A stretch of DNA of 64,000 nt from a virus. The first letter of the stretch is position 1. Every line of letters starts with the position of its first letter. The notes beneath the pieces were generated by a model. It did not search any database, was not told the origin of the DNA, and saw only the letters and a list, made by a program, of their open reading frames with translations. Below are positions 1 through 64,000 of this stretch, in pieces. The stretch is from positions 1 through 64,000 of IMG/VR virus record IMGVR_UViG_3300034062_003305. One strand, 5' to 3'. Both the position numbers and the translations under genes were made by a program.

Positions 1-2429
<2,429 letters not shown>

Positions 2430-2453
2430 AACTAGAGGAATAAGGAGGTATAC

Positions 2454-3155
2454 ATGTCAGTATTAGATTTTCCTAGTAGTCCAACTCTTAATCAAGAGTA
2501 TACAAACGGTATTCAAACATATCGCTGGAATGGATCTTCTTGGCGTCTAGTTCGTACTAGCGCTGTAGGACCAACAGGACCAACAGGAGCACCTGGTCTT
2601 GATTCAACTGCTATTGGTGCTACTGGTCCAACTGGGCCAATAGGTGTAACAGGACCAACTGGTCCTGAAGGTGCACCTAGTACTGTAACTGGCCCAACTG
2701 GTGCTACGGGTGCTACTGGAGCATTTGCGTTTACTGCTTGGCAAAACTACACACCTAATTTAACTGGTAGCGTTACAAATCCTGTAATTGGAAATGGAAC
2801 CGTAAGCGGAAGATATGTAACGTTGGGAGCCACTGTAATTGGAGAAATTAGAGTTATTGCTGGAACTGTAGGTTTTAATAGAGGTTCTGGTATATACACG
2901 GTAAGCTTACCGACAGCTGGAATATACGAAAATTATCAACCAGTTGGTCAAGTTGTTATGCGCGATGAAGGTCCAGGTATTACTTATTTTGGAACTGCAA
3001 TTTTTAATAATAATATTAATAACAGATTAGAACTCTACATTCACTCTCAAAGTGCTACTTTCGATGAAGGCGTTGCAATTACTGAAAGTTCACCGTTTTT
3101 GTTTAGCGCTAACGATAAAATTCTTATTCATTTTCAGTACGAGTCGGCAGTATAG
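2454..3155 (+). CDS. Short collagen-like tail fibre protein
   Basis: A 233-residue protein whose ATG follows a strong ribosome site (aaggaggtatac). Residues 1-38 form a compact module ([16 protein letters not shown], then [10 protein letters not shown]) that also opens the proteins starting at 3170 and 6202, so it is probably a shared virion-attachment domain. Residues 40-95 are Gly-X-Y collagen-like triplets. The C-terminal 140 residues (from [10 protein letters not shown]) form a beta-rich tip resembling the end of the preceding protein: both carry YTP...G, then a G.Y.V.LP segment. The overall plan is anchor, short triple-helical stalk, receptor-binding head. Trimerisation and receptor binding are inferences from collagen-like phage fibres in general. 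Confidence 0.85.
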
Positions 3156-3169
3156 GAAAGGTGAGTTAA

Positions 3170-5056
3170 ATGGCAGCTATAGATTTTCCTAATTCACCTC
3201 AAGTAAACGACACGTTTACTTCTGGCTCTCAAACTTGGATTTGGACTGGTACTTCTTGGAATTTAGTAATTTCACCAGTTATAGGTCCTACAGGTGCCAC
3301 GGGCGCTACTGGTGCAGCAAGTAACGTAACAGGTCCAACTGGTGCACAAGGTATTTTTTCAACTGTAGCTGCAACTCCACCAGCTTCACCAGATCTAGGA
3401 GATTCTTGGTTTAATTCAGAAACTGGTCAAATTTTTGTTTATTACGATGATTATTGGGTTGAGTCGGCATCTTCAAATATAGGACCAGCTGGACCAACGG
3501 GACCAACTGGTGCACAAGGAGAAGCCTCTACAGTTTTAGGTCCTACAGGAAATACAGGACCAACAGGAGCAACTGGTCCTCAAGGCAATACTGGCCCAAC
3601 TGGGGCTTCAGTTACTGGTGCAACGGGAGCTACTGGAGCGCAAGGACCAACTGGTGTAAGAGGTTTTAAAGGTGATACTGGGGATAGAGGACCCACAGGT
3701 CCTGTAGGTCCAGTAGGACCGACTGGATCTCAAGGTGCGGTTGGAGATACAGGTCCTATAGGTTTACAAGGTTCTTCTGGTCCTACAGGACCAACAGGTC
3801 CTAGAGGTTTCGTTGGTCCTACTGGTGCACCAGGCTCTACTGGTGCTACTGGCCCAGCTATTACAGGTCCAACTGGCGCAACTGGTTCACAAGGACCAGC
3901 AGGTGGTCCAACAGGTCCAACAGGTGCTACTGGTGCACAAGGAATTACTGGTCCACAAGGAGATGTAGGTCTTCGTGGTGCTACTGGACCTACAGGTCAA
4001 CAAGGTGCTGCATCTACCGTTCCTGGTCCGCAGGGGCCCACAGGTCCTCAAGGTATTCAAGGTGTTACAGGTCCCGCTTCAACTGTTGCAGGTCCTCAAG
4101 GTCCTCAAGGTCCTCAAGGAATTACTGGACCTATAGGTCCAACTGGAGCTAATTACACAAACACAACTTCATCAACTTCTCGTTTGATGAGTACTGGAAA
4201 TATTCTTTTCACAGTTAACGCTGTAAATGCATACATTGTTGGAAACAGAGTTCGCATATTTAACTCTACAGCTCCAACAATTTTTCTTGAAGGTGTAATT
4301 ATTACTATTACAGGAAATGATGTAACTGTAAATATTGATCTTGTAAATGGTAGTGGAACATATAACACATGGCGTTTCTCTCTTGCAGGTGAAAAAGGTC
4401 AAAGAGGAGATACAGGTCCTCAAGGTACTTCAATAACATTTAGAGGATCATCTGCAACTGTAGGACTACTACCTACAGCTGGAAACTTAGTTAATGATGC
4501 TCGTATTGTTGATTCTGATGGCGATCTTTATGTGTGGGGAGGATCATCTTGGACAAGTGTAGGACAGATTGTTGGCCCTCAAGGTCCGAGAGGCGATACT
4601 GGGCCACAAGGTAACTCTATTGTCGGTCCTGCAGGTCCAACTGGAGCTGATTCATCTGTCCCAGGTCCTCAGGGTCCTCAAGGTTTACAAGGTCCTACTG
4701 GTTCAACTGGAGACACTGGCCCTACAGGTCCAGCATTTTTTAACTTAACTGGTACTCAATATCTAGCTTCTACCACTTTAGGTTCTTCAGATAGAGCTAC
4801 TTTAGTAAGAATGAATAGTTCTAGTTTAATGACTTTAACGGTGCCTTTGGATGGAAGTGGTGGATATACTTTTGAAACTGGTACTCAAATAGTTGTTGTA
4901 CAGCTAGGAGTAGGTCAAGTTAATATAGTTCCAGCAGCAGGAGTTTCTATTGTAAGTGAAGGATCTAGATTTACAACTAAAGCTAGATATGCACCTGCAT
5001 CACTAATTAAGCTAGGAACTAATCAATGGCTTTTAACTGGAAATTTAACGGTGTAA
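3170..5056 (+). CDS. Long collagen-like tail fibre protein
   Basis: A 628-residue protein that starts with the shared anchor module ([16 protein letters not shown], then [10 protein letters not shown]). Collagen-like triplets fill most of the remainder, interrupted by a WFNS..G...YYDDYWVE module (about residues 65-100), a unique beta-rich insert (about residues 325-405) and a [10 protein letters not shown] module (about residues 420-465). The last 110 residues (from [10 protein letters not shown]) form a globular end domain. Its features (G.Q..VVQ.G.GQV.I.P..GV, K.RY..A.L.K..TN.W.L.G.L) recur at the C-terminus of the protein ending at 20592, so the two probably share a tip fold. Upstream spacing is 14 bases with an AAAGGTGA ribosome site. 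Function as a fibre is inferred from architecture and position. Confidence 0.85.
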
Positions 5057-5057
5057 T

Positions 5058-5975
5058 GTGCTTATTTCCCTTCATTCAATTAGTGCTACTCTCTTTTTCC
5101 CTTTTACTCCAGCAGGGTGGCAGCAAGTAGAGTTAACTTCTTTTGGTTTAACTAACATAAATGCAATTCATTACACAGCTTCAGAAAATTTATATTTAGC
5201 TGCTGGAAACTCTGGAAAACTTGCTACATCTTTAGACACCCAAAATTGGACTCAAAGAGAAACTAATTTTAATGAAAGCAGTATATACGCTATTGCTTAT
5301 GGGAACAATCAATATATAATTGGTGGAAGCTCTGGAAAATTAGCAACTTCTCCAGATGGAGTAAATTGGACACAAAGATCTTCTGGTTTTGGAGCAACAC
5401 CTATTCTTGCAATTACATATTCTCCTAGTGCATCTTTATGGGTAGCTGCAGGAGGATCTGGAAAGTTAGCTACATCTGTAGATGGTATTAATTGGATTTT
5501 AAGGGCTTCCTCTTTTGGGACAAGTTTTATAAATGGACTTGCCGCATCAAATAGCTTAATTACAGCGGTAGGTTATGATGGAAAACTTGCAACATCTAGT
5601 AATGGAACTACATGGACTCAAAGAACTTCTAGCTTTGGAACTAGCAGTATTTTTGCTATAACATCTTCTGAAAATGGACTCTTTTTTGCTGGTGGAGAAG
5701 TTGGAAAGTTTGCAACGTCTAGTAATGGAATTACATGGACTCAAACATTTCCCACAAGTAGTTTTGGATCATCTACAGTTAGAGCTGTTTCAGTTTCTGC
5801 AGATGGTACATATATAGCTGGTGGAGCTAGTGGTAAAGTAGCTACCTCATCTGACGGAGTTTCGTGGATTCAAAGAAATAGCCAGTTTGGAACTTCTATT
5901 ATTAATGGTGTCTTTATTGACAATAACAATGCCCTAGCTGTAGGCGCATCTGGAAAAATTAGTTACTCGGCGTAA
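5058..5975 (+). CDS. Beta-propeller (Ycf48/BNR-like) virion-associated protein
   Basis: A 305-residue protein with a GTG start directly after the previous stop (TAATGTG), implying translational coupling. Six full repeats of about 40 residues carry the signature SGKLATS.DG..WTQR.S.FG. An initial half-repeat (GWQQVELTSFG) and a terminal half-repeat (SGKISYSA) would complete a seventh blade, the usual 'velcro' closure of seven-bladed propellers. The pattern resembles the Ycf48/photosynthesis-stability-factor and BNR sialidase-like families, but no catalytic Asp box array typical of sialidases is evident, so binding is likelier than hydrolysis. Placed between two collagen-like fibre genes, it may be a receptor-binding or glycan-binding head. 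The first 18 residues are hydrophobic, but a signal peptide would be odd for a virion protein. Confidence 0.7.
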   Translation: MLISLHSISATLFFPFTPAGWQQVELTSFGLTNINAIHYTASENLYLAAGNSGKLATSLDTQNWTQRETNFNESSIYAIAYGNNQYIIGGSSGKLATSPDGVNWTQRSSGFGATPILAITYSPSASLWVAAGGSGKLATSVDGINWILRASSFGTSFINGLAASNSLITAVGYDGKLATSSNGTTWTQRTSSFGTSSIFAITSSENGLFFAGGEVGKFATSSNGITWTQTFPTSSFGSSTVRAVSVSADGTYIAGGASGKVATSSDGVSWIQRNSQFGTSIINGVFIDNNNALAVGASGKISYSA

Positions 5976-5989
5976 AGGAGAGATAGATA

Positions 5990-6160
5990 ATGTTTTCTTA
6001 TACAATTATTGCTGAAAATGGACCTTTAGTTCAAATTTTTTACAGTGACAACGTAATTGATGAAAGTGGCCCTTGGGAATCTTTAGAGTCAGCAACAAAC
6101 TGGGCTTCAGCTTATGTAAATAAGCTTAACTCTGGAGCTGTAGAACCACAACTAGATTAA
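5990..6160 (+). CDS. Small hypothetical protein in fibre operon
   Basis: A 56-residue reading frame, ATG at 5990 to TAA at 6160, beginning MFSYTIIAENGPLVQIFYSD and ending VEPQLD. It has a good ribosome site (aaaggag, 10 bases upstream) and lies between two fibre genes on the same strand. It is acidic and contains two Trp residues (GPWESLESATNW). No family is recognised. It could be a small chaperone or fibre-joint protein, given its position. Confidence 0.6.
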   Translation: MFSYTIIAENGPLVQIFYSDNVIDESGPWESLESATNWASAYVNKLNSGAVEPQLD

Positions 6161-6201
6161 TAATTATAGAAGTACAATAGGAAAAGAAAGGACGGACCTA
6201 A

Positions 6202-6852
6202 GTGGCAGCAATTGATTTTCCCACACCAGCAGTCGTAGGTGAAGAGTATACGGCTAACGGTCAAACCTGGGTCTGGACTGGAGTTTATTGGGAAGCTCTT
6301 CGTGTCACACCTACTGGCCCTACTGGACCGCAAGGTATTCAAGGCCCTACTGGAGCAACTGGAGCTCAAGGTGCAACAGGTGCACAAGGTATTCAAGGCC
6401 CTACTGGACCAGTTTCAGATGTAGCTGGCCCAACAGGACCTCAAGGTGTACAAGGTGTAATAGGTCTTACTGGACCACAAGGAATACAAGGCGATCCAGG
6501 TGATACTGGCCCTACAGGACCTACTGGTGCAGATTCAAGTGTTCCGGGTCCACAAGGACCTACAGGCCCTCGCGGTCAAACAGGAGCTTCTGGACCAACA
6601 GGAGCACAGTCTGAAGTTCCAGGCCCAACTGGACCAACAGGTCCTGTAGGTAAATTTCAAGCAAGCCCTCAACAGCCAAGCTTACTTACAGCAGTTAATG
6701 GAGATGTTTGGTTTGATACTCAAACTGCAAAAACTTATGTTTTTTTCGAAGGTGTTTTTGTTGAAACTTCTAGCGGATCTCAAGGTGTCACTGGCCCTAC
6801 AGGTGGAGCTGGTTCATATAAAATAACTACATCTTGGTGGCTTGGTGTATAA
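6202..6852 (+). CDS. Collagen-like tail fibre protein (short)
   Basis: A 216-residue protein with a GTG start preceded by aaaggac. It opens with the shared anchor module ([17 protein letters not shown], then [10 protein letters not shown]), followed by about 115 residues of Gly-X-Y triplets. [21 protein letters not shown] module (about residues 155-190) follows, and a very short collagen-like tail ends in TSWWLGV. Unlike its neighbours it lacks a large globular C-terminal head, so it may be a stalk or spacer, or its tip may be supplied by another protein. Several alternative-frame readings here are shadows of the repeat. Confidence 0.8.
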
Positions 6853-6921
6853 TTTAGAAAAGTTACTAAGCGTTTTTATAAAAACTATGACTCACTACGT
6901 TTTTGAAAGAGGTACTCGCTA

Positions 6922-9396
6922 ATGCCAGGTTTTCTAGGTGGTAGCTCTGGAGGTAGCTCAACTGGCGGAGAAATTAATTTTCCAAAAGAGTTTATTGACC
7001 CAGTAACTAAACTTCGTGTATCTGAGCCTGAAAACCTCATTGATACCGACTTTGAGTATGGTCTACAGCCTACTAAGTGGGAAACAGTAGAGCTTATTAA
7101 TAACACCCCATCGTTCTTTTCTAAGAGCGGTGATACCACTATTCCAAATATTTCCTCTATGACAACTATTACAGGTTCTAGAGAGGTTACCGTTAGAACA
7201 TCTTTGGACCACGGGCTTGCGGTTGGAACTCCTATAAATGTTAGCGGTTCAAAGGCTATTACCGCCGATGGTTCATATATCATCAACTCAATTCCTAATA
7301 CTAGAGCTTTTACATATTTAGCTAGAGAAACTCAGCCTCAAACTCAAAACATTGAAGATCTTTATACAGCAATTATTACTGGTGAATTTTTTCAAGGCTC
7401 TCAAATTAAAATATCTGACGCTCGTGGTGTAGAAACAGATAATCAAGCTATATCAACATTGACTGTCCAAACAGATAGTCCTCATGGTTTTGGGCCCAAT
7501 ACTCCTCTTTATTTTCTAAATCTTAACTCTACAATTACACAGGAATTTGATTCAACGAATACTGAAGCAAAATCTTTTGATGCTTCTAATAACGTTACTG
7601 CTCGTACATTTGATGGATCTAATACATCTTCAAGAGTGGTTCAAAATTTTAATAACACATATACAAGTAGTCCTATAACTGTTGCTAGTTCTGTAAGCGG
7701 TGTGGATACAGTAAATAATACAATTACAGTAAGTCATACTACGGAAAACTTTAATGGTAGAAAAATAGGACAGCCTTTAACATATGCAGTAACCGCTGGT
7801 GACGGATATTTTTTAACTAACCCTAGAGGCATTGTCTTTTTAAAAAGCGATACTCAACTAGGAACATCAAGCTCTACTTTTCAAGTCAGTGCCACACCTA
7901 ATGGTGCATTTATACCTATTACTTCTAATATTTCAGGAACCTTTCAATTAGCTGATCTTGTAGCAAATTTTGCTGGTAACAACTTAGATACTATAAATCA
8001 AACAAGTATAAATCTTATAAAAGGTACAGAATTTGAGTTTGACGGAGATAATTCTGCAGGATCAACTTTTACAGTTCAACTTATTTCTGGCTTAGGAAAT
8101 ATTCAGATGACTCAGAACACAAACTGGGCAGCTGGTCAAATGGTTTTATATACTTCAACTGGCTCAGCAGCATCTGGTTTAACTAACAATACAACTTATT
8201 GGGTAGTTGCCTTAAACGCTCAAACTAATATTATTAACATATCTGATTCTCCAGGCGGAGGTGTTCTTTCAGCAATTTCTGGAGGATCTGGAACTCAAAC
8301 ATTTCAAGCAATTAGCGTTTCTTTAGACAGAGATGTTATTGCAATTCCAGGACACAATTTTGAAGAAGCCGATATGGTTAGATATGAATATCCAGTAGAT
8401 GGAAAATTTGGTGTTACTGGAACCGGGTCTACAAATGATTATTTCTTTGTAGAAAGAGTTTATGACTCTACTCATATATCTTTAGGTAGAACAAGAGGTT
8501 TCTTACTTGACGGAACAACAGAAGCTAGAGCTGCTGCAAGCGCACAAGCAATTAAAACTATAAATCCATCTGCCGCAGACGGTGCTTACTGGATTAAGCC
8601 AGCTGGAACTTCTACAGCATATTTAACATACTGCAATTTCTCTTTGGAGAGTGGTGGATGGACACAAATTATGAAACTTTCCACAACCACACTTCAAACA
8701 AACTCAATTACTTCTGGTTTAGCCCCTCAAAGTGGTGCTGGATTTACTTTTGGCCCTCACTGGAACGGCTGGGCGTGGAATAATGATACAGATTTTACTA
8801 CCTTGTTCCCGTTAGTAAATAACTCTAATTTTACTGATATAGATTCTTTTAGTCCATTATTCTACAAACTTCCATTTAATGATGTTATGGTTGTATCTGT
8901 AAATGCAACAGCTAACAGGCTTGGATGGCGCCACAACTCTACTATTCCAAGTATGCGTACAGTCACTGGAGCTACAAATCTATCTACATTAGGTGACCAA
9001 TGGTTATTCCCATCAGTGGCTACATCCGAGTATGCATGGAATAGAAGACTTCAAGTAGTTGCCTCAGTTAATACTGCAACTTTAGTTACTGGAACTCCTC
9101 GATTTGGATTTAAAGTAGTAACAGATTATTCAAATACTTATGCTGCAGGAACTTTAAATACTTACGTTACTGGCGGTTACAGCAACGTTTCTTCAGAAAA
9201 TAGAACTGGTTATGGAATGGCTATGCTAGGTGTTGGTGGAACCAATACTACTGCAACCTCAGCTTTTGGTGGAGGAATTGGATTTGTATATAGCGGAAAC
9301 TTAACTTTTAGAGGTCATGGCGTGTTTAACAACACCTCTACTTCTGGCGGTACAAGCAATAGAACTTTCACTGGTCTAGCGGTTTTCGTTAGATAG
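6922..9396 (+). CDS. Tail/adhesin structural protein with C-terminal fibrinogen-like domain
   Basis: An 824-residue protein. The Gly/Ser-rich start is followed by a segment (PENLIDTDFEYGLQPTKWE) that resembles, from memory, the N-terminal region of structural proteins in T4-like marine cyanophages. Residues about 90-135 contain one copy of the widespread repeat module (TSLDHGL..GT.I.VSG, then IPNTRAFTYLA). The middle is Thr/Ser/Asn-rich beta sequence. From about residue 548 a fibrinogen-related domain can be seen: DGAYWIKPAG, then a YCNF Cys, then SGGWTQIMKL, and a later WNGWAWNNDTDF segment. Fibrinogen-like domains typically bind sugars or acetylated groups in ligand recognition. It precedes the giant 2896-residue protein, with which it shares a GGSGT.T.Q...V.L..D.I motif. 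Confidence 0.75.
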   Translation: MPGFLGGSSGGSSTGGEINFPKEFIDPVTKLRVSEPENLIDTDFEYGLQPTKWETVELINNTPSFFSKSGDTTIPNISSMTTITGSREVTVRTSLDHGLAVGTPINVSGSKAITADGSYIINSIPNTRAFTYLARETQPQTQNIEDLYTAIITGEFFQGSQIKISDARGVETDNQAISTLTVQTDSPHGFGPNTPLYFLNLNSTITQEFDSTNTEAKSFDASNNVTARTFDGSNTSSRVVQNFNNTYTSSPITVASSVSGVDTVNNTITVSHTTENFNGRKIGQPLTYAVTAGDGYFLTNPRGIVFLKSDTQLGTSSSTFQVSATPNGAFIPITSNISGTFQLADLVANFAGNNLDTINQTSINLIKGTEFEFDGDNSAGSTFTVQLISGLGNIQMTQNTNWAAGQMVLYTSTGSAASGLTNNTTYWVVALNAQTNIINISDSPGGGVLSAISGGSGTQTFQAISVSLDRDVIAIPGHNFEEADMVRYEYPVDGKFGVTGTGSTNDYFFVERVYDSTHISLGRTRGFLLDGTTEARAAASAQAIKTINPSAADGAYWIKPAGTSTAYLTYCNFSLESGGWTQIMKLSTTTLQTNSITSGLAPQSGAGFTFGPHWNGWAWNNDTDFTTLFPLVNNSNFTDIDSFSPLFYKLPFNDVMVVSVNATANRLGWRHNSTIPSMRTVTGATNLSTLGDQWLFPSVATSEYAWNRRLQVVASVNTATLVTGTPRFGFKVVTDYSNTYAAGTLNTYVTGGYSNVSSENRTGYGMAMLGVGGTNTTATSAFGGGIGFVYSGNLTFRGHGVFNNTSTSGGTSNRTFTGLAVFVR

Positions 9397-9430
9397 TAAA
9401 ATTAGATTACTAAAAAGGAGTAGAAACTAG

Positions 9431-12400
9431 ATGCCAATTAATATAACCGCCGTAGGTGGCTCTGGTACCCATACCCTTCAAAAGGTAAATGTAAACCTTG
9501 AAGAAGATTACATTTATTTTGCTAGAAGAGACTCTATTACAGCTTTTCCATCAAATATAACAGACGATAGCGCTTGGGTCTATAGAGATGGATCTGCAGA
9601 TATATCAGGTTTAACTACAAACACTGTTTATTATACTAACACTGACGCATACACAATTGGATTTGCTTCTACTCAAGGTGGATCAAATATAGATCTTACA
9701 GAGTACACTGTCGGTTCTGTAACTCTTAACTATCCAAATGTTTTTGACAATTCATTTAATATTTCTTCTGTTAAGTACGACAATCAGCAAGCAGTAAGGT
9801 ATTTAACAGACTCTACACCTATTACAGGTCTAACTTCTGGATCAGTTTATTATGTAAAAAATCAGTTGACAGGTCTTGGCGGCAGCGCACTTTATGAATT
9901 TACTACTTTTGATTTTACTTCTGCAGGTGTGACTGGACGATTTGGTCCAACTATAGAACAGCTTAGAACATCTTATAGCTCTGCTGCTTGGAGAAACACA
10001 TACCTTTCACAGGGTTCATTCCAAGGCTATCAAGATTGGATAGTTCCAGAAGATGGTGTTTATGAGTTTAACGTAAAAGGCGCTCCAGGTCGCCAAGGTC
10101 GTGCTCTTGGTGGCGGTGGCTCAATTATTCGAGGTCGTGTTCGTTTAATTAAAGGCGAAACAATTACTATTGTAGTTGGACAAAGAGGAGAGCTTCCTGC
10201 ATCTGGAAACACTTGGCCAGGATCTTCTGGTGCATCATGGGTTGTCCGTAAAAGTGGAAACATTCCTTTATTTGTAGCTGGTGGAGGTTCTTCATCTGGC
10301 AACACAACATCAGGACTAAATGCTGTAACTACTTCAAATGGTGGAACCTCAAGCACAGGTCAGCTTGGTGGAACAAACGGTAACGGTGGCCCATCTAATG
10401 CAATTGGTGGTGCTGGTGGAGGTTTCTTATCAAATGGTGGAAACGGTACTCAAGTAACTGGACCACATGCAGGAGGCGGCGGTATTGGTTTCCCATCTGG
10501 TCTAGCTGGTGGTCTTAGAAGTCAAGACAGTACTGCTTCTGGTAATGGTGGTTTTGGTGGCGGCGGTGGAGGTAATAACTCTACTGGTTCTTCTGGCGGT
10601 GCTGGAGGTTATTCAGGCGGAGCTGCTAATACTAACACTGCTAATACTGTAGGTGGCGGTGGTGGTTCATTTATATTTGCTACTGCTACAAATATTGGTA
10701 CATCAAATGGTTTATATAACGGATCTGCAACTATTCTCGGGCAAAGTATTTCAAACTTAGCTCAATTTAATACTGGAGATGTTGAAGGTTCAGTTTCTGT
10801 AACTTTAGTAGAGCGTTCAGTATTCGGTTTTAAAATCTATGCAACACCTTCAAACGCAGAATCAGATACAGATCCAATTGCAATCGCTCCAGCTGGTTCT
10901 CAATACCATGCATTAGTACCTTTAAGAGTAGATTTCGAGCTTAATAAAGTAAACACTCTAACCCCTCATGGACTTCTTGAAGGAGAAGCTGTTCAATACT
11001 TCTTTACTGGAACAGCGCTAGGCGGCTTAAATAATACAGATGTTTATTATGTAGATCGTATTGATGACTACAGTTACAAACTAAGTTTAACTCCAGATCC
11101 TAATTTTACTGAAATAAATTTAACTACTGAAGCTAATGCTACAAATCAAGGTTTAAGTAGAGTTATTGTAAATACTGCAACAAATGTTATTACAATTAAT
11201 AACCACGGTTTTCTTGTAGATCAGCCAGTAAGATATTCTTCTGGTTCTGGAAACACCATTACTCCACTACAAAACAACTCTACTTACTATATTAAAGAAG
11301 TATTAGATGCAAATAGATTTACACTTTCTCAATCTCTGCAAGGACCTGTAATAGATTTTACTTCTGTAGGAACTGGAACTAACCACAGCTTTATTCTTAC
11401 AGTTGTTAATGATCTTGAAGACTCTTTATATATTCCTACACATGGATATGTGTCAGGTCAAACAGTTAGATATCAAAAATCAAGAGATTTTGTAATAACA
11501 ACAATTTCTTCTTCTACAACTACTAGAATTATAAACACATCCGAGCCGCACGGAATTCAAGTAGGATCAAGAGTAACTTTAGACGGCTTTGCTCGTCCTA
11601 ACGCAACTGCAGTTACTCCTATTACTATTACAAGAACTGCCAGCTCTGGTCAAACTAGATCTTTAACTCTTGCAAGTAATCACAGTTATTCAGCTGGTAT
11701 GTATGTTCAGATTTCAGGATTTACTGGAACTAATGCAACTAGATTTAATGGAATTTATATTCTTACTGTAGCTAGCGGAAACACTCTTTCTTATACTGCA
11801 GAAGAAAGCGTATCTATCACTGATGGAGCAGTTACTGGAAACTTTACTATTGTTCGTCGTCCTGATCTAGAAATGCTTGAGCATACAAGAATACTTAATG
11901 TTAGATCTATTGCTTCTTCTGGAACAACCAGAACTATTATTACAAACGAACCACACTACTACTCAACAGGTCAGTTTGTTTGGATTCAAGGAATTTCTGG
12001 AAACGTATCTGGCATTCAAGATGACATTGGTGAGTACTTTAATGGAGTATTTGCTATTAGCGCTACAAGTGGAACAAACCAGTTCTCATATGTAGCTTCT
12101 CATGAAGGAACTCCTTCAAATCTACAGCCAAGCATTACCTTTACAACTATTCCTGTGGGAACTCTTGGGGTTAATGCTTCAGGAACTGTTTATAGAGAAC
12201 AAATTGTTACTTCAGTAAGCTCTACACAGCTTCAATACTCAATGCCGTCATCAAGCTTAACTTTTGGCCCAGAAACAGCTATTGGCCGTGTTTCAAAGAT
12301 TGGCGTAAGAATAAATAACAGAAATCTTGGTGTTAGCAGGTTTGGAGAAACTTCTAATATTGCATCAATTACCACAGATGTTAATCATGATTTAGCTGTA

Positions 12401-15400
12401 GGAGATAGATTTACTGTACAGACATTAGTTGGTGGAACTAACGCTAACCAAGATGTGTTCCATGGAACTTACAGAGCTCTAACTGGTTCAAGTGGAACAA
12501 CACTACTTTATACACCAGAGATTAAAACTGTAAATATTTTAGATAGAAGACTTACAGGAAGTACAAATAATATTATTAATCTAACTACACCGCACGATTT
12601 TATTGCTGGTAATTTTGTGTATCTAGAGAATAACAATAGCGATTCAAATGGATTTAATGCAACTTACTGGAATAATAAAGTAAACATTATTAGTCGTGAA
12701 AGTACGTCTACAACTAGAACTATTAACACAGACAATCCACACTTTTATTCAGTTGGAGATCGTATAAAGATTTCTAATGTAACAGGAGACAATGCTAGCG
12801 ATTTCATAGGAGAGTACACCGTTGCATCTATCCCAACCACTACACAATTCACATACACTGCTGTTAATGCTTTAAATACTGCACTTTTAACTATAACTGG
12901 AGTTTCTGAAAAAGCATTTCCTATAGCTACAGTCCCAGCTTTCTCTGTTTCTAACAGAAGTAGAGTTGGAACCGTTGCAGATATAACAACTTCTGCAAAC
13001 CACGATTTACTTGTTGGAGAAACTGTAAGACTAGATAACGTTACTGTAGGAGGAGTTCTTCAACCAGAATTTATTGGTGATTTTGTTATTACTGGAGTTC
13101 CAGCTGCTAACAGATTTACTTTTACAACTGCTACTACTGGAACAATAACTGCTGCTGTAGCATCTGGAACTATTGTTGCTGTAAATCAGATTCGCTATAC
13201 AGGTCCTACATATACAAGAACTTTATCTGCAAGACAGCTAATTTCTAATACAGTTGCTAGCTTTACTACAACTTTTGATCACTATCTATCTCCAGGCACA
13301 ACTGTAACTATTTCTTCAATATCTGGAAATCAACAGTCAGTGTTCAACGGAACATGGGTAATTGCATCAACTCCAACAGCTAGAACATTTACTGTAACTA
13401 GACCTCAACAAGCAGGTGTTACAACATTTAGCATTACAACTCGTCAAAGAACTTTAAATGTTGCTCGTATAACTACATCAGCTAGCCACACTTTAAAAGC
13501 TGGAGATATTATTAGCATCAACAGCATTACTGGTGCAGATGCCGATCAATTTAACGGAACTCATACAGTTTCTACTGTAATAAGTGCTACAGTATTTGAG
13601 TTCTTTACTTTAGCTTCTGCAAATATTACTTCCGCTTCAGTTACTGGAAACATGCTTATAGAGCAACTAGTTTCAGAAAACGTATCTGGAACAGTAACTT
13701 TAAACACTATTCCTAGAGTAAACGCTACAGCAGGAAATCTTAAGCTTAGAGAAGTTCCTGCTTCTGCATTAGTTGGAGAACTTGTAACTGACACTAAGAT
13801 TAGTGGCTTAGAGAATCAAAGAATTTATTATATTCAAAGAGTAGATGCAAATACAGTTAGATTATTTAATGACATAACTTTATTAAGCTCTACAAATATT
13901 TCTTCCGTAGGTATTGGTACCCATGCTCTAGTAACCTTCTCAGTTAATTTTAATGACAACACTATAACTATTCCTAACAACGGATTTAGCCTTGGCGAGC
14001 TTGTCGAGTATGACAGCGTAGGTCAAACTGTTATTAGCGGATTAACTAGCGGTACTCCATACTATATTATTCCTGTAAACGGAAACACATTTAAACTTGC
14101 AACATCATCATCAAATGCTGAAAACAATGTTGCTATAGATCTTGTAGATTCCCCTGCACCAGTTGGAAGACAAAAACTTAAGTCTTTAATTAGAACACCA
14201 GACGGAACTTATGTAATTAGTGATATTGTAGATGCTAATACATTTGAAGTTACTGCAGCTGGAACTGTCCCAGAAATTGTAAAAATATTCAACCCAAGAA
14301 CATCTTTAGATATTACACAGAACATTATAAAAGTTGTTTCTCATGGCTTTAATACAGGTACAGAAGTTACTTACTCAAATGGTGGCGGTACAGACATTCA
14401 AGGTCTTGTAGATGACACTCACTATTATGTAATTGTTGTTAATAAAGACTGGATTCGTTTAGCTGAAACAGAAGAAGATGCTAGTTCTGGTGTAGTTTTA
14501 ACCTTATCAAGTTTTGGTGCTGGACTTGCTCACACACTTACCAGCGTTCAAATTAATGGACAGATTACTGGAACTGGAACTGTAACTACTACATCTGGTT
14601 CAGTACTCGTTAACGGTTCTGGAACTTCATTTTCTAAGATTCTTAAGGTGGGAGATAGACTCCGTCTATTCCCAACAGATACAACAACTCCAGCATATTT
14701 TGCTTCTACAGATATAAACACTTCAACTGAAAATATAACTGTTGCTGCCCATCCTTTTGTTACTGGAGATGCCGTTTCATTTAATCCAGGAACTGGCGGA
14801 CCTATTCGTCAAATTTTCCGTATCAGCAAGTCTGGTCAAACAGTGACAATTGTAACTCGTGAACCTCACGGATATTCAACATCAAATACTGCAACTATTT
14901 CTGGTTTAAGTAATGCCAGCGCCGCATCAGAATTTAATGGTACTTACACAATAACTGTGTCTGATACTTTTACATTCACATATACTCATCCAGTATCTAT
15001 TGCTAGCGCTATTACAAACGAGTATCAAACTTCTGGAACTGTACAAACAACAGGAGCTGGTGGTGTTGCACCTAACCCTCTAGTCTCTAATTACTACTAT
15101 TTCGTAAGATCTATTCCATTTACAACAACTGCAACCGTATCTAACAGAAGAAGATTTACTTTAAATGGTTTTACATATCTTGAGTTTACTACTTCAGCAA
15201 ACCACAACTTAAGAGCTGGTAACACATTCACAGTATCTGGAATTGGCGGAGTTAATCCAGAAGTATTTAATGGAGCTTGGACAGTTCATCAAGTAACTTC
15301 AGCTACTGTAGTAACTGTAAATGTTCCAGTAGCTGGAGATATTGCTCTTGGAACACCTGTAATAGGTGGAACATTAACTCCTACAACAAGTAACTCACTA

Positions 15401-18121
15401 ACACTCCACGTTCTTAAGAGCGAAGCAGAAGCTGGCAGTAACGCAGTAGATCTAACCACTCAAGGCAGTGGTTCTGCAATGGTTCTAACAAAAACAGTCC
15501 CATCTACTCCTATTATTAGAAGAATTACTGCTATTGGTTCTGATACTCAGATTACAGTAGACCGTCCATACAACACTACTTATGCTGGAGTTAACTTTTC
15601 TTATCCGACTTTCGTTTATGTTCGTCCACAAGGATACTCATTGCATCGTCCGTTTGACGGCGGCGTTGAGATGTCAACAGGTTTTGGTACTTGGTATGGT
15701 TCGATTATTCGCCAGACTCGTAAGTATTTCCGTTATCAGTCAGGTAAGGGTATCCAGACATCTGCTGGTATAAACTTTAAGCCTTCGATTGATATCGAAA
15801 ACATGGCAAGAATTGGCTCATCACAAGTTGTGTCTGTAAGAACACGCAGACCTCATGGTCTTATTAGTGGATTATCAGCTCGTATTGATGATGCTGAGAC
15901 ATCACAAGGAGTTCTTAGCACCGTTTATAACGGAACATTCCAAGTAACAGTAATTGATTCTTTTAACTTTACATTTATAGCTACAGCTACAATTGTAGAA
16001 AATACAGCATATGGATTCCCACGTCTACATGTGACTGGATGGGTTAATGGAGCTCTCCGAGCTGGTATGTTTGATGATCAAAACGGTATGTTCTTTGAGT
16101 TTGATGGTCAAAAACTTTACGCTGTTCGTCGTTCTTCTACTCAACAGATTGCTGGAACATGTGCTGCTCTACAAGGATCAGAATTTTTGTTCGGAACAAA
16201 TACATCGTTTAGTAAGCAATTAACTGTTGGTGATTCTATTGTATTAAGAGGTCAAACCTATAAAGTCGGTTCAATTGACAGTGATACTCGTTTGACTATT
16301 AAACCAGAATTTAAAGGTAACTCTGGAAACGAAAGAGAGTTCGTTCCAGGAGATGGAAGTACTGGAGTTGTTAGAACAGCTAACGACTCATTCGTAATTT
16401 TAAGTCACGGATTTAGTCAAAATCTTCCACTTCAATATAATGCTATTGACGGAAGCCCAATAGGTGGTCTTATTAATGGTCGTACATATTATGTAAATGT
16501 TGTTGACAACAACACATTTAGACTAAAAGCTTCACCAACTGCAACTCAAAACATAACTATATCTAGCGCAGGAACTGGAACACCGCATTCATTTACTCCA
16601 GCCAAGACTGGTATTATTGCAACTCTTACCGTAGACACTAGAACTCCTCAAGAAGAATGGTCTATCGATGTTTGCGACGGTCAAGGTGTTACTGGGTATA
16701 ACCTAGATTTATCTAAAATTCAGATGATTTACATGGACTACTCTTGGTATGGTGCAGGTAAGATTCGTTATGGATTCAAAACTGTAGATGGTCAAGTTCG
16801 TTATGTACACGAGTATGTACATAATAACCAAAAGTACGAGTCATACTTCCGTTCTGGTAACTTGCCAGCTCGTTACGAAGTAGCTACTTTTGCTGGTCCA
16901 ACTTACATCCCATCACTATTCCACTGGGGCACCTCGGTTATGATGGACGGTAAGTTTGATGATGATCGCGCTTACTTGTTCTCTAAGTCAAGTCCATCGC
17001 TAAATATTGGTGGAACAACTGCAAAGCAGTTTGGCTCTACCGCGATTAACATTACTCCGTTTGGTTCAACTCCAAACTCATTAAACGATATTATAACTAT
17101 TCCTTCCCATGGTTTTGCTACTGGAGACGCAGTTAGCTTCTTAGGAACTGGATCTACTGGCCGTCCACAAACCAACGATCAAAACCCACAAATTCAAACT
17201 ATTGTTGGTGTAAACACTAATGCTAATTTAAGAAATGAAACAATTTACTTTATTAGAGTGTTTAATGCTAATAATATAATTTTGTTTTACACTCAAGCAG
17301 CAGCTCAAGCAACTCCTTTAACTATTGCAACTCGTCAAAAAACTAATGGCACTGTAACTATAACAACATCTGCTTCTCACGGTTTTTCTAACAACGATTC
17401 TATTTTTATAAACTTACCTTCTTCAGATACACTAGCCGCTGGCTACAACGGTGTTCACACAATTACAGTAACAGGTGCAACAACATTTACTTACGTTAAT
17501 GGATTCCAAGGCGGTATCTTTACTACAGGTTCACAATCTGCTCCCGCTGGTTCAATAGCTACAAAGAACGCTGTTAACTTTTTAAGTCCAGGAAATTCAA
17601 CAGCTACCTACAGCTTAACCCCAGCCGGGTCATTAAACAACACTTCTGGAGCAAATTATCAACCTCTAATCTCTTTACGTCTTAGCCCATCGGTATCTGA
17701 AGGTTTAACTGGTGCTCTTGGTGATCGAGATGTTATTAACCGAATGCAGCTTCGTTTAAATGAAATTGGTATACAAACTAACCAGTTAATTGATGTTAAG
17801 GTTCTTTTAAATGGTCGTTTAAATAACCTAAACTTCCAAGCAATCGACAACCCATCACTCGTTCAAATTATTACCCATACATCTAACGACACTATTTCTG
17901 GTGGAGTTCAGGTATATGCTTTTAGAGCTAACGGTGCAGCTGGAGCCGAGCAAACTACCTTGGTTGACGTAAGCGAGCTATTTGAGCTTTCAAATTCTAT
18001 TCTTGGAGGTAACTCAGCCTTCCCAGACGGACCTGATATCCTTACTGTTGCGGTAGCTCGTTTAACAGGTAACGAGACCCTGGCATCTGCAAAACTATCA
18101 TGGGCTGAAGCTCAGGCATAA
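9431..18121 (+). CDS. Giant 2896-residue repeat adhesin / tail structural protein
   Basis: The largest complete gene here, with an ATG 13 bases after an aaaaaggag ribosome site. Residues about 205-425 form a glycine-rich domain (GRALGGGGSIIRG, LFVAGGGSSSG, GGGGGSFIFA). Much of residues 470-2050 consists of degenerate 60-90-residue modules of the form H.L..G..V.I.......FNGTY.V.....T.TF.YT, some in a 'YYV..V....F.L' variant. Residues about 2060-2520 (HRPFDGGVEMSTGF, RQTRKYFRYQSGKG, MFDDQNGMFFEFDGQ, SLFHWGTSVMMDGKFDDD) resemble, from memory, a conserved block of T4-like cyanophage structural proteins. The C-terminus (about 2660-2896) resembles particle-surface beta domains. The role is probably a long adhesin or baseplate-associated fibre. 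No enzymatic motif was found. Confidence 0.75.
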   Translation: MPINITAVGGSGTHTLQKVNVNLEEDYIYFARRDSITAFPSNITDDSAWVYRDGSADISGLTTNTVYYTNTDAYTIGFASTQGGSNIDLTEYTVGSVTLNYPNVFDNSFNISSVKYDNQQAVRYLTDSTPITGLTSGSVYYVKNQLTGLGGSALYEFTTFDFTSAGVTGRFGPTIEQLRTSYSSAAWRNTYLSQGSFQGYQDWIVPEDGVYEFNVKGAPGRQGRALGGGGSIIRGRVRLIKGETITIVVGQRGELPASGNTWPGSSGASWVVRKSGNIPLFVAGGGSSSGNTTSGLNAVTTSNGGTSSTGQLGGTNGNGGPSNAIGGAGGGFLSNGGNGTQVTGPHAGGGGIGFPSGLAGGLRSQDSTASGNGGFGGGGGGNNSTGSSGGAGGYSGGAANTNTANTVGGGGGSFIFATATNIGTSNGLYNGSATILGQSISNLAQFNTGDVEGSVSVTLVERSVFGFKIYATPSNAESDTDPIAIAPAGSQYHALVPLRVDFELNKVNTLTPHGLLEGEAVQYFFTGTALGGLNNTDVYYVDRIDDYSYKLSLTPDPNFTEINLTTEANATNQGLSRVIVNTATNVITINNHGFLVDQPVRYSSGSGNTITPLQNNSTYYIKEVLDANRFTLSQSLQGPVIDFTSVGTGTNHSFILTVVNDLEDSLYIPTHGYVSGQTVRYQKSRDFVITTISSSTTTRIINTSEPHGIQVGSRVTLDGFARPNATAVTPITITRTASSGQTRSLTLASNHSYSAGMYVQISGFTGTNATRFNGIYILTVASGNTLSYTAEESVSITDGAVTGNFTIVRRPDLEMLEHTRILNVRSIASSGTTRTIITNEPHYYSTGQFVWIQGISGNVSGIQDDIGEYFNGVFAISATSGTNQFSYVASHEGTPSNLQPSITFTTIPVGTLGVNASGTVYREQIVTSVSSTQLQYSMPSSSLTFGPETAIGRVSKIGVRINNRNLGVSRFGETSNIASITTDVNHDLAVGDRFTVQTLVGGTNANQDVFHGTYRALTGSSGTTLLYTPEIKTVNILDRRLTGSTNNIINLTTPHDFIAGNFVYLENNNSDSNGFNATYWNNKVNIISRESTSTTRTINTDNPHFYSVGDRIKISNVTGDNASDFIGEYTVASIPTTTQFTYTAVNALNTALLTITGVSEKAFPIATVPAFSVSNRSRVGTVADITTSANHDLLVGETVRLDNVTVGGVLQPEFIGDFVITGVPAANRFTFTTATTGTITAAVASGTIVAVNQIRYTGPTYTRTLSARQLISNTVASFTTTFDHYLSPGTTVTISSISGNQQSVFNGTWVIASTPTARTFTVTRPQQAGVTTFSITTRQRTLNVARITTSASHTLKAGDIISINSITGADADQFNGTHTVSTVISATVFEFFTLASANITSASVTGNMLIEQLVSENVSGTVTLNTIPRVNATAGNLKLREVPASALVGELVTDTKISGLENQRIYYIQRVDANTVRLFNDITLLSSTNISSVGIGTHALVTFSVNFNDNTITIPNNGFSLGELVEYDSVGQTVISGLTSGTPYYIIPVNGNTFKLATSSSNAENNVAIDLVDSPAPVGRQKLKSLIRTPDGTYVISDIVDANTFEVTAAGTVPEIVKIFNPRTSLDITQNIIKVVSHGFNTGTEVTYSNGGGTDIQGLVDDTHYYVIVVNKDWIRLAETEEDASSGVVLTLSSFGAGLAHTLTSVQINGQITGTGTVTTTSGSVLVNGSGTSFSKILKVGDRLRLFPTDTTTPAYFASTDINTSTENITVAAHPFVTGDAVSFNPGTGGPIRQIFRISKSGQTVTIVTREPHGYSTSNTATISGLSNASAASEFNGTYTITVSDTFTFTYTHPVSIASAITNEYQTSGTVQTTGAGGVAPNPLVSNYYYFVRSIPFTTTATVSNRRRFTLNGFTYLEFTTSANHNLRAGNTFTVSGIGGVNPEVFNGAWTVHQVTSATVVTVNVPVAGDIALGTPVIGGTLTPTTSNSLTLHVLKSEAEAGSNAVDLTTQGSGSAMVLTKTVPSTPIIRRITAIGSDTQITVDRPYNTTYAGVNFSYPTFVYVRPQGYSLHRPFDGGVEMSTGFGTWYGSIIRQTRKYFRYQSGKGIQTSAGINFKPSIDIENMARIGSSQVVSVRTRRPHGLISGLSARIDDAETSQGVLSTVYNGTFQVTVIDSFNFTFIATATIVENTAYGFPRLHVTGWVNGALRAGMFDDQNGMFFEFDGQKLYAVRRSSTQQIAGTCAALQGSEFLFGTNTSFSKQLTVGDSIVLRGQTYKVGSIDSDTRLTIKPEFKGNSGNEREFVPGDGSTGVVRTANDSFVILSHGFSQNLPLQYNAIDGSPIGGLINGRTYYVNVVDNNTFRLKASPTATQNITISSAGTGTPHSFTPAKTGIIATLTVDTRTPQEEWSIDVCDGQGVTGYNLDLSKIQMIYMDYSWYGAGKIRYGFKTVDGQVRYVHEYVHNNQKYESYFRSGNLPARYEVATFAGPTYIPSLFHWGTSVMMDGKFDDDRAYLFSKSSPSLNIGGTTAKQFGSTAINITPFGSTPNSLNDIITIPSHGFATGDAVSFLGTGSTGRPQTNDQNPQIQTIVGVNTNANLRNETIYFIRVFNANNIILFYTQAAAQATPLTIATRQKTNGTVTITTSASHGFSNNDSIFINLPSSDTLAAGYNGVHTITVTGATTFTYVNGFQGGIFTTGSQSAPAGSIATKNAVNFLSPGNSTATYSLTPAGSLNNTSGANYQPLISLRLSPSVSEGLTGALGDRDVINRMQLRLNEIGIQTNQLIDVKVLLNGRLNNLNFQAIDNPSLVQIITHTSNDTISGGVQVYAFRANGAAGAEQTTLVDVSELFELSNSILGGNSAFPDGPDILTVAVARLTGNETLASAKLSWAEAQA

Positions 18122-18130
18122 GGGGTCAAT

Positions 18131-18655
18131 ATGGCTATCACTCGGTTGGGGACAGCTAGGCCCAATGCTAACCAAGCTACTGGTATTTATACTTTTTCTG
18201 AAAGTTATTTAATATCGGTAATTGTGGCTAATGTTGCTGCTACCTCCACTCCTATACCAAAATGTGCTATATACGTTGTACCAGCTGGAGCTATAACTGA
18301 AACATCATATTCTTATATATGCAACAATTTAATTGTTGGTTTTGGTACTTCATTTGAAACATTTAGGTTTGCTGTAAACGCGGGAGATGTTCTAACTGTA
18401 AGACCTTCTACAGATACTTTAGCTTTTAGCGTATTTGGTATTCTTCAAGATGATGTTGTAGGTCAAGGAGATTTACCTCAAACATTTACCAATAAAGTTA
18501 TAAGAGGGGTAAGTAACACTTTATATGTAGACAAAGGTACTAGCGGGCAAAGAAATCCTGCCGCTGAGGTAGGTTATGTTCGTTTTAATATAGAGTACGA
18601 TACCCTAGAGGTTAGAACTACTAATGGTTGGAAGAGAGTGACGGTAACCGAATAA
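18131..18655 (+). CDS. Small fibre-associated protein
   Basis: A 174-residue protein starting [20 protein letters not shown] with a weak ggggtcaat leader. Its first 120 residues match the N-terminal 110 residues of the next protein in pattern: R.G...P.AN.A....F, a Y..P.G......[14 protein letters not shown]...GD segment, and a beta-rich end. This is a second type of shared N-terminal module, distinct from the DFP anchor of the earlier fibres. The C-terminal 50 residues ([12 protein letters not shown], then [19 protein letters not shown]) look like the short repeats seen before phage fibre trimerisation domains. Its stop overlaps the next start (TAATG). Confidence 0.65.
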
Positions 18656-20592
18656 TGGCTGTTAGAAGAGTTGGTATTGTAAATCCATTAGCAAATGTTG
18701 CTGGATCATTTCCTGCTTCAACACTAAGCGGTGTTGCTTCTATTATAGCAGCTAATACAGGAAATACACCAGCTTTAACTACTATATATATACAACCGTC
18801 TGGAACGGTATCGTCAACAGATAGAGTATTTCTTTGTTCAAATTTAGAAATTGGAGTGGGTCAATCTTTTGAAACATTTAGATTTGCTCTTTCAGTTGGA
18901 GATGTAGGTTGGGTACAAAGTACAACATCTTCTGTATCTTCTTCTTTGACTTTAGTTTATGAAACTGAAGGAAAAACAAATGTAGTTTATCAAGAAAGCC
19001 AACCAAGCTTTCCTGAAGTAGGTTACATGTGGGTAAAGCCAAGTAATGGAGAAGTTTACTTTTTTGATGGATCTACTTGGGAGCAACTTGCTTATATAGG
19101 TCTTGGACCAACAGGTGCTACAGGTTCTACAGGACCTCAAGGTATTGTTGGCCCCACTGGTCCTCAAGGATCTGGAGTTCAAGTTTTAGGAACATACTCA
19201 ACTGTAGAACTTTTAGAAGCTGATAATCCTGTAGGAAATATTGGAGATTCGTATATTGTTCAAAATGATCTTTACATTTGGTCTGATCTAAACCAAGAGT
19301 GGTACGACGCTGGTCCATTTGTTGGCCCTACAGGAGCTACAGGTGTAGCTGGTGTAACAGGTGCAACAGGGTCTGCAGGAAATACAGGACCGACAGGACC
19401 TACTGGCCCAGAGGGGGGTCCTACTGGCCCTACTGGTGTCTCTGGAGCAGCTGGTGCAACAGGTGCGACAGGTGCGACAGGTGTAACAGGCCCTACTGGT
19501 CCTAGATCAGCTCCTGTATGGAGATTTAGCTCTACAACAACTGACTCAGATCCAGGAAATGGACAATTTAGACTTAATAGTGGAACTATCGGATCTGCTA
19601 CTCAGCTGTATGTAAATAAATTAGATTTTGTTTACGGATTTGATTTTTCTAGTTGGATAGAAACATGGGATGATTCAACATCACCTGTCGGTGGAGTTAT
19701 AACTCTTTTTACGTCTGCTGGAGCTGTAAGAACTATTCTTTCTGTTACTTCAGATGTTGTTCTGTCTGATAACTACTACAAAATACCTATTTCTTTAATT
19801 TCTGGATCTATTCCATTAGCATCTAGTAATTATAATTTTGAGTTTTCTAGAACTGGAAATGCTGGAGAAACTGGACCAACAGGTCCTGCATCAACTGTAA
19901 CTGGACCTACTGGTGCTGCAGGGGCAACAGGTGCCACAGGAGCTACTGGCGGAACTGGCCCAACGGGGCCAGCTACAACAAATGTTAATCTTTTAGGAAG
20001 CGTTGCCAATACTGGTGCACTCCCAACAGGTGCTACTACAGAAGACACTTACATATCATTGGACACTGGAGATCTTTATTTCTGGGATGGATCTAACTGG
20101 GATAATTTAGGTCCAATAAATGGACCGAGTGGACCTACAGGTGCTACTGGTGCAACAGGTCCTGCTGGCCCAACAGGTGCTAGTGGACCTACAGGTCCTG
20201 CTGGTGATACAGGTCCTGCTGGCCCAACAGGTGCTGCATCTACTGTTACAGGCCCAACTGGACCACAAGGTGATTGGTCAAGCTCTCAAACTGTTAAGGA
20301 AGAAACAGATAGCTACACTGTAATTGTTTCCGACGCAGGTAAGTTAATAAAACTTACAAAATCTACTGGTTTAACTTTAACTATACCAACCGAATCCGCA
20401 CAATCTTTTGGTGTAGGTCAGCAAGTAAACATAATTCAGTATGGAGCTGGTCAAGTAACAGTTACTGGTGATACAGGAGTTACTGTAAGATCAACACCTA
20501 CATCAAAACTTAGAACTCAATACTCAACTGCTGTCCTTGTAAAAATAGCTACTAATGAGTGGGTTCTTGCTGGAGATTTGGCGCTTAGCTAA
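18655..20592 (+). CDS. Collagen-like tail fibre protein with alternative anchor domain
   Basis: Start chosen at ATG 18655, which overlaps the preceding stop as TAATG and aligns with the start of the upstream paralogous domain. An in-frame TTG at 18628 lies inside the upstream gene and is less likely. The 645-residue product has an N-terminal 110-residue anchor module, a [20 protein letters not shown] module, collagen-like triplets, and two DLY.W...W....GP modules (about residues 180-220 and 445-485). A unique beta insert (about residues 280-405) follows. The C-terminal 95-residue head ([20 protein letters not shown] onward) resembles that of the protein ending at 5056. The architecture suggests an interchangeable-parts fibre. 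Confidence 0.85.
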
Positions 20593-21242
20593 TGCCTATT
20601 ACCGCTGGAATGATGAGCGCTGCTAGCGGGCTAAAAAACCCAGCTAATGCTGTCGAGCTTGGATATCGTATAAATTTATGCGCTAATCCAAATTTTGAAA
20701 CATCAACTTTGTACTGGAATCAAAACGGAGCTGGGGTTTCTATAGAAAAAACTTCAGAAGAATTTTTTTCTGGAACTAGCTCTTTAAAAGTTACCCTAGA
20801 CACTGCTTCATTTACTGGAGCTGTTTACGGAGGTTCTAATAGAATCCCCATAACACCAAGTCAGTCTTATAGGTTTAGTCTTTACATAAAAACAGGTCCA
20901 GACAACGCAGTTGCTAGTTACAGACTAAGAACTAGAACTTTTACCGCAGTAAGTGGGGGCAGCACTATTGCAAACCCAGCATCGACAGCTGTAGAAGTGC
21001 AGCCAGATTCAGAGTGGACTAGACTATCTTTTGCCCCTACACTTACAGATCCAGGCATTGCTGCCGTAACCCTGACAATTGATAGAACCACTACAGCACC
21101 ATCTGCAGGAGATATTTTATATATAGACAATGTATTGTTTGAAAAATCTTCTACTTTGAATGATTATTTTGATGGAAACTCCCTAGGAGCCTTTTGGGGA
21201 GGAGAAATAAACGCTAGTATTAGCGGTACGACACCTTACTAG
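20592..21242 (+). CDS. Carbohydrate-binding-module-like virion protein
   Basis: A 216-residue protein whose ATG overlaps the preceding fibre stop (TAATG). After a short Ala/Gly-rich N-terminus it has a jelly-roll-like pattern: INLCANPNFETSTLYWNQ, then SLKVT, an I.PSQSYRFSLYIK strand, SEWTRLSFAPT, and the closing YIDNVLFEKS. This is the layout of CBM4/9-type and related galactose-binding-like domains common in phage tail proteins. The end (DYFDGNSLGAFWGGEINASI) also resembles phage tail-tip sequences of actinobacteriophages. It is likely a glycan-binding minor tail protein translated together with the fibre. Substrate unknown. Confidence 0.6.
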   Translation: MPITAGMMSAASGLKNPANAVELGYRINLCANPNFETSTLYWNQNGAGVSIEKTSEEFFSGTSSLKVTLDTASFTGAVYGGSNRIPITPSQSYRFSLYIKTGPDNAVASYRLRTRTFTAVSGGSTIANPASTAVEVQPDSEWTRLSFAPTLTDPGIAAVTLTIDRTTTAPSAGDILYIDNVLFEKSSTLNDYFDGNSLGAFWGGEINASISGTTPY

Positions 21243-21263
21243 TTATTATATTAGGAGAGACTA

Positions 21264-21842
21264 ATGACGGAAATACCAAATTGGTTTATAAATGATGCAA
21301 TAAAAAACTTTTCTTTTTATCTTCCAAGGTTTATCAATAAAGAAACAAAAATTCTTCAAATAGGTGCTTATTCAGGAGATGCTTCAGAGTGGATTAGTAA
21401 AAATATAACAAATACCCACGAAAAATCTTTTTTAGTAGATGTAGATACATGGGAAGGATCAGATGAGCCACTACATAAAAGTATGGATTGGAAATCTGTA
21501 GAAAATATATATGATGAAAAAACTAAAGAATATAAAGAATTAGGTAAAATAAAAAAATTTAAAGGAACTAGCGACGAATTTTTTAAAACTAACGAGGAAG
21601 TATTTGATTTTATCTATATAGACGGTGACCACACTTCTTACGGAGTTTTAAAAGATGCAATAAATTCTTACGAATGCCTGTCTATAAACGGCATTGTGGC
21701 TTTTGATGACTACAGATGGTCAGCTAATTTAGGGCCTTTAAAAGAACCTAAAGCTGCGATAGATAGTTTTTTTCATGTGTATCAAGATAGAATAGATATT
21801 ATGTTTAAAGATTACCAAGCTTGGTATAGAAAGGTACGCTAG
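21264..21842 (+). CDS. Class I SAM-dependent methyltransferase
   Basis: A 192-residue protein with an aggaga ribosome site. The Rossmann core is visible: motif I ILQIGAYSGDASEWI (residues 29-43), an acidic strand-2 end LVDVDTWEG, and FDFIYIDGDHTSYGVLKDA (about residues 113-131) followed by GIVAFDDYRW. The IDGDH element is characteristic of the Methyltransf_24 group of O-methyltransferases that often act on sugars or small molecules. It sits between the fibre genes and a glycosyltransferase and so may modify a glycan attached to the fibres. The target is inference. It is unlikely to be a DNA methyltransferase, since no DPPY-type or PC motif is seen. Confidence 0.75.
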   Translation: MTEIPNWFINDAIKNFSFYLPRFINKETKILQIGAYSGDASEWISKNITNTHEKSFLVDVDTWEGSDEPLHKSMDWKSVENIYDEKTKEYKELGKIKKFKGTSDEFFKTNEEVFDFIYIDGDHTSYGVLKDAINSYECLSINGIVAFDDYRWSANLGPLKEPKAAIDSFFHVYQDRIDIMFKDYQAWYRKVR

Positions 21843-21869
21843 GATATGAGCGACAAAGAGGGGAAAACA

Positions 21870-22943
21870 ATGAAGGTTGCTATCTACACTATAGCTTTAA
21901 ACGAACTTCAGTTTGTAGAAAAATGGTACAACTCTGCTAAAGATGCAGACTACTTACTTATTGCAGACACTGGTTCAACTGATGGGACAATAGAAAAAGC
22001 AAAAGAGCTCGGTATTAATGTTGTAGAGATTAGAGTATCTCCTTGGAGATTTGACGACGCAAGAAATGCTGCTTTAGCTGCACTTCCACTAGATATTGAT
22101 ATGTGTATTTCTCTTGATATGGATGAAGTAATAACTCCTAACTGGAGAGAGCCTCTTCAAAAAGCATGGGAGCAAGGAATTACTCGTCCTAGATACAAGC
22201 ATGTTTGGTCTTGGAATGATGATGGAAGTCCTGGATTAGAGTTTAGTTACGACCATATTCACTCTCGCAAAAACTATCGTTGGAAGCACCCAGTACATGA
22301 ATGTTTATATGTTTATGGAAGAGATCAAATAGAAGGATGGATCGATGAAATTGAAACTCATCATCATCCAGATCCAACAAAAAGTAGGTCTCAATATCTG
22401 CCTTTGTTAGCTATGTCTGTTAAAGAAGATCCATATAACGATAGAAATGCTTTTTACTATGGAAGAGAGCTACATTTTTATGGAAAAAATGAAGAAGCAG
22501 CAAAAGAATTAAAAAGATATTTAGACCTTCCTACTGCAACTTGGGCACCAGAAAGAGCGGCAGCCATGAGATTTATTGGAAAATCTCTTCCAAGTGAATC
22601 AGATATTTGGTTTAAAAAAGCTGTAGAGCAAGCGCCTGGAAGAAGAGAAGCTTTAGTCGATCTTGCTAAGTATTACTACACAAGGCAAGAGTGGGAAAAT
22701 TCTTTATATTATGCTAAAGAAGCTATAGAAATAAAAGAAAAACCTCTAGAGTATCTTTGTGAAGCAGAGGCTTGGGGAGCAGCTCCACATGATTATGCTT
22801 CTATAGCTTGCTATAGATTAGGTAAATTTAGTGAAGCTTTAGAACACGCTGAAGAAGCTTTTGCTAAAGACCCAAGCAATGAAAGATTAAAAGAAAACTA
22901 CAATTGGTGTGCCAAAGCTGTTGTAGACGAAAAAACTAGTTAG
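21870..22943 (+). CDS. Family 2 (GT-A) glycosyltransferase with TPR-like C-terminus
   Basis: Start placed at ATG 21870, preceded by agaggggaaaaca and giving the typical GT2 opening MKVAIYTIALNELQFVEKWY. An in-frame ATG at 21846 would add eight residues. The catalytic half shows LIADTGSTDGTIEKAKELGI (nucleotide-sugar binding) and the DxD-like ISLDMDEVI (about residues 78-86), then a His-rich ETHHHPDP segment. Residues about 205-350 form helical TPR-like repeats (YYTRQEWENSLYYAKEAIEI; YRLGKFSEALEHAEEAFAKD). It probably transfers a sugar to a protein or glycan, plausibly the Thr/Ser-rich fibres upstream. It ends the plus-strand operon and overlaps the convergent WhiB gene by eight bases. Confidence 0.8.
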   Translation: MKVAIYTIALNELQFVEKWYNSAKDADYLLIADTGSTDGTIEKAKELGINVVEIRVSPWRFDDARNAALAALPLDIDMCISLDMDEVITPNWREPLQKAWEQGITRPRYKHVWSWNDDGSPGLEFSYDHIHSRKNYRWKHPVHECLYVYGRDQIEGWIDEIETHHHPDPTKSRSQYLPLLAMSVKEDPYNDRNAFYYGRELHFYGKNEEAAKELKRYLDLPTATWAPERAAAMRFIGKSLPSESDIWFKKAVEQAPGRREALVDLAKYYYTRQEWENSLYYAKEAIEIKEKPLEYLCEAEAWGAAPHDYASIACYRLGKFSEALEHAEEAFAKDPSNERLKENYNWCAKAVVDEKTS

Positions 22944-22954
22944 AAGGTTTTTTC
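22929..22954. terminator. Possible bidirectional terminator at convergent junction
   Basis: The arms GAAAAAAC (22929-22936) and GTTTTTTC (22947-22954) are perfect complements around a 10-base loop, and each strand has a T-run. It lies within the overlapping 3' ends of the plus-strand glycosyltransferase and the minus-strand WhiB gene. The stem is almost all A-T, so stability is low and the call is tentative. Confidence 0.35.
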
Positions 22955-23427
22955 TTCTTTTTAGTCTTTTTTATTTCTGACTTTTCTTGTTTGTAAGCTT
23001 CTACAGCATTTGCGCTAGTACGGCTTCTCCAAGCAAAACCACATTCTGTGCAAGTAACAACCTTTGCTGTTGTCCAACGACCACCATTAGGTAGTTCTTC
23101 TATAGATGTTTCAAGCTTAGATGGCCTAGCTGTGCAATAAGGGCAGTTTGGGAATCTACGGCGTCTTGTCTCTTCTCCGTTATAAGAAACAGATAGTGTT
23201 CTGCGAATATCAACTTCATCTTTTCCACCCCAAATTCCCCAAATTTGCCGATGCTCTAGCGCCCATTGCAAGCACTCTGATCTAACTGGACATGTAAAGC
23301 ACATGTTTTTAGCTGCATATTTTTCTTTAAAGTCTTTAGAAAAGAACCAATCTAAGGCGTACCTATTAGAAGGCTTTGCACAGGTGGCTTCTGACTGCCA
23401 ATTAAGATTTTCTGCTGGTTTCCACAT
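22936..23427 (-). CDS. WhiB-like Fe-S transcription factor with C-terminal zinc ribbon
   Basis: A 163-residue protein. The WhiB domain occupies residues 1-80: a first Cys in the EATCAKP segment, then CFTCPVRSEC (two Cys as CxxC and a third as C-x5-C), together forming the 4Fe-4S site, and the family turn GIWGG. After it, CPYC and CTEC separated by about 30 residues form a four-Cys zinc-ribbon-like unit, followed by a Lys-rich tail. Phage WhiB proteins are known to alter host transcription by contacting the sigma factor. The extra ribbon is not part of the usual 80-100-residue WhiB layout. There is no clear ribosome site before the ATG; see the promoter entry just upstream. Confidence 0.85.
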   Translation of the reverse strand: MWKPAENLNWQSEATCAKPSNRYALDWFFSKDFKEKYAAKNMCFTCPVRSECLQWALEHRQIWGIWGGKDEVDIRRTLSVSYNGEETRRRRFPNCPYCTARPSKLETSIEELPNGGRWTTAKVVTCTECGFAWRSRTSANAVEAYKQEKSEIKKTKKKKKPSN

Positions 23428-23485
23428 ACTACTATATTAGACTATAAACTATAAAAATATCGTCTATAACACTATATTTATTAAA
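23428..23485 (-). promoter_or_regulatory. Candidate leaderless promoter and repeated TATAG(T/A) motifs before WhiB gene
   Basis: On the minus strand a TAATAT -10-like hexamer (23439-23434) is followed by exactly six bases (AGTAGT) and then the ATG at 23427, the arrangement typical of leaderless actinobacterial mRNAs. No Shine-Dalgarno is present. The same 58 bases hold five TATAG(T/A) hexamers on the minus strand (at 23476, 23468, 23453, 23446 and 23436, read downwards), possibly an operator array. The region is very AT-rich, so chance is a real alternative. Confidence 0.4.
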
Positions 23486-23487
23486 AA

Positions 23488-23823
23488 TTATATTTCTATC
23501 CAAGTTGCAGGAAGGACGGAATCTACAAACTCTCCATACTCTGTTTCACCTAATTCATCACAAACTACATAATCTTCTTCATCTTCTATTATTCCAGTCC
23601 AGCCATAATTAGGAAAGCATTTATCTATTAAGTTATATCCGTCTCCTAAAGAAATAGCTACCCCATCTCTTTGTAACGCTGAGGCTAAAGCTCTTCTTAC
23701 TAAATCATTTTCTAAATCTATATGATCAAAGGTGTAATAGATAACTGAACAATCTACCTGAGCGTCGTACCCAGAACCTTCCCATTCTTCCCAAAGAAAG
23801 TCGCCTGGTCTAGAGTCTTTCAC
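23488..23823 (-). CDS. Hypothetical acidic protein
   Basis: A 111-residue protein with a GTG start preceded by aggagtaataa. It begins MKDSRPGDFLWEEWEGSGYD, is strongly acidic, and has a mid-segment LVRRALASALQRDGVAISLG. No family is recognised. It lies in a row of small genes with short gaps in the late minus-strand operon, typical of phage accessory genes expressed early. A DNA-mimic or inhibitor role would fit its charge, but nothing in the sequence proves it. Confidence 0.6.
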   Translation of the reverse strand: MKDSRPGDFLWEEWEGSGYDAQVDCSVIYYTFDHIDLENDLVRRALASALQRDGVAISLGDGYNLIDKCFPNYGWTGIIEDEEDYVVCDELGETEYGEFVDSVLPATWIEI

Positions 23824-23832
23824 TTATTACTC

Positions 23833-24126
23833 CTAATTAAAGTCTTCATCAGGATTAATATTAACTTCAAAATCAGGATCCCGCTGCTCTGAAAAATACA
23901 CTTCACTGGTTAGTTTTAATTCATAAATTCCAGCTATTGTTATTGAGCCGCACATAGCGCATACCTCTACCGCACCATTGTTGACTTTGTTAGGGACCTC
24001 TACGCCCTTTAGACGCATTAATATGCGTCCACTCTTATCCATACTCTCAGGCTCCCATTTTGCATGCTCACCCATCCAGCAAGCTTCGCAAATAGGAAAA
24101 GGATTAATAACTGGTTCAGCAGCCAT
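23833..24126 (-). CDS. Small zinc-finger-like protein
   Basis: A 97-residue protein. CEACWMGEHAKW near the N-terminus and CAMCG at about residues 56-60 make two CxxC knuckles that could bind one zinc ion. Between them is a basic stretch and after them an acidic end (DFEVNINPDEDFN). Similar short CxxC proteins are common in actinobacteriophages but have no defined role. The ribosome site before the ATG is weak (gaaag). It sits between the two WhiB genes with one hypothetical gene on its downstream side. Confidence 0.65.
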   Translation of the reverse strand: MAAEPVINPFPICEACWMGEHAKWEPESMDKSGRILMRLKGVEVPNKVNNGAVEVCAMCGSITIAGIYELKLTSEVYFSEQRDPDFEVNINPDEDFN

Positions 24127-24164
24127 GTATCCAACTTTCAGTAAGTTAAGACAATATTCTACTC

Positions 24165-24455
24165 TTATGAAGCAAAGGAGATATCTTCTGTAAGTATTAT
24201 ATTTAGCTTACCTCGCATTTGCTTTCTTTCTTCTGGAGAGTATCCACCCCAAAAACCATGCTTTTCATTCTTTATAGCCCATTCGCCACACTCAGATATG
24301 TGGACACATTTGGAACAAATTTTCTTGGCTTCTATATATCCATTAAGTCTTTGTCCTACAACTTCTTCATCTTTATCTTCAATATAAAACAGCTCTGCGC
24401 CTATTTCAGCGCAGAGAGGTTGTTTATACATCCATGGTGGTACAAGCTCTGACAT
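24165..24455 (-). CDS. WhiB-like Fe-S transcription factor
   Basis: A 96-residue protein of standard WhiB length. Start chosen at ATG 24455, which has ggagggg just upstream; an in-frame TTG at 24467 falls before that ribosome site. Cys residues appear in PLCAEIG, then ICSKCVHISEC (the CxxCxxxxxC part of the cluster site), and the family turn is HGFWGG followed by the YSPEERKQMR region, as in typical WhiB proteins. The redox-sensitive 4Fe-4S cluster and sigma-factor contact are family knowledge. Its presence is the clearest evidence of an actinobacterial host. It is distinct from the longer WhiB at 22936-23427. Confidence 0.9.
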   Translation of the reverse strand: MSELVPPWMYKQPLCAEIGAELFYIEDKDEEVVGQRLNGYIEAKKICSKCVHISECGEWAIKNEKHGFWGGYSPEERKQMRGKLNIILTEDISFAS

Positions 24456-24471
24456 GTTCCCCTCCAAGAAA

Positions 24472-24822
24472 CTATTTAAGTTTTTCTGACTCTATTTTTC
24501 CTACTTCATATCCGCATCCTGCGTAGCCAGCAATATCTATCCAAGTGTCTGGTTGGAAGCCAGATCCATGAGCAAAGCGTGCCATCTTTAAACCAACCAT
24601 CATCATTGCAACCTGCTCATTTGTAATCTCTTGTCCAAGAATTACAGACCAGATTTTTGCAGTTCTTGTAAAGTTTTCCTCTGGTCCGCCATAATTAGCG
24701 TTTCTATCCTGTGTAGTAATTCGAGCAGCTTCACGAAGCGCCTCTACTCGATGCGGGGTATCAGAAGTCTGTTTCATATATTCATTAACAGGGGGAACTG
24801 TGCTATTTATATTGTCAGACAT
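24472..24822 (-). CDS. DUF6378-like phage protein
   Basis: A 116-residue protein. The segment AARITTQDRNANYGGPEENF followed by IWSVILG, VAMMMVGLKMARFAHG and DTWIDIAGYAGCGYE matches, as remembered, the pattern of a small conserved phage family (DUF6378) whose biochemical role is unknown. A gaggt ribosome site precedes the ATG. It overlaps the 3' end of the upstream gene by eight bases, so they are co-transcribed. Confidence 0.75.
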   Translation of the reverse strand: MSDNINSTVPPVNEYMKQTSDTPHRVEALREAARITTQDRNANYGGPEENFTRTAKIWSVILGQEITNEQVAMMMVGLKMARFAHGSGFQPDTWIDIAGYAGCGYEVGKIESEKLK

Positions 24823-25027
24823 TTTTCAACCTCGCAGTCACTAAAGCGGTATATGAGTAGGTACTAGTTGTTTTTGTGTTTGGTTCTATTTCTAATTCAT
24901 AGCTAACATACTTGCTAAGCTCTTCAAGATCTACTTCTATAAAATTACATAGTTCTTTTTTAGCTTTTTCTTGTATGTTTTGATAATCACTACCATCAAC
25001 TCTAAACTTAAAAACTGCTGAGTTCAC
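24815..25027 (-). CDS. Small hypothetical protein
   Basis: A 70-residue protein with a GTG start that shares a base with the upstream stop (TAGTG), so translation is probably coupled. The sequence begins MNSAVFKFRVDGSDYQNIQE and has an alternating charged/hydrophobic pattern with one Cys, suggesting a small alpha/beta fold. No family is recognised. Similar 60-80-residue proteins of this pattern are frequent in actinobacteriophage early regions. Confidence 0.6.
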   Translation of the reverse strand: MNSAVFKFRVDGSDYQNIQEKAKKELCNFIEVDLEELSKYVSYELEIEPNTKTTSTYSYTALVTARLKNV

Positions 25028-25467
25028 TATGGAACTCGTTTCTCAAGCTGCTGAGGCGTGTAGTGGTAGCCCTCAAGTACAGGCTCTTTGCCATCAGTTG
25101 TTTTTACAATAATGTCTCCGTAGCGAATACTTACTACTTTGCCACGACGTCCATTATGTAGTTTACCCATGTCGCCATCAAATGCATTCCACTTGACTCT
25201 GACTTCATCAGCAACAACGATCTGACCAGATTGCGCTGGCACCCATCGTTCATTTTTGTTTTCTGCAATGATTGCATGCCCTAAAGCTAGTTTGCCAAAC
25301 AGTTCAACAATCTGACTTAGGTTTGCTTCATTCTTAACTGGGTCTGGATCCGTGTTTTTTAGATCCTCCCACTTTTCTAGTAGGGCAATAACATGATCGC
25401 CAACAACCCTTTTAGTGCGGTTGTTGGTCAATTGTTCTTTGACCCACGGCATATTTACTTTTGCCAT
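25027..25467 (-). CDS. Conserved hypothetical protein with KOW/SH3-like C-terminus
   Basis: Start chosen at ATG 25467, which has aaaggacagcgag just upstream and gives MAKVNMPWVKEQL. A longer in-frame reading to 25689 overlaps the glycosyltransferase gene and is rejected. The 146-residue product has a helical first half (RVVGDHVIALLEKWEDLK; SQIVELFGKLALGHAIIAE) and a second half with a small beta-barrel pattern (DEVRVKWNAF, GRRGKVVSIRYGDIIVKTTD) resembling KOW or SH3-like nucleic-acid or protein-binding modules. Function unknown; located between the glycosyltransferase and small early genes. Confidence 0.7.
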   Translation of the reverse strand: MAKVNMPWVKEQLTNNRTKRVVGDHVIALLEKWEDLKNTDPDPVKNEANLSQIVELFGKLALGHAIIAENKNERWVPAQSGQIVVADEVRVKWNAFDGDMGKLHNGRRGKVVSIRYGDIIVKTTDGKEPVLEGYHYTPQQLEKRVP

Positions 25468-25493
25468 CTCGCTGTCCTTTCGTACAGTTTTGC

Positions 25494-26522
25494 CTAGACT
25501 AACGACAACTGGCTCTGGTTGTCCAGAGCTCTCGCTGTTTTTTCCAGAGAGTCCGCGTATGAAGGCACTGCCTCTCTGTAAAAATCTTTCTGTGCTTGAG
25601 CCATTAGCATTCTTTCCTCTGGACTCATTTCCTCTACTGTCGAAGGTAAATACGCCCATTCTGCTCCTAGCTCGGCGGTATGACGCCATTCAGTAACAAC
25701 AGGAACACCTGCTACAAGTGATTGTGAGATTGCAACAGACCACCAAGGATCTCCACCTTGATAGGTACTTATTAAAGTACCGATAGATCTTTGCATTTTT
25801 TCTTGAACTACATCTTTTTTAGTGTAATTATTGTATCTAATAGATTCAATAGGAACATTTAAATTTGCAGATACTTTTTTAGTCCACGCTGATTTAGGGT
25901 TGTCAGCGCACCAATAAGTTTTATGTACAGGGCTAACTCTGTCTTCAGAAGCATCTATTAGAACTCTATCAAAGCAAAGAGATACTATGTTTTCTTCATC
26001 TAAATTAGGAATACTATCAACAACTGTTTTCTTAGAAAACCAAGGCATACTAGGCACATATGTTTGATCCCACTTATTATTGTGTAAGTAATCTATAAAA
26101 GAAGAAATTTGCTCTTTATTTTCTGGCTTTACTGCATTGTCGTATTGAAGTCTCTTTGAGTAAAAATCTTTATAAAAATCATCTGTCCCTGTGTAAAAAT
26201 CTCTTACAGTTGTTTTAATCTTTTGTGGCTCTGGCATATCTACAATTAAACGAAGCTTCCCAATCTCCTTTGCCTTATTTGCCAAAGCAAAAGCTCCGTG
26301 TGCGTAGTGAGCTGATATGTTTGATGGAGATGCTAGCCCTACAAAAATAGCATCGTATTGATTTAAATGTTCTTTTGTGTATGTAAAGTGTGGCTTTGTA
26401 AGAACAACTTCATGTCCTAATTCAATAAAAGCATTATGAAGAAGACCAGTAAAGGTCGGATAACGACTTATGGCGTTAAGAGATGACTGAGATGCTGTAC
26501 ATCCAGTTACTAATATTTTCAT
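25494..26522 (-). CDS. GT-B-like glycosyltransferase
   Basis: Start chosen at ATG 26522, preceded by aaggaaatt and giving MKILVTGCTASQSS; an in-frame upstream start at 26561 overlaps a terminator hairpin. The 342-residue protein has an N-terminal Rossmann-like opening and a C-terminal block GTLISTYQGGDPWWSVAISQ, then SLVAGVPVVTEWRHTAELG, which resembles the donor-binding half of GT-B enzymes. The family cannot be named more closely. Unlike the fibre-operon glycosyltransferase, it sits next to replication genes, so DNA-base glucosylation, as in T-even phages, is one hypothesis. Modification of a host glycan or protein is another. No base hydroxymethylase was seen in the window. Confidence 0.6.
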   Translation of the reverse strand: MKILVTGCTASQSSLNAISRYPTFTGLLHNAFIELGHEVVLTKPHFTYTKEHLNQYDAIFVGLASPSNISAHYAHGAFALANKAKEIGKLRLIVDMPEPQKIKTTVRDFYTGTDDFYKDFYSKRLQYDNAVKPENKEQISSFIDYLHNNKWDQTYVPSMPWFSKKTVVDSIPNLDEENIVSLCFDRVLIDASEDRVSPVHKTYWCADNPKSAWTKKVSANLNVPIESIRYNNYTKKDVVQEKMQRSIGTLISTYQGGDPWWSVAISQSLVAGVPVVTEWRHTAELGAEWAYLPSTVEEMSPEERMLMAQAQKDFYREAVPSYADSLEKTARALDNQSQLSLV

Positions 26523-26547
26523 AATTTCCTTATCTTGGATTACTAAA

Positions 26548-26578
26548 TTGCTACCCAACAAAAACCGTTGGGTAGCAA
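26548..26578 (-). terminator. Strong hairpin terminator after SSB-like gene
   Basis: A perfect 12-bp stem, TTGCTACCCAAC (26548-26559) and GTTGGGTAGCAA (26567-26578), with a seven-base loop lies 16 bases past the SSB-like stop. On the minus strand it is followed by TTTAG, a weak T-run. It separates the replication genes from the glycosyltransferase, whose start is only 26 bases further on, so partial read-through is likely. Confidence 0.7.
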
Positions 26579-26593
26579 CCTAGCAAAACCAGC

Positions 26594-27127
26594 TTAGAAC
26601 GGTGAGACTGGAGCTGCAGCAGGTGCTGGAGCGGCAGCAGGAGCTGGCGCTGGAGCAGGAGCTGGAGCAGATGCAACAGGTGCTGGAGCGGCTGTCTCGC
26701 CATTCATTGCAGCAACTGTCTGTGCACTTGGATAATAGTTCTTGATTTCGTTCTTCTTAGCGCCGTTATAAAGACGACTACCAATCTGTGCACGGAATCG
26801 TCGACCTAGAATTGCAGCTTCGATTTGAGCATTTGTTGGGTTGTTGTCGAAGTAGCCACGACCAATTCCCATGGCGTGGAACTTCTTAAACAAGATTCCC
26901 AGCGCTGCTGGAGAATCTGGTGAGACAACTAAGTTGTCCCATACAAGACGCTTGTTATGGGCTCCGCCCTCAACCTGCGCCTTTACTTTGAACATGGTTT
27001 TGCCAGATTGCGATGTTGTCGCAGTGGCTTCCACGACTACGAGATCGTAGTCGCCGTCTGGTAGAGGTTCGTAATTACCCGAATCACCAGCGTCTTTAAT
27101 GAGGTCTGCCCAATTGCGTGAACTCAC
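26594..27127 (-). CDS. Single-stranded DNA-binding-like protein (DUF669 type)
   Basis: A 177-residue protein. Residues 20-125 fit the phage DUF669-type pattern (PLPDGDYDLVVVEATATTSQ, SGKTMFKVKAQVEGG, LGILFKKFHAMGIGRG). The C-terminal 40 residues are almost only Ala and Pro and finish in VSPF, like a flexible linker ending in the short hydrophobic tip that SSB proteins use to recruit partners. Its position beside a Sak4-like ATPase and a Cas4-like nuclease supports a role in recombination or replication. Its ATG overlaps the end of the ATPase gene by four bases. Confidence 0.75.
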   Translation of the reverse strand: MSSRNWADLIKDAGDSGNYEPLPDGDYDLVVVEATATTSQSGKTMFKVKAQVEGGAHNKRLVWDNLVVSPDSPAALGILFKKFHAMGIGRGYFDNNPTNAQIEAAILGRRFRAQIGSRLYNGAKKNEIKNYYPSAQTVAAMNGETAAPAPVASAPAPAPAPAPAAAPAPAAAPVSPF

Positions 27128-27912
27128 TGAGTGCCTTCTTCCTTTGTAGTTGTTTCAGCTGCCGCTGCTTGTTTTGGTCCAAAAACAATGTCTAGCATTT
27201 TTTCAATTGACATGTTTTCTTGTTCTACGACTTTGCCAAGGCGTCCTTGGACACGCTCGCCAGCTTCGTATTGATTAGTGCGTTCAACATACATACGACG
27301 AACTTTGTATGGAAGTTGAGTTGGATCTGGGTTATGACGTTCTTCAACGGTAATCGCTCCCAGAATGTCGTAGAAGTAAGGAGCTTGAATTGCAAGCTGA
27401 CCTTGTAGGTATGGACGATAACGACCATCTTTATCAAGACGAGCCATTGCAGTCAATACAACCGCTTCTAACGGATTTGATGGATGCATTGTTAAGTCAC
27501 GGAGGTCTCGTAAAAGACCGCCCATATGACGAAGCAACTCTCCCCATTGCTGCTGTGTCATTTGATTAACACCAGCAATGTTTTCCAAGCACTTCACTTG
27601 AAGCTCAGATACAGAGTCAATAATAAGACTCTTGAAATGATGCTTACCAAGTTGAAGCCATTGGTATGTTTTTAGAACAGTATCGTAATCACGAACTGTG
27701 ACTACAACAGTGTCCCATGTTCCATCTGCTAGAGGTGGTTCCTCACGCAGTGGGTCCCAATACTTGACGACGATAGGCAAAAATCTGTGACCGCCTTCTA
27801 CGTCAAGCATGAGTCGTGGGTAAGGTGCGGTAACAGCAAGACTTGATTTACCAACCTTGCTCTCTCCATACACCATTACAGTAAGAGAGCGTTGAATTTC
27901 GCTCATCGTCAC
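27124..27912 (-). CDS. Sak4/RecA-like P-loop ATPase
   Basis: A 262-residue protein. The Walker A motif is GESKVGKSS (residues 15-23), and a Walker B-like strand SLIIDSVSEL (about residues 94-103) follows. The size and pattern fit the AAA_24/Sak4 phage recombinases, which pair with SSB to drive single-strand annealing. The GTG at 27912 is five bases after aagga and is used here, with ATG 27906 as the alternative. It overlaps the Cas4-like gene by four bases, indicating tight coupling. DNA pairing activity is family knowledge and is not visible directly. Confidence 0.8.
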   Translation of the reverse strand: MTMSEIQRSLTVMVYGESKVGKSSLAVTAPYPRLMLDVEGGHRFLPIVVKYWDPLREEPPLADGTWDTVVVTVRDYDTVLKTYQWLQLGKHHFKSLIIDSVSELQVKCLENIAGVNQMTQQQWGELLRHMGGLLRDLRDLTMHPSNPLEAVVLTAMARLDKDGRYRPYLQGQLAIQAPYFYDILGAITVEERHNPDPTQLPYKVRRMYVERTNQYEAGERVQGRLGKVVEQENMSIEKMLDIVFGPKQAAAAETTTKEEGTQ

Positions 27913-28838
27913 TCGCTTCCTTTTTTGTCAGTTGTATCGTAATAAGCATATGGGTCTGCGACCTCATATGCATCGCTAATTGCTTGTTCGGCGGCGCTTC
28001 CGTCGTCAAACATTGGGCAAATAGCGAAGAATTGGCATTTCCATTTGCAATCACGAGTTGGTCGTGGATATGCAACATATGTATGTTCTGCTCCTGTATC
28101 AAGAGCTTTACGAACATTCATAAGATCAGCGATGGTTCCGTGGATTCGATTCCAAAAAGAACGCATTGTAAAAATGTTATGGCGAATTTCTACTTGATCG
28201 TAGAAAGGTGGACGAGCATTTGCTGTGCGCTTTACTTTCTTTAGCATTGTAAAAATGCCACCTTCAGAACGCTCTGCCTCATCAGCCTTAGTTGATTCAA
28301 GAAGCATATATGTCATTACTTGCTCATTCATATGAGCTAAGTTTGCAAAGTCACTAAGAGAGCCACCTACTGTTTTAAAGTCACGAAACATACGAACACC
28401 ATCGCCTTTGCGACGAACTCGCATATCAAGCTTTCCCTGTAGCTCAACTTCTCCATTAAACAGTGGAGCAATAATTGTTTCTTCTGTAGAAATCATTTCA
28501 AGTTCTGCATCAATTCCATTTTCTTCAACCCACTGCTCATAGCCTTCAAGCATGATGCGACCCATCTCTGCTTCTTGCTCTAATTGATAAGTGTCTTGAA
28601 AATCAACAAGAAGTAGTTGACGATCTGTCTCAACTAAGTCTGCGTGTGCTTGAATAAGTGGAAGACCTTGAGCGTAGTGAGCATCGAGTGCTGCGTGGAT
28701 ACGACTACCAAAAGCTAATGCGCCAGTCATATCTCTGTACTTTGGTTGCAAACGGCGGTAATACGCAAGCCACCATTTACGGCGACAATCTTTAAATGTT
28801 TGTAGTTCAGAATTTGAAAGTCTTACTACATCGCTCAT
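27909..28838 (-). CDS. Cas4/RecB-like PD-(D/E)XK nuclease with Fe-S cysteines
   Basis: A 309-residue protein opening RLSNSELQTFKDCRRKWWLA, the start common to RecB/Cas4-family nucleases. The catalytic block is GKLDMRVRR, then MFRDFKTV (about residues 132-155), giving the D...D.K signature. Cys 18 in the opening helix and the C-terminal DCKWKCQFFAICPM cluster provide four cysteines placed as in Cas4/AddB Fe-S nucleases. It probably resects DNA ends for recombination with the adjacent Sak4-like ATPase and SSB-like protein. There is no CRISPR array, so a role in spacer acquisition is unlikely. Confidence 0.85.
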   Translation of the reverse strand: MSDVVRLSNSELQTFKDCRRKWWLAYYRRLQPKYRDMTGALAFGSRIHAALDAHYAQGLPLIQAHADLVETDRQLLLVDFQDTYQLEQEAEMGRIMLEGYEQWVEENGIDAELEMISTEETIIAPLFNGEVELQGKLDMRVRRKGDGVRMFRDFKTVGGSLSDFANLAHMNEQVMTYMLLESTKADEAERSEGGIFTMLKKVKRTANARPPFYDQVEIRHNIFTMRSFWNRIHGTIADLMNVRKALDTGAEHTYVAYPRPTRDCKWKCQFFAICPMFDDGSAAEQAISDAYEVADPYAYYDTTDKKGSE

Positions 28839-30637
28839 AGCGCCCCTGCCTTATCATCCTTGAGCAACTTCATTAGTTGATCTTTGTCTCGAACGATTTG
28901 TTCGAAGTTATCTGATTTTGTCTCTAGTACTTGTAAAACTCTTTCTTCAATTGTTCCTTCTGTTACATAATCCATAATAAATATTGAGTCGTGAATTTCA
29001 CTTCCAATACGATGCACACGATCTAGTGCTTGTTTATGGTCAACTAGTGACCAAGGTCGTTGAAGCATAACTAAACGTCGGGCTGCAGTCAAGGTAATAC
29101 CTACTCCACCAGCCTGTGCCGTAAACAGAATCCACTTAATACGACCTTCTTGAAAATCATCTACTGCCTTTTGACGCTCATCTTCATTTTGAGCACCAGT
29201 AATAAGTCCGTGAGGGATTTTTGCCTTTGTCATGGCAGCACTTAAAATTTCAATAAGCTGTCTAGATACGGCGCAAACTGCAACTGAGTCATCTCCAAAG
29301 TCCCCATTGCTGATGTCATCCATCAGTGAATCGACTTTACAGGAAGGTTCTGTCAAAACCGTTTTCAACTCACCACTTGATTCATCAACAACCATATCGG
29401 CGTAAGAACTGGCAAACTGTAGCAATCGAGTTGTTTGAGTTAAAATACTTGGAGCGGTTAGCGCATCACCAGACTCAAGCTCAGCAATCATTGTGTCACG
29501 CATCTGCTCATAAGCTTTTCTTTGCTTAGGAGACATTTCTACATCTCTGCGTTCATTTATAACTGGAGGTAAATGTGGAAGCACAACCTTTTTAAGCATA
29601 CGACGCATAACAGGGTTTACAGATTTATAAAATTCGTCTTGCATCATTGGTTTAACGCCAATAACCATCATTCCACCAAAAGCATTGAGCATTATGTCAA
29701 TCATTCGATCAATCCATTTTGTCTTAGATGGCCAATCTTTAGGTGATAGCCAGTGAAGAATAGACCAAAGGTCTACAACATTGTTAGCAATTGGAGTACC
29801 AGTTAAAGCAAAACGAATTTCAGCATCACCTGTTGCGGACCACAAAGCACGACTTTGTTTTGATTTAGGATCTTTAGATCTATGAATTTCATCGGCAACT
29901 ACAGCCTTAAAATCAATTGCATTTAACTCTCTTGGATGCACTTCGCAACGAGTTTCGGTGACAGCCTCATTAAGACCGCCACAAGCTTTGCAGTGAACTA
30001 GAGCAATAGAGCCGTATCCAGAAAGCCTTGAGTGAGAGCGTAAAGATTCCCAATTAATAATATAAACATCTGCATCTGAATCAAATTGTTTTTTACGTTG
30101 AGCCGAGCTTCCCTTAATTACTTGAGTCTTAACTCCTCCGGGCCACCATCTAGCAAACTCTCTAGCCCAGTTCTTTTTAAGAGTGTTAGGGCAAACAATT
30201 AGGGCTGGAAATACGTCTTCTCCAGACTCTTGTAAAGCCTTAAGAGCACGAATGGCTTGAGCGGTTTTTCCTAAGCCCGGCTCATCTGCCAATAGAGCCC
30301 TACGAGCCGTTTTAAGGAACTGAACCCCTGCTCTTTGATGAGGAAATAGATCTTCGTCCCCGTCGGCGCTTTCAAGCTCTCTGAGGGCGTTTGAGGGGGT
30401 AATACGGGTGTTTAACTCATTAGTAGCCCACTCAGTAAGGTTAGGACCAATAGTCAATCCATCTCTAAATGTAGAGCGTAAAGCAAGACAAGTAGTCCAA
30501 CTAAGTGGAGCTCTCCAGACTTGGTCCTTAGGGCTCCAGGAAGCCCCTGGAAGGCTCTTACAGAGCTCTTTATAGCGCCAGTCGGTAGTTAGAAGGATGT
30601 GCTTTTTATCGGCATCCACTTCGGCTATTACAGACAA
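28835..30637 (-). CDS. SNF2-family (SF2) DNA helicase/translocase
   Basis: A 600-residue protein with a TTG start after gagggtaag. An N-terminal HARP-like segment (residues 1-85, SWSPKDQVWRAPLSWTTCLA) precedes the helicase core. Motifs seen: Q-region PHQRAGVQFL, Walker A DEPGLGKTAQA, DEIH box ADEIHRSKD, motif III LTGTPIANN, and motif VI ALDRVHRIGS. An inserted CKACGG...CEVH cysteine set (about residues 214-232) could bind zinc. Such SNF2-like phage helicases are thought to act in replication restart or fork remodelling, and it lies between the resolvase and nuclease genes. Confidence 0.9.
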   Translation of the reverse strand: MSVIAEVDADKKHILLTTDWRYKELCKSLPGASWSPKDQVWRAPLSWTTCLALRSTFRDGLTIGPNLTEWATNELNTRITPSNALRELESADGDEDLFPHQRAGVQFLKTARRALLADEPGLGKTAQAIRALKALQESGEDVFPALIVCPNTLKKNWAREFARWWPGGVKTQVIKGSSAQRKKQFDSDADVYIINWESLRSHSRLSGYGSIALVHCKACGGLNEAVTETRCEVHPRELNAIDFKAVVADEIHRSKDPKSKQSRALWSATGDAEIRFALTGTPIANNVVDLWSILHWLSPKDWPSKTKWIDRMIDIMLNAFGGMMVIGVKPMMQDEFYKSVNPVMRRMLKKVVLPHLPPVINERRDVEMSPKQRKAYEQMRDTMIAELESGDALTAPSILTQTTRLLQFASSYADMVVDESSGELKTVLTEPSCKVDSLMDDISNGDFGDDSVAVCAVSRQLIEILSAAMTKAKIPHGLITGAQNEDERQKAVDDFQEGRIKWILFTAQAGGVGITLTAARRLVMLQRPWSLVDHKQALDRVHRIGSEIHDSIFIMDYVTEGTIEERVLQVLETKSDNFEQIVRDKDQLMKLLKDDKAGAL

Positions 30638-30657
30638 CTTACCCTCTTTTCCCTGTC

Positions 30658-30710
30658 ATTATGTCACATGCGGTTCTAAAACTTTTTTGAAGATGTTTAT
30701 CTTACCGCAT
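30658..30710 (-). promoter_or_regulatory. Possible promoter/operator region before helicase gene
   Basis: The only gap of note in the replication operon (30638-30711). On the minus strand TGACATAAT (30666-30658) fits an extended -10 element about 20 bases upstream of the TTG start. A spaced inverted repeat, ATGCGGT (30668-30674) and ACCGCAT (30704-30710), lies just upstream and could be an operator or a hairpin end to the preceding resolvase transcript. No good -35 was seen. Confidence 0.3.
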
Positions 30711-30711
30711 A

Positions 30712-31176
30712 TTAGTCTAGCAGAACTCTTGGTTTCCAGCCAGTTTTAACCAGCCTAAGTAAAGCGTGTCGTATTGCATCATTTGCATGCCCTTCTCCCC
30801 CAACGTACCAAGTCCCTACTTTTTTGAGGGCTTCGTTAGGAAACATTGCTTTGGCATCTGCTGGGGACTGCATAGCAATCTTTTCTGGGTTATATCCGTG
30901 TTCTCTACAAATATGTTTTAAAACCCCTATTTGTTCAAGGCTGTAGGGCGCTTGAGAATTACGAACAGTTTGAGCATTGATGGTAAATCTTTCACAGACA
31001 ACAGTAAAGTCGTCAAAAAGGTTCCAACCATTCATAAATGTATTTAATGCCAGTCCATACTCTTCAGGCTGAGATTCACTAGAATAAATAATTGTTGGAG
31101 TTTCTTCAGGTCCAGCTAAAGACATAAAAATAATTCCGCTTGCTTTGCCTGGATCTACTGCTAATACATGTTTCAT
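30712..31176 (-). CDS. RuvC-like Holliday junction resolvase
   Basis: A 154-residue protein with the RNase H-like fold signature of RuvC: VLAVDPGKASG (first catalytic Asp), VVCERFTI (Glu), and a C-terminal HANDAIRHALLRL with the last acidic residue. It probably resolves branched DNA produced by recombination and replication before packaging. Its start overlaps the DNA polymerase stop by four bases. The length is typical of the phage forms. Confidence 0.85.
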   Translation of the reverse strand: MKHVLAVDPGKASGIIFMSLAGPEETPTIIYSSESQPEEYGLALNTFMNGWNLFDDFTVVCERFTINAQTVRNSQAPYSLEQIGVLKHICREHGYNPEKIAMQSPADAKAMFPNEALKKVGTWYVGGEGHANDAIRHALLRLVKTGWKPRVLLD

Positions 31177-33011
31177 CGGTACTTTTGCCCCCAGTTTTCT
31201 AGTGGACCGTCAACATCTGCTGTTAATGGAACTGCCCATCCTTCAGTTGTAGTCATACATTGACGAACTAAATGCTTAATCTCTTCAGCATCCTTGCGTG
31301 GAGCTTCAAGAACAATTTCATCGTGTACTGGAACAATTAGATGATCTGTTAAATCTGCTTGATCAAGTTTTACAAGATTAGATTTAAAAACTTCTGCTGC
31401 TCCACCTTGGATTAAATAGTTAACAAGAGTGTAAGTGCGGTCTTCATCGCAAGGAATGCGACGACCAGTCCAAGTATGGACATATCCTTGACCCTCATTG
31501 CGAAGTCTAGTTTGTCCTATGTTATCAATTTGTCTTTGAAAAACTGCCATACCTGGATAATTAGCATCAAATGAATCAGAGACAGAACGCATTTGCGCCT
31601 CTGGAACTCCAGCAGTAAGAGCTTGCTTAGCAACACCTGCTCCATAGAGTCGTCCATAAACAACACCCTTGATTAGGTTACGACGCTTATCTGACTTTTG
31701 CATATCTGGTTCTTGATAAACCTGACGACCAATTTCAGTAAACGGATCAGAACCAGTTGCATCTGCTTTGTGAAATAGCGAAATAAGATTTTCATCTTCA
31801 GATAAAGATGCAAACATACGAAACTCAACTTGATCTAAGTCAGAGGTAATAATTACATTGCCTTCTTCTCTAGGAATAAAAGCTGTGCGAACAGTGTCAT
31901 CTCCTTTAGGAAGAGTCTGTAAGGCTGGATCTGTAATAGACATACGAGATGTGCGAGCGCCTAATGTTTTTACAGAAGGATGAACTATGCCATCAATAGA
32001 CTTTTCCATAAAGTTAGAAAAGTAGGTGTTAGCCAGTTTGTCAGCCTTGCGTTGCTTAAGAACATTTTCTGCAAGGTTTTTAACATCGCTGTTGCCATTA
32101 ATCATTAAAAGCTGAAGCTGGTCTTTGCTAGCAGATTTAGCTCCAGATGGAGTTGTTTCTGTAATATCTGCGCCAAGACCTTCAAGTAGACGAACTAGTT
32201 GAATGTTACTTGTAATGCTTACTCCATTGTATGTACTTGATGCCCAATTTTTTACGGAATCTGAATATTGAATAAGTTCATCAAATTTCTTTTTAGAGTA
32301 ATTTAAATCAATGCGAGCACCATTTAGCTCCATACGAGTAACAATTTTGCGTGTTGCCATCTCTAGCTCGTAAGCACGATTGTATGGTCCTTGTGGACCA
32401 CACTTCTGGTAGAACTGTTCCCAAAGACGCATTGTCAAAACTGTATCTAGAGCACCGTAGACCCAGTAAGGCTCGTAGTTAGTTGGAACAGTTCCCCAAG
32501 TCCAACCATTCTCAATTAGTCCTTGGTCAAGACTTTCTTGCATTGCAACAGCCTTTCCATCTACATAAAGAGCAGAGAGAGGCTTTAGCGCACCAGAACC
32601 TAAAGGATTAATAATGTGAGCCATAATCATCGTGTCATGAGCACGCTCCCATGGAATCTTCCATCGAGATTGAATATCAAACCAACGGGCTTCAAATGCA
32701 ATGTTGTGACAAACAACAGGTCCATCAAATTTACTCATTGCTTCATAGAAAACACCGCCCCACTCATCCCAAGGAATAGACCAGCCAGTCATACCGTCTC
32801 CTACTTGAACAAGGCGTAATTTTCCATGCCAAGGAGACAATGCATGCTCTCTTTTACCGCCAGGCAATTCACCTGTTTCAGTGTCAATTGCAATTGCGTT
32901 GTGTGGTCTTTTTTCACTTAACCATGAGATAAATTGCTGCGCTTTTTCTGCAGAATCTACAAGGTGCAGTTTTACGTTTCCCAGTCCGTTCGTCACTTGG
33001 TTGTCGCTCAT
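31173..33011 (-). CDS. polA: Family A DNA polymerase (DNA polymerase I-like)
   Basis: A 612-residue protein. The N-terminal 3'-5' exonuclease shows AIDTETGELPGG (exo I), CHNIAFEARWFD (exo II, with Glu where Asp is usual at one place) and YGALDTVLTMRL (exo III). The polymerase motifs are ITSDLDQVEFRMFASL (A), RRNLIKGVVYGRLYGAG (B) and PVHDEIVLEAP (C, with HDE). There is no 5'-3' exonuclease domain, as in other phage family A enzymes. In motif B the position after the conserved G is Tyr/Gly, as in replicative phage polymerases, which fits genome replication. The gene is the first of the replication block. Confidence 0.95.
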   Translation of the reverse strand: MSDNQVTNGLGNVKLHLVDSAEKAQQFISWLSEKRPHNAIAIDTETGELPGGKREHALSPWHGKLRLVQVGDGMTGWSIPWDEWGGVFYEAMSKFDGPVVCHNIAFEARWFDIQSRWKIPWERAHDTMIMAHIINPLGSGALKPLSALYVDGKAVAMQESLDQGLIENGWTWGTVPTNYEPYWVYGALDTVLTMRLWEQFYQKCGPQGPYNRAYELEMATRKIVTRMELNGARIDLNYSKKKFDELIQYSDSVKNWASSTYNGVSITSNIQLVRLLEGLGADITETTPSGAKSASKDQLQLLMINGNSDVKNLAENVLKQRKADKLANTYFSNFMEKSIDGIVHPSVKTLGARTSRMSITDPALQTLPKGDDTVRTAFIPREEGNVIITSDLDQVEFRMFASLSEDENLISLFHKADATGSDPFTEIGRQVYQEPDMQKSDKRRNLIKGVVYGRLYGAGVAKQALTAGVPEAQMRSVSDSFDANYPGMAVFQRQIDNIGQTRLRNEGQGYVHTWTGRRIPCDEDRTYTLVNYLIQGGAAEVFKSNLVKLDQADLTDHLIVPVHDEIVLEAPRKDAEEIKHLVRQCMTTTEGWAVPLTADVDGPLENWGQKYR

Positions 33012-33025
33012 TTGTTCCTAACTTC

Positions 33026-33496
33026 TTAAGGGATCATCTCGATTCTATAGATAGAATCTATTTTTTCATCATTCAGGGCTGCTCTTTCAAGCAACCTTTG
33101 TGCAACGTTAGTAAGGTATCTTGCACCACCAGAGTCGTATTTGTAAAGTGCATCTAATACTGGTTCTGGGTCTTCGCTTACTTGGGCCCAATTTCTATCT
33201 GTTTCTGGAAATATAATAGGCATATCAAAGCTAGGATTGCACTCCTCACAAGGAATAGCATCGTCTCTTAGATCATCAACAATTCCTTCCTTTAAACCAT
33301 AACGCTTAACTAAAGAACAGGTGGGTGAATGAAAGACTGTAGAGACACCTATACGAGAAAGAATATAGGACCCATTTTCAGTTTTGTAAAGCTTGAACTC
33401 GATCCAGCGTGTCGAGCCACGGCGCCACGAGGTTGACTCCCCTAGCAAACGCCCGTTAAACTGAAGAGTTCTTGAGCCATCTTTAACCTCATGCAT
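33026..33496 (-). CDS. Conserved hypothetical protein with Cys motif
   Basis: Start chosen at ATG 33496 (MHEVKDGSRTLQFNGRLLGE), which overlaps the preceding stop by eight bases. The longer in-frame reading to 33655 runs inside the upstream gene and is rejected. The 156-residue product has an RWIEFKLYKTENGSYILSRI core and a possible metal site formed by HSPTC, then CEEC about 25 residues later. The RWIE...Y.LSR.G.S.V.H pattern is, as remembered, frequent among actinobacteriophage hypothetical proteins. Function unknown. It lies between the tail-fibre genes and the DNA polymerase. Confidence 0.7.
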   Translation of the reverse strand: MHEVKDGSRTLQFNGRLLGESTSWRRGSTRWIEFKLYKTENGSYILSRIGVSTVFHSPTCSLVKRYGLKEGIVDDLRDDAIPCEECNPSFDMPIIFPETDRNWAQVSEDPEPVLDALYKYDSGGARYLTNVAQRLLERAALNDEKIDSIYRIEMIP

Positions 33497-33911
33497 TAGG
33501 GACTTCTTCCCCTGTTTCAGGATCGTGAGTATGATCTGAATCTTCACCATGGGAATGACCTTCAGATATTTCCATAGTTGCATTTGGTTGTTCATTTTTA
33601 AAATAAATATAGTTCCACCAAAGATTAATTTCATTGTTTGCCCATAAAAGTTCAAACCAACCGATAGCTGGCCAAGCTTCAGAACCTACAGGTTCATCTA
33701 ATGCAATAAGTCTTAATGTTTCAGATTTATCTTGAATATATTGTATGCAATTGTTCATATGTGCATATATTAATTCTGCTGAAACGGCTTCTTTATCTTC
33801 GGTGTTTTCAAAGTTTATGCCCATACTAAATTCTTCACCAGAAGATGCAGTAAAAATTTTTTTAATAGCAGGTCGTGAACCTACTTCATAGCTAGCTTGA
33901 TAATTTATCAT
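33489..33911 (-). CDS. Hypothetical protein with His-rich C-terminus
   Basis: A 140-residue protein starting MINYQASYEVGSRPAIKKIF. A Trp-rich segment (WFELLWANNEINLWWNYIYF, about residues 85-104) precedes a His/Asp/Glu-rich end, GHSHGEDSDHTHDP. It follows the two S74 fibre genes and overlaps the second by 20 bases, so it may be a fibre-associated protein or an assembly factor. The His-rich end may bind metal. No family is recognised. Confidence 0.6.
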   Translation of the reverse strand: MINYQASYEVGSRPAIKKIFTASSGEEFSMGINFENTEDKEAVSAELIYAHMNNCIQYIQDKSETLRLIALDEPVGSEAWPAIGWFELLWANNEINLWWNYIYFKNEQPNATMEISEGHSHGEDSDHTHDPETGEEVPNA

Positions 33912-35457
33912 ATTTTTCTCTCCGTCTCTTAATCTTTTCTTTGATTAAGCTTATCTCAGTTTGTTGTACCTTGACTAGTTCAAGGACTAAGGTTGATAAA
34001 AGACCATAATTTAAAGAAGCAGGTTCTCCCTTTTCATTATATCCAACTAATTCTTTGAAACCAAGATCTTCTACCTCTTCAGCAATGTATCCGTACATCC
34101 ATTCTCTATGAAGGCTTTCTTGCAAATACCTAACTTGGTTTTTGTATTTATATCTTTTTAATTGTAAATTTAAAAGTTTTTTTATTTCTGGAACTTGATA
34201 GTCAGATATGTCTTTTTTAACTTTTAGTGTGGAGGCGTTTTGTCCACTACTACCTGATATAACTGAATAAAAATGGACGTGACTTCCATTAGCTGAAGTA
34301 TGCCCAGTATGAGCAGAAGAATCACCAAACTGCCCATTGCTTAATTGAGTAGGGAAAGCTGGACTACCAAAAGACATAGGGTGAGTGTGCTGAGCAACTC
34401 CAGTAGTACTTATATTTGAGTAACCGCCTTGGCCGTGAACGTGATTACCTGCTGCAGCATTAAAACCTGCAGAACTAACTGATAAACCTAAAGCAACTAA
34501 ACCACTTCCTCCACCCCCAGTAACTAATGTTTTAGTCATAGGAAAGCCAACAGATAATCCACTATTAACAATTCCACCACGAACTGATCGCAATGAGCTT
34601 ATTTTGGCGTCAGTAACTGCTCCTGTAGCAAATTTTTCTGTAGATACAGCATTAGTAGATATCTCTGCTTCTGGAAATACAGGCATTCTAGCAACAGCTA
34701 AAACTCCAGTCGTTAGTTTTTGAGTAGAAAGATTTGGAATACGAGCTGCATCAAAGGTACCAGTTGTAAATGCAGAAGCATCTAAACTTGGAATACGAGC
34801 TACATCAAAGATACCAGTGGTTATTTTAGAAGCATCTAAATCTGGAATTTTATCAGCTGTAATTGATGGAATTCTTGCAAGATTAAAAACTCCAGAAGTT
34901 ATTTTGGAAGTGTTTAAGTTAGGTATATTATCTGTACTTAGGATTCCGCTTACTTTAGATGCAGATAGAGAACTAATTTGGCTATCTTGTACTTGTCCAA
35001 TTAATTTTGAAGAAGACATTCCAGATATTTTAGAATCTTGAATATTTCCTTCAAGTTCACTATTACCTACAGCACCTGCGAGTATAGTACGAGAATCTAC
35101 TGCATTAGTGGCAATTTTGTCATTAGTTACTGAATCATCTCGTAGCTCAGCGGTACCTACCGAACCAGGCGCAAATGAGTCAGCATTAACTGCATTACTA
35201 GCAATAAGAGCATTTGTTATTGAATCTTGCTCTATTTGTGTAGTACCTATTGCATTTGCTGCAATGGTTCTTCTAACAATTGCATTATCAGCAACTATAT
35301 CTTCTTCTACAGATCTTAAAGACAAATTTTTACTTGCTACAGCTTTTGAAGCAAGACGCGAGGCAGATGGTCGTGTTTCTAGATATCTAACTCTTTTTTG
35401 AATATCTGTAAGATTTCCAGAAATAGTCTTTCTGCGGGATCTACGACGGGTTGCCAT
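33892..35457 (-). CDS. Tail fibre with C-terminal S74 intramolecular chaperone (paralogue 2)
   Basis: Start chosen at ATG 35457 to match the paralogue's MATRRRSRRKTISG; an in-frame TTG at 35463 lies upstream. The 521-residue product starts basic, then has many short repeats of the form DASKITTGIFDVARIPSL and N.AVNADS that suggest a beta-helical or coiled stalk. A central HVHGQGGYSNISTTGVAQHT segment follows. The last 120 residues (KVKKDISDYQVPEIKKLLNL, then REWMYGYIAEEVEDLG, SLNYGLLSTLVLELVK) fit the peptidase S74/endosialidase chaperone. That domain trimerises the fibre and is usually cleaved off. It overlaps its paralogue by 17 bases. Confidence 0.85.
   Translation of the reverse strand: MATRRRSRRKTISGNLTDIQKRVRYLETRPSASRLASKAVASKNLSLRSVEEDIVADNAIVRRTIAANAIGTTQIEQDSITNALIASNAVNADSFAPGSVGTAELRDDSVTNDKIATNAVDSRTILAGAVGNSELEGNIQDSKISGMSSSKLIGQVQDSQISSLSASKVSGILSTDNIPNLNTSKITSGVFNLARIPSITADKIPDLDASKITTGIFDVARIPSLDASAFTTGTFDAARIPNLSTQKLTTGVLAVARMPVFPEAEISTNAVSTEKFATGAVTDAKISSLRSVRGGIVNSGLSVGFPMTKTLVTGGGGSGLVALGLSVSSAGFNAAAGNHVHGQGGYSNISTTGVAQHTHPMSFGSPAFPTQLSNGQFGDSSAHTGHTSANGSHVHFYSVISGSSGQNASTLKVKKDISDYQVPEIKKLLNLQLKRYKYKNQVRYLQESLHREWMYGYIAEEVEDLGFKELVGYNEKGEPASLNYGLLSTLVLELVKVQQTEISLIKEKIKRRREKYDKLSS
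34952..35031. repeat. 80-bp identical direct repeat, copy 1 (fibre stalk)
   Basis: These 80 bases match 36435-36514 exactly and encode the SGMSSSKLIGQVQDSQISSL stretch in both S74 fibre paralogues. Together with the 94-bp repeat, this gives two long homology tracts through which the two genes could recombine. Confidence 0.85.
35363..35456. repeat. 94-bp identical direct repeat, copy 1 (S74 fibre 5' end)
   Basis: These 94 bases are identical to 36846-36939 and encode the N-terminal residues of the two tandem S74 fibres (ATRRRSRRKTISGNLTDIQK onward). Identity includes silent positions while flanking parts have diverged, indicating recent duplication or gene conversion. Confidence 0.9.
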
Positions 35458-36940
35458 GCTCAAGCTCTTCTAATTGTCGTAACTCTTCTTTTAAAGAATC
35501 TATTTCTTTTTGCTGCTCTTTAACTAACTCTAAAACAAGAGTTGATAAAAGTCCGTAGTTAAGACTGTTAGGCTCTTTATTTTCATCATATCCAACAATT
35601 TCTTCAATGCCAGTCTCAAGAACCTCTTCAGCTATATAGCCATACATCCATTCCCGATTAATGCTGTCTTGTAAATGTCTTACTTGATTTTTATATTTAT
35701 ATCTTTTAAGTTTAAGATTTAGTATTTTCTTTACATCTTCAATTTCGTAATTTGAAATTTCTTTTTTTAGTTTTAATGTGGAGCTATTGAATTGGGTAGT
35801 TCCTGAAACTGTAACTGTGTGTGAATGCGCTCCAGTATTACCTCCCGAGTGGCCACTGTGGCCACCACCACCTACGCTAGAAGAAATAGAAACAGGGTGA
35901 GTGTGCTGAGCAACTCCAGTGGCACTAGCATTAGAGTAACCGCCTTGACCATGAACATGGTTACCTATAGCAACTTGAGTTGCGCCAGGTCCAGTATTAA
36001 CAAAAACAGTGGCTCCTGTTTTATTTAAAGGAGTATTAACTACTAATCCACTAGAAACAATTGATGCAAAAGCTGAACTAGCTATCTTTGCTGAAGTTAT
36101 AGATCCATCTTGTATTTTAGTATTAGAAATAGCATTTGGTGCTATTTTACTTTCTGGAAGCTGTGGAAGTCTTGCAAGGTCTACAATTCCACTTATAAAT
36201 TTAGAAGCATCTAAACCTGGAATACGAGCTGCACCAAAGGTACCACTTATAACTTTAGAAGCATCTAAGTTCGGAATTCTTGCAAGACTAAATATACCAG
36301 TTGTTATTTTAGAAGCATCTAAGCTTGGAACTCTATCAGCTGTAATTGCTGGAATTCTTGCGACATCAAAGACGCCAGAAGTTATTTTGGAAGTATCTAA
36401 ATTTGGAATGTTAGCGGTAGAAAGAGTTCCTGAAACTTTAGATGCAGATAGAGAACTAATTTGGCTATCTTGTACTTGTCCAATTAATTTTGAAGAAGAC
36501 ATTCCAGATATTTTGTCATCTGTTATACCGCCAGCAAGCTCTGAATTACCTACGGCACCTGCAGCTATAGAATCGGCATTTACAGCATCTGTAGCAATTT
36601 TTGAATTAATTACAGCATTATCTGCAAGAGCTATCGTTTCAACAGCACCAGAGGCAATTGAATCAGCATTTACTGAGTTAGTAGCAAGAAGCGAATTTGT
36701 GATGGAGTCTTGTTCTATTTGTGCAGTACCAACTGCTGAGGCTGCAATAGATCGTCTTACAATGGCATTGTCGGCAACGATATTTTCTTCTACAGCACGA
36801 AGAGCTAAGTTTCGAGTCGATACAGCTTTAGAAGCAAGGCGAGTAGCAGATGGTCGTGTTTCTAGATATCTAACTCTTTTTTGAATATCTGTAAGATTTC
36901 CAGAAATAGTCTTTCTGCGGGATCTACGACGGGTTGCCAC
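35441..36940 (-). CDS. Tail fibre with C-terminal S74 intramolecular chaperone (paralogue 1)
   Basis: A 499-residue protein with a GTG start. The layout is the same as the next gene: basic N-terminus MATRRRSRRKTISG, repeats of N.AVNADSIA.GAV and LDASKITTGIFSLARIPN, a central HVHGQGGYSN segment, and a C-terminal S74 chaperone (KLKKEISNYEIEDVKKILNL, then REWMYGYIAEEV, SLNYGLLSTLVLELVK). Differences concentrate in the middle of the stalk and in the region before the chaperone, which would form the receptor-contacting part. Expression from one operon suggests either hetero-fibres or alternative specificities. Autocleavage is family knowledge and has not been shown here. Confidence 0.85.
   Translation of the reverse strand: MATRRRSRRKTISGNLTDIQKRVRYLETRPSATRLASKAVSTRNLALRAVEENIVADNAIVRRSIAASAVGTAQIEQDSITNSLLATNSVNADSIASGAVETIALADNAVINSKIATDAVNADSIAAGAVGNSELAGGITDDKISGMSSSKLIGQVQDSQISSLSASKVSGTLSTANIPNLDTSKITSGVFDVARIPAITADRVPSLDASKITTGIFSLARIPNLDASKVISGTFGAARIPGLDASKFISGIVDLARLPQLPESKIAPNAISNTKIQDGSITSAKIASSAFASIVSSGLVVNTPLNKTGATVFVNTGPGATQVAIGNHVHGQGGYSNASATGVAQHTHPVSISSSVGGGGHSGHSGGNTGAHSHTVTVSGTTQFNSSTLKLKKEISNYEIEDVKKILNLKLKRYKYKNQVRHLQDSINREWMYGYIAEEVLETGIEEIVGYDENKEPNSLNYGLLSTLVLELVKEQQKEIDSLKEELRQLEELEHGNPS
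36435..36514. repeat. 80-bp identical direct repeat, copy 2
   Basis: Partner of 34952-35031 in the first S74 fibre gene. The reading frame is the same in both genes. Confidence 0.85.
36846..36939. repeat. 94-bp identical direct repeat, copy 2
   Basis: Copy 2 of the repeat at 35363-35456. It covers the start of the first S74 fibre gene, up to but not including the final base of its GTG start codon. The downstream paralogue uses ATG at the same place. Confidence 0.9.
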
Positions 36941-36942
36941 AG

Positions 36943-39006
36943 TTAGTCTCCTTCTATATTTCTAGTAAGACCAGCTTCTTCTCCAGCTCTATCTACTTTC
37001 CAATCTGTAATAAGTTCTAGATCTACAGTCTCTGGAAAAGCAGGATTGTCTGGAACTGAAACTTTATATGCTGCAATCTTTCTAACAATAATGTCATCTC
37101 TTGGTTCTTGATCATCTGCAAGACGAGCTAAAACAAATGGGTCGTCAATGATTAATGAGCACCAATCTCCTGGAGCGTAGCTTCCAATTACAGGAGTTAA
37201 AGATCCATTCACAGTTAATTTAAACTCTCCAATAGGAGGCTTTGACTCGTAAAGATACTCTTTAGCGTATTCATATAAAACTTCTTCATCCCCTGTGTTA
37301 TTTACTACCTCAACTAAATCTAGTAGAGGCCAGCTTCTACCAAAAGGATTATTAAGTAATGAAATATCAGCAGCAGCAGCGTATGGCTGACTAGCTGCAT
37401 CGGATAAGTCAGAAATATTTCCTTCTACAAAGAAACGAGTTGCAGAATCTTCTGCACTCTCTTCTACTGTAAAAGTAGAAATGCTACCTGGATATTCAAA
37501 TACAACTTGATTAAACCCAAGACGTTCTGCATCTGTTAAATCTCTAGAGGTATCTTCTAAAGGGTTAGGGTTTTCAATATTAAGGAGAACAAAAGTTCTT
37601 GTAAATGATGCTGTAGTAAAATCATAGTCGCAATCAATTCGGTACTCGAAGCCGTTAATATCATTTGAGTAGTCCTCTAAAATCTCTCCAACGCTCTTAA
37701 GTTCGTAGCCTCGTAGATATTGAGTATCTTGATAAAGATTGCTAGTTTCGTTTGTTCCTACAACTATTCCTATATCAGAGTTAGAAGAATACGGTCCATA
37801 AGTCCCATAGACTAATTTACTTCCTGTGGTCAGCAACCCTCCAGATACTGTAGTAGAGGGTATATTTCTAACGTTAGGTAGATCGTAACTAATAGTGTTA
37901 GAAGTAGTAGCTGTAATAGTAAAGTTTCCATCAAAATTTTCATCTAATCTTTCACTAAAAAAAGAATCTACTCCAGACAAAGTTATTCTTTGACCAATGC
38001 CAACACCGTGAGGGATGTGAGTAGTAACTGTTGCTACGTTGTTAGTAAGAGCTTTATTTGTTATGTAAAAACTTCTTACACCCGGCAAGGTAGTTAAAGC
38101 TATATTTGCGCCTCTGTCCTCAAATACAACCGTTTTAGTGTCTGGAACCTCTACCACCGTGTGATACCCATTAAAGCTGGTATCTACTTCAACAAGCTCA
38201 AACTCTTGTCCAGGAACTAATTCGTGATCTTCTAAAGTTTTTAAAATTACTCTTCCCTCATCTCTTTTCTTAGAGACGACAGAGACTTCTATAGTATTAC
38301 CAGGCTCTATTACATCATTAGCAAAAAAACCTGGACGTGCATCGGTAGTAACTGAAATGTCTGTAGCAACTTGAAAAAGAAGGTCTCTAACAAAATCGTA
38401 GGTGTCTATAAGTTTTCTTACAGCACCGCTAGTAATTAAAGTAGACCCAACGTTAGGTGCTGCTACAACATAGGTAAAGCTTGTAGGAGATGGTACAGAT
38501 ACAATTTTATGCGTTCCGTCTACGGAAGGGTTTGTAAAAGTTACTTTTACAAAGTTGTTTTGCTTAAATCCGTGAGCTTCTTCTGTAACGATTGTGGCTG
38601 TTCCATCTGTCACAGAAAAAGAAGAAACTCCAATAAACTCTGACCCATAAACAAGAGTTTGCCAGATGTGTCTATGATAAAAGTAGCTAATAAATTCAGA
38701 AGCATCAACAGAAAGAGTTTTGCTACTTTCATTATAACTTCTTGCCCAAACTATTCCACCCCATACGCAAACATCATTACGCATAACATATAAGCCTGTA
38801 CGACCAGGCATAGTTGACTCGTAAAGGTTTAATTTACTAGTAGAAGCAATTACAGGAATAGTTCCAGAAAAAGATCCAGCTTTACGAAGCTGTCTTTCGT
38901 AGCTAACACCAGAAAAAGGAACTTCTGCTAAAACCTCATTAGAAACGAGGTCAGTTAAGAAATACCTATAATTTACATCTGTCAGTGTCGTGTCGATTGA
39001 TGTCAT
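36943..39006 (-). CDS. Minor tail protein, ReqiPepy6 Gp37-like (tail hub/tip)
   Basis: A 687-residue protein. The opening (YRYFLTDLVSNEVLAEVPFS, SYERQLRKAGSFSGTIPV, GRTGLYVMRNDVCVWGGIVW) is the pattern of the Gp37-like minor tail proteins of actinobacterial siphophages, which form the tail hub below the distal tail protein. Two copies of the shared HGF-type module are inserted at about residues 127-190 (EEAHGFKQNNFVKVTF) and 290-360 (IPHGVGIGQRITLSGVD, then NFTITATTSNTISYD). The C-terminal third (FGRSWPLLDLVEVV, then SYAPGDWCSLIIDDPFVLAR) matches the usual end of the family. It follows the Dit-like gene by 12 bases. Confidence 0.8.
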   Translation of the reverse strand: MTSIDTTLTDVNYRYFLTDLVSNEVLAEVPFSGVSYERQLRKAGSFSGTIPVIASTSKLNLYESTMPGRTGLYVMRNDVCVWGGIVWARSYNESSKTLSVDASEFISYFYHRHIWQTLVYGSEFIGVSSFSVTDGTATIVTEEAHGFKQNNFVKVTFTNPSVDGTHKIVSVPSPTSFTYVVAAPNVGSTLITSGAVRKLIDTYDFVRDLLFQVATDISVTTDARPGFFANDVIEPGNTIEVSVVSKKRDEGRVILKTLEDHELVPGQEFELVEVDTSFNGYHTVVEVPDTKTVVFEDRGANIALTTLPGVRSFYITNKALTNNVATVTTHIPHGVGIGQRITLSGVDSFFSERLDENFDGNFTITATTSNTISYDLPNVRNIPSTTVSGGLLTTGSKLVYGTYGPYSSNSDIGIVVGTNETSNLYQDTQYLRGYELKSVGEILEDYSNDINGFEYRIDCDYDFTTASFTRTFVLLNIENPNPLEDTSRDLTDAERLGFNQVVFEYPGSISTFTVEESAEDSATRFFVEGNISDLSDAASQPYAAAADISLLNNPFGRSWPLLDLVEVVNNTGDEEVLYEYAKEYLYESKPPIGEFKLTVNGSLTPVIGSYAPGDWCSLIIDDPFVLARLADDQEPRDDIIVRKIAAYKVSVPDNPAFPETVDLELITDWKVDRAGEEAGLTRNIEGD

Positions 39007-39018
39007 TTTTATCCTTTT

Positions 39019-41640
39019 TTAACCTAGCCAACCAGACCTATAAAATACCTTAAGCAGTCCAGTACTTACAGAGTTTTTATCATCGGCAAACTCTATCTCA
39101 TTATCTCCAGGTTGTAGAAAGAAAAAATCAGTAAGTACATCGAGCTTTGCTCTAGCACCTTCATAGTTGCCATTTAAAGCAACATCTCTTGTAAGAGTGT
39201 CTACCTCTAAAATGTCTGGGCCAAAGTCTACTAGTGCACCACTTAAACCTGGAGTAAAAGGTATATTAGCTTTTTTAACTGCAATGCCAGAAGCCTCTAC
39301 TTCACTTCCATCTCCATTAACAATATTTCCATTAATATTTGCAGTTCCACTAGCATATGCAGCAAACGGAAGTCCCCCACTTACTCTAGCTTCGCCAACA
39401 TCATTAGTGTTTGGAACAGATCTAGAACGTCTTACTAAAGCTCCTGAAATAGATGCAGTGCCACTAGGTGCTGCAGGGTCAATAGTTCCAGAGCTGGGAG
39501 TTGTATAGGTAAATGTGTTTGCCCCTGTAACTGTTGCAATCCAAATTCCATTTAAAACAGCATCAAGACCATTTACTCTTACATACTGACCATTAACTAA
39601 ATTATGAGAAACAGATGTAGTAATTGTTACAGTGTTTCCAGTCCTAGCCCTAATTGAAATAGGAGGTGTAACTATGCTCGCATCAATTGCAGGTTTTCCT
39701 GTGCCATCAAGACGGATTACGTTAAATTGTGGAGTATCTAAAACAGTATAAGTTCCATTATATGCAGCTCCCAAACCAGAAATTGTAACGCTTTCTCCAA
39801 CAATAAAGCTATGAGTTCCACCAAAAATAATATCAAAAACACCAGCAGCTACTACAGCAGAAAAAGGTCTAATAGAAAGCAAAGTAACTTTTCCAGTTGT
39901 AACCCCAATAGGAGCTTCATTAGCCCCAACAGAAGCAAAAGCATACGTTGTGCTGCTTAAAACCGCAGTAACAGTAAATGTCCCATTGTATGAAGTGTTA
40001 GCTACATCTTCAATAACTATAGTATCTCCAACGCTAGCTTGAATGCTTTCAGCTACTGTAATAGAAGCTTGATTTGAAGATCTAGAAGTTGTTGTTATAG
40101 AAGAAGAGTAAAGTCTAGGTACATCATAAGTAAAAGATGAAGTAGTTGGAAGAGATTTAATTATAAAAGTTCCATTAAATGGATTTTCAAAGTCAAGGGC
40201 AACTTGATTAGCAGTTCTTTCCATGCCAGATACAGCAACAACTTCGTTAACAGAAAATCCGTGTGTAGAACTCATTGTAATAGTGGCAACATCATTAGCC
40301 ATTGAACGTGAAGAAATAGCTCTAGCATCTGTTCTTGTTTTAGAGTAACTAAAAGTCGTGGTTGATGGGATAGATATAATTCTAAAAGCTCCGTTGTAGT
40401 TTTGATCTAGTCCAGCAATAGTTACCTCTTCACCTTCAACAAATCCATGTGCTTCGCTAGTGGTAAGAGTTGCAATGTTAGAAATTAAAACAGCTCCAGT
40501 TACAGTTCTAGATGTGCTTCTATCTTTTGCAAATGTAAAAGTTGTGGCTGTTGCACTAGTAATTGTGTAGCTACCACTAAAAACAGAATCTATGTCTTTT
40601 AAGAAAACAGTGTTACCGCCAACAAACCCGTGAGCTTCTTTTGTAAACACTGTAGCAACATTATTTACTAACTTTTTTGCTACAACAGTTTTTGTGATAG
40701 CTCTGTTTAAAGGAAAAAGACTGTATTTAAATGTTGTAGATGTAGGAACTTCTGTAATAAAAAATTCGCCATTAAGGTCAGATTCTGCAAGACCGCTAAT
40801 TTCTACTGTATCTCCTTGTAAAAGACCGTGAGCTGTTGTAGTAGTTAAAGTAACAATATCTTCCAAGGTATCTTCATTAAAATCTAACTGTTTATTAACA
40901 ATTGAAGAAGTTAAACGTCCTCTAAGTCCTGAAACAATATAAAGCAGCTTGTCTGTAGTTCTGTTGTATATTCGAGCAGGTCCAATAATAGGACCAGAAA
41001 TTTCAAAATTAACTGGAACTTCTACATTTCCAATATTAGTAATAGTTTCAATTCCTGTAGCACCAGTAGTTCTATTGACCGCTGGTATTTCAATTCTTTC
41101 ATAGCCGTCTGGATCCGAGTCATTCCACGCATACTTAATTGGGTCAGCTGCTTTTAGACCAATTGAAAAATCTGTTCTGCCTCGTGCAGTAGTTGTTTGA
41201 ATGCTTGGACCACCACTTAGACGTACAAATGAAGAACGTTTGTTGTCAGATTCAATACCTGTTTTAAGCCAAGCACCACGATATACAAGGTTTGTTGCGT
41301 CAATGAGACGGTCACGAGCTGCTTCTACTAAAGATGGGTCAGGAGTTAAAAAGCTTCCACTAAGAGTCAAAATTCTTGCTTGGTAGCGACCTTTAATGTC
41401 GTAGGAACCGTCACCAAAACCACGAGGAATATCTGGCATATCTGGCTCTGGATGTTGCCACCATCCATCAATTTCTGTAATTACCCAAACAACACCATAC
41501 TCATCAATAGTGTTAAAAAGAAATTCTCCCAAGGCAATATCGCCTTGTAGCTTCATTCCAGTTAAATGCGGCTGTGGAAGAGGCGTTAAAGAACGATCTA
41601 CAATGCTGTTTTCTTCTCTTTGATTAAATACTTCAGCCAT
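39019..41640 (-). CDS. Distal tail (Dit-like) minor tail protein with inserted repeat modules
   Basis: An 873-residue protein. The first 230 residues (LTGMKLQGDIALGEFLFNTI, then VVWVITEIDGWWQHPEPDMP and a long SIGLKAADPIKYAW strand) are the typical N-terminus of actinobacteriophage Dit-like proteins that follow the tape measure. Residues about 235-740 hold at least seven modules of the kind AHGFVEGEEVTIAGLDQNYN followed by IPSTTTFSYSKT. The last 100 residues (VDFGPDILEVDTLTRDVALN, FLQPGDNEIEF) return to the Dit/minor-tail pattern. The inserts make it about three times the usual length and probably project from the tail tip. Its stop shares a base with the tape-measure side boundary, so it is in the same operon. 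Confidence 0.8.
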   Translation of the reverse strand: MAEVFNQREENSIVDRSLTPLPQPHLTGMKLQGDIALGEFLFNTIDEYGVVWVITEIDGWWQHPEPDMPDIPRGFGDGSYDIKGRYQARILTLSGSFLTPDPSLVEAARDRLIDATNLVYRGAWLKTGIESDNKRSSFVRLSGGPSIQTTTARGRTDFSIGLKAADPIKYAWNDSDPDGYERIEIPAVNRTTGATGIETITNIGNVEVPVNFEISGPIIGPARIYNRTTDKLLYIVSGLRGRLTSSIVNKQLDFNEDTLEDIVTLTTTTAHGLLQGDTVEISGLAESDLNGEFFITEVPTSTTFKYSLFPLNRAITKTVVAKKLVNNVATVFTKEAHGFVGGNTVFLKDIDSVFSGSYTITSATATTFTFAKDRSTSRTVTGAVLISNIATLTTSEAHGFVEGEEVTIAGLDQNYNGAFRIISIPSTTTFSYSKTRTDARAISSRSMANDVATITMSSTHGFSVNEVVAVSGMERTANQVALDFENPFNGTFIIKSLPTTSSFTYDVPRLYSSSITTTSRSSNQASITVAESIQASVGDTIVIEDVANTSYNGTFTVTAVLSSTTYAFASVGANEAPIGVTTGKVTLLSIRPFSAVVAAGVFDIIFGGTHSFIVGESVTISGLGAAYNGTYTVLDTPQFNVIRLDGTGKPAIDASIVTPPISIRARTGNTVTITTSVSHNLVNGQYVRVNGLDAVLNGIWIATVTGANTFTYTTPSSGTIDPAAPSGTASISGALVRRSRSVPNTNDVGEARVSGGLPFAAYASGTANINGNIVNGDGSEVEASGIAVKKANIPFTPGLSGALVDFGPDILEVDTLTRDVALNGNYEGARAKLDVLTDFFFLQPGDNEIEFADDKNSVSTGLLKVFYRSGWLG

Positions 41641-44600
41641 TATGCAGCACCTTTACGAAGTTGGAAAGCAAGTTGACGGGAGACAAGAGAAGCAAGTTCA
41701 CGTTCATCCATTCCTGGAGATGGATTAACTGTTATTTGAATTCCTCGTGACTCTCCAGCAATCATTTCAATCATTGCCTTATCACGTTTTGATAAACCAT
41801 CTGGGTCAAGAGGCTCTACACGCTCTGGACGGCCAGCCTCTCCAATACGAGCAAGCATTCCTCCAGGTGTAGCTGGAACTATTCCACCTTCTGCCAGTGG
41901 AGTTACATATGGAAGTCTAAGAGTTGGACCTTCAAAAGCAGGAATAACAGTTTTACCAGCAATTTTAAGTCCTTCAAAACTTGGCAGTTTAAATGATAAA
42001 TTATTCCATCTTTCAATTACCCAATTAAGAGCAGATTTAAAACTAGTTTTTATTCCTGCCCAAATATCACCAATTTTTAACTCACCTATTTTACCGAATA
42101 TTTCTTTAACTTTATCGTAAAACCCTACTACTTCGTTTTTAAATCCAATTAATCTATCTACCCATCTTTGAATAGTTCCTATAATCCCTAAAATAACGTC
42201 TTTAACTATGTTAATTGCACCAACAAGAATAAACTCAAGAAGAGGAACCAAAGTTACAGATAAAAAGTCTCCTATTTTTTCAAAGACACCAGAAACTCCA
42301 CCAAGTGGCTCTAGAAGTTCATTCAAAGCTTCACTTATTTCGTCCCAAGCTTCTTTTAAAGCCTTTAGAACATTTTCAAACATATCTTTAAGAGCTTCTC
42401 TTAGTTTTTCACTATTCTTATATGCTAAGATAAATACTCCTACAACTGCTGCAATTGCAATTCCTATAAGTACAAATTTTGCACTAAGAAAACCAACACC
42501 ATAAGTTAGAAAAGCAACTTCTTGCTTTAATCTTTTAACTCCAGGAATTGCACTAGGTAAAGCCATAATACCGTTCATAATTCCTATCATGGCACCTTTA
42601 AGTGAGTTTGCATAAAAAGTAAAAGCTATTTTAGATATATTTATTGCAGCAGTAAATGCAAGCAAACTACCACTAACCAACAAGAAAGCTTGTCCAAGCT
42701 CTGACCCAAGAACTGTATTTAAAACTTTTAAAATGCCAGTTAAAGTTTTAAAGAAAATATTTATAGATTCTGATTCTGTAACTATTAAAACAAATTTTGC
42801 AATTTCTTCTAAAAACTTGCCAAAAGATTCAAGTGCCCCACCTGGCTTAGATATTTCAAGACCTACTTCATTAAAAGTTCTAGTTACATTTTTTAAAGAT
42901 TCAATAAAAGATAAATATCCTGGAGAAGCGGCTATTTGTAAAAACCCTAAAGCTATTAATCCAATAACTTCTAACACTCCTTGAGCCCCTATGGTTAAGT
43001 TTGTAAGGAATGGCGCAAGTTTTCCTTCTTCATTTAATGCTTTAGTTGTTTTTTCCCAACTCTCTGTTACATCTATAAACCACTGTAAAAACGTATCTGC
43101 TGCTCCACCTGGAGCAACTGTTGCAGAAATAATAGTTCCAAAAGCGCTAAAAGCATTTCCAAAACCTTCTCCTAGCTTTTTTACTATATCTGTAGCTGTC
43201 TTAAATATCTCATTAAGCTCGCCAGTTGCATCTTTAAGCTCCACAGTTTTTCTAAAAGCTTCTGCTTTCTTTTCAATAAACTGGGAAAATTCTATTGTGT
43301 ATGGGATAAAAGCAGCTTGAAGAGTTACAAAAGCTGAAGCAAGATCAATAAATGCTCCACCCAAAGCATCAAGAATAGGGGTAAAGGAATCAAATAAATC
43401 GTTTATTTCTTTTTGTTTTCTAGCTGATGTAAATACTTCTGCAAATTCAAGAGATAGCTCTCCAAGTTTTCCTGCAATTCTTACTAAAGCTCCTTCTAAG
43501 CTAGAAGGGGAGTTCGGGTTTAAGTATGTGTCGTAAAGAAGTTTTACTGCTTCTGTAAACTTAGGAAAAAATGCTTCTTGTAGTTTTTTACGAAGCTCTT
43601 CAAAGGCTTCTTTTAAACTAATAATATACTTAACAAAATCTTGAGCAGCTGGGGATAGTTTATCTAGAGCAGCCTTATACTCATCAAAACCAGATCCTTT
43701 AGCAGCCGCAGCTTGAGCCTTAATTGCAGCTTCAACTTCTCTATTAGCAAGCTCTAAAGCACGAAGATTTTGACGATCTACTTCTCCACCAGCTGTTACT
43801 GCGTCTTGTGCTTTTTTAAGATCTTCTAAAGCTTCTCTATAAGAAATAGTTGATCGTGCAGCATCTATTTGAGCATCGCTTTCTGCTTGTTTAGAGTCTG
43901 CAAGTTTTTCTTGTGCAGCAATTACTAATTTATTGCCATCTACACCTTCACGATTTGCTTTAGCTGTTGATTTACGCAAGTCGTTGTTTTTATCAATTGC
44001 ACGTCGAAGATTGAGATCTGCTTCAGCAAATGCAAGTTCTGCCTCACGGCGAGCACGAGAATTTGGTGGAAGATCTTGAACACGTTGCAGAGAGTCACGA
44101 GCTTTTTCAAACTCAAGACGTGCTTTCTTTTCAGAAATAACTCCGCCTTCAAGTTCAAAACGAAGTTGCTGGATTGCTTCTTTAGCTTCTTCACGAGCTT
44201 CTGTAACTGCTTCAAGGGCTTTTTCAGTATTTCTAACAGCACCTTGATAAGCTCTTTCAGCTCTTTCTACTGCAATAGCTGCATCTGCAACTGCAATAGA
44301 TGCATCTGATTCTGCTTCTACTGCATCTGCTTTTCTTTTATTGTTTTGACGAATTGTGTCATCTAAATTGTAATATGCATCTGATAATCTTAAATTTGCT
44401 TCAGTAAGTCTGTCTGCGTCTTGGGCAGCATTTGATCCAATTTTAGCTCCAGCACTTATTGCTTCGCCTACTCCACCAAAAGCAGCTCTTAATACTCCAG
44501 CTCCAGCGGCAACAGCTAAAAATGCGCCAGAAAGTCCTAATAAAGCAGGAGTAGCAGCGGCTGTTATTGAAATTAAAACACCTAAACCACCTATTACTGA

Positions 44601-44903
44601 ACCTAAAACTCCACCAAGAGCAGTTAAGGCTGTAACTACTATATAACCAGTTCTAGCGAGAGATAAAAATCTTTCTCTAGCCGTAGTAAACCTGTCTACA
44701 TCAGCTTGAGATAAAGATTTACCAAATAAATAACCTATATCTCCACTTGATTTACTTCTAAAACCTCTACTAAAACTTGCACCAGCGTCTGCACCAGCAC
44801 GTTCTCCAACTCTATCAATACCATCAAATGCACGTTGAATATCGTTTTTTACGCCAGTGGTGACGGCACGAACAATTACGGATGCTTCACCTACAACTGC
44901 CAT
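41640..44903 (-). CDS. Tape measure protein
   Basis: A 1087-residue protein, its ATG preceded by a perfect aggaggtg ribosome site. It is rich in Ala, Lys and Glu, with long heptad-like helices (about residues 175-425: EKALEAVTEAREEAKEAIQQ and similar). Hydrophobic membrane-like segments follow near residues 85-130 (IVVTALTALGGVLGSVIGGL) and 770-860 (KFVLIGIAIAAVVGVFILAY), as expected for the protein that sets tail length and aids DNA entry. The C-terminal GGIVPATPGGMLARIGEAGR, PERVEPLD motif is typical of phage tape measures. At about 0.15 nm per residue the tail would be near 160 nm long (inference). Confidence 0.92.
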   Translation of the reverse strand: MAVVGEASVIVRAVTTGVKNDIQRAFDGIDRVGERAGADAGASFSRGFRSKSSGDIGYLFGKSLSQADVDRFTTARERFLSLARTGYIVVTALTALGGVLGSVIGGLGVLISITAAATPALLGLSGAFLAVAAGAGVLRAAFGGVGEAISAGAKIGSNAAQDADRLTEANLRLSDAYYNLDDTIRQNNKRKADAVEAESDASIAVADAAIAVERAERAYQGAVRNTEKALEAVTEAREEAKEAIQQLRFELEGGVISEKKARLEFEKARDSLQRVQDLPPNSRARREAELAFAEADLNLRRAIDKNNDLRKSTAKANREGVDGNKLVIAAQEKLADSKQAESDAQIDAARSTISYREALEDLKKAQDAVTAGGEVDRQNLRALELANREVEAAIKAQAAAAKGSGFDEYKAALDKLSPAAQDFVKYIISLKEAFEELRKKLQEAFFPKFTEAVKLLYDTYLNPNSPSSLEGALVRIAGKLGELSLEFAEVFTSARKQKEINDLFDSFTPILDALGGAFIDLASAFVTLQAAFIPYTIEFSQFIEKKAEAFRKTVELKDATGELNEIFKTATDIVKKLGEGFGNAFSAFGTIISATVAPGGAADTFLQWFIDVTESWEKTTKALNEEGKLAPFLTNLTIGAQGVLEVIGLIALGFLQIAASPGYLSFIESLKNVTRTFNEVGLEISKPGGALESFGKFLEEIAKFVLIVTESESINIFFKTLTGILKVLNTVLGSELGQAFLLVSGSLLAFTAAINISKIAFTFYANSLKGAMIGIMNGIMALPSAIPGVKRLKQEVAFLTYGVGFLSAKFVLIGIAIAAVVGVFILAYKNSEKLREALKDMFENVLKALKEAWDEISEALNELLEPLGGVSGVFEKIGDFLSVTLVPLLEFILVGAINIVKDVILGIIGTIQRWVDRLIGFKNEVVGFYDKVKEIFGKIGELKIGDIWAGIKTSFKSALNWVIERWNNLSFKLPSFEGLKIAGKTVIPAFEGPTLRLPYVTPLAEGGIVPATPGGMLARIGEAGRPERVEPLDPDGLSKRDKAMIEMIAGESRGIQITVNPSPGMDERELASLVSRQLAFQLRKGAA

Positions 44904-44914
44904 GCCATCACCTC

Positions 44915-45349
44915 CTAGCTACCTAATGGTGCATCTAATATGTCTCCGAAAGGATTTTCGGAGTCTGGATTGAAGTCCGTCGGTGGGACATAAGACTTCG
45001 TTGGTCCTTTTTCAGGATCAAAAACAGATATATCTTCCTCAAAACCATTTGCTGATGTTTGAGAATAAGTATTACTGTTAGATTTAAATCTATAATCTTT
45101 GTTGTATAGACTTTTATAGATAATGCCTCTAGCTTTATCACGAGCTTCTGCTTGTTCTGCACTCGATGTATTAAAATCGGTTTCCATATAGTAATGAAGG
45201 ACATCTAACATGTCTGACATATCCATACTCTCCAATTTTAATCCGTTAGTTAAGGCTTTACCATTTACATAAGGCCAGAGGTCTACTGCCCACTCTGTGA
45301 TTGCTCTGGCCCCGACGTAGGGCGGCCTGAATACTGTTCTACTAGCCAA
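44915..45349 (-). CDS. Tail assembly chaperone, frameshift-extension part (gpT-like)
   Basis: A 144-residue open frame whose first possible start, a TTG at 45349, has no ribosome site. It lies in the -1 frame relative to the upstream gene and overlaps it by 67 bases. This is the standard arrangement just before the tape measure, in which a fraction of ribosomes shift to make a longer G-T fusion. The sequence (AITEWAVDLWPYVNGKALTN, then acidic and Asn/Ser-rich, ending GDILDAPLGS) fits the T part. A candidate slip site is the GGGGCC run at 45313-45308 (minus strand, zero frame TCG GGG CCA); the resulting fusion would run from residue SGRPTSG into ARAITEW. Confidence 0.7.
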   Translation of the reverse strand: MASRTVFRPPYVGARAITEWAVDLWPYVNGKALTNGLKLESMDMSDMLDVLHYYMETDFNTSSAEQAEARDKARGIIYKSLYNKDYRFKSNSNTYSQTSANGFEEDISVFDPEKGPTKSYVPPTDFNPDSENPFGDILDAPLGS

Positions 45350-45633
45350 GCGGTAATTTCGCCTAGTGTTTCTACAGTTACAATCTTGTCCTTATCATCA
45401 ATAAGCTTTTCAAATCTTTCATAGCTTTCTGCTAGAAGAGCTCTTGAAAAGATATCTTTAATGGTATCTGCTGCATCTGTAGCGTTTCCACTACCAGCTT
45501 TTGCAACAAGACTTAAAAGCGCATTACCTTGTAGGTTTTTTACGCACTCGAAGTCTTCACCATGAAGTTTAAATGAGATTGGATCGGTGTTTTGAGCTCC
45601 ACCATCTCCAAAATCTTTAAATCGTGTTGTCAT
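45283..45633 (-). CDS. Tail assembly chaperone (gpG-like)
   Basis: A 116-residue protein with an aaaggaaa ribosome site. The sequence MTTRFKDFGDGGAQNTDPIS, then AKAGSGNATDAADTIKDIFS and VETLGEITAWLVEQYSGRPT is the short acidic/helical pattern of actinobacteriophage gpG-type chaperones that coat the tape measure during tail assembly. Its 3' end overlaps the downstream open frame in the -1 register, as expected for programmed frameshifting. Confidence 0.8.
   Translation of the reverse strand: MTTRFKDFGDGGAQNTDPISFKLHGEDFECVKNLQGNALLSLVAKAGSGNATDAADTIKDIFSRALLAESYERFEKLIDDKDKIVTVETLGEITAWLVEQYSGRPTSGPEQSQSGQ
45308..45313 (-). promoter_or_regulatory. Candidate -1 ribosomal frameshift site
   Basis: The minus-strand run GGGGCC lies in the overlap of the two chaperone frames, with zero frame reading TCG GGG CCA and -1 frame reading GTC GGG GCC. 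GGG can re-pair perfectly after slipping, but the CCA to GCC shift is imperfect, so this is the best rather than a canonical site. Confidence 0.4.
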
Positions 45634-45662
45634 CAGTTTTTCCTTTTCTGTCGTTGTGTTAA

Positions 45663-46046
45663 TTATATCTTGGCTTTAAGAGCATTACTTAAATAACGAT
45701 TAGCTTTAGTTCCTGGATGCTGAACTGAATGTGCATAAACAATCTGTCCTCTTGAAACAAACCTAAGCATTTTTCCGCTTTTTGGGGTTATTACTCTAGG
45801 AGCAGTTCCTTCATGATGTGCTAGTGCGTAATTTAAGGTTGACCCAACCCAGATACGTTGACCTCGTGGATCTCTCATGTGTCTCATATGGATAGAGCTA
45901 CGAAGATTTCCAGTTCTTACACCTACCATTGCTCTGGCAGCTGTAATTATTTCTTTTCCTTTATTATTTAGAAACCGACCTACTTCTCCGTTAGGATTGT
46001 TAAGAAAGTTATCTAAAACTGTATCGTAAAACTTAACTCTAGCCAT
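45663..46046 (-). CDS. HK97 gp10-like head-tail joining protein
   Basis: A 127-residue basic protein. The ARAMVGVRTGNLRSSIHM segment, then NYALAHHEGTAPRVITPKSG and YAHSVQHPGTKANRYLSNAL match the HK97-gp10/tail-completion family, which joins head and tail or seals the tail end. Its ATG overlaps the upstream gene (TAATG). Placement between the terminator-like protein and the chaperone pair is as in many siphophages. Confidence 0.8.
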   Translation of the reverse strand: MARVKFYDTVLDNFLNNPNGEVGRFLNNKGKEIITAARAMVGVRTGNLRSSIHMRHMRDPRGQRIWVGSTLNYALAHHEGTAPRVITPKSGKMLRFVSRGQIVYAHSVQHPGTKANRYLSNALKAKI

Positions 46047-46552
46047 TATGGAACCGCCATAGTTATAGTCATACTTACTGTTTGAAACCCACCCTCAGGA
46101 GAGCTAGTTTCTACTGTTGCAATAACTCCAAGACCAAAGTTTGCTGGATCCCATTGATCCAACAGTCTTGAGCTATCCAACAGAATCCATGCGTCGTATG
46201 CAGAAATTTCTGAACCATCTTGAATTGCATCTCCAGATGGTGCTCTGCCATTTGTTCCTACTGTAGGAACTTCACGAGAAACTTGAACTAAAAGAGTTAC
46301 TGAGCGAGGATCATTGCATCTGCGTGGAGAGGTTGCTTCATCTCCTGGAGATCCAATGTACATTTGCAACATAGAAACAACTACCTGCTCGCAATCAACA
46401 GCTGGTGTACCTAATGTCCAATAGCGACGACCAGGAAGTGGCATCGTGTAAGAAGTATATGTATTTATTACAGCATTAAGAACGTTTTGCATAAGAACAG
46501 CTAAATTCTTAGCATCGTTAGATACTGTAGCTGGGTTCACATCTAGTCCCAT
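46046..46552 (-). CDS. Tail terminator / head-tail connector-like protein
   Basis: A 168-residue protein. The pattern (AKNLAVLMQNVLNAVINTYT, PLPGRRYWTLGTPAVDCEQV, a later YDAWILLDSSRLLDQWDP, and a closing GGFQTVSMTITMAVP strand) fits actinobacteriophage connector or tail-terminator proteins found between the head-tail adaptor and gp10-like genes. The assignment rests on position and pattern, not on a defined motif. Confidence 0.6.
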   Translation of the reverse strand: MGLDVNPATVSNDAKNLAVLMQNVLNAVINTYTSYTMPLPGRRYWTLGTPAVDCEQVVVSMLQMYIGSPGDEATSPRRCNDPRSVTLLVQVSREVPTVGTNGRAPSGDAIQDGSEISAYDAWILLDSSRLLDQWDPANFGLGVIATVETSSPEGGFQTVSMTITMAVP

Positions 46553-46580
46553 ATGTCCTCTTGTCCTTTAGTTTCTTTAG

Positions 46581-47720
46581 TTATACGGTATAAATTGGAA
46601 TTGTTCGTTCGCCTAATTGCATAATAATGTTACTAGAAATTAGCGGAACAATCTCGTCGACAGCTGGATTTGCAAGACTTGGGCGAACAGCGTACATATC
46701 TAAAATTCCTGGGTCACGAGGACCTAGTACATCTAATACATCTTTATAAGTTGTACTAATTCTTATTGTATTTTCTACTCTATCAACTGCAGCTGCGTTA
46801 GCAATTGTTGTAGTTGTGAGGTTATTAATGTCAGAAAAATCAATTTGTATGGTCCAGTTATTGTCAGAATCTAAGAAGTCTCCATTAATTTCTGAGAAAT
46901 AATAAAGATTAGCTGCGCCATCGGCTGTTACATAGAGATCAAATGCGCTAAGTGGATAGAGAGGAGATGCTCCAGTAATACGACGAGCACGAGGTTGATC
47001 AGGGCTAAAGACACGAGCGCGGGCGCGAGCTTTGTCTGGGTTAGCTGTTTTAAGAAAAAGATCAATTGCATATATACCAGTGCGAAGTTCATCAATAAAA
47101 TCTTGGCTGTCAAGAAGGGTATATGAAACACCTTGACGAGAGATAGATGTAACTCGTTGTGGAAGAGCACAGGTGTCATCATTTTCATAAAGCTTTACAA
47201 GCTCTGTAGCAAGAACACGGGCAGCAGCACGACCTGCAGTAGGCGCTGGTGTTCCGTAGGTATAAGTAACTTCTACTTGAGATGGTGACCAACCTGCTCC
47301 GGGTACTCCAAGAATTGTTGAGTGGTCAGATAAATAATATTTGTTTGGCTCGATAATGTTTCCATCAAGATCACGAAGGGTATGCACTTTAATTACCTTG
47401 CGACCACGAAGACGTACACGAGAGTTTGCAGAGGTTCCATCACCTTGGAAGTCATCATCTGCGTAGCGATTAAATCCGCCAGATGCAATATTTACAATGT
47501 TGCCATCTACTAAAACTGGAGTGTAGGTAAGGCTTGATCCGCCTGAGCGAAGATAAGGATCGTAAGAAGATACATATCTCTCTGTTACTGTTGTTACACC
47601 GCTAAATTTACGGCCTGACATTCCCCAAAGAAGATAAGAGGCTGTTTTACAAGCTTCGTAGGCGTAATCAGAGTTAGTGTATGTACCTAACTCTTCTGGT
47701 GTTACCCAAAGATTACTCAC
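46581..47720 (-). CDS. Head-tail adaptor-like protein
   Basis: A 379-residue protein with a GTG start preceded by gaggtgaga. The first 200 residues (LWVTPEELGTYTNSDYAYEA, CKTASYLLWGMSGRKFSGV, then AAARVLATELVKLYENDDTC and RVTSISRQGVSYTLLDSQDF) match the helical head-completion adaptors of actinobacterial siphophages, which sit under the portal. The C-terminal 130 residues are an extra beta-rich region (SAFDLYVTADGAANLYYFSE) not needed for the adaptor fold. The role of this extension is unknown. Confidence 0.7.
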   Translation of the reverse strand: MSNLWVTPEELGTYTNSDYAYEACKTASYLLWGMSGRKFSGVTTVTERYVSSYDPYLRSGGSSLTYTPVLVDGNIVNIASGGFNRYADDDFQGDGTSANSRVRLRGRKVIKVHTLRDLDGNIIEPNKYYLSDHSTILGVPGAGWSPSQVEVTYTYGTPAPTAGRAAARVLATELVKLYENDDTCALPQRVTSISRQGVSYTLLDSQDFIDELRTGIYAIDLFLKTANPDKARARARVFSPDQPRARRITGASPLYPLSAFDLYVTADGAANLYYFSEINGDFLDSDNNWTIQIDFSDINNLTTTTIANAAAVDRVENTIRISTTYKDVLDVLGPRDPGILDMYAVRPSLANPAVDEIVPLISSNIIMQLGERTIPIYTV

Positions 47721-47744
47721 ACTCTCACCTCGTCTCTAAGTAAG

Positions 47745-47794
47745 AAGGCGGGCACAAACCGTAGTTTAAAAACCATCGGCTCGATGCCCGCCTT
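47745..47794 (-). terminator. Structured hairpin region after major tail protein gene
   Basis: Arms AAGGCGGGC (47745-47753) and GCCCGCCTT (47786-47794) are perfectly complementary. Inside, on the minus strand, CATCG-agc-CGATG makes a small hairpin followed by GTTTTTAAA, a terminator-like T-run. It lies in the gap between the major tail protein and adaptor genes and probably reduces transcription past the highly expressed tail gene. Processing or mRNA stabilisation is an alternative. Confidence 0.55.
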
Positions 47795-47804
47795 TCCTAA
47801 TGAA

Positions 47805-48851
47805 TTAAGCGGTTGGATCCTCGGTTGACGCAATAATGAAGTCAACTGGTAGATCCGCGTTGTATTCTTCGCTACCTGGAACGTTGAATGAAGATGTTGA
47901 GCCTTGTGAGTCAAAATCTGTCACTGCAAGGTATCCACGGTTACGAAGTACTGAACCAACTGGGCTAACTGCTGTAGATGCAACATCTGATGCAGTCTTT
48001 GCATAGCGGAAGGTTGTTGTGGTTGGAACTGCTGTGATTGTGTAAGTACCGTTAAATGTTGAATCAACGCCGCTTACAGTCACGCTCTGACCAACTTCAA
48101 ACCCATGTGCAGCACCTGTTGTAAGCGTTGCAATGTTTGATGTTAAAGCTTTGTTTGAAACTGTCTTTGTTGAGTTATTAAACCAGCGGTAGAAGCCTTT
48201 TAGACCTGTAGGTGAGTATGAAGTACGAGCATATGAGTATGAACGCTCAGTAGCTACTGGATACTCCCAACGGCCATCTAGACCTGAACCAAAGTTAACA
48301 TTTCCAAGTCCATAACCTTCAAAGGTTGTGGCAAGCATTCCATTTTCAATTACGCGGTCTCCGCTTTGGCGAAGCTTTGCGTATGGGAATACCCAGTGGA
48401 AGTATGGGTTAGTTGAAGCACGGCGGCCATCTGCGACAGCAAAAGACCAGCATTCAAGAGCAACACCGTTGCCTGAAGGGTCATCGCCAACGGAAGGTGC
48501 GGCCCAACCGACTGACTTATTCTGTGGTGATGCAAAAGAACCGAAGTTCTTACGAAGCAACAAACCGCCAGAGATTAGTTGTGAAAGTTCTGTATCTGGT
48601 TCGCAAATTGCGAGTTCCATTGTAATTCGCTTAAGTGTGTCAGGGGCTTTGTATGACACGCATACAGTGCCGTCTGCTGACTTCTCAACGATTTCGTCAC
48701 CCTCTTCATATTCAGGGGTGAAAGATGTGCGGAGGAACGCCGAGGTTGTGTAGCTGTCTCCTGCTCCATTGAGCAAATTGCCAGCGGCGTCCAGTCTTGT
48801 GACTCGGATCGCCACACCTTGGACGCTAGCCGCATAGTCCTGAGTGGCCAT
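47805..48851 (-). CDS. Major tail protein with inserted surface module
   Basis: A 348-residue protein. The sequence MATQDYAASVQGVAIRVTRL, then YEEGDEIVEKSADGTVCVSY, LKRITMELAICEPDTELSQL and the closing ADLPVDFIIAS is the tail-tube pattern of actinobacterial siphophages. Residues about 225-300 interrupt it with one copy of the shared module (AHGFEVGQSVTVSGVDSTFN, then TAVPTTTTFRYAKT), which would decorate the tail tube once per subunit. It comes directly after the capsid genes and before the head-tail adaptors, an unusual order. Strong expression would be expected, consistent with the hairpin that follows. Confidence 0.85.
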   Translation of the reverse strand: MATQDYAASVQGVAIRVTRLDAAGNLLNGAGDSYTTSAFLRTSFTPEYEEGDEIVEKSADGTVCVSYKAPDTLKRITMELAICEPDTELSQLISGGLLLRKNFGSFASPQNKSVGWAAPSVGDDPSGNGVALECWSFAVADGRRASTNPYFHWVFPYAKLRQSGDRVIENGMLATTFEGYGLGNVNFGSGLDGRWEYPVATERSYSYARTSYSPTGLKGFYRWFNNSTKTVSNKALTSNIATLTTGAAHGFEVGQSVTVSGVDSTFNGTYTITAVPTTTTFRYAKTASDVASTAVSPVGSVLRNRGYLAVTDFDSQGSTSSFNVPGSEEYNADLPVDFIIASTEDPTA

Positions 48852-48879
48852 TCCAGTGTTCTCCTTTGTTTATTTCTTA

Positions 48880-49758
48880 CTAGGTTGTGGGTAGTGCTAG
48901 ACGAATTGTGTAAAAGATACTTGGATCAAAGTATACCGCAGCTGAACGAACCGCTCTGACTGTTAAGTCATTTGTATTCGTACTTACAGTTGCACCTTGA
49001 CCTAGGTTCTCATTTACAATTTCAACTTTACTTAGGTGTATATCAACAGGGCCAGTTGCAAACATCCACTTATTTGAAGCAGAAGCAGTGGTGTTGGCAT
49101 CTTCTAAACGCCCAGCACCTGTGTAACCAGATCCAATGACAACATCTGTTCCTAAGCGAGTCATTGCTTTACCTGTTTTTCCTCCATCTGCTGGTAGGTA
49201 GATGATGCGAGATCCTAGGATCGAAGCAACATCGCGGGTCATGTGAATGACTCCGTTTGTTCCTGCTGGCGATGAAGAAATTGCTTGTTCCAACAGCATA
49301 AGTGCTGTTGCTGGAGCTAGAGCACCGCTATTTACTACGGTTGCTACTCCTGTTTCCCTTAAAAAATCATTCCCATTTGTTTCAGCAATTGAAGCTTTGC
49401 CTTCCCAAAACTCAAGCTCTACTGCTTTTTGTGTTGCTGCTTCTAACTGCTTTCTAGCGATTGCAAAACGATCTTCACCATTAATACCAAAATATGAACG
49501 AGTATCTGTTACTTGAATAAAGAAAGGTTCGTACTCTTTGAATTGTGGAAGAGTTGATGTTCCTACAACTGCACTAGCAGCTGCGTCATTTACTGTAAAT
49601 ATTTCTACTTCTGGTTGTGAATCAAACTCGTAGCTAAAGCCACGAACCCAACGCTCATCGTAATTTGCGGTGGTATGAGTCATAACCCGAGCGACACTTA
49701 GAAGTCCGCAAGGTGCCTGAACCAAATCTGGTGCTGGATAGATTCCTCTAAACGCCAT
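48880..49758 (-). CDS. Capsid-like structural protein (second HK97-like or decoration protein)
   Basis: A 292-residue protein (MAFRGIYPAPDLVQAPCGLL start). Features recalling the HK97 capsid fold are an extended loop (FTVNDAAASAVVGTSTLPQF), a spine-like helix (ARKQLEAATQKAVELEFWEG), and a later GVIHMTRDVASILGSRIIYL, then GTDVVIGSGYTG. It is shorter than the capsid domain of the preceding gene and immediately downstream of it. It may form pentamers, act as a second capsid subunit or decorate the shell. The fold is inferred by eye and a structure prediction would settle it. Confidence 0.55.
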   Translation of the reverse strand: MAFRGIYPAPDLVQAPCGLLSVARVMTHTTANYDERWVRGFSYEFDSQPEVEIFTVNDAAASAVVGTSTLPQFKEYEPFFIQVTDTRSYFGINGEDRFAIARKQLEAATQKAVELEFWEGKASIAETNGNDFLRETGVATVVNSGALAPATALMLLEQAISSSPAGTNGVIHMTRDVASILGSRIIYLPADGGKTGKAMTRLGTDVVIGSGYTGAGRLEDANTTASASNKWMFATGPVDIHLSKVEIVNENLGQGATVSTNTNDLTVRAVRSAAVYFDPSIFYTIRLALPTT

Positions 49759-49829
49759 TTCTAGTTTTCTCCTGTTTCTTTCTAAGTGTCTGCTCGGGTT
49801 TTGACTTAATTACTTTAGGCTACCGAATT

Positions 49830-51914
49830 TTAGTATTCGATTGCCGCAGCGGTTGCGCCACCTGTTGTGTCACGGAGAGCTGCTGCTACACCGTTCACTG
49901 AGATGGTTGATGTGACCTTGAGTGACTCAACGCCAACCTTTGCTACACCTTCGAAGGTTTCAACGAACATCTTGTAGTCGTTGGTTCCAACAAGGGTAGA
50001 ATCACGGATAACTCCGAGATCCAATGTACCGCCATCTAGGAACAAGAATGTTCCTTCTGCGAACATGTACCAGACGAATGTGTCTGCGAACTCGTTCATT
50101 GCAGCAGCACCTTGTGCATCGGTGAAATCATCGATGTGGTAGGTGATGTTGATGTTGCGAGATGCGATGTAACCATCGATCTCTGCGGCTGCATTAAGGG
50201 TGTTGTCACCAGGAGCTGCGATAGCAAGATCTGCAACCATTGCATCCTTGATCCAATATGGAGCAATGACGCGAAGTGGAGCATCTGCCTCTAGGCGATG
50301 GCGACCACGGTAGTTAGCTGCTGCGCGACCTAGTTGTACTAGGAAGTCACGAGCTACACCGATTAGTGATGTTGATGTAACAGCTGTTGACAGTGCTGTC
50401 AAGCGAGTAAGGATTTGTCCTTCTGCTTCACGAGCGTGCTGAATAAGACCAAGCTCATTGTGGCGAGCGATCAATTCAGGATATGCACGAGTCATCAAGT
50501 TACCGAATTGTAGCTGTAGTGTTACAGCATCAGTAGCAACAGTGTTTTCACCAGCAGCAGTTACAGTCAAACTAAGCTTTGCAGCTGGGTTTGGTGTTTC
50601 TGCTGAGTCGTTTGCTGCGGTCCAGATTCCAACAGCGTTAGCGTATGAGCTAAGTACTGGTGGAGTTACGAAGCGGATACCGCCACGGTCAGCCTGGAAT
50701 TTTGGAAGTGCATCACGAAGTGGACGAGCAGTGGTACCAAGACCAAAGATGTCGTACTTAACTTCGAATGGTGTTGAATGTCCACCAGATGCAACAAGTG
50801 CTTCAGGACCAGTTACGGCCTGAACCTTTGCCCAGTTTGACTCAGCATCTGTTGTCAGAGTGCGAGCTTCTGGGTATTGAGTAGCGATAGATGCAACGAT
50901 GTGTTGCTCTCCATCTCCACCATTTACGCGACGTAGAGCGTGGATACGCTTTTCGAACGCTGAAGCAACATCGATCATGTTGTTCATTGGGCTGCCAGCT
51001 GTGTAGCCAGGAATGTCAGCACCCGCAGTGATTGCCACGGGAGCTACAGATGCCTGTGCAACAGGGCGACGGTCAGCCGGGACCTCGATATTGAGGTTAT
51101 CTGCATTATCAGCAGCGGCGGTCACAGGTGCCTCCATCTTTTCTTGAACCTCTGTAGGTTCTGTTTGTGTTTGGATTGATGCTTCTGCATCTTCTGTAAC
51201 TTCTGCAACTGCAGCTTCTGAATCTGCAACAACTGCTGCATCTTCAACAACTACTTCTGCTTCTGTTACAACTGCTTCAACAGCTTCTGCTGCTTCAACA
51301 GGTGCTGCTTCTGCGGCTGGAGCATCTTCTGCACCATCTGCAACAACAGCGGTTGCCTCTACAGCGGCAGCTGCTTCGGTAACAACTTCGTTTGATTCTG
51401 TCGAAAGTTCGACGGTCTTATCTGCATCGATTGACGCTTCGGACATTTTTTCCTCTTCCTTTTTCTTTTCCTCATCCATCACTGGAGTTGGTGCTTCTTC
51501 TTCCATTGGCATTTCTTCTGCCATAGGAGCTTCGGCTGCAGGAACTTCTTCAGAAGGCATGTCTTCTTCTTTTTTATCTTCAGCCATTGCAGCTTCAGAT
51601 TCAGAAGTCATCTCTTCTTTCTTTTCCTCTGAGGAATCGGATTCCATATCCTTTTCTTTGTCTTCGCCGTACACACGAGAGGCTGCTTCTGCTGCCCGCT
51701 GTGCGAGCTCTTGAACCGCGGCCTCGCGTCGCTTGAATTCACCTTGAACGGTGCCAAGCATGTCGGCTAATGACGACATTGCGTCAACTGATTGCGGAGT
51801 AAGGTCATCTTTTTCTACAGACTCAAATTCTTTGATTATCTTGTTCTGTAACTCAGTAACTTGATCGTCAGTGAGTTCAGCTAGTGAATCAAATGATTCT
51901 TTAATTTGGTCCAT
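49830..51914 (-). CDS. Major capsid protein with fused scaffold-like N-terminus
   Basis: A 694-residue protein. Residues 1-100 are coiled-coil-like (LAELTDDQVTELQNKIIKEF) and residues 100-280 are extremely Ala/Glu/Val-rich and acidic, like a scaffolding or delta domain that the maturation protease removes. From about residue 298 the capsid domain starts (ADIPGYTAGSPMNNMIDVAS), continuing with FEVKYDIFGLGTTARPLRDA, an FVTPPVLSSY strand, LRVIAPYWIKDAMVADLAIA, and a terminal LVGTNDYKMFVETFEGVAKV pattern as in actinobacteriophage capsid proteins. The 168-base leader holds a promoter-like element and hairpins. Confidence 0.85.
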   Translation of the reverse strand: MDQIKESFDSLAELTDDQVTELQNKIIKEFESVEKDDLTPQSVDAMSSLADMLGTVQGEFKRREAAVQELAQRAAEAASRVYGEDKEKDMESDSSEEKKEEMTSESEAAMAEDKKEEDMPSEEVPAAEAPMAEEMPMEEEAPTPVMDEEKKKEEEKMSEASIDADKTVELSTESNEVVTEAAAAVEATAVVADGAEDAPAAEAAPVEAAEAVEAVVTEAEVVVEDAAVVADSEAAVAEVTEDAEASIQTQTEPTEVQEKMEAPVTAAADNADNLNIEVPADRRPVAQASVAPVAITAGADIPGYTAGSPMNNMIDVASAFEKRIHALRRVNGGDGEQHIVASIATQYPEARTLTTDAESNWAKVQAVTGPEALVASGGHSTPFEVKYDIFGLGTTARPLRDALPKFQADRGGIRFVTPPVLSSYANAVGIWTAANDSAETPNPAAKLSLTVTAAGENTVATDAVTLQLQFGNLMTRAYPELIARHNELGLIQHAREAEGQILTRLTALSTAVTSTSLIGVARDFLVQLGRAAANYRGRHRLEADAPLRVIAPYWIKDAMVADLAIAAPGDNTLNAAAEIDGYIASRNINITYHIDDFTDAQGAAAMNEFADTFVWYMFAEGTFLFLDGGTLDLGVIRDSTLVGTNDYKMFVETFEGVAKVGVESLKVTSTISVNGVAAALRDTTGGATAAAIEY

Positions 51915-51999
51915 TACTGTTCCTTTTCCGGGCCAGTTACGACAAGAAGGTGTTAAGGCTTCTCGTCTCGCTTATCAGTCGAGGCCGAGGGACTCACAG

Positions 52000-52039
52000 A
52001 CGCATTAGATGCGTGGAGGCACTCCACCTGATTTATATA
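52000..52039 (-). promoter_or_regulatory. Candidate promoter and structured leader of the capsid gene
   Basis: The 168-base gap 51915-52082 contains on the minus strand a TATATA -10-like box (52039-52034). It is followed at once by two perfect 6-bp hairpins: GTGGAG-tgc-CTCCAC (52027-52013) and ACGCAT-cta-ATGCGT (52014-52000), which share two bases. The transcript would start near 52026, giving a leader of about 110 bases with folded 5' end, as for strongly expressed capsid mRNAs. No clear -35 was seen. Confidence 0.45.
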
Positions 52040-52082
52040 GTACATTATTTTTTATATGGTTATTTGTACGATTATCTTCTAC

Positions 52083-55000
52083 TTAGGTAAGTAAGCGAAG
52101 AAGCTTTGCCATCTGGGAAGATATTTCTGATTGATTATAGAGATCGCTACCTGAAATAAACTTCTTCAAACCCTCTGTTGCTTCGTCAGCATCTTCTTGA
52201 CCAATCTTGTCCTCTACACGAGTAATCATGTCTTTCATGAGGTCTCTAAGAGCTGGAGGAACGTCTGAGAAGCGAATCTTTTCTGCATCTTCACCGAAGG
52301 CAAAAGGTAGGTTAGCAATAACCTTTCCAAGCTCTCCAGCGCTAATTCGAACGTTCTCTAAAGCTTCAGCATTTAGTGCTCCAGAGTCCAATCGGTCAAT
52401 AATTCCGAGTAAATCTCCTGCTGCTTTAGCTGCTCCAGCGTAATCGCCAGTGCTATCAAAGTTTTCAGCTTCTGCAATTTTATCTAGGACACGGTCTAAA
52501 CCAGATGTTCCAAGATCCTGCTTGATACGGGCTAATACCTGACGGAACTTGCCTGAGGCATCACGAGGTTGAGTTTCAGGGGTGTATTTAGCACGGCCAT
52601 CTTCATCACGAGAGATACCATCATTTTCTTGATCTTTACGAGCTTTTGCTTCAGTTTTTAATGCTTCAATTTCTTCATCTGTAAGGTCAGCAATCTCTTC
52701 TTCTATAGGATCTTCAGCAAATTCTTGTGTTGAAAAAACTGCTTCTGAATTCATAGAAGCTGCTGCAAAAGTTGCTCGAGTTTTCATAGTCTCGACAATT
52801 TCATCTAAATTAGAGGCTGCACCTTTCCAACTTTCTGGAATGATTTCTTCTCTATTAAGACCAATAGCACGTTTCATGATATGACGTTTTACCTTGCCAC
52901 GGCTTCCTGGCCTTGAGCGACCATAAGCACGGATAGCATTTTTTAAATCCTGAGGATTGCGGATAGGAAAGGATCCATCTGGAAGTGCTTTTCCTTCTTC
53001 AGCAAGACGCATACGAGTCTTACGAGAGATAACTCCCATTTCATTTTCTGGGTCATCATCGAACATCTCGGTCATATAGTCATAATCGAGATCCGAGTCT
53101 ACTTTTATTTTTGAAACTTTTGCAGCAATTAAAGCTTTTTGCTCTGATAATTGTGCATTTTGAAAAGCTTGAATACGAGAACGAGCATCATTTGCTGAAG
53201 CAACTAAAGCTTCTTTTTGTGGACGCTCTAAAGCTTCAAGACGACCCTTCATTTCTAAAAGTGGATCGCTTTTTAGTTGTGCAAGAACACTTGCTCCAGC
53301 AGCAACAAGAGCCATAACAGATCCTGATGCAACACGAGCACGAGCAATTGGGAATCCTGGAACATTTACCTGACATACAGCAACTAGTTCTAAAGAATTT
53401 TTAATTGGGCGCCAGTCACCAGATGGTGCTGATGCACGAAGTGCACGAATTTGTTCTGGTGTAGATCCTGGACGAACTGATCCAGCTACCCAAATACCAT
53501 AGGCATCTTCTCCAGCATGTACATCTGCAATTGCAGACGCTGTGTCGTCGTAGTGACGAACTGCTTCAGAGGCTGATGCTTCTAGTGATGCGTGTCCCCC
53601 CGCAAGAGTTAATTGCCCTACTGGTACATCTGTACCATCATCTGTACGAACTACACCTGTGTGAAAATATGCATACTTGCTACGACTGCGTGGAGGCTTG
53701 GTTCCCATACTCATGCCGATATGATCAACATTCCAAGCTGCGATATGACCGAATACACGACCATCATCATCAACAGTGAGTGGTGTTGCAGTTGTTAATT
53801 TTGGATCGTTAAACCACTCTTTTGGTGGATTAACTGGAATTGCACCTGCGATCATTCCGCAAGCAACAAGAGCCGAAGCATCGAGAGGGTTTACTCCTTC
53901 GACATATACGCCGTCAGGGATATTCACTTCTTCCTCTTCTCCGCCGAGCTCATCGGCGAGTTGAATTGAGCATTCTTGGAAAGCTGGCTTCGGCACCAAA
54001 GTCACAGCCATGACTCGTGCTTTCTTGATCTTTATTTTACCGCTTTCTACCTTGGTGTCAGAGCCTTCTTTGACCTCTGGAACCTCTTCGTCACCCTCAA
54101 ATTGATCGAGATCTGCCGAAACTCCACGAATAAAACCGCCACGAACTAGTCGTTCAGCTTCTTGTCCATATGAACCTTTATCAAAATAACCACGAGCGTT
54201 TCCGATACCGTTATCGGTACGGTCCATCTCAACAATCTTTCCTACAACAACAGAACCATTATGGCCTTCTCCCGTTTGAATTTGCCACAAAAGTGGAAGT
54301 GGAAGGTCTCTTACAGAGAGAGCTCCCTTTTCAATAATTCTTCCGTCTCCAGACTCTACTTCTTCAGGGATTACTAGAGGGATAAAGAACTCTGATCCAT
54401 TTTGATCTTCCATATCTCCACCAGCAGTCATAACTCTGGCTTTGGCATCGGCTGCTTTAGCACGAAGAATAAAAGTGCTCAAAAGTTCATCGTAATTATG
54501 TAAAGTATTAACGCTAAAAGAAGCCATCTCACGATTCTTCTTATCTCCTGGCCAGTAGCCATTTGCCTCTCTGTGACGAAGGGCGCAGTATCCCTTAGCA
54601 CGAGGTCCCATGTACTTGGCTAGTTGACGATAGCAACGAGTCCAATCTCCTGGAGTTCTCCAACGAATCTTGGCTGCACCCTTGCCATATAACCAATAAC
54701 GACGAAGCTTCTCTGCTTGACCACGATTGCGATCAAGGCCGCCAGCAGCAGTAATTCCTTTACTATCTACTTGCTCTAAAACATCAACAAGAGTTGCGTC
54801 ATCTAAAACAACTACAGGTGGTGGAGTTGCACTACGAAGATCTGTCAATAATTGAGGATCATGTACCCACTTACCTTTTTTACGAGTAAATGTAGTTGGT
54901 TGAATTGTTTTATTTGATGCTGGAACTAAAGCAACTAAATCCATAACAGCTTGTGGATCATCTGGTGAAACTACAGCCATGTGAAGAATAGGAACATCTG

Positions 55001-56849
55001 AAGTTTCAGGTGTCATTGCTTTTTCTTCACCAGCAGAAGCCTTTATAGGACGACCCTTAGAATCAAGCTTTGGAGATTTAATTCCTCGTTCTTCAGTAAA
55101 TTTCTTTGTTTTTTCTGGATCTACAAATGGATTATATTTACGACGAGTTTCTGGGCCAGACTCTAGCCAAGGGCGAAGAATAGGAAGGTTGTATGCATTT
55201 ACTTCCTTAGTCCAGTTTGTAAATTTTTCTGGATAATACTTATATAAAGGATTATCTGCTGCAACTTCTTTTTCTACACCCTGTGGTTGCTGAGGTGTCG
55301 AGCTTTGAGGTGTTGTTTTTAAATTAGATCCGCTAGGAGTTTGCGTTGGTTGAGGATCTGGAGAAAGTCTTTGCTCTGATACCCACTGCGGATAGTTAGT
55401 AAGCATTAGGTTTAAATTCTGTGCATTTAGTGGAGGAAGAGTTCCTGGCATACGGATCGGTGAATCCATAGGAGTACGAGGCTCACCAAGAATTCCTGAA
55501 GTATCTAACTCTCCTTCTGCAACTGCAGTAGGAATAGGGACATACGACTCAGCTGGTTCCGTCATATTTGCAGCAATACTAATTAAATTTCCGTTATCAA
55601 GTTCTACTTGAGCAGTTTGTGTTTTAGCATCAAGAGCACGAATGTTTCCTTGATACTCAGGACGGCCTCCAATAATTACACGGCCACCCATCTTTGCAAA
55701 TTTTCCTGTCTTATCACGCAATTGGGCAGAAGCATTTTCAGATCTTTCTTCTGGAGTATAAACTCCATCACCTTTACCAGAGCTTGGAGTTTCTCCAGCA
55801 GCAGTTAAGCTGTCATCAAAGAAATCCCATGAATCAGACATTTCATCTTGAATAGCTAAATCATCCAATAAATCCATATCAAGATCTGGGTAAGCATCTT
55901 CATAAATTTTGTTTTCTTCTGGATATAACTTATCTACTTTATGTGCAATAAAAGGTTCGTTATCTAGAAGTGCAGCAATAAAAAGTGCAGTTTCTGTATC
56001 TACTGGAACGTGTCCGCAAGGTACTAAGTTGTTAGGGTCGTCAAGAACCTTGTCGTACATTGACATATCAGCATCTGGCATACCCATGTCATCCCAGTCG
56101 CCGTCATCCCACACATAAATATGACCAGCTGGTTCAATGCGGTATAGGCGGTCAATACCAGATCCGTCTAAACGAATACGGGCAAAAAATTCAATTACAT
56201 TGTCTTCAGGCATTGTTTTAGAGACAATAAAAGAGTCGTAATTAACTCTCTTTGGCATTTCAAAATCCATAGGATCTAAGCCAGTAGCAATTAATGAGTT
56301 TGACTTAGCCTTCTTATTTTCACGTTCTACGATTGCTGTTGCCCATGAACGAGCAGCATCTCCACCCCAAAGAGCCCAAGCGATGCGACCATTTGATGGA
56401 TAATTCTTTTGTCCCGGCTTATAGCCAGTTCCTTTTTTATCTACTTCATGACGTGGAAAATATTTTGCAATATGACGAACCTTGCGAATACCAATTTGTC
56501 CACCACGAGCAAGTGTGCGGGCAGTATTAAGACCTACAGAAGTACCGCCACGGTTTTCTTCTTTACGCCATTCAAGACCACGTTTTGCCTCTGCTTTTAC
56601 AGAGTCTGGAATTGTATACATACGGTCATTATTTGAAAAAACTTTAATATCTAAATCGGTAAGAGCTGCTGCTGCAAGTTCTACAGATGGTCCACTTGGA
56701 CGATTACTTTCTGAGTCCCAATTAGCTGCTGCAATAAGAGGTTCTTTAACATCTAAAGCAACAACAAGGTTTTTTGACTCATCCACTACAGCGCCAAGAG
56801 TGTCGGAGACGAAGAGGAATCTAGACCCATTACGACCAATGTAATCCAT
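52083..56849 (-). CDS. Capsid maturation protease polyprotein
   Basis: A 1588-residue protein, far longer than the usual 200-600. Residues about 85-175 (GIRKVRHIAKYFPRHEVDKK, YPSNGRIAWALWGGDAARSW) and about 690-770 (YGKGAAKIRWRTPGDWTRCY, GPRAKGYCALRHREANGYWP) are accessory domains remembered from actinobacteriophage head proteases. The protease is at about 815-1000: FIPLVIPEEVESGDGRIIEK, GEGHNGSVVVGKI (candidate catalytic His) and FIRGVSADLDQF (candidate Ser). A later domain resembles the family's helical end (RDASGKFRQVLARIKQDLGT; SQMAKLLRLLT). It probably cleaves the acidic part of the capsid protein and itself. The start overlaps the upstream gene by one base. Confidence 0.8.
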   Translation of the reverse strand: MDYIGRNGSRFLFVSDTLGAVVDESKNLVVALDVKEPLIAAANWDSESNRPSGPSVELAAAALTDLDIKVFSNNDRMYTIPDSVKAEAKRGLEWRKEENRGGTSVGLNTARTLARGGQIGIRKVRHIAKYFPRHEVDKKGTGYKPGQKNYPSNGRIAWALWGGDAARSWATAIVERENKKAKSNSLIATGLDPMDFEMPKRVNYDSFIVSKTMPEDNVIEFFARIRLDGSGIDRLYRIEPAGHIYVWDDGDWDDMGMPDADMSMYDKVLDDPNNLVPCGHVPVDTETALFIAALLDNEPFIAHKVDKLYPEENKIYEDAYPDLDMDLLDDLAIQDEMSDSWDFFDDSLTAAGETPSSGKGDGVYTPEERSENASAQLRDKTGKFAKMGGRVIIGGRPEYQGNIRALDAKTQTAQVELDNGNLISIAANMTEPAESYVPIPTAVAEGELDTSGILGEPRTPMDSPIRMPGTLPPLNAQNLNLMLTNYPQWVSEQRLSPDPQPTQTPSGSNLKTTPQSSTPQQPQGVEKEVAADNPLYKYYPEKFTNWTKEVNAYNLPILRPWLESGPETRRKYNPFVDPEKTKKFTEERGIKSPKLDSKGRPIKASAGEEKAMTPETSDVPILHMAVVSPDDPQAVMDLVALVPASNKTIQPTTFTRKKGKWVHDPQLLTDLRSATPPPVVVLDDATLVDVLEQVDSKGITAAGGLDRNRGQAEKLRRYWLYGKGAAKIRWRTPGDWTRCYRQLAKYMGPRAKGYCALRHREANGYWPGDKKNREMASFSVNTLHNYDELLSTFILRAKAADAKARVMTAGGDMEDQNGSEFFIPLVIPEEVESGDGRIIEKGALSVRDLPLPLLWQIQTGEGHNGSVVVGKIVEMDRTDNGIGNARGYFDKGSYGQEAERLVRGGFIRGVSADLDQFEGDEEVPEVKEGSDTKVESGKIKIKKARVMAVTLVPKPAFQECSIQLADELGGEEEEVNIPDGVYVEGVNPLDASALVACGMIAGAIPVNPPKEWFNDPKLTTATPLTVDDDGRVFGHIAAWNVDHIGMSMGTKPPRSRSKYAYFHTGVVRTDDGTDVPVGQLTLAGGHASLEASASEAVRHYDDTASAIADVHAGEDAYGIWVAGSVRPGSTPEQIRALRASAPSGDWRPIKNSLELVAVCQVNVPGFPIARARVASGSVMALVAAGASVLAQLKSDPLLEMKGRLEALERPQKEALVASANDARSRIQAFQNAQLSEQKALIAAKVSKIKVDSDLDYDYMTEMFDDDPENEMGVISRKTRMRLAEEGKALPDGSFPIRNPQDLKNAIRAYGRSRPGSRGKVKRHIMKRAIGLNREEIIPESWKGAASNLDEIVETMKTRATFAAASMNSEAVFSTQEFAEDPIEEEIADLTDEEIEALKTEAKARKDQENDGISRDEDGRAKYTPETQPRDASGKFRQVLARIKQDLGTSGLDRVLDKIAEAENFDSTGDYAGAAKAAGDLLGIIDRLDSGALNAEALENVRISAGELGKVIANLPFAFGEDAEKIRFSDVPPALRDLMKDMITRVEDKIGQEDADEATEGLKKFISGSDLYNQSEISSQMAKLLRLLT

Positions 56850-57559
56850 TACTTACTCTCCTCTGTTACTGGTCCGCCAGCTACCCATGCACGACAGGTG
56901 CGGGATGCAGCGCATTTAAAGTCGAATGCTTCACAATACCCTAAATCTCCAGCTTCGATTGAGCCCCAAGCATCGTTACCTTCTTCATTACCAAGCCCAG
57001 AAGCAATACAATCAAGCATCTTTGGGGTCTGAATAAATACAGCGCAATTGCCGCAAAGTTGTTTCTTTGCAGTCTCTTTATCGACAGACCATTCGTCCGC
57101 AATTGCTTCCCAGTACTCATCGTTAGGCTCTAAAGGATTAAGAGGTCCATACATAGCAGTGTCAATAGCGTTCTTGCGGTTATCGAGGTTAATAGCAATG
57201 TCTTGAGTAGCTGGAGGGCATCCTTCAGATGTCTGAACAGCTGCTGTCATTGCCTTAGTTTCAAAAGAATAAGCTACTTCATATTTTTTAACATTATCGT
57301 ATGTTAAAGGAATTCCAGTCGTGTTTGCGTTATCAAACATCTCTGTAACTATCTTGTAGTCTTCTGGAAGAATGTCCATAACAGCTAAGTTATTCAGACT
57401 TTGATCGTTAGAGGATAAAAGTCTCCATCGACCATCAATACGAGTGTAAATACCGAAGTCTTCGGTGTAGAAAATTTCTTGAGTTATAACGTTATCGCCA
57501 TTTGAGTAGATTAATGAGATACCTTCTTTAGGGTACTCTTTAGCAGAAGATACCTTCAT
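56849..57559 (-). CDS. Cys-rich protein, possible Fe-S or zinc protein
   Basis: A 236-residue protein. The first 115 residues are a beta-rich domain (ISLIYSNGDNVITQEIFYTE). The C-terminal part contains six or seven Cys in the pattern EGCPPATQD, LCGNCAVFIQ, LDCIASGL, LGYCEAFDFKCAASRTCRAW. The C-x2-C, C, C-x-C arrangement followed by AASRTCRAW recalls high-potential iron-sulphur protein motifs but is not a perfect match. The start overlaps the upstream small gene (ATGA). It sits between the giant polyprotein and the protease, so a head-assembly or ejection role is possible but unproven. Confidence 0.6.
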   Translation of the reverse strand: MKVSSAKEYPKEGISLIYSNGDNVITQEIFYTEDFGIYTRIDGRWRLLSSNDQSLNNLAVMDILPEDYKIVTEMFDNANTTGIPLTYDNVKKYEVAYSFETKAMTAAVQTSEGCPPATQDIAINLDNRKNAIDTAMYGPLNPLEPNDEYWEAIADEWSVDKETAKKQLCGNCAVFIQTPKMLDCIASGLGNEEGNDAWGSIEAGDLGYCEAFDFKCAASRTCRAWVAGGPVTEESK

Positions 57560-57681
57560 AGGTCCTCCATCTCGTCTTCATCGTATGACTCGGCATTAGG
57601 ATCTGCTTCGGCAATATCAAGTATTTTACGGTACGCAGCTACTACCGTTTCTGCATACTTTTCTTTATCTGTCTTAGCCAC
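57556..57681 (-). CDS. Small hypothetical protein (41 residues)
   Basis: A reading frame of 41 residues with a GTG start at 57681 and a TGA overlapping the next ATG (ATGA), so translation is probably coupled. The product begins MAKTDKEKYAETVVAAYRKI and ends with acidic ESYDEDEMEDL. It would be one helix plus an acidic tail. No family is recognised. Confidence 0.55.
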   Translation of the reverse strand: MAKTDKEKYAETVVAAYRKILDIAEADPNAESYDEDEMEDL

Positions 57682-57683
57682 TA

Positions 57684-57797
57684 TTATACCGTCTTCTCTT
57701 GGTCTTCTTCTTCTTCAGGAATAGGAACTTCAGAAGGCTCTGGGTTGTAGTCAGGACCTAGAGGGTCCACAATTTCATACTCGAAATCATCCGACAT
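57684..57797 (-). CDS. Small acidic protein (37 residues)
   Basis: ATG at 57797 lies inside the end of the giant gene (11-base overlap), and the TAA is two bases before the next GTG. The product MSDDFEYEIVDPLGPDYNPE continues to PIPEEEEDQEKTV and is Pro/Glu-rich and probably unfolded. The upstream aaggaaaatcta is an adequate ribosome site. No family is recognised. Confidence 0.5.
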   Translation of the reverse strand: MSDDFEYEIVDPLGPDYNPEPSEVPIPEEEEDQEKTV

Positions 57798-60700
57798 TTA
57801 GATTTTCCTTTCTGTAAGCTTCTTTAAGACTTTCTGCGGAATTACGTCCAAGTACTTTATTAGTGATAAAAATAAGATTCATTCTGTATTCTACACCATG
57901 AGGGTCAAATCCCTGTGCCACGCTAATTGCTGTAGCAAAATGAGCAATCTCGTGAAGAATAGCTGGTTCATTTTTTGATAAAAGACTGTTAATTTTTAAC
58001 GCTGATTTAAATACACCGTTTTTAAAGCCATAACTATATTGGCCGCCTCGTTTTTTACTAGTATACAAACTTACTGGAGGTCTCCCCATTTGCCCTCCGT
58101 CACCAAAGGCTTCTACAAACCAATCAGCGGTGATTATATCTTTTACATAATTTTGAACACCTTTTGCAGACCCATTTAAATTTTTTTCTCCTATTGGAGA
58201 TTGAATATTTCTTGAGCTTTCACGGTAGGCTTCATCATACTCTTTAGAATATTTTTTATAAGCTGCTACATAAGAGTCTCTATCTGGAAAATTATCACGT
58301 TTAGGGGCGACAGGTCGTTTCATAGGTCTTTGTATTTGAGGCGTCCATACTTCTTCTGCACCATATACTTTTCTAACATCTAAATCGCTACGGCCTACCT
58401 GTGCGTTATATAACTCTCTAGGACTAAGATTTTGCCCACCTTTTACACCAGCGGGTTTTATATCATCTTCTGCAATCTCTTCTCCAGTTCTACCTTGCTC
58501 TCCTACATTTGGCTCTGGAGTTGGTTCTGATGTTGTAGGTGCTTCTCCTGCAATTTCATCACCAGTTTTTCCTTCACTACCAACACCTGAGCCAACTGGC
58601 TCAACTGGGTTTCCTTCTTCATCAAACTTTGCTGGCTCTTCTTGCTTGCCTAACATATGGTCTACAGCCTTTTGTGCTTGCTTTGCTGCTTTGACAATCA
58701 TCTGAGGATCATTCTTTACAGCTGGCAACCATGACTTGGCATATGCAGCAACATTTTCAAAGTCAATTTTTACACCAAGACGAGCTGCCACAAGTGCAAC
58801 GGTAATCTCTGCAATAAGTTCTTCCTCACCACGGCTTTCTATATGCTTTCCGTAGTTATCTAGCAGATCTGTTCTATTTAAACGTGACCTATGCCCAGTG
58901 CTGTGCGCTAGCTCGTGAACAAGAGTTTCAAAGAATGCTTGATCTGACTTAAACTGTTCACGCTTTGGAAGCTTAATAATGTCTTCTGTAGGGCTATAAA
59001 ACGCTTGGTCCTGAGCTACAAAAAGAATTTCTGGTTTGTCTTTGTACGCCTCAAGAATTGCTGTTTCGCCTTCTGTAACTGGGATTGGTTCTCCCTTTAC
59101 AAGAGCTGGAAGATTAATGTTATCTGCTTGTTCAGCATTGAAAACTGTGATCACCTTTGGTGGTCGATAGACAAAAACGTTTTCTTTTGTTCCATCTGGC
59201 TTTTCAACTTCTTTAAACACTGGCTGCCAGTGAATAATCTGAGTTCCCTTTTCACCACGACGAATGTTTCCGCCAAGCTTTTCGGCTTGTTTATATGTAA
59301 GGAATCGATTATCTGTCCAACCATTTTTATCCATAGCTGCCCAGAGAACAAGAATGTTTGATCCTTCGTATGTTTTACCAGTAGCAACGCTTGTTGGGAG
59401 GAATCCTCCACCAGTCCAAGGCTTTTGCCATGGAACGGTGCCTCTTTCGATTGCTTCAATAATTGCATTAGCAACCTTTTCAGTTGCTGGATCGATTTTT
59501 TCAGATGTTTTTACAGTGCTTTCATTGAACTCATCTTCAGTTACTTTTTCAGTAGGAAGAGTCATTTCCATAAAGTTTTCTATAACTGTAGGTTTCTTTG
59601 GAAGCTCATCTTCGTCTTCGGTGTATTCCTTAATCCAATTAAGTGGACCTGGATCTAACTTTTTCTGAGCACGAGTAAGTGCAACATAAGCAAGACGGAG
59701 TTCTTCATCTACTGGCATTTCAAGTTCGCCAGTCTTCTTGTTTGTACGAGGACCCCAGAAGTCATCAAAGATACGAACGTTATTCCACTGTAAGCCTTTT
59801 GACTTATGTGCAGTAGTTACAATGACATCAATTTCAGCTTCTTCTTCACCTGCGTCAGGTGCAAAACCACCGACAGCTCTGCGAAGATCATTGATAGCTT
59901 TTTGACGGTCTAGGTCGTCTTCAACTTCCTTGTACCACTGCTTTTCTGCTGGGTCCCAGCGGAACTTTTGCTCTTTAATAACATCTTTACCCTTGAATGT
60001 TCCATTACCAGAAAGACGGACTGCAGTTCCTTTAACTTCATAATTAATTCCATTTCCAATAGAACCCTTAGCTCCATCTTCAGCTTGATCTAAAGTAACC
60101 TTCTTAAAATCAGATGATGGTTTGAGGTCTTTCTTTTCAGACTCAGGTGTAGCAACCTTTACTCTGCTAAGAATATCTTTAATAGATCCAATTCCATTTT
60201 GTACAACTAAATCGTAAAGAGCTTTTACTTTTCTACCTTCGCCCTTTTCAACAGCTTCTTTTACCTCAGACCAGTTTTTAAATTCTGCAAGGTCTGGGTG
60301 CATTGTTGGCTTCTTAAACTTTGTTTGGTCTCCAATAAGCCATGAAGCACTGTTAACAAGGCTTTCTAATTCATCTTTTGTTCCTTTTGTGATACCAACA
60401 ACCTTGCCAGCATCAAGAAGCTCAATCATTGCTCGGAATCCACCAGAGTTTGTTCTAGTGATTACAACATCTGGATCTTCCATTCCATCTACTACTTCAC
60501 CCTTTGGTCCAGAACCTTCAACACGATATTTAGAGCCAAGCTGAGCGAGGAATCTATTTGCCATACCAGCAATTTCTGGTCCAAATCTAAAAGACTGAGT
60601 AAGTGGTAGGTCAAACTTAGCGGTTGTTTTATCTAGCTGGTCTTCTGCTCCACGGAATGCATAGATTGCTTGATTTCCATCGCCAACATAAACTTTTTGA

Positions 60701-63700
60701 ATGCTTTGATCGGCAATAACCTTTGCAATAACTGGGTTGATGTCTTGAGCCTCATCAAAAAATATTACATCTGCTGGAGTCTTCATTCCAGAACCGACAG
60801 AACCTAAATCTGGATTACTTAAAGCCCAAATCTTTGTAATGTGAGCATTGTTAATACCAAATACTCCTGCAGGACTGTTTAAATCGTCCCAATAAGCATT
60901 TGCATACTCTACAAATGATCGAGGAACTTCATCAAGCTCTTCTGTAAAATGTTTAGAACCAAGCTCATCATCTGCACTAATTGCAAAGTTGTTAACTGCT
61001 TGCTTAATAATTGCTGGGATCTCTCGTGAAGAAAGACTTACTTCAACTCCCTTTAGTTTTACACCAGTTGGTTTAATCCCAAGCTCGTCTGCAATATCTT
61101 CAGCACGAAGCTTCATGTTTGCAGTCTTGCCTTTTTGATTTAAGAACTTTTGACGAATATCATCGCTTACACCTTGGAAAGCAATTGAGTCACCTGTGCG
61201 TGATTCAACATTTTTAGGCATCTTGCCTTCTGCTTCCATCTGTACTGTTTTGTTAAATGCAATATAAACAATCTTTTTCTTAGGTTGTTCCTCAAGAAGT
61301 CGACGAGCAGCAAGTGTGAGTGTACTTGTTTTACCTGTACCAGCTAGGGCACGAACAACGACGTTATCACCAGTCATAATTGCTGTAATTACATTGCGTT
61401 GCTCAGCTGTAGGAGGGAATTTTTCTCCTGCATATTCGTAATTATCTTCTGGAAGAGCGTTAGGGACAGCAGAGCCTTCTTCAGAAAGTGGTGCCATGTC
61501 ATAGACTTCAGCTCCCATATCTGGAAGTGCCATACCCATTGAGATATCTGGAGTATCTTCAGGCTTTCTCCAAACTCTTACCTTCTCTGTCTTAGGGAAG
61601 GATACAAATCCTCCTCCTCTAGATCCTCTAGTTTTTGTGCCGACAAGTACTTCGTCTACTTCAACTCTGATAGCAGAAACTCTTGTCTTACCTGAAATAT
61701 CTAGTCGATCTCCAACCTTAAGATCTGTTGGATCAATTCTTGATGCTACAAGTCCTCTAGTTGTTGCTTCTTCTGGAATAGCCATTCCCATGTCTGCAGG
61801 AGTTGGCTGTGGAGAAAGAATTGAATCTCCATCATCTTCTCTAATAATTTCTAAGCTACCAGCTGCAGCATTTTCACGCTTTGCGGCATCATCAAACTTA
61901 ACCTTGAGGTAATTCTTACGCTTATCTTTTCCAAACTCTTCTGTAAGAGTTCTGACAGTTCCAACTCTGCCATTCTTAATATTTCTAACTCTATCTCCAA
62001 CTTTAAGTGGAACACCATTTGCATCTAGGTGGTAAGAAGATCCACCTTCACGGTCAATAATCTGAGACTTAATAGTTTCATCAACATTAAGATCCTTAAC
62101 AGCGTCTGCAACTGTGCTATCTGATTTAGATCCAGAAGTAATAGTTTCAATAGCATCACTAATAACCTTAGTTGCTTGTTCGTCTGTAACTTCTTCGCCC
62201 TTAACTGGAGCTGATTCTGGCTCAACTTGTGGTGTTGGGTTATCAGGAGTTGGCTTAGGAAGAGTTGATTTAACTTCAGCTTCTGTCTTGCCTACAGTTG
62301 AATGACGACGACGAACTTCACCATACTTAATTTCACGAGTTCTAGCCCAACCGACGCCTGGAGTTGCGCTATCTTCAACACGATCTACATAAACTTCCCC
62401 TGTGCTAGGGCTCTTGCGATAGACAATAAGTTTTTCAGAGTTCTCTGGGTCAACTTGAATGTCAATAATTTCTACATAACCGCCACGACCTTCAATAAAG
62501 TCACCGACTCTTAACTCATCAACAAGTACAGATGAGCCTCCGTTTACAGCGTAAGTATTGTCATCGTCAAGCATCCATGCTTCATTAATTTCATCTCCAA
62601 AGACAGAGACGTGAGAGTAGTTGCCCACCTGATCTGTAGATCCTTCAGGTCCAAACTCTGGTTTTGTCTTTACATTGTCAGCTGCTTCTTGAGCCTTCCA
62701 AGCAGCCATGTCACGATTGTATTTATCAAGCTTTGCTTTGTACTCTTCTGCACGAGCAGCAGTGTCAAACTGAGGATTGTCTGGCTTCATTTCTGAAAGA
62801 AGTCGATCTAAGATTGGCTTTAGAACACGAATATCTGTAGCTGCATTATGTAGATCTTCTTCAGATACCTCAATTTCAAACTTCTTAGCAAGTTGACCTA
62901 ATGCATTTCCTTTATTTCCATACAGTGATCGTGCAAGACCTCGAGTATCGATTACACCACTAATTTCGTAATCAACACCTGTCTTTGCAGCCCACTTTTC
63001 AAATGTATTAACATCAAATTCAGCATTGTGAGCTACCCAAATTGAATCTGGTCCAGCCCAGTCTGCAAATGCCTTTAACTGCTCCCCAATGCTTGGCTGA
63101 GTTGCAAGCCATTCATCTGTAACATCTTGATCCCCGCTCTTTAAAAGCTTGGCTGGATTTATTGCAGGATTACCATTTTCATCAAGATAAGGTGTCTTAT
63201 GATCATCTAGGGTGCGATAGAAATTATCAAGAGGAACGCCAGGATTTATAAATAGATTTATCTCATCTACCTTTTCTCCATTTTCATAGACTGCACCAGC
63301 AATCTGAATTGGAGCGTCTGGATCATCGTGATCAAAACGACCAGTACCAACAGTTTCAAAGTCCATGATTACAACACGCTTGCCCTTTAAGGCTTCGGAA
63401 ATTGCAGCACCATCGTTTAGCTTTCCTAGCTCTGCAGCAGAGCCTGTAAATGCTGGACGATCAGGGCGATATCTTGGCTTATCTACACGGACTGCAGGAA
63501 TATCTTCTGCAGTAATAGATGGCTTGTAATCTTTTCCTGCTTCTTTACGAGCAGCAACAATCTCTGCACGCTTTTCTTGGTAAGCCTTGCCCTTAAGAGT
63601 TCCATTTGCAATTCTTTCAATTGCTGGCTTATCTCCAGCCTTTGGCATGTTTTCTGCTGATTCACCACGAATAACTTCAATAGGAGTCTCTTCGTTCCAA

Positions 63701-64000
63701 TCATTTTCCTGCATTTCATGTCCTGGATAGAAACCACGAACTGTTGTCTTCTTTTCAATCTTGCCGTTGTCTGGACGTGTATATTCCTTAGTGCCTTCAA
63801 CAACTTCAGTAATAACAAAGAACTGTTCTGGATCTCCAGTAGTTTCATTGCGAGTAAATGCAATATCGTTAGGTTGAAGATTTCTGGCAACATCTGTAAT
63901 AACGTGTGCGCCAGTCTTAGGCTTTGGAGCTGGCTCTGGAGCTACTTCTGCTTCCGGGACAGTCCACGTTGATTTACGACGCTCGAGCTCCTTGTCGTAC
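57787..64000 (-). CDS. Giant DnaQ exonuclease / UvrD-like helicase / ArdC-like / HEXXH fusion, 5'-truncated by window edge
   Basis: The frame is open to the window end (no stop from 63714 to 64000, reading YDKELERRKSTWTVPEAEVA there), so at least 2070 residues and an earlier start. Counting from the internal Met at 63714: a DEDDh exonuclease at about 110-325 (IMDFETVGTG, VAHNAEFDVNTFE, HNAATDIRVL) and small KOW-like beta domains at about 575-720. A UvrD/SF1 helicase spans about 780-1360, with ALAGTGKTSTL, FFDEAQDIN, GDGNQAIYAFRGA, TTAHKSKGLQW and YVALTRAQ. An ArdC-like segment follows at about 1400-1720 (VPWQKPW, then HELAHSTGH). The last 60 residues hold a second LHEIAHFAT motif with FDPHGVEYR, recalling the actinobacterial TIGR04338 HEXXH family. 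It lies directly before the head genes. Confidence 0.8.
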   Translation of the reverse strand, partial: YDKELERRKSTWTVPEAEVAPEPAPKPKTGAHVITDVARNLQPNDIAFTRNETTGDPEQFFVITEVVEGTKEYTRPDNGKIEKKTTVRGFYPGHEMQENDWNEETPIEVIRGESAENMPKAGDKPAIERIANGTLKGKAYQEKRAEIVAARKEAGKDYKPSITAEDIPAVRVDKPRYRPDRPAFTGSAAELGKLNDGAAISEALKGKRVVIMDFETVGTGRFDHDDPDAPIQIAGAVYENGEKVDEINLFINPGVPLDNFYRTLDDHKTPYLDENGNPAINPAKLLKSGDQDVTDEWLATQPSIGEQLKAFADWAGPDSIWVAHNAEFDVNTFEKWAAKTGVDYEISGVIDTRGLARSLYGNKGNALGQLAKKFEIEVSEEDLHNAATDIRVLKPILDRLLSEMKPDNPQFDTAARAEEYKAKLDKYNRDMAAWKAQEAADNVKTKPEFGPEGSTDQVGNYSHVSVFGDEINEAWMLDDDNTYAVNGGSSVLVDELRVGDFIEGRGGYVEIIDIQVDPENSEKLIVYRKSPSTGEVYVDRVEDSATPGVGWARTREIKYGEVRRRHSTVGKTEAEVKSTLPKPTPDNPTPQVEPESAPVKGEEVTDEQATKVISDAIETITSGSKSDSTVADAVKDLNVDETIKSQIIDREGGSSYHLDANGVPLKVGDRVRNIKNGRVGTVRTLTEEFGKDKRKNYLKVKFDDAAKRENAAAGSLEIIREDDGDSILSPQPTPADMGMAIPEEATTRGLVASRIDPTDLKVGDRLDISGKTRVSAIRVEVDEVLVGTKTRGSRGGGFVSFPKTEKVRVWRKPEDTPDISMGMALPDMGAEVYDMAPLSEEGSAVPNALPEDNYEYAGEKFPPTAEQRNVITAIMTGDNVVVRALAGTGKTSTLTLAARRLLEEQPKKKIVYIAFNKTVQMEAEGKMPKNVESRTGDSIAFQGVSDDIRQKFLNQKGKTANMKLRAEDIADELGIKPTGVKLKGVEVSLSSREIPAIIKQAVNNFAISADDELGSKHFTEELDEVPRSFVEYANAYWDDLNSPAGVFGINNAHITKIWALSNPDLGSVGSGMKTPADVIFFDEAQDINPVIAKVIADQSIQKVYVGDGNQAIYAFRGAEDQLDKTTAKFDLPLTQSFRFGPEIAGMANRFLAQLGSKYRVEGSGPKGEVVDGMEDPDVVITRTNSGGFRAMIELLDAGKVVGITKGTKDELESLVNSASWLIGDQTKFKKPTMHPDLAEFKNWSEVKEAVEKGEGRKVKALYDLVVQNGIGSIKDILSRVKVATPESEKKDLKPSSDFKKVTLDQAEDGAKGSIGNGINYEVKGTAVRLSGNGTFKGKDVIKEQKFRWDPAEKQWYKEVEDDLDRQKAINDLRRAVGGFAPDAGEEEAEIDVIVTTAHKSKGLQWNNVRIFDDFWGPRTNKKTGELEMPVDEELRLAYVALTRAQKKLDPGPLNWIKEYTEDEDELPKKPTVIENFMEMTLPTEKVTEDEFNESTVKTSEKIDPATEKVANAIIEAIERGTVPWQKPWTGGGFLPTSVATGKTYEGSNILVLWAAMDKNGWTDNRFLTYKQAEKLGGNIRRGEKGTQIIHWQPVFKEVEKPDGTKENVFVYRPPKVITVFNAEQADNINLPALVKGEPIPVTEGETAILEAYKDKPEILFVAQDQAFYSPTEDIIKLPKREQFKSDQAFFETLVHELAHSTGHRSRLNRTDLLDNYGKHIESRGEEELIAEITVALVAARLGVKIDFENVAAYAKSWLPAVKNDPQMIVKAAKQAQKAVDHMLGKQEEPAKFDEEGNPVEPVGSGVGSEGKTGDEIAGEAPTTSEPTPEPNVGEQGRTGEEIAEDDIKPAGVKGGQNLSPRELYNAQVGRSDLDVRKVYGAEEVWTPQIQRPMKRPVAPKRDNFPDRDSYVAAYKKYSKEYDEAYRESSRNIQSPIGEKNLNGSAKGVQNYVKDIITADWFVEAFGDGGQMGRPPVSLYTSKKRGGQYSYGFKNGVFKSALKINSLLSKNEPAILHEIAHFATAISVAQGFDPHGVEYRMNLIFITNKVLGRNSAESLKEAYRKENLNVG

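Follow-up and report, generated by a model that had tools for sequence, protein, structure and literature searches.

The window, a 64,000-nucleotide stretch of a viral record, contains part of a giant open reading frame (ORF) that joins a DnaQ-type exonuclease, an SF1 helicase, and an ArdC-like module in one chain. It represents a lineage within the known class of polyvalent proteins that combines a conserved exonuclease-helicase-ArdC core with swapped effectors and for which the literature covered gave no description. Judged from sequence and gene order, the giant is probably made together with the head proteins, packaged, and injected, and would guard the entering genome. A packaged DNA-protecting or ejection protein analogous to DarB of phage P1, as put forward in the original prediction, appears to be the best-supported reading.

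Extent of the giant ORF

The ORF covers positions 57787 to 63999 (- strand) of the window, 2,070 codons without a stop. The original prediction had reported a frame of at least 2070 residues and proposed following the contig past position 64000. The true protein is indeed much longer, as the frame remains open to position 67077 of a record of 67,079 bases and encodes at least 3,096 amino acids. Intact homologues measure 3,353 to 3,889 aa, and about 800 residues at the 5' end, judged from L004 to L006, are absent from the record.

The window contig is 100% identical to contig G004 up to position 54,062 and then diverges abruptly, within the protease gene (81 to 90% identity per 500 bases). Beyond this point it is nearest to L005, and between 57.5 and 59.5 kb to L004. 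A coarse comparison with G004 gave 99.08% identity over 57.7 kb and lower values from the giant onward. The giant was nevertheless rejected as a recombination hot spot in this phage, because the divergence begins inside the protease gene. Past position 54,062, the record may have been joined wrongly in assembly, or it may stem from genuine recombination. Since both would give this pattern, the record was dropped as evidence of gene swapping, and the family evidence rests on contigs other than that of the window.

Enzyme domains

Profile searches could have failed to find the exonuclease, helicase, and ArdC parts first recognized from motifs, but Pfam, PHROGs, and PDB sequence searches all agree on them. 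(i) The DEDDh exonuclease (62659 to 63390, - strand; motifs DFET, HNAEFD, and HNAATD) matches Pfam RNase_T (E value of 1.2e-17), phrog_192 (6.1e-22), and the PolC/DnaQ exonucleases of the PDB (4e-07 to 4e-05). (ii) The UvrD/FBH1-like helicase (59509 to 61443, - strand; AGTGKT, DEAQD, NQAIYAF, QSFRFG, TAHKSKG, and VALTRA) matches Pfam UvrD-helicase (3.4e-16) and UvrD_C (2.6e-09) as well as phrog_1967 (4.3e-85), and its best PDB sequence match is F-box DNA helicase 1 (FBH1; 8.6e-26). Both enzymes presumably have 3'-5' polarity, by family. (iii) An ArdC-N domain (59191 to 59487, - strand; Pfam ArdcN, 5.8e-31) is followed by an MPTase-PolyVal zincin metallopeptidase with an HELAH site (58678 to 59016, - strand; Pfam, 3.2e-31). 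This succession of ArdC-N and HEXXH zincin is the layout of ArdC, and PDB entry 6sna (ArdC) matches across both modules (6.9e-46; residues 1507 to 1792 of the 2,070-aa translation).

Catalytic residues were counted after rows below 80% of the full domain length had been dropped and the remainder merged at 90% identity. All five exonuclease residues (D-E-D-H-D) are invariant in 15/15 distinct homologues, and the Walker A lysine, DEAQ, and the motif IV and VI arginines of the helicase in 18/18, the window being included in both sets; the HEXXH residues of the MPTase are invariant in 7/7 distinct homologues.

A second HEXXH domain had also been predicted, and a C-terminal module with the signature HEIAH...HG (57790 to 58413, - strand) models as zincin-like. 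Its Pfam match is weak (SprT-like, E value of 0.076). The AlphaFold model (pLDDT 85, pTM 0.83) gave no Foldseek match in the PDB at an E value of 0.001 or better (best, 0.13). When the Foldseek candidates were realigned, 13 of the first 14 rows were named zinc metallopeptidases (Z 5.0 to 6.8), and the neighbors include selecase, LTA4 hydrolase, and Wss1 (Z 5 to 6.8). The module is present in L004, L173, and L242 to L245 and absent from L005 and L006.

Position in the head operon

The original prediction placed the giant just upstream of the capsid protease and capsid genes, and PHROGs place both downstream on the same (-) strand. The giant is followed by a 236-aa Cys-rich protein (56849 to 57559, - strand), for which Pfam gave no match at an E value of 0.05. 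Its homologue in phage DSL-LC01, found at an E value of 1e-59 with a model lacking DSL-LC01, is annotated as a high potential iron-sulfur protein. Then come a 1,588-aa head maturation protease polyprotein (52083 to 56849, - strand; phrog_18402, 2.3e-58) and the major head protein with its acidic N-terminal region (49830 to 51914, - strand; phrog_777, 1.7e-82). The top PHROG of the protease is phrog_859 (2.3e-94), which is named portal protein and matches residues 825 to 1233 only.

This position is conserved. The portal survey was based on 81 loci among the matches listed, forming 25 clusters at 90% N-terminal identity. A portal gene lies upstream of the giant on the same strand in all 67 listed loci with at least 3.4 kb of upstream sequence, two of which (L235 and L236) share one contig. 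The first portal model contained members of the counted set; a model built without any counted locus again gave 67/67. A head protease homologue lies downstream of the giant in 16 of 19 loci among the matches listed, and in the other three (L184, L194, and L200) the giant is split into two ORFs. At the level of records, the phrog_776 portal was found in 12 of 18; it was missed in G000, G007, and G009, which are truncated at the giant, in the L022 and L024 records, which carry a PF04860 portal instead, and in a Nocardia genome. For the phrog_777 capsid, 11 of 18 records gave a match, which was weak in one case, and several of the remaining records are short fragments.

The giant was also said to stand apart from the replication genes, which holds: the window phage has a separate replication module with a polymerase (PolA) that contains its own exonuclease domain, a Sak4-like protein, and an SSB. 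Another exonuclease and another helicase are likewise encoded away from the giant. The idea that the giant's exonuclease is the missing proofreading domain of this phage was rejected, since PolA has its own.

The N-terminal region and its motif

The motif [RK]DxxG[KRQ][FWY] was counted 58 times in the giants (154,439 aa) and 22 times in the head proteases (27,320 aa). Other ORFs (438,477 aa) hold it twice, and one of these two cases is in fact giant L014. Outside the N-terminal region of the giants, it thus appears almost confined to the head protease; that of the window phage holds two RDxxG[KR]F copies. The motif is missing from 17 of 33 protease ORFs, and a looser pattern from 10 of 81 giants, some ORFs being truncated.

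The model of the giant's N-terminal domain (pLDDT 78, pTM 0.51) had no match among PDB structures (best E value, 0.54), which indicates neither novelty nor function. The N-terminal 1,360 residues of L004 had no Pfam match, and the L227 giant no PDB sequence match at an E value of 0.01. As the N terminus matches neither database, the case for head targeting is built on position and motif. A MuF domain was considered and rejected, since intact L004 gave no MuF match in Pfam at E values up to 0.5; a remote MuF relation of this modeled domain, whose fold has no PDB match, may exist.

Relatives of the giant

A search for the same domain order, suggested in the original prediction, showed that it recurs: exonuclease, helicase, ArdC, and MPTase follow one another in one ORF in 22 contigs among the matches listed, including the window record. 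These form 9 clusters at 90% helicase identity, with a lowest pairwise helicase identity of 31.7%. Recurrence in 22 contigs argues against a chance arrangement. In this count, as in those of 67 and 81 loci, the same phage species from several samples was counted apart. In a distant group (L022 and L024), a prohead protease S78 is fused N-terminally to ArdC-MPTase-UvrD, with the portal directly upstream.

Accessory enzymes are swapped between related giants in a fixed slot. ADP-ribosyltransferase (ART) domains are found in the giants of Atuin, L017, L019, and L020, and NUDIX domains in that of L016 and at six loci among L229 to L239. The giant also diverges faster than its neighbors (46% identity between L006 and L018, against 90%, 72%, and 84%).

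The relatives kept were 80 of at least 307 in one search and 80 of 124 in another. Past L022, the kept loci of the former set are mostly weak matches, and those examined are stand-alone helicases, save L024 and L025. One survey of relatives listed ORFs for 26 of 139 loci, and the local HMM survey was run without L001 to L003, L007, L008, L095 to L148, L150 to L152, and L153 to L159.

Homologues in the cultured phages Racecar, Mimi, Talia1610, and Atuin are annotated only as helicase, worded as DNA helicase in Racecar and Atuin. In the Arthrobacter phages Racecar (gp78, 2,709 aa) and Atuin (gp71, 3,113 aa), they occupy the same slot as in the window family, between portal and protease, with a homologous helicase (38 to 40% and 36 to 38% identity, respectively) and an RDxxGRW motif at the N terminus. 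No exonuclease, ArdC, or MPTase was detected in either of these two chains; that of Racecar has another HEFGH site and that of Atuin its ART domain, and the exonuclease is a separate gene elsewhere (244 and 237 codons, respectively). The homologous helicases of Streptomyces phage JustBecause and of Acinetobacter phage Acibel004 are stand-alone proteins of about 500 to 575 aa. In the former, only a few genes separate the helicase gene from one for a DnaQ-like exonuclease; in the latter, a ligase and a thymidylate synthase are encoded nearby.

Comparison with known systems

The combination of domains, initially described as unrecognized, belongs to a known class, the phage polyvalent proteins, as this class is defined in the main text of Iyer, Burroughs, Anand, de Souza, and Aravind (2017; PMC5512222). 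Like its members, the giant is very large, carries several disparate activities in one chain, includes the hub domains ArdC-N and MPTase-PolyVal, common in that class, and is encoded among the late virion genes of a portal/terminase phage. The same text reports UvrD helicases in a few actinomycete polyvalent giants from conjugative contexts (OJH72069.1) and mentions assemblin-like peptidases at C termini only. In this main text, supplementary tables aside, DnaQ does not occur, the word exonuclease appears a single time, within the title of a reference, and neither an exonuclease-SF1-helicase core in a head operon nor a prohead protease fusion was found. The titles and abstracts listed in literature searches, most subscription journals and the polyvalent supplements aside, contained no description of this architecture.

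Plasmid ArdC (R388/pSa; PDB 6sna and 6i89) shares homologous ArdC-N and zincin modules with the giant. In the latter, however, they lie near the end of a chain of 3 to 4 thousand residues, behind an exonuclease and a helicase, in a phage head operon. According to the abstract of PMC7213743, R388 ArdC binds single-stranded DNA and acts against type I restriction systems, countering HsdRMS without the need for protease activity; its expression is required in the recipient, not the donor, and delivery was therefore not what mattered there.

DarB of phage P1 is likewise a giant helicase-bearing protein, proposed to guard the entering DNA in cis. As had been anticipated, the parts differ: DarB combines an adenine methyltransferase with an SF2 helicase (main text of PMC5512222), whereas the giant has an SF1 helicase, a nuclease, and ArdC. 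As Pfam matched no methyltransferase in the window part, which lacks the 5' end, or in intact L004, homology to DarB was rejected. The giant's helicase retains all motif residues of the FBH1/UvrD/Rep helicases but, unlike these, forms one module of a giant phage chain and is accompanied there by a DEDDh exonuclease.

Function of the giant

We infer packaging and injection from the fixed slot after the portal, the S78 fusion, the motif common with the protease, and the separate replication genes. Related phages retain such a giant at one site but equip it with different tools, which makes carriage in the virion and injection probable. It would be taken into the prohead via its N-terminal RDxxGRF-motif domain or, in another lineage, via the fused prohead protease, travel in the capsid, and enter the cell together with the genome. 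Once inside, the ArdC-N domain may attach to single-stranded DNA where this is exposed and blunt type I restriction, as plasmid ArdC does. The SF1 helicase and the exonuclease joined to it would move along the entering DNA, trim ends, and strip off host complexes of restriction, recombination, or CRISPR systems. The zincins may cleave either the giant itself, into pieces, or host proteins. The genome would so be guarded in the first minutes, ahead of phage gene expression. Against this reading stand the stand-alone helicases of JustBecause and Acibel004, the chains of Racecar and Atuin with their lack of exonuclease, ArdC, and MPTase matches, the proteases and giants that lack the motif, and the need for R388 ardC expression in the recipient.

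The conservation of the slot at all 67 testable loci and the prohead protease fusion speak against a replication, recombination, or repair polyprotein that is cut by the MPTase into a fork helicase and an exonuclease and whose head-operon position is historical. The polymerase, Sak4-like protein, SSB, and further exonuclease and helicase encoded elsewhere in the window phage do so as well. We consider this reading unlikely, even though the stand-alone relatives in JustBecause and Acibel004, the nearby exonuclease gene of the former, and the separate exonuclease genes of Racecar and Atuin look as if both enzymes were generally useful to phages. It is rather unlikely that the giant is a capsid-borne, ATP-driven DNA-end processing machine, in which a 3'-5' helicase and a 3'-5' exonuclease, tethered to DNA by ArdC-N, clear host complexes on entry and, beyond mere shielding, repair or reset DNA that is restriction-cut or recombinase-bound. 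Were this true, it would be a virion-borne repair enzyme acting before any gene expression, with an effector bay filled differently in each phage.

A location between portal and protease, together with the motif common to giant and protease, would also suit a head assembly or DNA packaging factor in a MuF-like minor capsid position, whose exonuclease and helicase tidy DNA ends or portal-proximal DNA while the genome is packaged and which does nothing in the next host. The effectors nevertheless vary among relatives (ART, NUDIX, and second zincin), unlike what is expected of a core packaging factor, the giant diverges fast, L004 has no MuF match, and plasmids use ArdC-MPTase for antirestriction (abstract of PMC7213743); such a role seems quite improbable. 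Those same ART and NUDIX domains could, with the metallopeptidases, act on host proteins or nucleotides for cell takeover, DNA protection being secondary. This is very unlikely, given that the window part of the giant has DNA-acting domains and zincins only and that exonuclease-helicase-ArdC-MPTase is a recurrent set in the 22 listed contigs.

If packaged, as we favor, the giant would mean that a phage delivers a cargo of several enzymes of very large size, and polyvalent proteins would extend to a helicase-nuclease core in a group of phages, probably actinobacterial, that is widely sampled; the host of the window phage is probably an actinobacterium. Since Racecar, Mimi, Talia1610, and Atuin carry homologues, injection of a polyvalent protein is directly testable in these cultured phages. 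The mixed effectors of the giants form a catalogue of candidate counter-defense enzymes.

Domain composition of the giant ORF

The giant multi-enzyme ORF is the last minus-strand ORF of the window (57787-63999; 2,070 codons without a stop). The original prediction of one frame of at least 2070 residues was borne out, and this frame is still open at the end of the 67,079-base IMG/VR record, the first 64,000 bases of which form the window, resulting in a protein of at least 3,096 aa. Pfam domains identified in the window giant were RNase_T, the UvrD helicase and its C-terminal half, ArdcN, and MPTase-PolyVal; PHROGs were in agreement, and a PDB sequence search retrieved ArdC (6.9e-46), the FBH1 helicase (8.6e-26), and PolC/DnaQ exonucleases (4e-07 to 4e-05). 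The DnaQ-type exonuclease, SF1 helicase, and ArdC-like zincin part initially read from the sequence are thus confirmed. After removal of short rows and merging of sequences at 90% identity, catalytic residues were found to be kept in all sampled exonucleases (15/15), helicases (18/18), and MPTases (7/7). Going by their families, the helicase and the exonuclease would both be expected to work in the 3'-5' direction.

The predicted second HEXXH is present within the final 208 residues, in a C-terminal module termed the second zincin (57790..58413, minus strand), and this motif and the next His are kept in 8 of 8 sequences sampled. Matches of this module to zincins were weak: Pfam provided a SprT-like match at 0.076, and the structure model (pLDDT, 85; pTM, 0.83) had no significant Foldseek match in the PDB (best, 0.13). 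Among the realigned Foldseek candidates, named zinc metallopeptidases occupied 13 of the 14 top rows, with Z scores of 5.0 to 6.8 that are too low to convince by themselves. At two further loci (L246:2025-4302 and L247:1663-3940), the second zincin ends a 518-aa protein, and the next ORF (263 aa) has an ADP-ribosyltransferase (ART) match.

Intact relatives and the fixed genomic slot

A search with the whole window protein retrieved six homologous loci, of which four (L003, L006, L007, and L008) encode identical giants of 3,527 aa; the giants of L004 and L005 have 3,889 and 3,353 aa, respectively. Alignment with these intact relatives indicated that approximately 800 N-terminal residues are absent from the window record and that the middle region varies in length and sequence. 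The giants of the window and of L004 carry the second zincin; those of L005 and L006 lack it and stop after MPTase. The genes of L006 run in the order portal (phrog_776, 4.2e-108), a 381-aa protein (DUF5824, 2.3e-09), giant, a 236-aa protein, head protease, and major head protein. In the window, the Cys-rich/HiPIP-like 236-aa gene and the head maturation protease gene are located at 56849..57559 and 52083..56849 (both minus strand). The HiPIP-like model also matches a 470-aa gene upstream of the giant in L233 (8526-9935; E value, 1.5e-63), so this domain can be encoded before or after the giant.

The helicase alignment search covered 80 of at least 307 viral loci, as well as 59 loci from genomes, and the N-terminal-domain alignment search covered 80 of 124 viral loci. 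The latter 80 loci and the lake phage DSL-LC01 provided a survey of 81 giants, many ended by a contig edge. A portal ORF was found upstream on the same strand in all 67 giants preceded by at least 3.4 kb (25 clusters at 90% identity), and again in 67/67 with a portal model containing no counted locus. A homologue of the window head protease is located downstream in 16 of the 19 giants for which the ORF end and at least 1.5 kb beyond it are present, which, together with the L006 order, agrees with the predicted position upstream of the capsid protease and capsid genes; the three others (L184, L194, and L200) are giants split into two ORFs. In L021, L188, L194, L200, and L218, the N-terminal domain is encoded by a shorter ORF that stops ahead of the remaining giant sequence, which may reflect split genes, frameshifts, or errors in assembly. 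One 160,704-base contig (IMGVR_UViG_3300047564_003843) carries two different portal-giant loci, L235 and L236, and so may either have been joined or contain two copies of the phage.

Two phages of Arthrobacter available in culture, Racecar (giant gp78, 2,709 aa) and Atuin (giant gp71, 3,113 aa), have the giant in the same slot, annotated only as "DNA helicase." The giant of DSL-LC01, a metagenome-assembled lake phage genome, has 3,289 aa and is annotated as "hypothetical protein"; PMC10611076 gives Actinomycetia as its predicted host. By analogy with these relatives, we infer an actinobacterial host for the window's phage.

An N-terminal motif of the giants is also present in the head protease and may be a docking or cleavage signal. 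In the surveyed, redundant loci, the counts of [RK]DxxG[KRQ][FWY] were 58 for the giants (154,439 aa), 22 for the head proteases (27,320 aa), and 2 for the other ORFs (438,477 aa); one of these last two is in another giant (L014). It was not found in 17 of 33 head protease ORFs, and a looser form was not found in 10 of 81 giants, in some cases because of truncation.

Sequence divergence

The window record is 100% identical to contig G004 (IMGVR_UViG_3300034200_001443; 134,380 bases) up to 54,062, and from 54063 as far as the giant the identity is 81 to 90% per 500 bases, with the break inside the head protease gene. This abrupt drop could reflect either chimeric assembly or recombination at 54,062/54,063, and the window record was therefore excluded from the divergence comparison. 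Both records begin within four bases of each other (window 1-5), inside a tail-fibre-type ORF, which suggests a shared assembly break at repeats. In the three pairwise comparisons of L004, L005, and L006, the giant was the least conserved of five genes; between L006 and L018, identity was 90% for the 381-aa gene, 72% for the 236-aa gene, 84% for the protease, and 46% for the giant. This fast divergence would fit a conflict with host defences but would also fit relaxed linkers.

Constant core and exchanged accessory domains

The search for the same domain order elsewhere revealed exonuclease, helicase, ArdC, and MPTase in one ORF in 22 contigs, including the window's; these group into 9 clusters when helicases are merged at 90% identity, and helicase identities go down to 31.7%. 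The exonuclease and helicase are kept in L016 (5,188 aa) and L017, with NUDIX and ART, respectively, in place of the rest. The giants of Atuin, L019, and L020 have ART and helicase without the exonuclease, and six loci among L229-L239 have exonuclease and NUDIX without this helicase. None of the exonuclease, helicase, ArdC, MPTase, NUDIX, and ART domains was detected in the complete giants L226, L227, and L233. In L022 and L024, the chain begins with the prohead protease (Peptidase_S78; 6.6e-11 and 2.2e-09) and continues with ArdC-N, MPTase, and UvrD helicase; a portal gene lies directly upstream and the HK97-type capsid gene further downstream. Their contigs have a second giant ORF (5,254 and 2,057 aa) with an RNase_T exonuclease domain (G014:74445-75005 and G015:43410-43967). 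In the Nocardia takedensis contig NZ_BAGG01000266.1 (L094), a homologous helicase (39% identity) is part of an ORF that spans at least 7,263 aa, is open at both locus ends, and may encode a conjugative-type polyvalent giant.

Class and proposed function

The giant is a phage-type polyvalent protein (PMC5512222). The original prediction did not recognise the domain combination; the class is known, but no description of this head-operon lineage with its exonuclease-helicase core was found in the portions of the literature searched. According to PMC5512222, ArdC-N with MPTase is common and late-gene neighbourhoods are typical in polyvalent proteins, and UvrD helicase occurs in a few actinomycete giants. 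The main text of that article does not name a DnaQ domain, and "exonuclease" appears only in a reference title.

Elsewhere, the genome of the window's phage encodes its own PolA with an exonuclease domain, a Sak4-like protein, an SSB, another exonuclease, and another helicase; with these present, gene content points to no obvious requirement for the giant in replication. Other features of this genome are a second giant, namely, a 2,896-aa ORF with matches to virion structural and baseplate-wedge families (9431-18121, plus strand), two adjacent tail-fibre-like genes approximately 70% identical in DNA that represent a duplication (33892-36940), and a methyltransferase-like gene that precedes a beta-1,4-glycosyltransferase gene (21264-22943, plus strand), possibly for DNA or surface modification.

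PMC7213743 reports that R388 ArdC acts against HsdRMS and binds ssDNA, its protease activity being dispensable. For this reason, and given the separate replication genes, we propose a series of steps that all go beyond the sequence level: the giant would be taken into the head and then injected, its ArdC-N part may hold the DNA, the helicase and exonuclease would clear and trim it, and the zincins would carry out processing.
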